A DNA stretch of 40,544 nucleotides from Chitinophagia bacterium (GTDB lineage: Bacteria; Bacteroidota; Bacteroidia; Chitinophagales; Chitinophagaceae): positions 1 to 40,544 of the forward strand of contig RFVQ01000002.1 in the NCBI GenBank assembly GCA_009922495.1. The letters run 5' to 3'. The position numbers and the translations under genes were made by a program. Positions 1 to 40,544 of the stretch are shown here, piece by piece; within the stretch, counting starts at the first letter, position 1; each line of letters opens with the position of its first letter. The notes beneath the pieces were generated by a model. That model saw only the letters and a list, made by a program, of their open reading frames with translations. It was not told the DNA's origin and did no database searches.

Positions 1-274
1 CCTGCGTAGAGAATATGTTACAAGAGCTCCATTTTACTTCCGCACCCAAGGCCACGAGGGTCTCGATCAATACGGCAGTCTGGATGGTCATGTGAAGGCA
101 TCCGGCCACGCGGGCTCCTTTCAAGGGCTGGGAAGCGCCATATTCAGCACGAAGGGCCATCAGTCCAGGCATCTCGGCTTCCGCCAGGCGGATCTCTTTT
201 CTTCCCCATTCCGCCAGGGTGATATCTTTAACCTTGTAAGGCAGTGCAAAGTCTAGTTGAGCAGTAGTTGACAT
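1..274 (-). CDS. ahcY: Adenosylhomocysteinase, N-terminal part (truncated by window edge)
   Basis: Reverse-strand translation from ATG at 274 reads [91 protein letters not shown], the classic SAH hydrolase N-terminus. Not in the ORF track because it runs off the edge. Confidence 0.95.
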
Positions 275-290
275 GTCAGTAAAATTTGCG

Positions 291-298
291 CAAAATTA
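291..298 (-). promoter_or_regulatory. Putative Bacteroidota -7 box (TAATTTTG) upstream of ahcY
   Basis: CAAAATTA on + strand is TAATTTTG on - strand, about 17 nt upstream of the ahcY start; matches TAnnTTTG. Confidence 0.4.
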
Positions 299-346
299 GC
301 CCTTTCATGCATAAAAGAACAATAAATTTACCGTAAACCTGCTGCC

Positions 347-2303
347 ATGCGATATGCATTAATACTTGTTCTGATTTTGTTTTTTTCCGGTAAAGAACGC
401 CCTGATGTTGAATGGACAGAATACCTCGGGGGAGCCGATCGAAACCATTATTCACCACTGGATCAAGTAAACCGGAGCAATGTGTCGAAGTTGAAAAAGG
501 CATGGGAGTATCATACGGGGGATACATCCGGACAAATGCAATGCAATCCCATCATTGCGGATGGATTGTTGTATGCAACTACTGCTTCTATTGAGGTCTT
601 TGCATTGGAACCTTCTACCGGCAAGGAAGTCTGGCGATTCCGCAATGCCGGGGAAGTCAAATGGTACAGTTTGAGCAGGGGGGTTAGTTATTGGGCCAAA
701 GGGGACGATAAAAGGATTTTTTTCACCGCAGGTGAATGGTTGTATGCATTGAATGCCAAATCTGGGGAGCTTGTGAAAAACTTTGGCAATGGGGGACGGG
801 TAAGCCTTAAAACGGGATTGGGAGCATCTGCCCGGAACAAATTTGTGATCTCTTCTACGCCCGGTGCCATTTTTGAGAACCTGATCATCATGCCATTGCG
901 GCTTTCTGAGGGTGCCGATGCGGCCCCTGGTTACATACAGGCTTTTGATGTGGTGTCAGGAAACCTCCAATGGGTATTCAAAACCATACCATCGCCCGGC
1001 GAGTACGGTTATGAAACCTGGGAAAAGGGAAATCACCTGAATGAAGAAATCGGTGGAGCCAATTCCTGGGCGGGCATGAGTGTAGACCACAAAAGGGGGA
1101 TGATTTTTGTCCCGACCGGATCCGCAGCATTTGATTTTTACGGGGGAAACCGCAAGGGAAACAACCTTTTTGCCAACTGTCTTTTGGCCCTGGATGCCCG
1201 AACCGGAAAGCGGAAATGGCATTATCAGTTTGTGCACCATGATGTATGGGACAGGGATCTTCCTTCACCTCCTAACTTATTGACAATAAACAAGAATGGA
1301 AAGCCTATTGATGTGGTTGTTCAGGCTACAAAGGCTGGTTATCTTTATGTGTTTGAGCGAACAACCGGTAAGCCGGTTTATGATATCAAGGAAGTTTCGG
1401 TTCCTGTAGAAGGGCTTATGGGAGAGCAGCTTTCTGCGACGCAACCTGTTCCGGTCATGCCCCAACCCTTTGCCCGAACCGAATTCAGGGAGGAGGATCT
1501 TAATCCCTGGGCGGAAAACCTGGAGGAGTTGAGGGATCTTGTACATCAACTCACATGAGGTTCCTTGCATCCTTAAAATGAACGAAAATAAAAATTACAT
1601 AAATAATTCATTGTCAAATGGTAATAAAATTTATATAGAGTATTGCTCTAGTTGTCACAAGGCTGATTTCTCGGGTATGCCCCAGGCTGGGATTCCCTCA
1701 CTGAAAGATATTGGCAAAAGAAAAGACTCGCTTTATGTCGCTTCCATTGTATCCCAGGGAAAGGGGATGATGACGGGTTTTCCCCAGTTGACAAATGATC
1801 AAAAAGGAGCAGTGGTGGCATTTCTTTTGGGTAAAGAGAAGTCTTCAGCCTTGACCGAAAGCAGGCCGAAAAAAGCGGTTTCGCCCTATGTTTTTGATGG
1901 ATATACCCGGTTTTTGGATAAAAATGGATACCCGGCGGTCAAGCCGCCATGGGGACAATTGACCGCTGTCAACCTCAATACGGGGAAAATTGTTTGGCAG
2001 AAAGTATTGGGTGAATACAAAGAGTTGACAGCCAAAGGAATCCCCCAGACCGGTGCAGACAATTATGGGGGAGCGGTGGTGACCAAAGGGGGATTGGTCT
2101 TCATTGCGGCAACCAAGGATGAACGGATCAGGGCTTTTGACAAATCGACCGGTAAGCTTTTGTGGGAGGCGGAGCTCCCGGCTTGTGGATTTGCGACTCC
2201 CAGTGTCTACGAATCCCATGGAAAGCAATACCTGGTTGTCGCCTGTGGTGGTACAAAACTCGGGGCTAAAAAGGGAGACAGCTATGTGGCGTTTGCCCTA
2301 TGA
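347..2303 (+). pseudogene. PQQ-dependent (quinoprotein) dehydrogenase with embedded cytochrome c domain, split by a frameshifting internal deletion
   Basis: ORF 347-1558 has a signal peptide and quinoprotein propeller repeats. ORF 1539-2303, in another frame, has CSSCH cytochrome c followed by the C-terminal PQQ propeller (KPPWGQLTAVNLNTGKIVWQ...GFATPSVYESHGKQYLVVACGGTKLGAKKGDSYVAFAL). Together they look like one protein lacking a short central segment. Confidence 0.8.
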
Positions 2304-2338
2304 TAAAAAATAATTAAATTATTGTAAATCATAGTTTA

Positions 2339-5164
2339 ATGATACTTAAGTCAAGTAAATATATATATAGTGTTTTGATTTTTTTTCTCCTCAGTCAGGC
2401 AGCAATTGCCCAACGATTTGGAGGAAATCCTCCTGGGATGAAATGGCACAAAGCAAAGGGAAAATCAGTGGATTTGATATATCCCTTGGATTTGAAGAAG
2501 GAGGCGCAAAGGGTATTGGGAATTTCAGAAGCACTATCATCAGGATCAGCTTTTAGCTTGGGGACCGCTGTTCTCAAAGCCCCCATTGTGCTGCAGGGTT
2601 TGCCAATTGTTTCCAATGCCTATGTTGGATTGGGGCCCTGGCGAAGTGAATTTTTCTTATATCCTCCCCAAAACGCCTTGGAACTGGGTTCAACCTCCTG
2701 GCTGGACAACCTGGCATACCATGAGTACCGACACATTCACCAATATTCAAATTTTAGGAAAGGATTGTCAAAGTTCGCCTATTGGGTAGCAGGTGAACAA
2801 GGTCAGGCCCTGGCCAATGCTGCTTCGATACCGGACTGGTTCTTTGAAGGGGATGCGGTTTTTCATGAAACCCTTCATTTGGGGCAAGGTCGAGGTCGGT
2901 TGCCGGGTTTTTTTGATCCTTTCAGGTCAATTTGGCAAGCGAATAAAACCTATTCTTATCAAAAGCTAAGGAGTGGTTCCCTGAAGGATTTTGTTCCCAA
3001 CCACTATGATCTGGGCTATTTGCTGGTGGCATATGGGTATAAAAAATACGGACAGGATTTCTGGGGAAAGGTTACCAATGATGCGGTACGGTTCAAGGGG
3101 CTGACCTATCCCTTTCAAAAGGCCATTCGCAGGCACAGTGGATTGGCATATACGCAGTTTGTTGCGCATGCCTTGGACTCTTTTCGCATGGCAAATTTGG
3201 CTGGTTTTGAGAATGAGTCGATAAAGCCCATCAACAAGGTGGACACGAGAAGGGTGGTGGATCATTATTTCCCGGTATGGATGGGGGGAGATTCTATCCT
3301 CTCATTGAGGAAACCGTATAACCAACAACCCCATTGGTCGATCTTCTCGAAAGGGAAATGGTCTAAACTGGTCAGCAAAGACATCAGCAGCGAAGATTAT
3401 TTCACCTACAAAAGAGGAAATATCGTTTATACGGCCTATGACCCTGATCCCCGCTGGCAATGGAAGGAGTTCAGTGAGATCAGGATGTTCAATGTATACG
3501 ATCGCAGTACCCGAACCCTGACCCAGAAAGGAAGATTTGCCTCTCCTGATCTTTCCCATGATGGTGACAAACTGGTTGCGGTAGAAGTATTGCCGGGTGG
3601 AAAGAGCCAGCTTGTATTGCTCAACACCTCAGATGGAGCCGTGCAGAAAAAGTTCAAGTTTGCCGAAGAGGATTTTTATAGCTATCCTGTTTTTTCAAGT
3701 GATGATCATTTCATTTACGTCATTGCCAGGAAGCCTGATGGATCTTCTTCAATCCTTTCCCTTGATCAAGCTACCGGAGCATCAAAACCGCTCTTCTCTT
3801 ATGTAAAGGCACCACTTTCTTTTTTAAGGGTAAGGAGAAACAGCTTATTGTTCACCGTAAGCCAGGGCAATGCCAATGAACTCAGGGAAATCGATCTCAC
3901 CAGCGGATTAACAAAGGTTCTTTCTAGGGGACTGACAGGCTCTTATGGAGGGGATCTTCATGAAGACCAAAACAAGATTGTCTATGGAAGTCCTACTGCA
4001 GAGGGACAACAGCTCTTTGTCAGAGATTTGAGCATGACCAGACAGGATGCGGGAAATTCTCCACTCCAAGATATCGTTTCCAGTCCACTCTTCTCATCAG
4101 CCGATAAAGTTGCTGCATCACCTGCAAAAGATTCTTTACCATTGAAGCAAAGTCCCATCTCATCTCTTCATGCTCCTGTTAACCTTCACAGCTGGCGTCC
4201 ATTTTATGAGCAGCCGGAATGGAGTTTTACTTTATATGGTGAAAACGTATTGAATACTGTGCAATCTCAGTTCAGCTATGTATACAATGAAAATGAGGGT
4301 TCACACAGGGTGGGAGCAGATTTTGCAGTGGGCACTTTGTATCCTTGGATAACGGGTGGTACGAATTATACAATGGACAGAACCTTTAAGGATGCAACGA
4401 GGGAGTTTCAATGGAACGAATGGAATGGGAATTTGGGCCTTCGCTTGCCCTTGAATTTTAGTTTTGGCAAATGGTACAGGAATCTTGATCTCTCTGTGCG
4501 ACTGAATGGGGTTTCATTGGATTATCAAAACAAGAACAACGTGAGTCCTGCTGACCGCTTTGTGACCTATTGGCAACAACAAATTTCCTGGTCCATGCAG
4601 ACGCAACAGGCCCTGCAACAGATCTATCCGCGTTATGCGCTGGTAACGAGGATCCAAAACCGTACGGCATTGGGAAATACGCAAGCCCATCAGCTCTTCT
4701 ACAGTGCCAATGCTTTTTTACCCGGTCTTGGCAGAACACATTCCACGGTATTGGGTTTTCATTATCAGCGGAGGGATACGTTGGGGCAATACAATTATTC
4801 CAATGGGATGCCCATGGCAAGAGGATATGAGCCTTTCAATTATCCCAGGATGTGGCGGTATTCCTTGAACTATCATTTCCCCTTATTCTATCCCGATAAG
4901 GGAATAGGGAACATGGTCTATTTTCTTCGGGTTAGGGGAAATGCCTTTTATGATGACATGACCCTAAAGAGTTTAAGAACCGGAAGAAAGATCAACCTGA
5001 GGAGTGCAGGCATGGAGATATACTTTGATACAAAATGGTGGAACCAGCAATCGGTTTCCTTTGGGGTGAGATACAGCCGTTTGCTGGATACCGATCTGTT
5101 TGTGCAAAAACCCAATCCGAACAGGTTTGAGTTCATCATGCCCTTGAACCTATTTCCGGATTGA
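2339..5164 (+). CDS. Large secreted/outer-membrane protein: HExxH metallopeptidase-like N-region, TolB/WD40-like propeller, C-terminal beta-barrel (surface antigen-like)
   Basis: 941 aa; signal peptide MILKSSKYIYSVLIFFLLSQAAIAQ; HEYRH plus downstream WFFEGDAVFHE; propeller-like repeats (SPDLSHDGDKLVAVE, YPVFSSDDHFIYVIA); C-terminal alternating barrel-like strands with MARGYEPFNYPRMWRYSLNYHFPL. Confidence 0.75.
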   Translation: MILKSSKYIYSVLIFFLLSQAAIAQRFGGNPPGMKWHKAKGKSVDLIYPLDLKKEAQRVLGISEALSSGSAFSLGTAVLKAPIVLQGLPIVSNAYVGLGPWRSEFFLYPPQNALELGSTSWLDNLAYHEYRHIHQYSNFRKGLSKFAYWVAGEQGQALANAASIPDWFFEGDAVFHETLHLGQGRGRLPGFFDPFRSIWQANKTYSYQKLRSGSLKDFVPNHYDLGYLLVAYGYKKYGQDFWGKVTNDAVRFKGLTYPFQKAIRRHSGLAYTQFVAHALDSFRMANLAGFENESIKPINKVDTRRVVDHYFPVWMGGDSILSLRKPYNQQPHWSIFSKGKWSKLVSKDISSEDYFTYKRGNIVYTAYDPDPRWQWKEFSEIRMFNVYDRSTRTLTQKGRFASPDLSHDGDKLVAVEVLPGGKSQLVLLNTSDGAVQKKFKFAEEDFYSYPVFSSDDHFIYVIARKPDGSSSILSLDQATGASKPLFSYVKAPLSFLRVRRNSLLFTVSQGNANELREIDLTSGLTKVLSRGLTGSYGGDLHEDQNKIVYGSPTAEGQQLFVRDLSMTRQDAGNSPLQDIVSSPLFSSADKVAASPAKDSLPLKQSPISSLHAPVNLHSWRPFYEQPEWSFTLYGENVLNTVQSQFSYVYNENEGSHRVGADFAVGTLYPWITGGTNYTMDRTFKDATREFQWNEWNGNLGLRLPLNFSFGKWYRNLDLSVRLNGVSLDYQNKNNVSPADRFVTYWQQQISWSMQTQQALQQIYPRYALVTRIQNRTALGNTQAHQLFYSANAFLPGLGRTHSTVLGFHYQRRDTLGQYNYSNGMPMARGYEPFNYPRMWRYSLNYHFPLFYPDKGIGNMVYFLRVRGNAFYDDMTLKSLRTGRKINLRSAGMEIYFDTKWWNQQSVSFGVRYSRLLDTDLFVQKPNPNRFEFIMPLNLFPD

Positions 5165-5180
5165 GTCTTTGAAAAGTAGA

Positions 5181-5819
5181 TCAGATGGTAACAAAAAGCT
5201 CTTCAGACTTTCTTCTTACTTTGATCGCCTTGGAAAGAAAATCTTTTTCTTCATCTCTATAGCCCAGGGCCAATATGCAGGAAGCGGTAAGCCCTTTATT
5301 TTCCAGATCCAGCACCGAATCTACTCCTGCTGGAATAAAACCTTCCATGGGGGTAGAATCGATTTTTTCTACTGCAGCAGCAGCCAGTCCAAAGCCCAAG
5401 GCGATATAGGTTTGCTTGGCGGCCCATACCAACAGTTCTTCTGGGGAGGAGTTGCTGATTTTACCTTTGATATTGGCAGCAAAACCCTCCAGTGATTCCA
5501 GGCTGACATTTCTTGTGGTGGCAATTTCCTGCATGTATTTTTCCACCTGCTCCACGTTGAATTCTTTCCAGGCAGCGAATACCACCAATGCAGATGCGCT
5601 GGTAATTTGGGATTGGTTATAGCAATGGGGGAGCAGCTTCTCCTTGGTTTCTTGGTCTTTGATCACCAGGATGGTGTAGGGAGTAAAGCCCAAAGAACTG
5701 GGACTCAACCTTATTGCTTCCAGAATGTTATTCAATTGTTCTTCAGGGATCTGCTCCCCATTCATCTTCTTGGTTGCGTACCGCCATTCCAGTGCTTCAA
5801 TAAATATAGACTTCTTCAT
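5181..5819 (-). CDS. Nitroreductase family NAD(P)H-dependent oxidoreductase
   Basis: 212 aa; EALEWRYATKKMNGEQIPEEQLNNILEAIRLSPSSLGFTPYTILVIKD is typical of the nitroreductase/NfsB family. Confidence 0.9.
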   Translation of the reverse strand: MKKSIFIEALEWRYATKKMNGEQIPEEQLNNILEAIRLSPSSLGFTPYTILVIKDQETKEKLLPHCYNQSQITSASALVVFAAWKEFNVEQVEKYMQEIATTRNVSLESLEGFAANIKGKISNSSPEELLVWAAKQTYIALGFGLAAAAVEKIDSTPMEGFIPAGVDSVLDLENKGLTASCILALGYRDEEKDFLSKAIKVRRKSEELFVTI

Positions 5820-5886
5820 AATTGATGTTTAAACATCAAAATTAAAAATAATTTCTGATCAACCAAAATATTTTCATTTTTCGCCC

Positions 5887-5894
5887 TATATTTG
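5887..5894 (+). promoter_or_regulatory. Putative -7 box (TATATTTG) for tRNA-Val(TAC)
   Basis: TATATTTG matches TAnnTTTG, 10 nt before the tRNA 5' end. Confidence 0.5.
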
Positions 5895-5904
5895 CAACCC
5901 GATT

Positions 5905-5979
5905 GGGAGTTTAGCTCAGCTGGTTTAGAGCATCTGCCTTACAAGCAGAGGGTCGGCGGTTCGATCCCGTCAACTCCCA
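5905..5979 (+). tRNA. tRNA-Val (anticodon TAC)
   Basis: Cloverleaf by eye: acceptor GGGAGTT/AACTCCC, D-arm TAGCTCAGCTGGTTTAGAGCA, anticodon loop CTTACAA, T-arm GGCGGTTCGATCCCGTC. Confidence 0.95.
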
Positions 5980-5984
5980 CAGAA

Positions 5985-6018
5985 AAAAAGGTTCAGGATC
6001 AACTTCCTGAACCTTTTT
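5985..6018 (+). terminator. Rho-independent terminator after tRNA-Val(TAC)
   Basis: Perfect 9-bp stem AGGTTCAGG-ATCAACTT-CCTGAACCT followed by TTTT. Confidence 0.8.
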
Positions 6019-6066
6019 GTTTATCCCTACCACTTGAATATGTATATTGGTGGAAAGTATTTCACC

Positions 6067-7236
6067 ATGCAAGAGAATATCTCCCGCCAACAATTTTTAT
6101 CCATGTCAGCTGCCGCCGGTGCTGCCATGTTGCTGGGTTCATTGGAGGGCTGGGCTGCAGAGAAACAGCTGACCAAATTGCGGGTAGCCATCATTGGCTG
6201 CGGCAGTGTGAGCAACCGATACATTCCTCATCTTCAGACTTCCGCTCTTATCCAGATCGTCAGTCTTTGTGACATCAAACCAGAGAGAGCCATTGCCCAA
6301 AACAAAGAATACAAGGTCAATGCTGCCACCTATGGCAACATCGATGACATGTTGAAAGGAGTTCCCTTTGACATGATGGTCACCTTGACGGACATGCAGA
6401 AGCATGGTATACTGAACAAGAAAGCGCTGTTGGCAGGCAAACATGTTTGGAGTGAAAAACCGATGGCCAATACCTACGCAGAAGGGAAGGCCTTGCTGGA
6501 GCTGGCGCGCAGCAAAGGATTGAAACTATGGGGTGCACCGGCAGTCGTCAACAGTCCACAATTTGCTTTCATGAGCAAATCCATTCAGGCAGGTAAATTG
6601 GGAAGAATTGCCAGTGCACATGGGCAATACGGGCATACCGGTCCCACCTGGTCTGCCTTTTTTTATGAAAAAGGCGGAGGCAGCATGCCAGACCTTGGTG
6701 TATACAACATGGCCACGCTTACTGGCTTACTCGGACCTGCAAAATCCGTCATGGCCATGCTCAGCATTGTCAATCCGGAACGCACGGTAGATGACAAAGG
6801 CAAGATCAAAGTTGAGGCAGAAGACAATGCCCATGTTCTGTTGGAACACGCCAATGGAGTGATCAGTCATGTGATGTGTGGGTTCAATTATTTTGACCCG
6901 CATGGTCATGAAGCCAAGGGTCAAGAACTGCATTCCATCCAGATCTTTGGTGACAAAGGAAACATGCGCTTGATCGGATATGATTGGGAGACCAATGGTG
7001 TGATCTTAGATGACTCTTGGGAAAGAGCCGGAGTGCTCCATGAAAAAGAAACGGGAGGATACCAATGGCAGGAAGGAGCAACCAAGGTAGGGGAGTCAAT
7101 TGTCAACAAGACCGAACCCCGCATCAATGTTGAACATGCCTTGCATGTGCTGGAAATAATCGAGGCGGCCAGAAAATCATCGGCCACCGGAATGAAAGTC
7201 AAGCTGACTTCCAGTTTCCAATGGCCAATGATCTGA
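6067..7236 (+). CDS. Gfo/Idh/MocA family oxidoreductase with N-terminal Tat-like signal region
   Basis: ORF 6034-7236; likely start ATG at 6067 (MQENISRQQFLSMSAAAGAAMLLGSLEGWAAEKQ), then LRVAIIGCGSVSNRYIPHL Rossmann fold and EKPMANTYAEGKALLELA. Confidence 0.88.
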   Translation: MQENISRQQFLSMSAAAGAAMLLGSLEGWAAEKQLTKLRVAIIGCGSVSNRYIPHLQTSALIQIVSLCDIKPERAIAQNKEYKVNAATYGNIDDMLKGVPFDMMVTLTDMQKHGILNKKALLAGKHVWSEKPMANTYAEGKALLELARSKGLKLWGAPAVVNSPQFAFMSKSIQAGKLGRIASAHGQYGHTGPTWSAFFYEKGGGSMPDLGVYNMATLTGLLGPAKSVMAMLSIVNPERTVDDKGKIKVEAEDNAHVLLEHANGVISHVMCGFNYFDPHGHEAKGQELHSIQIFGDKGNMRLIGYDWETNGVILDDSWERAGVLHEKETGGYQWQEGATKVGESIVNKTEPRINVEHALHVLEIIEAARKSSATGMKVKLTSSFQWPMI

Positions 7237-7237
7237 T

Positions 7238-7948
7238 TTATTTGAGTTTCTTCAGGTAGATCTCCCGGTACTCCACTTTCATCTTGGGCATTACATGCAC
7301 CTGTAGGCCAATAAGCCCACTCATTTTCCTCTTGGAAGCATCTTCATCCGTGGTCTCGCTCATGAGCACGCCATTGATGTAATGCAAGATATGATTGCCT
7401 TTCGCAATGATGTGGATCTGGTTCCAGTCGTCTTTTTTGATCTTGGATTTTAATTCATCACTGTTGCCTAGACTACCGGTGATCGTGGGCTTTTGACCCT
7501 CTTTCAACACAGATTGTTCACCTCGCATGGCCAGGAAACCTCTTCCTCTTTCCTCATAGTTCTGACCGGTGTAGCGATTGGCACCATCGATGTCGGCCTG
7601 ATAGCCCTTCAATCCGTAAGGCACATTTTCAACCATTTCGCTGCGGTATTGTACGCCGCTGTTGCCTTCGGGACTGATCCTGTACTCCGCCTTGAATTCA
7701 AAGTCTCCCGGAGTATCACCGCGGTAAATCAGGAAAGTGTTGGATTTTAGCTGTTTCTCTTTTGTCACTTCACCCACGAAAGTTCCGTTCTCAATTCTCC
7801 AGTGACTGGTATCCGCCTCCCAGTGCTTCATGGTTTTCCCATCAAAGATCTTCTTGAATCCATCCTTGCTTTTTTGGGCATGAAGGTTCAAGAAAAGCGA
7901 ACTGAATGCGCAGGTAAAAAGCAACAACTTGAGGTTCCTGGTTTTCAT
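7238..7948 (-). CDS. DUF1080 domain protein (3-keto-disaccharide/3-keto-glucoside hydrolase-like), secreted
   Basis: 236 aa; signal peptide; GFKKIFDGKTMKHWEADTSHWRIENGTFVGE...FEFKAEYRISPEGNSGVQYRS is typical of DUF1080. Confidence 0.92.
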   Translation of the reverse strand: MKTRNLKLLLFTCAFSSLFLNLHAQKSKDGFKKIFDGKTMKHWEADTSHWRIENGTFVGEVTKEKQLKSNTFLIYRGDTPGDFEFKAEYRISPEGNSGVQYRSEMVENVPYGLKGYQADIDGANRYTGQNYEERGRGFLAMRGEQSVLKEGQKPTITGSLGNSDELKSKIKKDDWNQIHIIAKGNHILHYINGVLMSETTDEDASKRKMSGLIGLQVHVMPKMKVEYREIYLKKLK

Positions 7949-7993
7949 CTTTTTGTTTTGTGGTATAGAGTTGATCCGGTTTAGGAAGGGCCG

Positions 7994-9136
7994 TTAATCA
8001 CAGCTCTTCCAACTGCGGCTTGCAGCAGAGTCCAGAACGGCCTGACAAACTTTTTGGGTTTCATAAGCATCCTGGAAGGTAGGGGAGCAGGGCTCACCGG
8101 TTTCAATGCTTTTCAGGAAATCAGCCACCTGGTGAACAAAGGAATGCTCATAACCGATGCCCAATCCGGGTACCCACCATTTGTTCATGTAGGGTTGTTC
8201 GCCATCGGTTACATGGATGGAACGCCATCCCCTCAGATTGGATTCATCTCCGTTGTCGAAATACTCCAGGCGATTGAGATCGTGAAGATCCCAGCGGATG
8301 GAAGCATTGGCACCATTGATTTCAAATGTATACAAGGCCTTGTGTCCGCGCGCATAGCGGGTGGATTCAAAAAGCCCCAGTGATCCATTGTTGAATTTGC
8401 AGAAGAACGAACAGGCATCATCAATGTGCACATCTTCCACCTTGCCCGTCAGCTGGTGCATCCTTTGTTTGACGAATGTTTCCGTCATGGCGGATACTTC
8501 CTGAATACCTCCGTTGATCCAGATGGCAGTATCGATACAATGCGAGAGTAGATCGCCTACCACACCGGATCCTGCAACCGCTGCATCCATGCGCCATAGG
8601 GCTTCGCCTCCTTGTGGAAGGTTTTCATTGATGGTCCAGTCCTGCAAGAAGTTGGCACGGTAGTGATAGATCTTGCCCAACTTTCCGGAGGCTACAATAT
8701 TCTTGGCCAAGGTAACGGCAGGGATTCTTCTGTAGTTGTACCATACAGTATTCTTCACACCGGCTTTTTCAATGGCGTCCACCATTTCCTTGGATTCTGC
8801 CAAGTTTCTGGCCAATGGTTTTTCACAGAGAATCATCTTGCCTGCCTTTGCTGCTGCAATGGCGATCTCTGCATGGGTATCATTGGGCGTACAAATATCC
8901 ACTGCATCAATGTCGTCTCTTTCGATGAGTTTTCTCCAATCGGTTTCGGTGCTTTCATAACCCCATTGTTCAGCAAAGGCCTTGAGTTTTGTTTCGTTTC
9001 GAAAACAAACCGCTTTCAATACTGGCTGGTATTCCAAATCTGGGAAAAAGTTGGGTATTCTCTTATAACCGTTCGAATGGGTTCTGCCCATAAAGCCGCC
9101 ACCGATCAATCCGATGTTCAATGTTTTTTTTGCCAT
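7994..9136 (-). CDS. Gfo/Idh/MocA family oxidoreductase
   Basis: 380 aa; [64 protein letters not shown]. Confidence 0.93.
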
Positions 9137-9173
9137 GTTTTAATTTTTTAAAAAATATATAGTCAATTTTCTT

Positions 9174-10205
9174 TTAACCGTTCCAACCATGATGATCCCT
9201 CACCTTGATCAAGGCGGCCAGGATATCGTTCCAGGTTTGTTGTTTCATCATCACTTCATTGGGGAACATACAGCCGTCCCAACAGATATGTTGAAAGGCC
9301 TTGGTGAGTTCTCCTTTTTCATCCCTGAGCCAGAAGCCCGCATGTTTGGCAATGTCGAGCTTGCCGTTGGGATCCAATGCCTGACAGTGCCTTCCGGTCT
9401 TGTCATGTGATCCAGTTCCATGAACGGTACCATCATTTTGTGCTACATGAAAATCGATGGTCCAGGGTCTCAAGGCAGCAGTAAGTTTCCTCAATCCTTC
9501 ATCGAGAGCAGCACCATCGCTCCAATCAAAATTTTCAGGAAGAATGCGATCTTCTGGAGCGTTGTATCCCAGCAGATACAGCAGGGTATGGGCCATGTCG
9601 GCCTGGAAACCAATGTTCGGACGATCCACGGCTTCCAGTGTATCAATCATGGTCTTCCAGCTGTGCATCCCACCCCAGCAGATTTCCCCCTCGGCTGCCA
9701 GTCGCTCACCGTAATCAGCCGCCACGTCACAGGCTTCGCGGAATGTTTCTGCAATCAATTTGGTATTGCCGGCAGGATCCTTGGCCCATGCTTCAGGTTT
9801 GCTGGCAGAATCGATTCTGATGATGCCGTAGGGCCTTACACCAGCGTTGCGCAGTTTCTTGCCGAACTCACAGGAGCGTTTTACCATGTCTACAAAGACA
9901 GCACGATCTTCCTTGCTGCCCATGGCAGGACCGCCCCAGATGGGAGCCACCAAAGAGCCAATGTTCAGGTTCAGCGAACCTACTTTATCGGCCAGTCTTT
10001 TGATGCCATCTTCTGATTCATCAATGTTGAAATGCGGTTCAAACAAACCGATATCGATGCCATCGAATTTCACTCCATTCACCTCAGCATTGGCAGTGAA
10101 ATTGATGAGGGTATCCAGATCGATCGGTGGTTCTGAATCCGGACCTTTTCCTACGATACCAGGCCAGGTTGCATTGTGCAGTTTAGGGTAATTGTTTTGA
10201 GACAT
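9174..10205 (-). CDS. Sugar phosphate isomerase/epimerase (xylose isomerase-like TIM barrel)
   Basis: 343 aa; [14 protein letters not shown]...[56 protein letters not shown]. Confidence 0.85.
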
Positions 10206-10231
10206 ATGGTTGCAATTTTAAATTGAAAGAA

Positions 10232-11083
10232 TCAGTGTGAATGTTTGGCGATTTGTTGTTTGATAAACTTGAGACCATGCTCTGCCATGTCCCATGGTGC
10301 GGAATATTCTCTCCATACGTTGATGGCATTGGCAAAGTCGGGATCGTTTCTGGAAAAGGCTTCAATGGTCAGCCATCCGTTGAAGTTGATCTCAGCCAGC
10401 GCAGCAAAGGTTTCATCCCAATGCACATGGCCATCACCCGGTGTACCACGGTCGTTCTCGCTGATGTGTACATGTGCGAGAAGGGGAGCGATGGTATGCA
10501 AGGCGTCCTTGGCTTTTTTCTCCTCGATGTTGGAATGATGGGTATCGTACATGGCTTTCACATTGCTGTGAGAAGCCAATTCGATCAGGTGACGCAGTTG
10601 TGTCATGGTATTGCAGAGGTAACATTCAAATCTGTTCAAGGCTTCCAATGCAAGGGTGATTCCTGCTGTTGCCGCATGTTCACCAGCTTGGTGCAGCACT
10701 TCTGCACACCATTTGTATTCGTCTTCCTGAGGAGGTTTTTTTGAAAAATTTCCATGGGCAGAATGAAAGGGACCACAGAGAATGGTTGATTGCATGTCGT
10801 GTGCACGGTCAATGCCCCATTTGATGCGATCCAAGGCTTTTGCTCTAACAGCAGGATTGGGATCTACCGGATTCTGTTCTGCATCTACCACAAATACGGC
10901 AGTGGTTTCCAATCCAATGTTCGCTGCATGATCTCCAAAACGTTTGTAGGCTGCGTCATCGGGTGCACCGATGAAACATTCTACCCCATCATAACCAATC
11001 TCTTTGAGTCGGTCGATGATGGGAAACTGCTCATCTGAAACAACCGCTGACCAAACCAGTGTATTGAAACCTATTTTATACAT
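10232..11083 (-). CDS. Sugar phosphate isomerase/epimerase (hydroxypyruvate isomerase-like TIM barrel)
   Basis: 283 aa; IGFNTLVWSAVVSDEQFPIIDRLKEIGYDGVECFIG...ALEALNRFECYLCNTMTQLRHLI...KAMYDTHHSNIEEK...HISENDRGTPGDGHVHW. Confidence 0.9.
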   Translation of the reverse strand: MYKIGFNTLVWSAVVSDEQFPIIDRLKEIGYDGVECFIGAPDDAAYKRFGDHAANIGLETTAVFVVDAEQNPVDPNPAVRAKALDRIKWGIDRAHDMQSTILCGPFHSAHGNFSKKPPQEDEYKWCAEVLHQAGEHAATAGITLALEALNRFECYLCNTMTQLRHLIELASHSNVKAMYDTHHSNIEEKKAKDALHTIAPLLAHVHISENDRGTPGDGHVHWDETFAALAEINFNGWLTIEAFSRNDPDFANAINVWREYSAPWDMAEHGLKFIKQQIAKHSH

Positions 11084-11091
11084 GTTGTATG

Positions 11092-11985
11092 CTATTTTCT
11101 GTAGGGTACATGAATGTCAATCGGACCAGCCCATTTCTTGGGGATCTTTTTTCCTGCTGCCCAGTGGATGGCATTGATCACCAAATGCTGGAAGGGCTCC
11201 TGATCAAAATCTTCCGGATGTCCCATCGTGGTGAAAAAAATCTTTGCACCATATTGGTTGATGCCTGTCCAGGCCACGGGATTATCATAGGCTTTGTTCG
11301 TATTGGGATTCACGGAATGTCCCATCATCAGGGCCTTTGAGCCATTGGAAGGAAATTTTGGCAGCACCTGGTACAGCCATGAACGCACATGAAAACTTTT
11401 GCCTACACCATTGAGTATCGGATCATCCGCTACGGCTTCGATCATGGTCACATCGGTAGAAGATTCATGTCCGTAGTGTGTGTGTTTGTCTACACCGCCC
11501 CAACCGGGAGGCGTATTGAAAGCCCATTCACCAAAGGCGTTCCAGCTTGCCAAAGGATGACCCTTTGGATAATTGAAAGCATGTGTGGTGGTACGGAATC
11601 CTACCATGGGTTTTTTTGTTTGCAGAAATTCTTCGATCAGTTTCACTTGGTCAGCCGGTAATCTTCTCCAGCGGAGAAAAAATACTGCCATGTCTGCCTC
11701 CTTCAAGGCTTCGAGTCCGGGTATGTTTTCTTCTGCATTGTGATCAGGATAAGCCTTTAATACCTTGGTCCGGAATCCATAATTTTTTTCCAGTTCCGCA
11801 GCAATTTTGGGCATGGTGGCTTCGCTGCTGTATTCATGATCACCGGTTACAAAAACAACCAAAGGTTGTTTGGATTTTTTCTGTGCCATGCCAATGGTGG
11901 CAATCAGCATGCTGCAGGATAGGAGCAAAACACCGATCGTGCCCTTGTGTAACAGATAATATGCTATTTTTTGAGTGTTCATCAA
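11092..11985 (-). CDS. ThuA-like domain protein (trehalose utilization family)
   Basis: 297 aa; QPLVVFVTGDHEYSSEATMPKIAAELEKNYGFRTKVL...FFLRWRRLPADQVKLIEEFLQTKKPMVGFRTTTHAF. Confidence 0.88.
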   Translation of the reverse strand: MMNTQKIAYYLLHKGTIGVLLLSCSMLIATIGMAQKKSKQPLVVFVTGDHEYSSEATMPKIAAELEKNYGFRTKVLKAYPDHNAEENIPGLEALKEADMAVFFLRWRRLPADQVKLIEEFLQTKKPMVGFRTTTHAFNYPKGHPLASWNAFGEWAFNTPPGWGGVDKHTHYGHESSTDVTMIEAVADDPILNGVGKSFHVRSWLYQVLPKFPSNGSKALMMGHSVNPNTNKAYDNPVAWTGINQYGAKIFFTTMGHPEDFDQEPFQHLVINAIHWAAGKKIPKKWAGPIDIHVPYRK

Positions 11986-12000
11986 GTGTATGATTTAAGG

Positions 12001-15000
12001 TTATTTTTTCTCCATGGGATGTTGCTTGAGCAATTCATCCGGAGTATAGAAACCGGTTCTGTCTTTAATGGCAGCCCTCACTTCTTTTACTTTCTGGGGA
12101 GATACTGCTGGGGCTTTGTTGCCAAATGCATTTCGCACATAAGTCAATACTGCCGCCATGTCATTGTCATTCAGCATACCTGCGTAGGGAGTCATGGGAA
12201 CCTGACCTGGATATTTTTTTCCGTTGACTTCGATCGGTCCATATATCCCTTTCATGACCAATTTGATCAATCGGTCTTCACTGCCGTTCACCCATTCAGA
12301 ACCTGCCAGCGGAGGGAAGCCGGATGTTTCCAGTCCCTTGCCATCGGCCTGGTGACAGGTATTGCAAAATCCTTCGCGCATGTAAATGGCCTTGCCCGTA
12401 GACATTACTTCGGGTTTGATACCGGCTACCACAGGAGCTTTGTCTTCAGGAACCTGTTTGGTTTTGATGATGCCATGTCCGTTGATATGTGCCTCTGCTG
12501 CGGCATAAGCACCTTTCATCCAAGAGTCCAAGGGTTTTTTTCCTGCTTCCAGGATGATGGGCAATCCTTGTTCTTTGCTCAACCAGGAAGCAGAAACAAT
12601 GGCCTCCAGGCGAACCCTGGCATCTTCATCCTTTGCAGCGCTCATCAGCAAATTGGCTTTGTCGGGTAATTCGCTTCCAGCAAACCTCACCACTTCAACC
12701 GCTGCAGACCTGATCCGACGATCCTTTGCTTGCAACAATTGGCGGAGCAGGGGTTGGTCTACTTTGTTTTGTCCCCATGAAACCCAAAGGGCTTCCAGCA
12801 ATAGTTTTTCATATTGTGGAGATGTTTTGTCAAGACCGGCTATCCATTTCTTGAGTTCAGGTAATACTGCTGATGCAGGATGCTCCCTTAATTCTCTTCT
12901 TGTTCTGTACCGGGTTCTGTACTCAGGAAGCTTCAGGTTATTCAGCAATTCTGAAATGCTTGCACCATCCACTTTTGCCGGCGTAACCAATGGCCTGGAA
13001 GGGTAGGTGACCCTGTAGATCCGGCCATGTGAATGGTCCCTCAACGGGTCCCTGATATTGTGTTGCATGTGGCCGATCAATACATTGTGCCAGTCGGCGA
13101 TGTAGAGCGAACCATCCGGTGCAAATTCCAGGTCAACGGGACGGTAATTGATGTCGCTGGATCGAACCAGGTCCTGGCGATGCTTGCTGCCAAATCCGGC
13201 TCCGTCATCGTACATCCTGTGTTGTTTGGTGCCCAGGAAACCAATCGTGTTGTTGATCAGCATATCCCCCTGCACATCATCCGGAAAATGCCTGCTGGAA
13301 ATAAATTCCAGACCCGATGTAGGCCTTACCCTCTGCTTCTCTTCAATGATGCTGGCTGGTTTGGGGGTGTATTCGCCATAGCGAGGTTTTACCGTTCCGG
13401 GGATCATCCAGGTTACATCCGGACCGGAGGTTTCGGCATAGAATACCTGTCCCCATTCATCAAAGGCAATACCCCAGGGATTGGGAATCGACAATTGCGC
13501 AATGCGGTCGAGTTTTTTCTTTTTGGGATCGTAGCGGAAGAAACCACCGTTGGTTCCCCTAACAGTGCCATAGGATGTTTCGATGTCATTGGCAAGGAAT
13601 ACACCTTGTCCCATGTAGATACCACCGGATGCATCCGTGGTATAGGCATGGTGCGCGTGATGGGTATCGTGGTCATCGAATCCGCTCAGCAGGATCTCGC
13701 GTTTGTCTGCCACATCATCACCATTGGTATCTTTCAGCAAAAAGAAATTGGTGCCCTGTGAAAGATACACTCCTTCAGGTGCCAGTTCAAAGCCCAGTGG
13801 GAGGTGCAGGTTATCAGCATAGGTGATTTGCTTGTCAGCCTTGCCATCATTGTTGGTGTCTTCCAGGATGATCAGCTTGTCGTTCGGTTTGGGATCACCC
13901 GGTTTCCAATGGGGATAGGTAGGCATAACCGCTACCCATAGCCTGCCTTTGTTGTCGAATGAGATTTGAACAGGTTTTGCCAGATCAGGGAATTGTTCTT
14001 CTGACGCGAAAAGATCAATCTTATAGCCAGGTGCCAATGTGAATTTCTGCAAGGCTTCCTCGCCATACAAATAACGCAAGGCTGCACTGGTGTCCTTGGG
14101 AACATAGTTGGTTTTTACGGCGGGCAGAACGGATGTTTTGGCATCAGCAGCAGCTAGGTCATATGCAGTGCCTCTCGCAGCCATCCAGATCGCGGTATCC
14201 CTGATCAGGGTCATCTCGCGGATCTTTTTTTGTTCTGCGGGATAGTTATCCGGTCCAAATGGATCATATCTTCTTCCGAATACATGAACCCCATTGGGTA
14301 TTTTGTAATCGTTGTGCCAGATCCAGTTTTTTTCCATCACGGCATCAAACACCGTTTTTGGATTGGCCGTTGAGATCGTTTTCTGTTTTCCAAAAACTTT
14401 GTCAGCCAGAAAAGGTCCGAATTTGGCATACCCATCATAGGTCAATTGTGATCCGTCAATCGTCAGATCTGTTGAGGGATCGTCTATCCATTGTTTGCTG
14501 ACGGTATAGGCATCCACAAAATGAACTTTGTTTTTGGCGGCCACCTCTTTCATGGCGAGTGCATACAATTGCAGATTGGCATTCTCTTTCTTTCCATTGG
14601 GCAGATCATACTTGGCAGAAAGATCTTCAAAAGCAATAGGAGATACCAGTACCAACTGAGGAGCAGCTTTGCCGTTGTATTGCTGGGCAAGGGTATGTTT
14701 GATGAAGGCGTCGAGTTCGGCCTTGTAATTGTTCAAACCAGCGGCGCCGGCAAAGGATTCATTGTAACCAAAGAAAGCGATGATGATGTCTGCTTTGTGA
14801 TTGGTCAGCCATTGATCAGGATATTCTTGAAATCCCTGAAGGTCTGCAGGCTTTGCCAGTTCTGTTTGAAATTTTTCCGCACCCGGAAAAGCCCATGGTG
14901 TCTTTCTTCCTGAATGAGGTCTGAATCCAGGCGTGTTGCCACCGTCACACATGTTGCGGACATACAACAGGCTGTCTGGGTAACGAAGATGAAGAGCGGT

Positions 15001-15198
15001 CTCAAAATAATCGGCATTGATCATCCTGGACCCCAGGTTGTTTCCGATCAGGATGATATGGGATCCTTTCTTGATGCTGATCTTGGGATCCTCAGGGAGT
15101 ATGAAGGCCATGATACCTGCCAATAGCATGCATCCTGATAACAACCATGTAGCCTGTTTTTTAAAATTCGATTTTATTTTCATGTTGGAAAGCATCAT
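12001..15198 (-). CDS. SGNH-hydrolase-like domain fused to PVC-type membrane-bound dehydrogenase propeller, HEAT repeats and C-terminal cytochrome c
   Basis: 1065 aa; N-term HIILIGNNLGSRMINADYFET...IIIAFFGYNESFAG; propeller LFASEEQFPDLAKPVQISFDNKGRLWVAVMPTYPHW; heme motif CNTCHQADGKGLETSGFPPLAGSEWV near the C-terminus. Confidence 0.88.
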   Translation of the reverse strand: MMLSNMKIKSNFKKQATWLLSGCMLLAGIMAFILPEDPKISIKKGSHIILIGNNLGSRMINADYFETALHLRYPDSLLYVRNMCDGGNTPGFRPHSGRKTPWAFPGAEKFQTELAKPADLQGFQEYPDQWLTNHKADIIIAFFGYNESFAGAAGLNNYKAELDAFIKHTLAQQYNGKAAPQLVLVSPIAFEDLSAKYDLPNGKKENANLQLYALAMKEVAAKNKVHFVDAYTVSKQWIDDPSTDLTIDGSQLTYDGYAKFGPFLADKVFGKQKTISTANPKTVFDAVMEKNWIWHNDYKIPNGVHVFGRRYDPFGPDNYPAEQKKIREMTLIRDTAIWMAARGTAYDLAAADAKTSVLPAVKTNYVPKDTSAALRYLYGEEALQKFTLAPGYKIDLFASEEQFPDLAKPVQISFDNKGRLWVAVMPTYPHWKPGDPKPNDKLIILEDTNNDGKADKQITYADNLHLPLGFELAPEGVYLSQGTNFFLLKDTNGDDVADKREILLSGFDDHDTHHAHHAYTTDASGGIYMGQGVFLANDIETSYGTVRGTNGGFFRYDPKKKKLDRIAQLSIPNPWGIAFDEWGQVFYAETSGPDVTWMIPGTVKPRYGEYTPKPASIIEEKQRVRPTSGLEFISSRHFPDDVQGDMLINNTIGFLGTKQHRMYDDGAGFGSKHRQDLVRSSDINYRPVDLEFAPDGSLYIADWHNVLIGHMQHNIRDPLRDHSHGRIYRVTYPSRPLVTPAKVDGASISELLNNLKLPEYRTRYRTRRELREHPASAVLPELKKWIAGLDKTSPQYEKLLLEALWVSWGQNKVDQPLLRQLLQAKDRRIRSAAVEVVRFAGSELPDKANLLMSAAKDEDARVRLEAIVSASWLSKEQGLPIILEAGKKPLDSWMKGAYAAAEAHINGHGIIKTKQVPEDKAPVVAGIKPEVMSTGKAIYMREGFCNTCHQADGKGLETSGFPPLAGSEWVNGSEDRLIKLVMKGIYGPIEVNGKKYPGQVPMTPYAGMLNDNDMAAVLTYVRNAFGNKAPAVSPQKVKEVRAAIKDRTGFYTPDELLKQHPMEKK

Positions 15199-16409
15199 AA
15201 TGAGAGATCGGGGTTATTGGGACCAAAATGTTTGAGGATGACAATGGGATCGGTCGTGGAGGTATTGACGATCTTCACGCCTTCCATCGCCGCTTTTTCA
15301 CTGATGAAGAATTCATCGTTGGTGAGTTGTCCATAGCGGATCAATGCTGGGGTTTCAATTTCCCATACGCCAAATGTTCCGCGACCTTGCATGACAATGA
15401 TGCCATACGCAGCACTGTCTTTGATGGTAACGGTTTGTCCGGGCAACACAGTCAGCTCTTTGGCACTGAAGGCATCCGATTTATAACAAACCCAGTTTTC
15501 AACATAACCTTCGGCCTTCATTTCATCCAAATTCCTTACTGGCTTGGGCGCCATGAATCGATGCTGCATCATGTTGGGATCCACATTGAGTTCCCAGTCG
15601 AGCACATCCATCAGGGCATCATAATCGCCGATGCTTTCTTTTGGGGTACCATTCCACAACAATTCTTCCGGTATGATCGCTTCATTCACGAGCGACTGGT
15701 ACATCGCAAATACATCTGAAGCTTTTTGGGGCTCATAAGTACACATGCTGCCGGGTGCATGAAGGAGTCCGGGGGGAACATCCCATCCAGTTCCGGGTTC
15801 CAGTCGGTAGGCTTGAGAATAGTTGGTAAGCTTGTTATCGCCCTTGGTGAAATTCATCAGACATTCCTTGATCACTTCTTTGGGCGTACCAGGAGCGATA
15901 CCGATGAAGGTATAGGGGAAATCGCCACCATGGTTGTTCAATTGTGGTGGGAAATAATAGGCTTCTGGTTTTCCTTTCTGTCCTATGAGTGCAGCCTTTT
16001 CATCATTGTGGTGCACATGATGGGGAAGGGGCCCCATGTTGTCGAAGAATTTGGAATACATGGGCCAGCTCTGGTATTCATTCCAAAGACGGTCACCGAT
16101 CAATGCGCCTTTGAGTTCATCAACAGCGTCTTTGAGCAGGAACTGATGGGTTTTTCCTCCCTCTTCAAAAACAATGGGACTCAATCCTTCGTTCTCTCCG
16201 GTAAGGGGTCCATTTTTCGCAGGTGTAGTGGAGGACAGCCAACGCTCATCAATACCCCCACGCGCACCGCCGAGTACATAGTAATCGTCTGGATGCAATT
16301 TGATCCTTCTTCCGGGAACACAAAAGGATCGCGGTACCCAGGTGGGAGCCAGGCGTAGAATACCTTTTCCTTGTTCCAGTGCTTTCTGTGCCATTGATTG
16401 TGCGCTCAT
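15195..16409 (-). CDS. Cupin-type, mannose-6-phosphate isomerase-like protein
   Basis: 404 aa; PLPHHVHHNDEKAALIGQKGKPEAYYFPPQ...RLEPGTGWDVPPGLLHAPGSMCTYEPQ resembles metal-binding cupin isomerases; ATGA overlap with the next gene. Confidence 0.65.
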   Translation of the reverse strand: MSAQSMAQKALEQGKGILRLAPTWVPRSFCVPGRRIKLHPDDYYVLGGARGGIDERWLSSTTPAKNGPLTGENEGLSPIVFEEGGKTHQFLLKDAVDELKGALIGDRLWNEYQSWPMYSKFFDNMGPLPHHVHHNDEKAALIGQKGKPEAYYFPPQLNNHGGDFPYTFIGIAPGTPKEVIKECLMNFTKGDNKLTNYSQAYRLEPGTGWDVPPGLLHAPGSMCTYEPQKASDVFAMYQSLVNEAIIPEELLWNGTPKESIGDYDALMDVLDWELNVDPNMMQHRFMAPKPVRNLDEMKAEGYVENWVCYKSDAFSAKELTVLPGQTVTIKDSAAYGIIVMQGRGTFGVWEIETPALIRYGQLTNDEFFISEKAAMEGVKIVNTSTTDPIVILKHFGPNNPDLSL

Positions 16410-16419
16410 AACAGTTGTT

Positions 16420-17436
16420 TTAAGTGGTAATTTCTATTGTTAGGTTGTAGGTTCTTGTTTCTCCGGGTTCAATGAAGATCAGGGTGTTGTTTTCTCTTGC
16501 CTTTGCCTGTCCGATGGGTGGGTGTGATCCCGGCTCAATGCCGGTTACATATTCCCCTTTGCCAAAGTGTTGCCAGTTGGTGAGCCAGGGAAGTTCTAGT
16601 TTTGAAAATTTCATGGCAATGCCGAGATGGATTTTCGGATTGTGCAGTCCTGCAATGCATTGTCCCTTCTCATCCGCTTCAATATCGATGATGGCCACCT
16701 GCTCTCCGTTACCATTGTGCTCAGGGATGGCATCGCGGCATACTTTGAAAGCTTCAGGGTTGGGGAATTCCTTCCCCTCTCTTGTTGTCATGTTCCCCTT
16801 CCAAATCAACTGGGCTCCTTCATCCGCCAGTGGCCAACCAAAGTTGCAATGATAAAGGATCATGTGCGGGGCGGCTGTATTTCCTCGGTTGGTTATTTCG
16901 TCATGAATATGGATGGCTGATGATCCAAGCGTTGAAGAGATTGTTCTCCGCAGTTCAAGAGCAGGACCAAAAATATTGGACTCTTTGATGATGCCGGTAA
17001 TGCTCATTTCGTATTTGCCTGCAGCGGGATCGGGTTGGATGATGGATTCAACATAAGCAGGGGTATTGCTGATCCTGCCATGAATGCCTCTTTCTCCATA
17101 TTCATCTTTTTCAGGACCCCCTACATGGGTGAGCCCGCATGTATTCAAGAGCCCGCCTCCAAAGGTTCGCAACCAATCCAATCCCTTGTCGGACAAGGGT
17201 TGCGGGGGGGTGAAACCTCCATGGCTGAGCCATGCCAAGTTGAATTGATTGTAGGATGCATCAGCAATGTCCATCGCACGGTCAATCAACACCTTGTAGC
17301 GAAGTCCGGATCCTGTATTGATCCAGGCCACCCGCATGCCCCTGCTAAGACCATTGTCGATCACAGCGGTTTCAATGCCTCCGATCTGGGAAGCATTGCC
17401 AACCTTGTCATTCCATATGGATGGGTTTGGTGCCAA
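16420..17436 (-). CDS. DUF4432 family (aldose-1-epimerase/galactose mutarotase-like) protein
   Basis: 338 aa; RGMRVAWINTGSGLRYKVLIDRAMDIADASYNQFNLAWLSHGGF...GGGLLNTCGLTHVGGP...GEYVTGIEPGSHPPIGQAKARENNTLIFIEPGETRTYNLTIEI. Confidence 0.85.
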   Translation of the reverse strand: MAPNPSIWNDKVGNASQIGGIETAVIDNGLSRGMRVAWINTGSGLRYKVLIDRAMDIADASYNQFNLAWLSHGGFTPPQPLSDKGLDWLRTFGGGLLNTCGLTHVGGPEKDEYGERGIHGRISNTPAYVESIIQPDPAAGKYEMSITGIIKESNIFGPALELRRTISSTLGSSAIHIHDEITNRGNTAAPHMILYHCNFGWPLADEGAQLIWKGNMTTREGKEFPNPEAFKVCRDAIPEHNGNGEQVAIIDIEADEKGQCIAGLHNPKIHLGIAMKFSKLELPWLTNWQHFGKGEYVTGIEPGSHPPIGQAKARENNTLIFIEPGETRTYNLTIEITT

Positions 17437-17442
17437 TTCAAA

Positions 17443-20133
17443 TTATTTTGAACTGCTGTAAACCGGGTGATTGGGGTTGCCGCCGGATTTCAGAAAAGCC
17501 ATCAGGTCTTTCAATTCATCAGGATTCAAGCCATTGATCATGCCGGGAAGCATGGGAGAGATCTCGGAAACCCTTGTTCTTACCACATTCTTTTTCAAGA
17601 TCACCTTGATGGTTTGGGTGTCAAACGGATTTTGAGAGATATAGTATTTTTCATTGTCCTGGCGGATCAATCTTCCCAATACTGACCCTCCGGTTTTCAG
17701 GAAGAATACTGTTGATCCATATTGATCAGAAATGGTTTTGCTGGGGGCGATGATGGCTTCCAGCATGTCTTTGTTCGAAAATCTTGTACCCAGTTGTGTA
17801 AGATCAGGACCGGCTATGCCTCCTTCTCCTTTGACCTGGTGACAGGTACGACAGAGCGAGGCAGCGAACATGGCCTTGCCTTGCTCAAAGTTTCTGGTTC
17901 CGTTTCCACTGTCAACAATGGCCAATGCTTCTTCCACTTTCCAGTTCCTGCCGGGTCCTTTGGGACGAATGGGTCCAATGTCCAACCCTTTTCTTGCAAG
18001 GGTTACCAGCGAATCTCCCGATAGCTTGTTGAAGTTGGCAAAGCTTTCCTTTGGTACGTTTTCCAGCGCATTTTTACGTGCCTTGTCAATAAAGCCAACA
18101 TAACATACACCGCCTTTGTATCCAAACGCATTGTAGTACCATTGGAAATATTTGTTCCTGGACTCGTTTGTCCATCCATTTTTCGCCTGACTCAACACGT
18201 TGGCATACCATGTCTGGGTGAGGGGAGGCATTTTGGAAAGCATGCCGGCTATGTCCATTCCATATTGAGGATTGCGGAGGATTAGGTCGGATGATTCAGA
18301 CAATGTTTTTTGTCCGTTGGCATCGTCTTTGGCAACGGTAAGCAAAGCCATTGTTTTGTCTACAGCACCAGGGGCATCAACATATACCAATATCTTGCTC
18401 AATTCCTTGTTCAGGTCATTGGTGGTGGCTGGATAAATGGGATTGAGCAGTTTGGCTACCGCTTCTTTTTCTCCTGCATCCGGTGCACCCAATCTGGCAA
18501 AAACCAGTTCGATGGCACGGATCAGATCAAGCCTTTGTGATTCTGTCAAAGGAGTGATATTCACCTTGGTGAGGGCATCCAGCAATGGCTTCTTGACAGA
18601 GACATCTCCTCTTCTGGCCAATCCAATGGCAGCATGGGTAAGGATGATGGGGTCTTTTTCATTCAATGTTTTTTCCTTCCATTCAGACAATGGTTGAGCC
18701 TCTATGGCAATGCGGGCGGCATAACGGATGAACCGGTCTTTGTCCTTTAGGTAGGGCCATGCTTCATTTACTGCACCAGGTTTGGCAACACCGTGAAGGG
18801 CTTCAAGTTTTCTTCTGGTCTTTTGTGCTTCGCTCAACTCTGCTGCAATTGGTTTTGCATCCTTGCTCTCATTGCCAACATAATAAACCCTGTACAGATC
18901 AGATTCAAGTCTGCGGCCACCGGTAAGAAAATACATGGCGCCATCAGGACCTATTGTACCATCGGTGAGGGGCAATGGGGAGCCTGAAACAAATTCTTCA
19001 CCTGTTGCAGTATAGGATGCACCGTTCAGTTTTGGATAAACAGCGTAGATGATGCCGAAGCTCCAGTCAAATGCAAAAAACGCATTGCGGTATTTTTCTG
19101 GGAAGCGGGCATTCCCTCCATACATGAAATTTGTAGGAGAGCCTTGTCCCACATTCACTGCTGCAGGAAGATTGTCTGCATAGTTGGCATTCCATTTCAG
19201 TGTTCCGGGTCTCCATCCATATTCACCACCACTGGTCACTTGCAGGATCCTTGTGGGTCGGTACCAGGGTGTGCCGAAGTCCCATTCCATGTCAGAATCA
19301 TAGGTGAACATTTCGCCAACATTGTTGAAGGCAATATCAAAAGGATTGCGGAAGCCGGAAGCAATGAGTTCCCACTTGCTGCCAGTTGGGTCCACCTTTG
19401 CCACCCATCCACCATGGGATTCAACAGTATTGTCGTGACCATTGGGATCTTTGATGAGGGGGAAGAGGTTATCCAGTTTGCCATCTGGAATGTTCCGGTA
19501 GGCATCCATTTTCGGGATCTTGGTAAAATTACCCGCCACCACATGGATGGATTGTTTGTCGGGTGACAGCACCACACTGTGAGGGCCATGTTCACCGGAT
19601 CCTTCGAGTACTTTGAGCAAACTGATCTTATCAAATTGGTCATCGCCATCAGTATCCTGCAAACGATAGAGTCCGCTTGTTCTTTTCAATTTATTGTCAC
19701 CATTGTGATTGACCATTACATAAAGACTGTTGAAGGCATACAACAAGCCTTGTGCATACCCCATGGAAACTTTGTTGGGAGTGGTGTTGTTGAGAAACAT
19801 GGTATCTTGTAATACCTCAAGTTTCTCTACAGTTGTTTTGGTAACCGTATCACCAATCGCAGGTACTTTGATGCGATAAAGGAATCCATACTGATCGGAT
19901 GCGATGATCCTTCCTTTGTCATCAAATGTCATGGAAACCCATGATCCTTCTTGGTGCTCTGATGGCCCATACAGACGTTCTGCTTTGAAACCTTGTGGAA
20001 GTTTCAACTTGGCAACCTTAGGGTCAGGAGAGTCGAAAAATGCTTCTTGAATATTTGTTGAAAATGAAAAGGCAAGGGCAACCAAAAGGCATGATGCAGT
20101 AACCCAAACAAACAGGTTGATTTTTTTTCTCAT
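17443..20133 (-). CDS. PVC-type heme-binding protein: beta-propeller dehydrogenase-like domain, HEAT repeats, cytochrome c
   Basis: 896 aa; signal peptide; ERLYGPSEHQEGSWVSMTFDDKGRIIASDQYGFLYRIKVP; CRTCHQVKGEGGIAGPDLTQLGTRFSNKDMLEAIIAPSKTISDQYGS. Confidence 0.9.
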   Translation of the reverse strand: MRKKINLFVWVTASCLLVALAFSFSTNIQEAFFDSPDPKVAKLKLPQGFKAERLYGPSEHQEGSWVSMTFDDKGRIIASDQYGFLYRIKVPAIGDTVTKTTVEKLEVLQDTMFLNNTTPNKVSMGYAQGLLYAFNSLYVMVNHNGDNKLKRTSGLYRLQDTDGDDQFDKISLLKVLEGSGEHGPHSVVLSPDKQSIHVVAGNFTKIPKMDAYRNIPDGKLDNLFPLIKDPNGHDNTVESHGGWVAKVDPTGSKWELIASGFRNPFDIAFNNVGEMFTYDSDMEWDFGTPWYRPTRILQVTSGGEYGWRPGTLKWNANYADNLPAAVNVGQGSPTNFMYGGNARFPEKYRNAFFAFDWSFGIIYAVYPKLNGASYTATGEEFVSGSPLPLTDGTIGPDGAMYFLTGGRRLESDLYRVYYVGNESKDAKPIAAELSEAQKTRRKLEALHGVAKPGAVNEAWPYLKDKDRFIRYAARIAIEAQPLSEWKEKTLNEKDPIILTHAAIGLARRGDVSVKKPLLDALTKVNITPLTESQRLDLIRAIELVFARLGAPDAGEKEAVAKLLNPIYPATTNDLNKELSKILVYVDAPGAVDKTMALLTVAKDDANGQKTLSESSDLILRNPQYGMDIAGMLSKMPPLTQTWYANVLSQAKNGWTNESRNKYFQWYYNAFGYKGGVCYVGFIDKARKNALENVPKESFANFNKLSGDSLVTLARKGLDIGPIRPKGPGRNWKVEEALAIVDSGNGTRNFEQGKAMFAASLCRTCHQVKGEGGIAGPDLTQLGTRFSNKDMLEAIIAPSKTISDQYGSTVFFLKTGGSVLGRLIRQDNEKYYISQNPFDTQTIKVILKKNVVRTRVSEISPMLPGMINGLNPDELKDLMAFLKSGGNPNHPVYSSSK

Positions 20134-20218
20134 GATGGCAGTTTTGAGGTCACGGAAAATAAGCTGAACAGGCGAATTAAAAAAATAAAATGGCCAAAGT
20201 TTATCTACAGCTTTTAGC

Positions 20219-20226
20219 TAACTTTG
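20219..20226 (+). promoter_or_regulatory. Putative -7 box (TAACTTTG) for tRNA-Val(GAC)
   Basis: TAACTTTG matches TAnnTTTG, 10 nt before the tRNA 5' end. Confidence 0.5.
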
Positions 20227-20236
20227 TCGCCCAACC

Positions 20237-20311
20237 GGAACATTAGCTCAGTTGGTTTAGAGCACTACTTTGACAGAGTAGGGGTCACTGGTTCGAGCCC
20301 AGTATGTTCCA
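20237..20311 (+). tRNA. tRNA-Val (anticodon GAC)
   Basis: Acceptor GGAACAT/ATGTTCC, D-arm TAGCTCAGTTGGTTTAGAGCA, anticodon stem CTACT/AGTAG with loop TTGACAG, T-arm ACTGGTTCGAGCCCAGT. Confidence 0.93.
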
Positions 20312-20331
20312 CCCTCAAATCTCAGACCCAA

Positions 20332-20619
20332 ATGCCTCAGGAAAACCCTATTTATCTCGAAGAACATGAGGTGGAGGTGCTGGACAGCACCGGATATGTG
20401 CTCATCGTCTGGAACGATGATATCAATACCTTCGACTGGGTCATCAAAACACTGATAGAAGTCTGCAAACACGAGCCCGAACAGGCAGAGCAGTGTGCCA
20501 TGATTGTTCATTTCAAGGGCAAATGCGACGTCAAGAAAGGTTCCTTCGAAGAGCTCAAGACCATGTGCGAAGCGATAGTCGACAGGGGAATAGGGGCAAC
20601 GGTGGAGGAGTTGAAGTAA
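20332..20619 (+). CDS. clpS: ATP-dependent Clp protease adaptor ClpS
   Basis: Start ATG at 20332: MPQENPIYLEEHEVEVLDSTGYVLIVWNDDINTFDWVIKTLIEVCKHEPEQAEQCAMIVHFKGKCDVKKGSFEELKTMCEAIVDRGIGATVEELK; ClpS core. The ORF-track start at 20224 lies in the tRNA. Confidence 0.93.
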   Translation: MPQENPIYLEEHEVEVLDSTGYVLIVWNDDINTFDWVIKTLIEVCKHEPEQAEQCAMIVHFKGKCDVKKGSFEELKTMCEAIVDRGIGATVEELK

Positions 20620-20629
20620 AGGTTGGCCT

Positions 20630-22000
20630 TTATTCATAATGAACCACCCACTCCGGATTTTCATCTATTTGACTGATGACGGAGGATCGAATGAATTCGT
20701 TCAATGCTGCAGGTTCCAGGTATTTCATTAGTTTTTTCAAGGGCATTTTCATGGCATGAGCAGGAACAAAGCCTGTATGAAGTTCATCTTTCCTGTTGAG
20801 GAGGATGCAGGACAATTCATCCTTCTTTCTTCCCGGACCGTAAACAGCAACTGTTGGCTTGGACGAACGCAGCTCTTCAAGGGCATTTTGCACTTTTGTA
20901 TTGTAACTGCTGATATCTTCTGCATGATTGCAAATGCCACTGCAAAAATCTTCTTCAATTCCCAAACAGTCTACGGTTTCCAATTGGAGGAAACACATTT
21001 TGGGACAAAGACCATGTTCCCTTGCCAGTCTGTTTAACAAGCGCATGCCATCGACTTGCATTGGGAAAGTGGTATGGGTCTGTATGTATTTTTTTTTCTT
21101 TACGATACCCAATCGCAGGATGCCTTTTTGATCGACATAACTGCAGATGCCAAACTTGTTTTCGAATTTTTTTTGGGAACGGTTGAACAGGGGCCAGATC
21201 CTTTTGATCTCAATACTTTCCATTACGGTCATCATCAATTCATTGCCACATTCCTTGTAACTTATTTTCTTGACCATCCGCATGAGTTCCTGCTTTTTTT
21301 TGCTCACGCTGTTGTTGGAGAAATGACTGGTAACACGCTTTTTAAGTCGTTTGGCTTTTCCAACATAGATAACCTTTCCTTTGGTGTCGTGGAAGTAATA
21401 GATACCGGGTGTGTCAGGCATCTCCAGCAAGTCCTTTTCTGACAGGTACATGGGTAAGTAGCTGTCTTTGCTCCCTTTCTTTAACATGCTTTCAACATGC
21501 TGCTGGGTGTCGTTTTCCAGCAGCTTGTGAAACAGGTGGGTCGTGGCTTCTGCATCGCCCATGGCCCTGTGCCTTTCCTTGATGCCTATGTTGAGAGAGC
21601 GACAAAGATTGCCGAGGCTATAGCTGGGAAGGTCTTCAAATATTTTTCTACTCAATCTTACTGTGCACAGTTTTTTGTTGTTGATTTTAAAACCATGTTG
21701 TGAAAGCTGATGCGAAATAAAGGAGTAATCAAAGTTTACATTGTGGGCAACAAATATTTTGTCCTGGAGCATGCTGTGAATTTCATTGGCCAAGTCACCA
21801 AATACAGGTGCAGTTTTGACCATCTCATCATTGATGCCGGTTAGTTTTTCGATGAACAGGGGTATCGGTCTCATGGGATTAACCAGAGAGTTATACCTGT
21901 CTAAAATTTGTTTCCCGTCGGTGATCAGAATCGCAATTTCAGTGATGCTTCCCTGTGAGGCATTCCCGCCGGTGGTTTCTATGTCTACTACTGCATACAT
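20630..22000 (-). CDS. DnaQ-like 3'-5' exonuclease domain fused to GIY-YIG (UvrC N-terminal-like) nuclease domain
   Basis: 456 aa; YAVVDIETTGGNASQGSITEIAI...FVAHNVNFDYSFISHQL...HRAMGDAEATTHLF, then DTPGIYYFHDTKGKVIYVGKAKRLKKRVTSHF. Confidence 0.92.
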   Translation of the reverse strand: MYAVVDIETTGGNASQGSITEIAILITDGKQILDRYNSLVNPMRPIPLFIEKLTGINDEMVKTAPVFGDLANEIHSMLQDKIFVAHNVNFDYSFISHQLSQHGFKINNKKLCTVRLSRKIFEDLPSYSLGNLCRSLNIGIKERHRAMGDAEATTHLFHKLLENDTQQHVESMLKKGSKDSYLPMYLSEKDLLEMPDTPGIYYFHDTKGKVIYVGKAKRLKKRVTSHFSNNSVSKKKQELMRMVKKISYKECGNELMMTVMESIEIKRIWPLFNRSQKKFENKFGICSYVDQKGILRLGIVKKKKYIQTHTTFPMQVDGMRLLNRLAREHGLCPKMCFLQLETVDCLGIEEDFCSGICNHAEDISSYNTKVQNALEELRSSKPTVAVYGPGRKKDELSCILLNRKDELHTGFVPAHAMKMPLKKLMKYLEPAALNEFIRSSVISQIDENPEWVVHYE

Positions 22001-22017
22001 CGCCCCTAACTTTTACC

Positions 22018-22048
22018 CAAAAGTAAAACGATATTCGGGCCCCTGCAA
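22018..22048 (-). promoter_or_regulatory. Putative promoter (TTG-N20-TACTTTTG) for the exonuclease/GIY-YIG gene
   Basis: Minus strand TTG (CAA at 22046-22048), 20-nt spacer, TACTTTTG (CAAAAGTA at 22018-22025), about 18 nt upstream of ATG at 22000. Confidence 0.45.
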
Positions 22049-22067
22049 CAGTGTCAGCAAGAATTGA

Positions 22068-22502
22068 CTATTGAAGGGAAAGGTTGTAGTGTTTTTCGGT
22101 TTCCATTTCCAATTCCCTTCTTGATAATTTGCTGCTTGCCCGGTTTTCTATCCAAACCCCATTCAGTGTTTTGCTTTTGTGGATGGCATTCTGTAATTCA
22201 AACCGGGCATCACCGGAACCCAAAATCAGAATAGCATTGGCATGATCCAATTCAGCAACAATGGCTTTGATGAATTTATTCAGGTGATTGTTTTCTCGGG
22301 CCTGCATTCTTTTCTCCGGGCTAAGGGTGCTTCCCAACATACCGGTTTTATTGGTGCTTTCTCCGGCAAAACGTTCTCTTTTCTGGTTGCTGGCTTCCAT
22401 TTCCTTGAACGATACTGTCCCATCCCCCTGGATTTTAAGGATTTTGGCATGTCTGCTGTCCATCCACAAACCATACCGCGTGTTGTTGATTGATTTTTTC
22501 AT
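22068..22502 (-). CDS. Putative bacterial archaeo-eukaryotic release factor-like (baeRF/host-attachment type) small protein
   Basis: 144 aa; YGLWMDSRHAKILKIQGDGTVSFKEME...HLNKFIKAIVAELDHANAILILGSGDARFELQNAIHKSKTLNGVWIENRASSKLSRRELEMETEKHY, reminiscent of eRF1 domain-3/Pelota-like folds. Confidence 0.5.
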   Translation of the reverse strand: MKKSINNTRYGLWMDSRHAKILKIQGDGTVSFKEMEASNQKRERFAGESTNKTGMLGSTLSPEKRMQARENNHLNKFIKAIVAELDHANAILILGSGDARFELQNAIHKSKTLNGVWIENRASSKLSRRELEMETEKHYNLSLQ

Positions 22503-22726
22503 GTAAGTATTTGTTTTTCAGTTTTTTGCAATGATTCAAAATTCACCTAGCGATTTGCATAAGTCAATGACTCATGTCAGCAATGCCTCCATCATTTCTC
22601 ATGCAACAGCCAAATCATTCCCCATGATTTTTACGAAATGCTAGGATTATGTTTGGTTCATGAAATAATCATCCTGGATGGATTGGGCCGCTGCCCTTGT
22701 GTATTCCAATTGTAACCTATTCGAAC

Positions 22727-22846
22727 ATGAAAACTGATTTCATGAAAAATCTAAACTCCTTTCAGCTGCCGCAAACAGTCAAGATTGCATTGGTGGTTCT
22801 TGCTGTTTATGGCTTGATTGCTTTGATCACTTATCTTGTTTGGTGA
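22727..22846 (+). CDS. Small single-TM protein (39 aa) upstream of valS
   Basis: ATG 22727 to TGA 22844-22846: MKTDFMKNLNSFQLPQTVKIALVVLAVYGLIALITYLVW; one strong hydrophobic segment. Below the ORF-track size cutoff. Confidence 0.45.
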   Translation: MKTDFMKNLNSFQLPQTVKIALVVLAVYGLIALITYLVW

Positions 22847-22865
22847 TCCTTTCTCGCTACCTTTG
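22836..22865 (+). promoter_or_regulatory. Putative valS promoter (TTG-N19-TACCTTTG)
   Basis: TTG at 22836-22838, 19-nt spacer, TACCTTTG at 22858-22865; valS ATG at 22889. Confidence 0.5.
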
Positions 22866-22888
22866 TAGACCAAAAAAGGTAGTATTTC

Positions 22889-25549
22889 ATGGAAAGCCCC
22901 AAGAATTTTGATTTCAGAGCGGCAGAGCAACATTGGTACCAGCATTGGCTGGATCAGAAATATTTCGAAAGCACCCCCGATGACAGAGAGCCCTATACCA
23001 TCACCATACCCCCGCCCAATGTAACAGGTATCCTGCACATGGGACATTGCCTGAACAATACCATTCAGGATATTTTGATCCGAAGGGCCAGGATGACAGG
23101 TAAAAACGCCTGTTGGGTTCCCGGTACTGATCACGCTTCCATTGCAACCGAAGCAAAGGTTGTGCAGATGCTTCGAGAAAGAGGAATCCAGAAAGCAAGT
23201 CTTTCGAGAGATGAATTTCTCCAATATGCATGGGAATGGAAGGAGAAATATGGAGGCATCATTCTGCAGCAGCTCAGAAAATTGGGATGCTCTCTCGACT
23301 GGAGTCGCACCAGTTTCACCATGGATCCTGACTACTACCGTTCAGTTATCCATGTCTTCAATGACCTTTATAACAAAGGATATATCTATCGTGGGAAAAG
23401 AATGATCAACTGGGATCCCAAGGCAAAGACGGCCCTGAGCGATGAGGAAGTGATCTTCAAAGAAGTACAGGGAAAACTCTATTTTCTGCGCTATGCTTTG
23501 GTAGATGCGAACGGCGATTCATTGTCGTTGGATGAATCATCCATTACCATTGCAACTGTTCGTCCTGAAACCATCTTGGGTGACGCTGCCATTGCTGTCA
23601 ATCCCAATGATGAAAGATTCAAGCACCTGATTGGCTCCTATGCTTTGGTTCCCCTCATTCATAGAAAAATTCCCATCATCGGAGATGATTATGTAGCCAC
23701 GGATTTTGGTTCAGGTGCGCTCAAAATAACGCCAGCACACGACATGAACGATAACCAGATCGGCATCAAGCACGGACTGGAAGTTTTTGAGATACTCAAC
23801 GAAGATGGAACACTCAGCAGCGAAGCTGTTTTACATGTTGGCAAGGACCGATTCGAAGCCAGGAAAGATATGGTCGAAGAGCTGAAAGCAGCAGGACATG
23901 TGGTTAAAATAGAGGAATATACCCATCAGGTGGGCTTCTCAGAAAGAACCGATGTAGTGGTGGAACCCAGGTTGTCTTTACAATGGTGGGTCGACATGAA
24001 AAAGATTTCTGCCCCTGCCTTAGCGGCAGTTCAGGAAGGCGAGATCAATTTTCATCCTGCAAAGTTCAAGAATCTATACCGGCATTGGATGGAGAACATC
24101 AAAGACTGGTGTATTTCACGCCAGCTATGGTGGGGACATCGCATTCCGGCCTGGTATGATCAAGAGGGTAGGTTCGTTGTGGCGTTGGATGAAAACGAAG
24201 CCAAGCAAAAATTCACCGCTGCCTTTGGGATAGCGGACCCATTGCTGAAACAAGACGAAGATTGTTTGGATACCTGGTTCTCCTCCTGGTTATGGCCTTT
24301 TGAAGTGTTCAAAGGAATATCAAACCCCGGCAACAGGGATGTGAATTATTATTATCCAACCAATACATTGGTCACCGCTCCGGAGATTATATTCTTCTGG
24401 GTTGCCAGAATGATCATGTCTGGTTACGAATACATGGGCAAGAAGCCCTTCCAGGATGTCTATTTCACAGGAATAGTGAGGGACAACCTGGGCAGAAAAA
24501 TGAGCAAGCAGTTGGGCAACTCTCCCGACCTCTTGGAGATGATCGATGAGATTGGTGCGGATGCTGTTCGTTTCGGCATTTTGATTGCATCCCCCGCAGG
24601 TAACGATCTTCTGTGGGACAAAGCCTCCAATGAGCAGGGTAGGAATTTCATCAACAAGATCTGGAATGCCCTTAAACTTGTTCAATTGTGGAAGTCGAGA
24701 GCCAAGGAGAATTTGAGCGCAGATGAAATCTCATTGGCTTCTGATTGGCCACACCAATGGTTTGAAGCCCGCTCCCGACAAGTATTCTCAGAAGTTGATC
24801 AACTGATGGGCCAATTCAAACTCAGCGAAGCCCTGAAGACCCTGTATACACTGATATGGGATGATTTCTGCAGTTGGTACCTTGAATGGATCAAGCCCGG
24901 TTTTGAAAAGCCCATGGATGCCGCACACTTGGAAAAAGCAATCACCCATTTTGAAAGATTGCTGGAAAGACTGCATCCGTTCATGCCATTTGTAACCGAA
25001 GAGATCTACCATGCACTCAGGGATCAATCAGTAGATCTTTGTGTGAAGCAGATTGAAACTTCGATAATGGTCTCCAATGCTGATGCCCAGATATTGAAAC
25101 AGTCTGATCTCCTGAAAACTGCCATTACTGCCATCCGTGATGCAAGGGTAAAGGCACAGATCAAGAACAAGGATGTAGTTACACTTTATTGTACTACCAA
25201 AGCTGCTGAGAACTGGACCTCCATCACGGATCTGCTCTGTAAACAAGTGAATGCTGCCTCACTGCAAATGGTTGATTCACCGGTTGCAGATACTATTCAG
25301 TTGGTCATTGGAGGAGATAGGTTCTATGTCAAAGCAGACAAGGAATTGGATACCACTGCTCAAAAGGCAGAACTGGAGAATGAACTGAAGTATTATATCG
25401 GTTTCCTTGAATCTGTGGAAAAGAAATTGAGCAATGAAAGGTTTGTTCAAAATGCCAAACCAGAAGTTGTTGAACTGGAAAGGAAGAAACAGTCCGATGC
25501 ACAAGAAAAGATCAAGCTCTTGCAGGAAAGCCTTCGCAATCTTTCATGA
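22889..25549 (+). CDS. valS: Valine--tRNA ligase
   Basis: 886 aa; PPPNVTGILHMGHCLNNTIQDILIRRARMTGKNACWVPGTDHASIATEAKV; GRKMSKQLGNSPDLLEMIDEIGADAVRFG; C-terminal coiled coil. Confidence 0.97.
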   Translation: MESPKNFDFRAAEQHWYQHWLDQKYFESTPDDREPYTITIPPPNVTGILHMGHCLNNTIQDILIRRARMTGKNACWVPGTDHASIATEAKVVQMLRERGIQKASLSRDEFLQYAWEWKEKYGGIILQQLRKLGCSLDWSRTSFTMDPDYYRSVIHVFNDLYNKGYIYRGKRMINWDPKAKTALSDEEVIFKEVQGKLYFLRYALVDANGDSLSLDESSITIATVRPETILGDAAIAVNPNDERFKHLIGSYALVPLIHRKIPIIGDDYVATDFGSGALKITPAHDMNDNQIGIKHGLEVFEILNEDGTLSSEAVLHVGKDRFEARKDMVEELKAAGHVVKIEEYTHQVGFSERTDVVVEPRLSLQWWVDMKKISAPALAAVQEGEINFHPAKFKNLYRHWMENIKDWCISRQLWWGHRIPAWYDQEGRFVVALDENEAKQKFTAAFGIADPLLKQDEDCLDTWFSSWLWPFEVFKGISNPGNRDVNYYYPTNTLVTAPEIIFFWVARMIMSGYEYMGKKPFQDVYFTGIVRDNLGRKMSKQLGNSPDLLEMIDEIGADAVRFGILIASPAGNDLLWDKASNEQGRNFINKIWNALKLVQLWKSRAKENLSADEISLASDWPHQWFEARSRQVFSEVDQLMGQFKLSEALKTLYTLIWDDFCSWYLEWIKPGFEKPMDAAHLEKAITHFERLLERLHPFMPFVTEEIYHALRDQSVDLCVKQIETSIMVSNADAQILKQSDLLKTAITAIRDARVKAQIKNKDVVTLYCTTKAAENWTSITDLLCKQVNAASLQMVDSPVADTIQLVIGGDRFYVKADKELDTTAQKAELENELKYYIGFLESVEKKLSNERFVQNAKPEVVELERKKQSDAQEKIKLLQESLRNLS

Positions 25550-25612
25550 TCGGAATGCGCTTGCATTGACAAAACATCTTGATCAGTTTCCAGAATCCTT
25601 TTCGTAATTTGG

Positions 25613-27061
25613 ATGAAATCATCGTCCATGAAAAGGCTTTTGCTCGCATCACTCATCATCATCACCGCAAGTGCAAAGGCACAGCAGCATGCAGCTGCCA
25701 TCCTTCAGCAGCTTGATCAACAGAGAAACCATTATGAACAGATGGCAGCAACCATTTGGAAATGGGCAGAACCGGGCTACCTGGAAGACAAGACAACTGC
25801 ACTCATGCAAGATGAGCTCGCCAAAGCGGGGTTCAAGATAGAAAGGGGGATAGCCGATATTCCAACAGCCTTTGTGGCAAGCTTTGGATCAGGCAAACCC
25901 GTCATTGGCATCCTGGCAGAGATGGATGCATTACCGGGCCTTTCCCAGCAACCCACCCCTGATCGAAAGCCGTTGGAAGAAGGAGGATATGGCCATGGAT
26001 GTGGACACAATCTTTTTGGCACAGGATCTATTGCTGCGGCCATTGCTACCAAAAACTGGATGGCGGCCAATAATATCAAGGGAACCATTAGACTCTATGG
26101 TACACCTGCAGAAGAAGGTGCCGGTGGTGGCAAAACCTATTTGGTGAGAGCCGGGGTTTTTGATGATGTGGATGCTGTTCTGCACTGGCATCCCGGTGAT
26201 AACAACAGTGCGAGTCCCTCTTCCTCATTGGCGTATAAAGTGGCTTTGTTTCGTTTCAAGGGACAGGCAGCCCATGCTGCAGCAGCTCCTGAGAAAGGAC
26301 GCTCCGCATTAGATGGCGTGGAAGCCATGAACTTCATGGTAAACCTTATGCGTGAGCATGTATCACAGGAAACAAGGATACATTATGTGATCAAAAAAGG
26401 GGGCCTTACCTCCAACATCGTACCTGATTTTGCGGAAGTGGAGTATACCATTCGTCATCCAACCGTTGCAGGCCTCAATGACATTTGGGATCGTTTGAAC
26501 AAGACGGCTGATGCAGCCGCCATGGGTACTGGAACATCGGTCAGCCATGAGGTCATGACGGGACTTTACAATGTTTTGCCCAATGAAACATTGGCAAAGC
26601 TGGTACAGAAAAATCTTGAAAAAGTCGGAGGGGTATCTTATACTGCTGAAGAAACATCTTTCGCAGAAGCCATCAGAAAAACAGTAAGTGCAACCGGATT
26701 GCCATCTGTTGGCAGTGCTGCAGAAGTAAAGCCCTATGCATTGAATGGACTTACATCGGCTTCTACTGATGTGGGCGATGTGAGTTGGGTGGTGCCCACA
26801 GCGGGACTATCTACGGCTACCTGGGTACCGGGAATTCCTGCACACAGTTGGCAGGCGGTTGCGTGTGACGGCATGAGCATAGGGTTCAAGGGAATGATGG
26901 TAGCTGCCAAGACCATTGCTTTGTCAGCTGCAGATATCTTTCAGCATCCTGGCATTTTACCCATAGCCTCTGCTGAATTAAAGAAAGCAAGGGGAGGGGA
27001 AAGTTTTCAATACAAATCACTGGCAGGAGATAGAAAAGCACCTTTGGATTACCGGAAATAA
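25613..27061 (+). CDS. M20-family amidohydrolase (AbgB-like aminobenzoyl-glutamate hydrolase type), secreted
   Basis: 482 aa; signal peptide MKRLLLASLIIITASAKAQ; VIGILAEMDALPGL; GGYGHGCGHNLFGTGSIAAAIA; GTPAEEGAGGGKTYLVRAG; FKGQAAHAAAAPEKGRSALDGVEAMN. Confidence 0.92.
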   Translation: MKSSSMKRLLLASLIIITASAKAQQHAAAILQQLDQQRNHYEQMAATIWKWAEPGYLEDKTTALMQDELAKAGFKIERGIADIPTAFVASFGSGKPVIGILAEMDALPGLSQQPTPDRKPLEEGGYGHGCGHNLFGTGSIAAAIATKNWMAANNIKGTIRLYGTPAEEGAGGGKTYLVRAGVFDDVDAVLHWHPGDNNSASPSSSLAYKVALFRFKGQAAHAAAAPEKGRSALDGVEAMNFMVNLMREHVSQETRIHYVIKKGGLTSNIVPDFAEVEYTIRHPTVAGLNDIWDRLNKTADAAAMGTGTSVSHEVMTGLYNVLPNETLAKLVQKNLEKVGGVSYTAEETSFAEAIRKTVSATGLPSVGSAAEVKPYALNGLTSASTDVGDVSWVVPTAGLSTATWVPGIPAHSWQAVACDGMSIGFKGMMVAAKTIALSAADIFQHPGILPIASAELKKARGGESFQYKSLAGDRKAPLDYRK

Positions 27062-27063
27062 AA

Positions 27064-28335
27064 TCAGTTTCTGATCTCCCATTCGATTTCCTGGTTGACC
27101 CATTCTTCCCTGAAAGGAGTAGAGATACGGATATAGTTATCGGTATATCCCTCTATCATGCCATTGCGGTTCTCCTGCTCGAACAATACCTTTCTTGTTT
27201 GTCCCACTTGTGAAGCTCGGAAATACTGTGCCTTTTGATAGGAAAGGTTGCGCAGTATTTTATTCCTTTCATTTCTGATATGAACCGGAACAACAGGTTT
27301 GATCTCCAATGCTTTTGTATGATCGCGTTCCGAGTAAGTGAAGACATGTAGGTAAGAAACATCCAGTGCATGCAGGAAGTCGAAGGTTTCCTGAAATTCC
27401 TTTTCTCCTTCTGCAGGGAATCCAACGATCACATCGACGCCTATGGCACAATCCGGCATCAGGGATTTGATCAATTCAATTCTTTCGGAATACAATTCCC
27501 TCTTGTACCTTCTTCTCATAAGTCCCAGTATGGTATTTGAACCGCTTTGCAAGGGTATATGAAAATGGGGCATGAATTTTTGGCTGTTGGCAACCAACTC
27601 AATAATCTCTGCGTTCAAAAGATTGGGCTCGATGGAGGAAATCCGATAGCGACTGATGGCTGGGAGCTTATCGAGTTCTTTGCAAAGGCTGAGAAAATCA
27701 GTGCTGCGCTCACCATCGATGATGCCAAAATCGCCAAGATTGACGCCGGTCAAGACAATCTCCTTCACACCCTGTTTTCCAATCTCTTCTGCCTGGCGAA
27801 TGACATTGTCAATCGTATTGCTTCGGCTCTTGCCCCTGGCCATGGGTATGGTACAAAATGAACAGCTATAGTCACAGCCATCCTGAACTTTCAGAAAAGT
27901 TCTTGTTCTGTCGGTCACGGAAAAAGAGGCATTGAAATCATGCACTTCCTCAATATCGCAGCTGCAGATCTTGGTAGGATCTCCCTTGGTCAGTCCGCGC
28001 AAATGTTCTCCCAGGTTGAATTTTTCTGCGGCACCCAATACCAGGTCTACCCCTGGAATGGCAGCTATCTCTTCCGGTTTTAATTGCGCGTAACAACCGG
28101 TGATCACCACCAACGCTTCGGCATTTTGTTTTTGGATCCTTCTGACCAGTTGCCTGCATTCCTTGTCGGCATTTTCCGTAACCGAACAGGTATTGATCAC
28201 GTATACATCGGCAGGCTCATCAAATTCCTTGCGGACAAAACCATCTTTTTCCAGCATTCTTCCCAGTGTGGAAGTCTCTGAAAAGTTAAGCTTGCAGCCC
28301 AGGGTATGAAGCGCTATGGATCTATTTTCTGGCAT
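27064..28335 (-). CDS. mtaB: tRNA (N6-L-threonylcarbamoyladenosine(37)-C(2))-methylthiotransferase MtaB
   Basis: 423 aa; IALHTLGCKLNFSETS; CSVTENADKECRQLVRR; radical-SAM motif CDYSCSFCTIPMARGKSRS. Confidence 0.94.
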   Translation of the reverse strand: MPENRSIALHTLGCKLNFSETSTLGRMLEKDGFVRKEFDEPADVYVINTCSVTENADKECRQLVRRIQKQNAEALVVITGCYAQLKPEEIAAIPGVDLVLGAAEKFNLGEHLRGLTKGDPTKICSCDIEEVHDFNASFSVTDRTRTFLKVQDGCDYSCSFCTIPMARGKSRSNTIDNVIRQAEEIGKQGVKEIVLTGVNLGDFGIIDGERSTDFLSLCKELDKLPAISRYRISSIEPNLLNAEIIELVANSQKFMPHFHIPLQSGSNTILGLMRRRYKRELYSERIELIKSLMPDCAIGVDVIVGFPAEGEKEFQETFDFLHALDVSYLHVFTYSERDHTKALEIKPVVPVHIRNERNKILRNLSYQKAQYFRASQVGQTRKVLFEQENRNGMIEGYTDNYIRISTPFREEWVNQEIEWEIRN

Positions 28336-28395
28336 GGGTTTGCAAAGATAATCAAACTAGTCTTTACCCTTGTTTGCCGTATATTTGGTGTTGCG

Positions 28396-29190
28396 ATGGC
28401 CATTTTCAAACCACTCCTTCGACTCATACAAATTCTTTACAGCCTGTATGCTTTTGCCCTGTTTATAGTGGTGATAGTGGGGGTTCTTTTTCCCTGTTTG
28501 ATCCTCTGTTTGCCCTTGGGAAGAATCAAAGGAGGCAATATCATGTTTGATCTGTATCGTTTCCTGGGAAGGCTATGGTATTGGATGCTGGGGATCAGGC
28601 ACAGCAATCATTATGAGTCGACTCCCGACCCGAATGGACAATATATTTTCATCGCCAACCATATCTCTTATCTGGATGCGGTCGACATCATTCTAACACT
28701 GAAGCATGATTTTCGCGCGATAGGAAAATTTGAGCTTCTCAAGGTTCCCATCTTTGGATTTTTGTATCGCTTTTGTGTGGTAACCGTGAACCGCTCCAGT
28801 GCAGAAGACAGGGCAAGAAGCCTTGCTGATCTGCGCAAGATGCTGGCCAAAGGGATTTCCATCATGGTTTTTCCTGAGGGTACTTTCAACATGGCTGACG
28901 GTCCGCTTGCACAGTTCTACGATGGTGCTTTCAAATTGGCCGTAGAAACAGGTAAGCCCATTCAACCCATCCTCTTGTTGGATACCTTTGACCGGTTGCA
29001 TTATCGCAATGTTTTTACACTCACTCCCGGACGCGCAAGGGCTGTATACCTGGCGCCGATAGATCCCGCCCAACATCCAGGCGCTGATCACAAGGCCTTG
29101 AAAGAACTTGCCATCAAGCACATGTCAGATAAACTTATTGAATACAGGGCTTCCTGGATCAATCCCAATTATTTTCATCCACCCCGATAA
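28396..29190 (+). CDS. plsC: 1-acyl-sn-glycerol-3-phosphate acyltransferase (PlsC-like)
   Basis: ORF 28306-29190; start more likely ATG 28396 because 28306 overlaps the divergent mtaB. Motifs FIANHISYLDAVDI and VFPEGTFN. Confidence 0.87.
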   Translation: MAIFKPLLRLIQILYSLYAFALFIVVIVGVLFPCLILCLPLGRIKGGNIMFDLYRFLGRLWYWMLGIRHSNHYESTPDPNGQYIFIANHISYLDAVDIILTLKHDFRAIGKFELLKVPIFGFLYRFCVVTVNRSSAEDRARSLADLRKMLAKGISIMVFPEGTFNMADGPLAQFYDGAFKLAVETGKPIQPILLLDTFDRLHYRNVFTLTPGRARAVYLAPIDPAQHPGADHKALKELAIKHMSDKLIEYRASWINPNYFHPPR

Positions 29191-29197
29191 CATTCCT

Positions 29198-31642
29198 TTG
29201 TACGCCGAGATCATCATACCATTAGCCATTCCCAAAACCTATACCTATTCGATACCGGAGGAATTGAAGACAGCTGTTATGCCGGGGGTAAGGGTAGAAG
29301 TGGTGTTCGGTCGGCAAAAAAGGTATTCCGGCATCATCAAATCCCTTTCAGATCAGGCCCCCAAGGGTTTTGAGCCCAAGCCCATCATCCAAGTGCTGGA
29401 TCCTGAGCCGGTTGTTTATCCGCTTCAATTGCAGTTTTGGAACTGGATGGCCAACTACTACATGTGCAGTGAAGGGGAGGTCATGTCAGCCGCATTGCCC
29501 ACCCAGCTCAAACTCAGCAGCGAGACCATCCTCGTGTTGAATGAAGAATATGGGGAAGATTTTTCCGATTTGGATGAACAGGAATACCTGGTGGCCGAGG
29601 GGCTCCTGATCAAAAAGGAACTCAAAATGGAGGAGGTTCAGGGGATACTGGATCTTCATCATGTTTACCCGGTTGTGAAGCGCTTGTTGGATAAAAAAGT
29701 TTGCATGGCCTGGGAGAGCCTGAAAGAAAAGTATACTCCCAAAAAGGAAAATTTCATTCAGCTGCATGTCAATTATCACCAAGAGTCAGCCTTGGCTGAT
29801 CTGCTGAACAACTGGAACAACCGGGCTGCCAAGCAGATGGAATTGCTGCTGGCTTTTTTGCACCTGCAAAAGACCGAAGGCGAAGTGAAACAAGCTGAGC
29901 TCCTAAAAAAATCTGGAGCCACCTCTGCACAACTAAAAAGTTTGATCGAGAAAAATATCTTGGTGGCAACAAAGCAATCGGTGGATCGCTTGTCGTTTCA
30001 AGCCAAAGAAGTCAACATTGATTTTGAGCTTTCAGCAGTCCAATCCCAGGCATTGGAAACCCTCAGGACACAGTTAGATGACAAGGGCACATCCTTGCTC
30101 CATGGTGTTACCTCCAGTGGGAAGACACAAGTATACATAAAGCTCATTGAGGAACAGGTCCTGCAAGGCAGGCAGGTGCTCTACTTGTTACCCGAGATTG
30201 CCCTGACGGCCCAGATCATCAGGAGGCTGCAGGCTCATTTTGGTGGATACATTGCCATTTATCATTCCCGATTCAATCCCAATGAAAGGGTTGAGCTTTG
30301 GAACAAAGTGAAGAAAGGAGAGATAAAGGTGGTGCTGGGTGCCAGATCAGCCCTCTTCCTTCCATTCGCGGATCTCTCGCTGATCATTGTAGATGAAGAA
30401 CAGGATGCTTCCTTCAAGCAACAGGATCCGGCTCCCCGATACCATGCAAGGGACGCCGCACTCTATTATGCCCGCATTGCCCAGGCAAAGGTGGTGCTCG
30501 GAAGTGCCACACCCAGTCTGGAAACCTATGCCCAGGCGGTTTCTGGAAAGTATGGTCTCGTAGAGATGTTTGAACGCTATGGCGGAGTGCAATTGCCTAC
30601 CATTGAAACAGCTGATACAAGATCAATGGTTGACAACAGGATTGTCAAGCATGTCATCAGCCAGGGTTTGAAGGAAGCCATGGAGGAGGTCTTGAAGGCA
30701 GGTAAGCAGGTCATTCTTTTTCAAAACCGAAGAGGATATGCACCTTATAAAATTTGTGCCACTTGTGGTTTCATCCCGCATTGTGAAAATTGTGATGTAA
30801 CCCTTACCTACCATAAGTTGCACCATCGTCTGCAATGTCATTACTGCGGCGCCTCCTATCCGGTTGTTACCACCTGCGCTGCCTGCGGCAGCGCGAACTG
30901 GATCGAAAGAAATTTCGGAACAGAGAAGGTGGAAGAAGAATTGATCCAGTTGTTCCCGGATCAGCATGTGGCGAGAATGGACATTGATACGGTCAAGGGA
31001 AAGCATGCGCACGATGAGATGATCCGGAATTTTGAAATGAAAAGAATGGACATCCTCGTGGGTACTCAAATGGTGGTAAAGGGGTTGGATTTTGAACATG
31101 TAGCATTGGTCGGTATACTCGATGCGGACGGATTGCTTTCCTTCACTGATTTTCGTGTCAATGAAAGGGCTTTTCAATTGATGGAGCAGGTCAGTGGCAG
31201 GGCAGGGCGGCGCGGATCTCAGGGAAAGGTGATCATCCAAACCACACAGCCCCAACATCCTGTGATCAAGCAGGTGATGGAACATGATTACAAAGCCTTT
31301 TATGAGCAGGAAATTGCCTCCAGAAAAATCTTTCATTATCCGCCATATACCCGCTTGATTCAATTTTTCTTTCGCCATGCCGACAAACAAAAGGCCCTGC
31401 AGGCTGCTGAATTTTTTGCCGCCAGGATGCTGCCCGTTTTTGGGGATTACCTGATCGGTCCCGCTGAACCCGTCGTCAACCGTATCCGGAACCGCTATAT
31501 CTACGAGATCCTCCTGAAGTTGCCCCGTGATGGATCGAAGAATACCATGGCCAGAACCCATATACAACAGGTCATGGCCATGATGCAAAATGAATCGACC
31601 TATAAGTCAGTTCATGTTCAGGTCAATGTAGATCCTGCCTAA
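29198..31642 (+). CDS. priA: Primosomal protein N' (replication restart helicase PriA)
   Basis: ORF track 29108-31642; probable TTG start at 29198 (LYAEIIIPLAIPKTYTYSIPEEL). LLHGVTSSGKTQVYIKLIE, DEEQDASFKQQ, zinc-binding CATCGFIPHCENCD...CHYCGASYPVVTTCAACGS. Confidence 0.95.
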   Translation: MYAEIIIPLAIPKTYTYSIPEELKTAVMPGVRVEVVFGRQKRYSGIIKSLSDQAPKGFEPKPIIQVLDPEPVVYPLQLQFWNWMANYYMCSEGEVMSAALPTQLKLSSETILVLNEEYGEDFSDLDEQEYLVAEGLLIKKELKMEEVQGILDLHHVYPVVKRLLDKKVCMAWESLKEKYTPKKENFIQLHVNYHQESALADLLNNWNNRAAKQMELLLAFLHLQKTEGEVKQAELLKKSGATSAQLKSLIEKNILVATKQSVDRLSFQAKEVNIDFELSAVQSQALETLRTQLDDKGTSLLHGVTSSGKTQVYIKLIEEQVLQGRQVLYLLPEIALTAQIIRRLQAHFGGYIAIYHSRFNPNERVELWNKVKKGEIKVVLGARSALFLPFADLSLIIVDEEQDASFKQQDPAPRYHARDAALYYARIAQAKVVLGSATPSLETYAQAVSGKYGLVEMFERYGGVQLPTIETADTRSMVDNRIVKHVISQGLKEAMEEVLKAGKQVILFQNRRGYAPYKICATCGFIPHCENCDVTLTYHKLHHRLQCHYCGASYPVVTTCAACGSANWIERNFGTEKVEEELIQLFPDQHVARMDIDTVKGKHAHDEMIRNFEMKRMDILVGTQMVVKGLDFEHVALVGILDADGLLSFTDFRVNERAFQLMEQVSGRAGRRGSQGKVIIQTTQPQHPVIKQVMEHDYKAFYEQEIASRKIFHYPPYTRLIQFFFRHADKQKALQAAEFFAARMLPVFGDYLIGPAEPVVNRIRNRYIYEILLKLPRDGSKNTMARTHIQQVMAMMQNESTYKSVHVQVNVDPA

Positions 31643-31692
31643 GGTTCATTGAAATCAATTATTTTTACAGACCGGGGACACCGGAACCTGCT

Positions 31693-33633
31693 TTGATAAC
31701 GCAACAAACCATACAAGAAATCCAGAACCGTATCGATATCATTGATATCGTAGGGAGCTTTGTCAAACTCAAAAGAAGGGGTACCAATTTCATCGGTAAC
31801 TGCCCCTTTCATCATGAGAAAACACCTTCGTTCACGGTTTCTCCCTCCAAGGAGATCTACAAGTGTTTCGGATGTGGCAAGAGCGGGAATGCGATTGGTT
31901 TTGTCATGGACCATGAGAAGTACAGCTATGTGGAGGCTTTGCGATGGTTGGCACAACGCTACAACGTAGAAATTGAAGAGACAGAAACCAGTCCTGAATA
32001 CCGAGAACAACAGCAACTGGCAGATAGTTTGCATATCTTGAACCAGTTTGCCAGCAAGTATTTCTCAGCACAGTTGAAAGAGTCAGAAGAGGGACAAAAC
32101 ATTGCACTTACTTATCTTAAGGAAAGAGGCTTTGATGATGCGACCATCCATAAATTTCAACTGGGATATTGTCCGGCCCAAAGAGATGCCTTTGCAAAGG
32201 AAGCCCTGAAGAACCAGTATAGTCCTGATTTGCTGAAGAGGAGTGGTCTCTGTGTAGAAAGAGATGGAGAGCTGGTTGACAATTACAGGGGGCGGATCAT
32301 TTTTCCTATCCACAACCAGAGTGGCAAGATCATCGGTTTTGGCGCCAGGATCATTGGATCCAGCGATCGTGCTCCCAAATACATCAATACTCCGGAAAAT
32401 GAGCTCTATGTAAAGAGCAGAATCCTGTATGGGTCCTATTTTGCGAGACAGACCATAGACCGACTGGATGAATGTTTTTTGGTGGAAGGCTATACGGATG
32501 TTACTGCCATGCACCAGGCAGGCATTGAGAATGTGGTGGCATCTGGAGGAACCTCTCTTACCATCGACCAGCTTCGGTTGATCAAAAAATATACCAACAA
32601 CCTGACCATCATTTACGATGGAGACGCTGCAGGTGTGAAAGCAGCATTGCGGGGACTGGACCTGGCGATTGAAGAAGGGCTCAATGTTCAGCTGGTATTG
32701 ATCCCGGACAAAGAAGATCCTGACAGTTATGTAAAGAAAGTAGGAGCGGATGCCTTCAGGGATTTTGTAAAACAAAACAAAAAAGATTTTATTCTTTTTC
32801 AGCTGGAAGTGGCCTTGAAGGATGCCGGCAATGACAGCAATAGCAAGGCTGCTGTTGTGAACCAAATTGCAGAATCCATTTCCCGCCTGAACCGTACGGA
32901 AGATTTTACCAGACAGCAGGATTATATCAAACGTTGCGCACAGATCCTAAAGGTGGATGAGCAAGGGTTGACGGCGTTGGTGAAAAAATTAGCCCAGGAG
33001 AAACTGGGAAAGGATGAGAAAAGATTACAAAGAGAAGCCGAAGCAATTCCAGTAGCAGGGACTGAGGAAAAGATACCGGAAGATGCCGGGCTCGACTTGC
33101 TCTTTAAAGATGAGTCCAATGAACAGGCAGTTATTCGTTCCCTTATAGAATTTGGATCCAGGGTTTGGGATGATACAAAGACGGTGGCTGAGTTTATTTT
33201 TGAAGAGGTGGACAGGGATGGCTTGGAAGAGTTGTTTGACAACAAGGTATTGATCAGCATCCTACAAGATTATCGAAGCTTGTATCACCAGGGAAGCAAT
33301 CCCACCGAAAAGAATTTTTTATACCATGCTGATCCCAATATTTGTCAGATGGCAGTATCCTTGCTGACAGAAAAGCACCAGATCAGTCCCAATTGGAACA
33401 AATACTTCAAGGGGGACATTCTGGACAGGGACCAACGTTATCGGGAAGAGGTAGTGTCTTGCATGACCTATTTGAAACTTAAAAAAGTCAAGCGCCTGAT
33501 TCTGGAAAATCAACTTGATCTTGAAAAAGAACAGACGGCTGATGACATGATGTTACTCCTGCAAACGCACCGTCATCTGAAACAGCTGGAGATGGACCTG
33601 ATGAAAGGAGTTGGAACAGTAATATTCAAATAG
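31693..33633 (+). CDS. dnaG: DNA primase (TTG start)
   Basis: 646 aa; zinc finger CPFHHEKTPSFTVSPSKEIYKCFGCGKSGNAIGFVM; TOPRIM FLVEGYTDVTAMHQAGIENVVASGGTSLT; IYDGDAAGVKAALRG. Confidence 0.96.
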   Translation: MITQQTIQEIQNRIDIIDIVGSFVKLKRRGTNFIGNCPFHHEKTPSFTVSPSKEIYKCFGCGKSGNAIGFVMDHEKYSYVEALRWLAQRYNVEIEETETSPEYREQQQLADSLHILNQFASKYFSAQLKESEEGQNIALTYLKERGFDDATIHKFQLGYCPAQRDAFAKEALKNQYSPDLLKRSGLCVERDGELVDNYRGRIIFPIHNQSGKIIGFGARIIGSSDRAPKYINTPENELYVKSRILYGSYFARQTIDRLDECFLVEGYTDVTAMHQAGIENVVASGGTSLTIDQLRLIKKYTNNLTIIYDGDAAGVKAALRGLDLAIEEGLNVQLVLIPDKEDPDSYVKKVGADAFRDFVKQNKKDFILFQLEVALKDAGNDSNSKAAVVNQIAESISRLNRTEDFTRQQDYIKRCAQILKVDEQGLTALVKKLAQEKLGKDEKRLQREAEAIPVAGTEEKIPEDAGLDLLFKDESNEQAVIRSLIEFGSRVWDDTKTVAEFIFEEVDRDGLEELFDNKVLISILQDYRSLYHQGSNPTEKNFLYHADPNICQMAVSLLTEKHQISPNWNKYFKGDILDRDQRYREEVVSCMTYLKLKKVKRLILENQLDLEKEQTADDMMLLLQTHRHLKQLEMDLMKGVGTVIFK

Positions 33634-33644
33634 CCTCACCCGTA

Positions 33645-35804
33645 TTAATAAAAGAATACCTCATCCACAAATACCCAAGCTTTTTCTCCCTTACCATTGT
33701 GCCATTTGGGTAATTTCTGGATATTTTTTGCTTCAATCTCTATGTATTTATAATTGCCTTCTTTGACTGCTATCGAAAATGGAAGTGTAGCGTTGGGAAG
33801 ATGTTTGTCAGGCAGGGTTGGCTTGAATGTTCCAATGATTTTAGCATCCGTACTGTTGGATCCACCCTTGATGATGATCATGGTTGGTGGAAATACATAG
33901 GACTGTGTATTTTGAGCAATGCTTAGCATCACTTCTTTTATCATGGGGGCATTTGAAAAATGAAAACCCGCCTTCATCTGATTTTCCCTGAATCCCAGCC
34001 AGTACAAACCAAGGTTTCCAGTCTCGCCTTTGCTTAAATCTATCAGTCCCGCTGCACCAATTTTTCTGTATTTGGGTTCTGGCAAGGTTAGCAAGGTTGC
34101 AGAATCAGGCGCAATTCCTTTGGCAAAAAATGTATAGTCGGTTGTACCGCTATTCAGCCATCCATCTGCCACAGACATGGAAATAACCCTGGTGACTTTT
34201 TCAGGAGTAATGGGGGTGCTATAGAATATTCCATTTACTGAATCTGGAGCAGTACCATCAAGGGTATATTTGATTTTGACACCAGGAAGTGGATGCTTTA
34301 GCGCAATTTTTTCACCCGGTTCTAAAATGGTCTTGTCTCGATTTACGGGATAAGGGGCAGTCAGTTTAAGTCTTTCTGCTTTGTCTGGAATGAATCCAAT
34401 GTCCCACTTGATGCTTGCATAGGATGTATTCAATTTGGCTGCTTCTTCCGGGCCAACCTTTGTGTTCCACAGGTATACCTGTTTCAGAGAGGGAAGGGAA
34501 GACAAAGAGGCAAGGGATTTGCTATCAACCTGCGTGCCTGCTACAGAGAGTTGCACCAATTTTTTATTGGCTTTTAATGCAGAAAGATTTTTTCCTGTAA
34601 TGGCAGTTCCGTTGAGATTGAGCTTTTCCAGGTTTTTAAATTCATTGAGGATGGGAATGATGTTATCATCAGCTGGCATTCCTGATAGATTGATCTCAAT
34701 GACCTGTTCGCGGATGCTCTGGCATTCTTTTAGTGCATTGGCACTGAATTGTTCTTTCAGGTAAAACTTCACGCTCAAGGCAGGTGAATTATTGGCAAGT
34801 GGCAATATCCTGCGGAATGGATTGTTCAACGATTGAATCGTCTTGGCATCTGCCGCTTTGAAGTCATATGTTTTGGCCTTTTTTTCTGTGGAGGAAGCCG
34901 CTCTGACAGACATGACAAGATTTTTCAACAGGATCGAATCCGGAATGCTTTGTACGGTAGCCTTCTGGTCACCTCCGGCTTTGATCCATTCTGTGAACAA
35001 CATGATCTCCTGTTCTGAAAGCTGTGCCTTGCCTTTTGGAGGCATGTGTTTTTTATCATCCATGTTGAGGATCATTCTTTCCACCAGGATACTCTTGTCA
35101 GGGTCTCCTGAAACCCAGGCAGCACCTGTTTTTCCACCTTTGAATCCAGTCTCGAAGCTGCTGAGGTCCAACCCGCCTTTCTTCTTTTGACTGTTGTGAC
35201 AAGTGATGCATTTGGACTGCAAGACAGGATGAATGGCCGCATCGTATACGGTTGTTTTATTGCTCAGGGGGGGGAAGCTTACTTCTTCTTCTTGCTGTAA
35301 GTCCAAGCTTAGAAAATCTTCTCCATGGGTCAGCGAACCACCGAAATGACTGCCAATGGCCATTGTTACAATGCCTGAAAAAAGTGCGGTATTCCAGATC
35401 ACTTTATTGTAGCGGGCCTGTTGGAGGTACATCAGTCCGTGAGCGATCAATGCCGTTGTGACTCCCATCCACTTGTGCCAAAATAAAGTATTGGCATTGT
35501 ATTCTTCGCCGGATGCCAGCAGGAGTCCACCCAAGGCTGCCAATGTAGCTGCCAGCGCAGTATAGGAAAGGTAAAAGCTAAAAATATTTTTCAGTACATC
35601 GTTTTCAGGGTATTTGTTTTGAATCAAATACAATGGGAGTGCCAGCAACAAAAGGGTAATGGGTAAATGCAGCAAGAGTGGATGCAATTTTCCGATATAG
35701 GCAATCAAGGGTGGCAAAGCCGAAAGGTCAACAAAGCAAAGAAAGATCATGAAGACCTGCAGGACAATCAAACTATTCGAAATAATGGATAGGTGTTTCG
35801 ACAT
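33645..35804 (-). CDS. Multi-TM protein with planctomycete-type cytochrome c domain, LRR segment and chitobiase/hexosaminidase C-terminal-like domain
   Basis: 719 aa; N-terminal TM helices; VYDAAIHPVLQSKCITCHNSQKKKGGLDLSSFETGFKGG; LRR LEKLNLNGTAITGKNLSALKANKKLVQLSVAGTQV; GVKIKYTLDGTAPDSVNGIFYSTPITP. Confidence 0.85.
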   Translation of the reverse strand: MSKHLSIISNSLIVLQVFMIFLCFVDLSALPPLIAYIGKLHPLLLHLPITLLLLALPLYLIQNKYPENDVLKNIFSFYLSYTALAATLAALGGLLLASGEEYNANTLFWHKWMGVTTALIAHGLMYLQQARYNKVIWNTALFSGIVTMAIGSHFGGSLTHGEDFLSLDLQQEEEVSFPPLSNKTTVYDAAIHPVLQSKCITCHNSQKKKGGLDLSSFETGFKGGKTGAAWVSGDPDKSILVERMILNMDDKKHMPPKGKAQLSEQEIMLFTEWIKAGGDQKATVQSIPDSILLKNLVMSVRAASSTEKKAKTYDFKAADAKTIQSLNNPFRRILPLANNSPALSVKFYLKEQFSANALKECQSIREQVIEINLSGMPADDNIIPILNEFKNLEKLNLNGTAITGKNLSALKANKKLVQLSVAGTQVDSKSLASLSSLPSLKQVYLWNTKVGPEEAAKLNTSYASIKWDIGFIPDKAERLKLTAPYPVNRDKTILEPGEKIALKHPLPGVKIKYTLDGTAPDSVNGIFYSTPITPEKVTRVISMSVADGWLNSGTTDYTFFAKGIAPDSATLLTLPEPKYRKIGAAGLIDLSKGETGNLGLYWLGFRENQMKAGFHFSNAPMIKEVMLSIAQNTQSYVFPPTMIIIKGGSNSTDAKIIGTFKPTLPDKHLPNATLPFSIAVKEGNYKYIEIEAKNIQKLPKWHNGKGEKAWVFVDEVFFY

Positions 35805-35821
35805 GTTGGGTAGCGTTCTAC

Positions 35822-37273
35822 TTATGCAATAATTCCTTTTACCAGTTCGCCTGCGATATCTGTGAGCCTGTAACGTCTGCCCAAATGTCGATAGGTTAAC
35901 TGTTCATGATTGATGCCCATCAGGTGCAGTACGGTAGCGTGAAAATCATGAACGCTAACGGGATCTTTCACAATGTTGTATCCGAATTCATCGGTTTCGC
36001 CATAGACAACCCCGGGCTTTATACCGCCTCCGGCCATCCAAATACTAAAGCATTTGGGATGGTGGTCACGTCCATAATTAACAGCATCAATTTTTCCCTG
36101 ACAGTAGTTGGTTCTGCCAAATTCACCTCCCCAGATCACAAGCGTTTCATCCAGCAACCCTCTTTGTTTTAGGTCTTTTATCAGACCTGCCGATGCCCTG
36201 TCTACATCTTCTGCCTGCATGAGCATGTCGTTTTTTAAGTTGCCATGGGTGTCCCAACCTTGGTGGTACAATTGAACAAAGCGCACGCCTGATTCTGAAA
36301 GTTTCCTGGCCAGCAAGCAATTGGCTGCATACGTTCCAGGCACCAGACAGTCAGCTCCGTACAACTTGATGGTGCTATCCGATTCTTTGCTTAGATCTGT
36401 GAGCTCGGGTACCGCACTTTGCATGCGATAGGACATTTCGTATTGCTGGATCCGCGCATTGATCTCTGGATCACCAAATTGAGAAAACGATTCTGCATTG
36501 AATTGTGCCAGTTGGTCCAGCATATCCCTTCGGCTCTTTCTATCTTGTCCGCTCGGATTGTTTAGATATAGAACAGGGTCTTCGCCGCTGCTGAAAACAA
36601 CTCCTTGGTGCAGGCTATCCAAAAATCCGTTGGTCCATAGTTTTGAATAGACGCCCTGTCCATTTCCCCTGCCACGAGAAAGCAAAACACAGTAGGAGGG
36701 GAGATTGGAATTTTCACTTCCCAGTCCATAACTCATCCATGCGCCCATACTGGGTCTGTTTCCCTGTTGTGCGCCTGTTTGAAAGAAGGTCAGTGCCGGA
36801 TCATGATTGATGGCTTCGGTATGGATGGTCTTGATGATGCAGAGATCATCTACGACTGAAGCCATGTTGGGGAACAATTCAGAAACCCAAGCCCCTGATT
36901 GTCCATGTTGAGCAAAATTGAAGGTAGAGCCAACCAAAGGAAATTTTTCCTGATTCGCAGTCATGCCGGTAAGTCTTTGACCCATCCGAATGGATGCGGG
37001 CAACTCTTCACCATGCATTTTGTTGAGCAGTGGTTTGTAATCAAATGTTTCCAACTGAGACGGCGCCCCATTTTGAAAAAGATAAATGATCCTTTTGGCT
37101 TTGGGGGCAAACTGTGCAACACCCAATGGGAGATTGGATTGTTCGGAGCTGCCAAAGAGTTGGTCTTTGAACAGCATAGAACCCAAAGCGGCACTGCCAA
37201 ATCCTAATCCAGCCTTTGTCAGAAAATGTCTTCTGGTAACGTTGAGCCTGAATTGTTTTTCCTGGTTGTCCAT
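35822..37273 (-). CDS. DUF1501 domain protein (sulfatase-like), Tat-type signal
   Basis: 483 aa; NVTRRHFLTKAGLGFGSAALGSMLF Tat motif; KAKRIIYLFQNGAPSQLETFDYKP; GGEFGRTNYCQGKIDAVNYGRDHHPKCFSIWMAGGGIKPGVVYGETDEFGYN. Confidence 0.93.
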   Translation of the reverse strand: MDNQEKQFRLNVTRRHFLTKAGLGFGSAALGSMLFKDQLFGSSEQSNLPLGVAQFAPKAKRIIYLFQNGAPSQLETFDYKPLLNKMHGEELPASIRMGQRLTGMTANQEKFPLVGSTFNFAQHGQSGAWVSELFPNMASVVDDLCIIKTIHTEAINHDPALTFFQTGAQQGNRPSMGAWMSYGLGSENSNLPSYCVLLSRGRGNGQGVYSKLWTNGFLDSLHQGVVFSSGEDPVLYLNNPSGQDRKSRRDMLDQLAQFNAESFSQFGDPEINARIQQYEMSYRMQSAVPELTDLSKESDSTIKLYGADCLVPGTYAANCLLARKLSESGVRFVQLYHQGWDTHGNLKNDMLMQAEDVDRASAGLIKDLKQRGLLDETLVIWGGEFGRTNYCQGKIDAVNYGRDHHPKCFSIWMAGGGIKPGVVYGETDEFGYNIVKDPVSVHDFHATVLHLMGINHEQLTYRHLGRRYRLTDIAGELVKGIIA

Positions 37274-37277
37274 GATT

Positions 37278-39617
37278 TTATTTTACAGTCGTTTCGTCAA
37301 GGTTAAAAAGCATTTGGTGTACCTGCATCAATGCAGCGGTGGCAGCAGGATCTTTGGTTTCAATTTGCTGAAATTCTCCTGCCTTCAAAAATTGGAGGGC
37401 TCTTTCCCGGTTGTTTTTGAACTTTGTCTTTTCCGCAGCAAAGTATGCGCTGAGCATCTTCATTTCCTTATCGGAAGGTTTTCTGCAAAGGATGCGTTGA
37501 AAACTTTTTTGCAGCATTTCGTTTTCACCAAGGTTCATGTTCATCGTTCGCTGGGCCAGAACCCTTGCAGCTTCCAATAGCTGTGGATCGTTCATGAGCA
37601 CCAAGGCCTGAAGGGGAGTATTGGTTCTCGACCTTGTTACTTCACATTGATCCCGGGTGCTGGCATCCATGATCAGCAAGGCAGGTGGAGGGGCTGTTCT
37701 TTTGATAAAGTTGTATAGGCCTCTTCTGTACAATTTGTCTCCCTTGTCTTGCACATACCTGGCCAGTTCACCTCTTCCCGAGGTGGTGGATTCCCATACC
37801 CCTTTGGGTTGATAGGGCTTTACACTGGGGCCTCCGATTTCTTCATTTAAAATTCCGGAAGCACTCAGCAAGAGATCCCTTTGCAATTCTGCCGTTAATC
37901 GAAGTCTTGGGTAATAACTGTAGTATTTGTTTTCAGGATCCAATTCGAGTTTTTTGCTGTCTCGTTGTGCGGATTGCCTGTATGTGGCGGAGGTCACTAT
38001 CTTTTTTACCAGTTTTTTGATGTCCCAGCCATTTTCACGGAAATCCACTGCCAGCCAGTCCAGCAATTCAGGATGGGTGGGGAGTTCTCCCTGCATGCCC
38101 ATGTCTCCAATGGTTTTGACCAATCCCTTGCCAAAAAACTCATTCCAAATTCTATTGACAAAAACCCTTGCTGTTAGTGGGTTTTCCGCTGAAAGCATCC
38201 ATTTGGCCAGACCCAGTCTGTTCTTCTCATATTTCTTGAGATCAAAGGGCATGATGGATTTAGGAGTATTCATTTCCACCGTATCAGTAGGTTGATCATA
38301 ATTGCCTCTTCTCAAGACGCGGGTTGGACGAATGTCTGCGCTGTCTTTCATGATCATTACTGTCACATCATTGGTGTCTTTTTTGTTGATGAAGTGTAGC
38401 ATGTTCTGGATATCGGCTGTGCTGATTTTCATGTTTGGCGGATCCCCGGGTGATGCAAGGCCGATGTCGCCAACCAGTCCTTTTTCCGGTACTTTATCAA
38501 AGAAGGCAAACATGCTGTAATAATCCTTTTGAGAAATGGGGTCGTATTTGTGGTCATGGCATTTGGAACATTCTAACGTAATGGCCATGAAAGCCTTGCC
38601 AAAGGTATTGGTGCGGTCTGTTACATATTCGATTCTGTATTCTTCGTCAATGATGCCGCCTTCTTGTGTTATTTTGTGGTTTCTGTTGAAGCCGGTAGCC
38701 AACAATTGTTCTTTGTTTGGATTGGGGAGCAGATCTCCTGCCAATTGCCAGGTAAGGAATTTGGCAAATGAATAATTCTGGTTGAAGGCATGAATCACCC
38801 AATCTCGCCAGGGCCACATGGTTCTGTAGCCATCATCCTGGTAACCATGGCTGTCGGCATATCTTGCCAGGTCCATCCATTGTATGGCCATTTTTTCTCC
38901 GTAATGCTTATTGGCCAGCAATTCGTCTACTATTTTTTCATAAGCATTGGGCGATGGGTCTTTGATGAATCTTTCCTGCATTTCTATCGTGGGCGGAAGA
39001 CCGGTCAGGTCCATGCAAACCCTTTTGAGCAGTGCTTCTTTGGATGCCTCGGGATTCTGTTTCAATCCCTTTTTTTGTTGTTCTGCCAAGATAAAATGGT
39101 CGATCTCATTTATGGGGTGCAATTCTTCGTCTACTTCAGGAATGGCTGATTTTACCGGTGGAATGAAAGACCAGTGTTTCTTGTATTTGGCGCCTTGGGC
39201 AATCCATTTTTTGATGATGAGAATTTCATTCTTTGTGAGCATCAGGTTAGAGGAGGGAGGAGGCATGACTTCAGCAGTATCCTTTGAGCTGATGCGGAGA
39301 TAAAGTGCAGAGGAAAGTGGATCACCCGGTACAATAACATGATGGGAAGGATCATCTTGCAAGGCGGCAAAAGCCCCTTCTTCAGTATCCAGTCTAAGGT
39401 TGGCCTCTCTTTTATTGGCATCTGGGCCATGACATTTGAAACACCTGTCAGATAAAATCGGCCTGACATGAAAGTTGAAATCAACCACATCAGGTATTTC
39501 GTTTGAAGCAGTATTTCTGTTTTGTAAAAGCCATCCTGCAATGATCAGGGAGATCAGCAAAATGCCGCCCACGTAATATTTTTTGCTCACTTGTGAAATG
39601 CGAAAAAAGGAACTCAT
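37278..39617 (-). CDS. Planctomycete cytochrome C + DUF1549 + DUF1553 (PSCyt1/PSCyt2/PSD1-type) secreted protein
   Basis: Likely start at 39617 (MSSFFRISQVSKKYYVGGILLISLIIAGWLL). SDRCFKCHGPDANKREANLRLDTEEGAF, ECSKCHDHKYDPISQKDYYSMFAFF, RVFVNRIWNEFFGKGLVKTIGDMGMQGELPTHPELLDWLA, SRTNTPLQALVLMNDPQLLEAARVLAQR. Confidence 0.94.
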   Translation of the reverse strand: MSSFFRISQVSKKYYVGGILLISLIIAGWLLQNRNTASNEIPDVVDFNFHVRPILSDRCFKCHGPDANKREANLRLDTEEGAFAALQDDPSHHVIVPGDPLSSALYLRISSKDTAEVMPPPSSNLMLTKNEILIIKKWIAQGAKYKKHWSFIPPVKSAIPEVDEELHPINEIDHFILAEQQKKGLKQNPEASKEALLKRVCMDLTGLPPTIEMQERFIKDPSPNAYEKIVDELLANKHYGEKMAIQWMDLARYADSHGYQDDGYRTMWPWRDWVIHAFNQNYSFAKFLTWQLAGDLLPNPNKEQLLATGFNRNHKITQEGGIIDEEYRIEYVTDRTNTFGKAFMAITLECSKCHDHKYDPISQKDYYSMFAFFDKVPEKGLVGDIGLASPGDPPNMKISTADIQNMLHFINKKDTNDVTVMIMKDSADIRPTRVLRRGNYDQPTDTVEMNTPKSIMPFDLKKYEKNRLGLAKWMLSAENPLTARVFVNRIWNEFFGKGLVKTIGDMGMQGELPTHPELLDWLAVDFRENGWDIKKLVKKIVTSATYRQSAQRDSKKLELDPENKYYSYYPRLRLTAELQRDLLLSASGILNEEIGGPSVKPYQPKGVWESTTSGRGELARYVQDKGDKLYRRGLYNFIKRTAPPPALLIMDASTRDQCEVTRSRTNTPLQALVLMNDPQLLEAARVLAQRTMNMNLGENEMLQKSFQRILCRKPSDKEMKMLSAYFAAEKTKFKNNRERALQFLKAGEFQQIETKDPAATAALMQVHQMLFNLDETTVK

Positions 39618-39713
39618 ATGGCAGGTGTCGATTGTCCGCTGAAGATAACAAAAAAACAAAACAAACGCTGCTTGTTGCAACCCGATTTGTCAGTGCTCAA
39701 TGTCCAAAAACAG

Positions 39714-39721
39714 TAACTTTG
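39714..39721 (+). promoter_or_regulatory. Putative -7 box (TAACTTTG) upstream of pckG
   Basis: TAACTTTG matches TAnnTTTG, 29 nt before ATG 39751; no ideally spaced -33 element was found. Confidence 0.4.
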
Positions 39722-39750
39722 TTGTTCCGTTTCTATTTAATCAAACACCT

Positions 39751-40544
39751 ATGACAACAAATCAACCTGCTTTCCTAAAAAATGCTGAATTGATCTCGTT
39801 TGTGAATGAGATGGCTTCCGTTTGCACCCCTACTGATATCAGGTGGTGTGATGGCTCCACGGAAGAGTACAACGAACTTTGTGAACTGCTTGTTTCCAAT
39901 GGAACTTTTAAACGCCTCAATCCCGATCGTTGGCCCAATAGTTTTGCCTGTAATTCCGATCCAAGTGATGTTGCCAGGGTAGAAGACAAGACCTTTATCT
40001 GCAGCAGGCGAAAGGAGGATGCTGGTCCCACCAACAATTGGGTTGATCCCAAGGAAATGAAAGCCAAAATGAAGGGTTTGATGCAGGGGGCCATGAAAGG
40101 CAGGACCCTCTATGTTATCCCATTCTGTATGGGACCGATAGGATCTCCCATCAGCAAGTTGGGTGTTCAGGTTACGGATTCCCCTTATGTGGTGGTCAAC
40201 ATGCACATCATGACCAGGGTAGGCACCAAGGTGCTGGAGCTGCTCAATGAAGGAGCAGAATACATCAAGTGTTTGCACTCTTTGGGGGCGCCGCTGGAAC
40301 CCGGACAAAAAGATGTTTCCTGGCCCTGTAATCCTGCAACCAAATACATCGTTCACTATCCCGAGGATAGGGCAATCGTTTCGTATGGATCAGGGTATGG
40401 TGGGAATGCATTGCTGGGAAAAAAATGCTTTGCCCTGCGCATTGCATCGGCCATGGCAAAAGAAGAAGGATGGCTGGCAGAACACATGCTGATACTGGGA
40501 GTAGAAGATCCACAGGGCCGTAAAACCTATGTGGCCGCTGCCTT
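39751..40544 (+). CDS. pckG: Phosphoenolpyruvate carboxykinase (GTP), N-terminal part (runs off window)
   Basis: [57 protein letters not shown]...[41 protein letters not shown]...[31 protein letters not shown] signature. Confidence 0.96.

Follow-up and report, generated by a model that had tools for sequence, protein, structure and literature searches.

Operons for oxidation, elimination, hydration and reduction that contain two TIM barrels and a Gfo/Idh/MocA protein have been described (PMC7676230, PMC10628242), and DUF1080 has been described as a periplasmic 3-keto-glycoside hydrolase (PMC9007349). Some sugar degraders of lakes are rich in PVC-type or "planctomycete-specific" cytochromes; according to a 2017 study, the PSCyt families had no known function (PMC5615132). 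Here we describe a Chitinophagia gene cluster in which genes of all these kinds lie side by side. No earlier description of it was found in the non-subscription literature on DUF4432, on DUF1080 with ThuA and on DUF1080 with PVC cytochromes.

The window (the whole stretch of DNA analysed, 40,544 nucleotides) contained nine consecutive minus-strand ORFs from 20133 to 7238, at most 45 bp apart (Table 1). The gaps were 6 bp from cytH to DUF4432, 10 bp from DUF4432 to the cupin gene, 15 bp from cytS to ThuA, 8 bp from ThuA to TIM283, 26 bp from TIM283 to TIM343, 37 bp from TIM343 to GFO and 45 bp from GFO to DUF1080; the cupin gene and cytS overlapped by 4 bp. The nine tightly spaced genes named in the original prediction were present in the ORF list, and their families were confirmed by Pfam and NCBIfam models, or by a predicted structure in the case of the cupin. 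Homologues in other genomes were found for all nine, with identity up to 79-95% at one locus (L048), so they are not chance ORFs. The start of ThuA is probably the ATG at 11982.

Table 1. Genes of the cluster and the convergent neighbour.
Gene	Positions	Strand	Assignment	Remarks
cytH	17443..20133	-	exported propeller + HEAT + TIGR02603 cytochrome c	domain models, predicted fold
DUF4432	16420..17436	-	aldose-1-epimerase-like, cytoplasmic	PF14486, 337 bits
cupin	15195..16409	-	bicupin, class I phosphomannose-isomerase (PMI) fold, cytoplasmic	AF2 + Foldseek
cytS	12001..15198	-	exported SGNH + DUF7133/TIGR02604 propeller + HEAT + cytochrome c	optional; Pfam/NCBIfam
ThuA	11092..11985	-	ThuA-domain protein, exported	optional; PF06283, 49 bits
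TIM283	10232..11083	-	ketose 3-epimerase-like TIM barrel (AP_endonuc_2)	optional
TIM343	9174..10205	-	AP_endonuc_2 TIM barrel	core; PF01261
GFO	7994..9136	-	Gfo/Idh/MocA dehydrogenase, cytoplasmic, related to levoglucosan dehydrogenase	core
DUF1080	7238..7948	-	DUF1080 / 3-keto-disaccharide hydrolase, exported	PF06439, 132.6 bits
convergent Gfo/Idh	6067..7236	+	Gfo/Idh/MocA protein, Tat leader	outside conserved unit; absent beside it in relatives

Export signals were detected in cytH, cytS, ThuA and DUF1080, the last with a hydrophobic leader as expected for the exported DUF1080 of a 3-keto-glycoside pathway. DUF4432, the cupin, both TIM barrels and GFO were checked for export signals and had none. 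The second Gfo/Idh gene (ATG at 6067, stop at 7236) ends 1 bp from the DUF1080 stop and encodes a twin-arginine-like leader. It is real and convergent as predicted, but we dropped it as a member of the conserved unit, since the operons of relatives have no adjoining copy. Scans for sigma-70 promoters and terminators found sites no more frequently than in shuffled sequences. A mobile island between two tRNA-Val genes was also considered and rejected: a positive insertion signal is lacking, because the tRNAs are different isoacceptors, the composition is flat and one relative has the same position.

The exact nine-gene order was repeated in seven other Bacteroidota loci, mostly from Chitinophagaceae MAGs. 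A core of four genes (DUF4432, cupin, TIM343 and Gfo/Idh) was contiguous in 56 of 80 loci, which are those of the closest cupin relatives, and the co-occurrence counts are not independent events. The core was found in Chitinophaga, Spirosoma, Dyadobacter, Larkinella, Pontibacter, Olivibacter and Zobellia. Among the 54 full loci, DUF1080 was present in 52 and ThuA in 13. A lack of co-conservation between the cytochrome genes and the sugar genes had been set beforehand as able to refute the prediction; cytH was found with the sugar genes in 54 of 54 full-locus genomes, adjoining the core in 38 and located elsewhere in 16, and the prediction was not refuted. It was single copy in all 16 genomes with an unlinked cytH, and in eight of nine genomes in another set of module carriers. 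Seven of the 13 unlinked loci that were read had cytH in one run with SusC/SusD; in six of these the SusC/SusD proteins were 60-73% identical to the pair that adjoins the Fibrisoma module. One genome had the unlinked cytH next to the ABC importer as well. In 297 sampled Bacteroidota genomes, the cupin (at least 74% identity) was found in nine, cytH (at least 53%) in eight and both in seven; a levoglucosan dehydrogenase (LGDH)-like GFO was present in all nine cupin genomes, yet in only 12 of the 297. A genuine link in function of at least one exported cytochrome to the sugar genes is thereby supported. Of the two cytochromes predicted to form one unit with the sugar enzymes, cytH holds this place, but cytS is optional (18 of 54 loci). 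No glycoside hydrolase (GH) family was consistently present in the module neighbourhoods, so the substrate is not readable from gene context.

cytH contained the TIGR02603 haem-binding domain of NCBIfam (85.6 bits, cut-off 68.15), with a haem motif C761-x-x-C764-H765 and an invariant M861, and the TIGR02604 propeller match was sub-threshold. Its predicted structure contained a six-bladed GSDH-type propeller, and each of the best 11 Foldseek matches was either a PQQ sugar dehydrogenase or an AA12 pyranose dehydrogenase, with TM (target) of 0.53-0.72. E181-H182 (acid-His) and R262-N263 (Arg-Asn) align with the PQQ sugar dehydrogenase family, and both motifs were invariant in 33 homologues. The predicted fold makes cytH the candidate periplasmic glycoside 3-dehydrogenase of the unit. 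In a modest hhalign match with soluble glucose dehydrogenase (probability 42%, E 2.6e-4), no Lys was found near 358-360 and P388 and T390 stood in place of the Arg-x-Arg. Classical PQQ binding by cytH is therefore unlikely, because the clamping Lys and Arg-x-Arg are replaced. A PqqC search for PQQ synthesis gave no match in the module-bearing genomes, but none in the control genomes either. We tentatively suggest, as a possibility that is still doubtful, that cytH founds a class of its own, glycoside dehydrogenases that are self-contained and fused to cytochrome c; its propeller would have lost the classical PQQ clamp and would pass periplasmic glycoside oxidation directly into respiration.

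The 404-aa cupin and its homologues matched no Pfam family beyond chance-level E-values, and PMI sequence families did not recognise it; the best PDB profile match was 1qwr (E 0.001). The AF2 model (pLDDT 89.7) matched 1zx5 in Foldseek (E 1.6e-17, TM 0.79), so the cupin label, at first without database match, is now backed by a predicted structure. H131, H133, E149 and H217 form a His/His/Glu/His metal site that was invariant in 16 homologues and was equated with the PMI ligands by motif register only. From the modelled fold, this protein is a probable isomerase of a non-phosphorylated sugar. DUF4432 matched PDB 3ty1, a hypothetical aldose 1-epimerase (E 1.6e-25). TIM343 was highly conserved (71-95% identity between loci), and its profile search of PDB revealed no match; it has no solved or characterised relative.

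The predicted link to 3-keto-glycoside chemistry agrees with the presence of DUF1080, the LGDH-related Gfo/Idh, the TIM barrels and ThuA. We consider it about an even chance that the module is an oxidative glycoside or hexose pathway, with cytH oxidising in the periplasm, DUF1080 cleaving and the cytoplasmic enzymes converting the keto-sugar. With cytH anchored or free in the periplasm, its propeller would oxidise one hydroxyl of the arriving sugar, by analogy that at C3, and the electrons would leave for the respiratory chain by way of the protein's own c-haem. The exported DUF1080 would cleave the 3-keto-glycoside, and the keto-sugar would be imported; in relatives a ribose-type ABC importer and SusC/SusD may serve this step. 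Inside the cell, TIM343 may carry out a hydratase or eliminase type step, GFO may interconvert keto and hydroxyl groups with NAD(P), DUF4432 may act as mutarotase, the PMI-fold cupin as aldose-ketose isomerase and TIM283, where present, as ketose 3-epimerase, giving an ordinary hexose or ketose. We infer the dehydrogenase role of the propeller, the C3 position, the order of the steps, the direction of GFO, the substrate and the cofactor, whereas the operon structure, the domains, the predicted folds, the export pattern and the co-conservation of cytH with the cytoplasmic core come directly from the analysis. The original prediction also led electrons from sugar oxidation to an extracytoplasmic haem; this would hold with the PQQ-sugar-dehydrogenase-like propeller of cytH as the source, but not with Gfo/Idh as direct donor. 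The NAD-type Gfo/Idh has no export signal and cannot donate directly to the cytochrome; judging from the model, the propeller of cytH is the likelier electron source.

GFO might instead be the first oxidant of a cytoplasmic levoglucosan-type cycle (NAD-dependent C3 oxidation, TIM-barrel elimination and hydration, reduction), with the cytochromes in a separate step such as periplasmic aldose or lactone oxidation. LGDH was indeed nearest to GFO among curated models and among characterised PDB enzymes (6a3f, E 1.3e-84; 4h3v also matched, E 1.2e-100), and the sizes of TIM283 and TIM343 match LgdB1 (30 kDa) and LgdB2 (36 kDa) (PMC7676230). However, GFO reached only 354 bits on the LGDH model NF052479 (cut-off 650), and none of the 297 Bacteroidota genomes exceeded this cut-off. 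TIM283, present in 21 of 54 loci and absent from 33, resembles ketose 3-epimerases (D-tagatose 3-epimerases in PDB, E 1.7e-36; 144 bits on the NCBIfam D-psicose 3-epimerase model, cut-off 300), and such a cycle would leave the exported DUF1080 and cytH without an upstream 3-keto substrate. We regard it as unlikely. Membership among levoglucosan operons was ruled out by the GFO score and by the lack of LgdC in the unit.

It is rather improbable that cytH is only an electron carrier or sugar-binding scaffold whose haem is fed by another dehydrogenase, for example a GMC/LacABC-type encoded elsewhere. The lost PQQ-clamping residues, five GMC oxidoreductase matches in the genome and the Hedgehog-interacting protein, a non-enzymatic example of the same propeller fold, would fit this role, but GMC families were not among the recurrent neighbour families identified and the invariant propeller motifs argue against it. 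A cyclitol (inositol-type) pathway, the substrate class also named in the original prediction, is very improbable: Gfo/Idh, TIM barrel and cupin superficially look like IolG/IolE/IolB, but GFO stayed below the IolG cut-off of 355 bits (127 bits), the IolE model, with a cut-off of 290 bits, matched TIM283 alone (42 bits), and the best IolB match in the genome, located on a different contig, reached 25 bits against a cut-off of 205. Together with the PMI fold of the cupin, these scores rule out a myo-inositol operon.

One propeller-cytochrome family is linked, genome by genome, to a fixed sugar-enzyme set in cultured Spirosoma, Dyadobacter, Chitinophaga and Zobellia, and the question of the cytochrome substrate is therefore directly testable. 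If the proposed class is true, it would be the first defined job for PVC-type cytochromes. 3-keto-sugar metabolism also gains two uncharacterised proteins, the PMI-fold probable isomerase and TIM343.

Compared with the Lgd pathway of Bacillus smithii (LgdA/LgdB1/LgdB2/LgdC; PMC7676230, PMC10066097), the unit shares an LGDH-related Gfo/Idh, a pair of sugar-isomerase-like TIM barrels in one operon, likened by size, and in some relatives a nearby ABC importer. Unlike that pathway, its GFO is under the LGDH equivalog cut-off, and it has one Gfo/Idh instead of two, with no LgdC (glucose 3-dehydrogenase) and only the non-conserved convergent Tat-Gfo nearby; it adds exported cytochromes, DUF1080, ThuA, DUF4432 and the PMI-fold cupin. 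The Agrobacterium O-glycoside elimination operon GlycDH/AtOGE/AtHYD/Gfo (PMC10628242) combines a Gfo/Idh and two TIM barrels with a dehydrogenase that does not use NAD, as the unit would with cytH, for oxidation, elimination, hydration and reduction, but its first oxidant is a flavoenzyme, whereas the candidate here is a PQQ-dehydrogenase-fold cytochrome, and its four enzymes, as described, do not include DUF1080, cupin or DUF4432. Periplasmic glycoside 3-oxidation (putative here) followed by a DUF1080 hydrolase is shared with Caulobacter LacABC + DUF1080 and Bacteroides BT2156-2160 (PMC9007349, PMC11300592), but their oxidant is the membrane-bound LacABC or the periplasmic dehydrogenase BT2158, and no propeller-HEAT-cytochrome is involved. 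With the PVC-type cytochromes (TIGR02603/TIGR02604; He et al. 2017, PMC5615132) the unit shares export, planctomycete-type domains and a suspected carbohydrate role; their function was unknown there, whereas one family is here tied to a defined sugar-enzyme set. In the best reading, the module is akin to the levoglucosan pathway and to the 3-keto pathway of Agrobacterium, with electrons leaving through a cytochrome.

The unit runs on the minus strand from 20133 to 7238 and comprises nine genes, with spacings of −4 to 45 bp in the ORF list; the source draft genome is 2.5 Mb and 94% complete, with the window as one of its contigs. The first gene encodes a propeller, HEAT and cytochrome c protein (cytH) and the fourth a second, SGNH-bearing propeller cytochrome (cytS). 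The cupin showed no match in Pfam or NCBIfam. A Gfo/Idh gene with a Tat leader converges on the downstream end of the unit, with 1 bp between the stops. Scans for sigma-70 promoters and terminators found sites no commoner than in shuffles, so co-transcription is argued from spacing and conservation. Two tRNA-Val genes bracket the unit together with its converging Gfo neighbour; the operon of one relative (L048) likewise lies between tRNA-Val(GAC) and tRNA-Val(TAC), and the flanks differ in other relatives. A short ORF past the tRNA-Val upstream of cytH presumably reads like ClpS.

Genes of the nine-gene unit and bracketing tRNA genes
Feature	Product	Length	Coordinates	Strand
Gene 1	cytH	896 aa		minus
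Gene 2	DUF4432	338 aa		minus
Gene 3	cupin	404 aa		minus
Gene 4	cytS	1065 aa		minus
Gene 5	ThuA	297 aa		minus
Gene 6	TIM283 (TIM barrel)			minus
Gene 7	TIM343 (TIM barrel)			minus
Gene 8	GFO (Gfo/Idh/MocA)	380 aa		minus
Gene 9	DUF1080	236 aa		minus
tRNA	tRNA-Val (TAC)		5905-5980	plus
tRNA	tRNA-Val (GAC), upstream of cytH		20237-20313	plus

Relatives of the cupin numbered at least 571 in a scan over 84,980 species genomes, and the best 80 were taken for locus comparison; these loci represent only the nearest cupin relatives, 54 of them with full flanks. The cupin, TIM343 and GFO were each found in all 54 full-flank loci, followed by DUF4432 (53), DUF1080 (52), cytH (38), TIM283 (21), cytS (18) and ThuA (13). 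The core DUF4432-cupin-TIM343-GFO was contiguous in 56 of the 80 loci, and seven loci kept the exact nine-gene order (L048, L049, L050, L052, L060, L061 and L072). The named relatives were mostly Chitinophagaceae MAGs, and the genera included Spirosoma, Dyadobacter, Larkinella, Chitinophaga, Pontibacter, Adhaeribacter, Emticicia, Olivibacter and Zobellia.

Among the neighbours of the 80 loci, no glycoside hydrolase recurred across the clade, GH130 being found near the module in Dyadobacter loci only. A ribose-type ABC importer at about 20 of the 80 loci points to a monosaccharide-sized compound crossing the inner membrane. In 13 of the 80 loci, among them L113, L117, L028 and others from Dyadobacter/Zobellia, the module contains or lies close to genes for an additional TIM barrel of 275 aa and an alpha/beta hydrolase of 272 aa; these may form a branch that hydrolyses a C-C bond or a lactone.

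cytH is an obligate partner of the module. In the 16 full loci without it, whole-genome search found exactly one cytH elsewhere in every genome (16/16), at 54-66% identity. We examined the surroundings of 13 unlinked cytH genes, namely 12 of these 16 regions and that of genome G190 (L146). Seven (L158, L159, L163, L164, L165, L169 and L146) had a SusC/SusD pair in one run with cytH, and six of these pairs were 60-73% identical to the pair adjoining cytH in the Fibrisoma module (L065); in G190 an ABC importer also stood beside them. In one Pontibacter (L166), cytH adjoined TIM283, ThuA and cytS, along with an alpha/beta hydrolase and one more TIM barrel, and the remaining five loci, of Chitinophagaceae type, had no such neighbours.

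In an unbiased phylum sample of 297 Bacteroidota genomes the cupin was rare (18 genomes, nine of these at ≥74% identity), and it was absent from all ten other sampled genomes of the source genome's family. cytH at ≥53% identity occurred in eight of the 297, seven of which carried the cupin, and in the two ≥74% cupin genomes lacking such a cytH, a homologue at 40% identity lay close to the cupin. GFO resembling levoglucosan dehydrogenase was found in only 12 of 297, including 9/9 cupin genomes. Fisher tests of co-occurrence gave about 1e-11 to 1e-15, values to be read only as indications because the genomes are related and not independent. Of nine genomes, each with 7-31 loosely similar candidates, eight had a single cytH. 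More distant cytH relatives (38-45%) occur in other contexts, so the tie concerns this cytH subfamily.

The AlphaFold2 model of cytH (33 homologues, mean pLDDT 79.7) showed propeller, HEAT solenoid and cytochrome domain, the last poorly modelled. Its eleven best PDB matches were PQQ-dependent sugar dehydrogenases (2ism, 3a9g, 1qbi, 3das and 7cdy among them) and AA12 pyranose dehydrogenases (6h7t among them). In a modest profile alignment (E 2.6e-4, weak outside the motifs), E181-H182 and R262-N263 aligned with sugar dehydrogenase motifs, P388-x-T390 replaced the Arg-x-Arg ahead of the last PDG motif, and no lysine stood at the aligned lysine position. We take the aligned positions to be PQQ contacts, after soluble glucose dehydrogenase. 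The fold matches and motif alignment together indicate a predicted sugar dehydrogenase fold in which the classical PQQ clamp appears to be missing.

Elsewhere in the window, the gene of a PQQ-dependent dehydrogenase that carries a cytochrome c insertion (347-2303) is broken into ORFs 347-1558 and 1539-2303, overlapping in different frames; at the joint near 1540 some of the PF01011 profile, within about positions 377-464, is missing. It is either a pseudogene or an assembly error. At 33645-39680 lies a planctomycete-type trio encoding a PSCyt1/PSCyt2/PSD1 protein, a DUF1501 protein and a PSCyt1 protein that ends in Fn3/chitobiase domains; in 7 of the 80 loci, DUF1501 and PSCyt homologues stood close to the module. 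At three further loci of the genome (contigs C355, C125 and C213), a propeller/cytochrome match of TIGR02604 type lies no more than about 3 kb from a DUF1080 gene, and the pairing of DUF1080 with PVC cytochromes looks like a general theme.

The cupin model (pLDDT 89.7) had only phosphomannose isomerases (PMI) as best structural matches (E 1.6e-17), and H131, H133, E149 and H217 were invariant, even in homologues at 35% identity. Counting from H217, by motif register and not structural superposition, we take Met236 to correspond to Arg274 of Salmonella PMI, which would fit a non-phosphorylated substrate. A second bicupin family (33-38% identity) lies in a different conserved cluster (L039-L044) with GH2, FGGY kinase, aldo/keto reductase, PhyH, a nucleoside-hydrolase-like protein and an ABC sugar importer, by its gene content a putative second, kinase-containing sugar pathway sharing the isomerase type. 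TIM283 is nearest to D-tagatose/D-allulose 3-epimerases, and the match for DUF4432 is a hypothetical aldose 1-epimerase (3ty1). TIM343 is 71-95% identical across loci, and PDB profile search found no solved relative of it. GFO scored 354 bits against the levoglucosan dehydrogenase model (cut-off 650).

Among all homologues in the 80 loci, an N-terminal hydrophobic stretch was found in 93% of cytH, 89% of cytS, 82% of DUF1080 and 69% of ThuA proteins, and in only 0-3% of DUF4432, cupin, TIM283, TIM343 and GFO. By this distribution of leaders the unit is predicted to divide into an exported half (cytH, cytS, ThuA and DUF1080) and a cytoplasmic half.

Since the unit holds each type of part of the known 3-keto-sugar pathways, it probably works by a comparable scheme. 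cytH would oxidise a glycoside in the periplasm, passing electrons into its own haem, and DUF1080 would then cleave the product; the keto-sugar would enter the cell to be reduced and isomerised, with DUF4432 as putative mutarotase, the cupin as isomerase and TIM283 as epimerase. The original prediction of sugar electrons passing to an extracytoplasmic haem chain is retained, with a change of donor: GFO is cytoplasmic and NAD-type, and the donor should be the cytH propeller instead.

We found no prior description of the cluster in the literature searched. We rejected assignment to the levoglucosan pathway, to the classical PQQ dehydrogenases and to the inositol pathway, since for each a defining feature was tested and found lacking. 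Oxidation, cleavage and reduction via 3-keto-sugars are established for levoglucosan (LgdA, B1, B2 and C; PMC7676230) and for the breakdown of plant O-glucosides by Agrobacterium (GlycDH, OGE, HYD and Gfo; PMC10628242). A lactose 3-keto route with periplasmic DUF1080 was proposed from fitness data (PMC9007349), and BT2158 is a periplasmic glycoside 3-dehydrogenase (PMC11300592). Each type of part in these pathways has a counterpart in the unit: cytH as candidate dehydrogenase and DUF1080, both exported, together with TIM barrels and a cytoplasmic Gfo/Idh protein. Beyond them the unit adds DUF4432, the cupin and TIM283. The unit resembles the 3-keto-sugar pathways in outline, yet differs from each known system tested.
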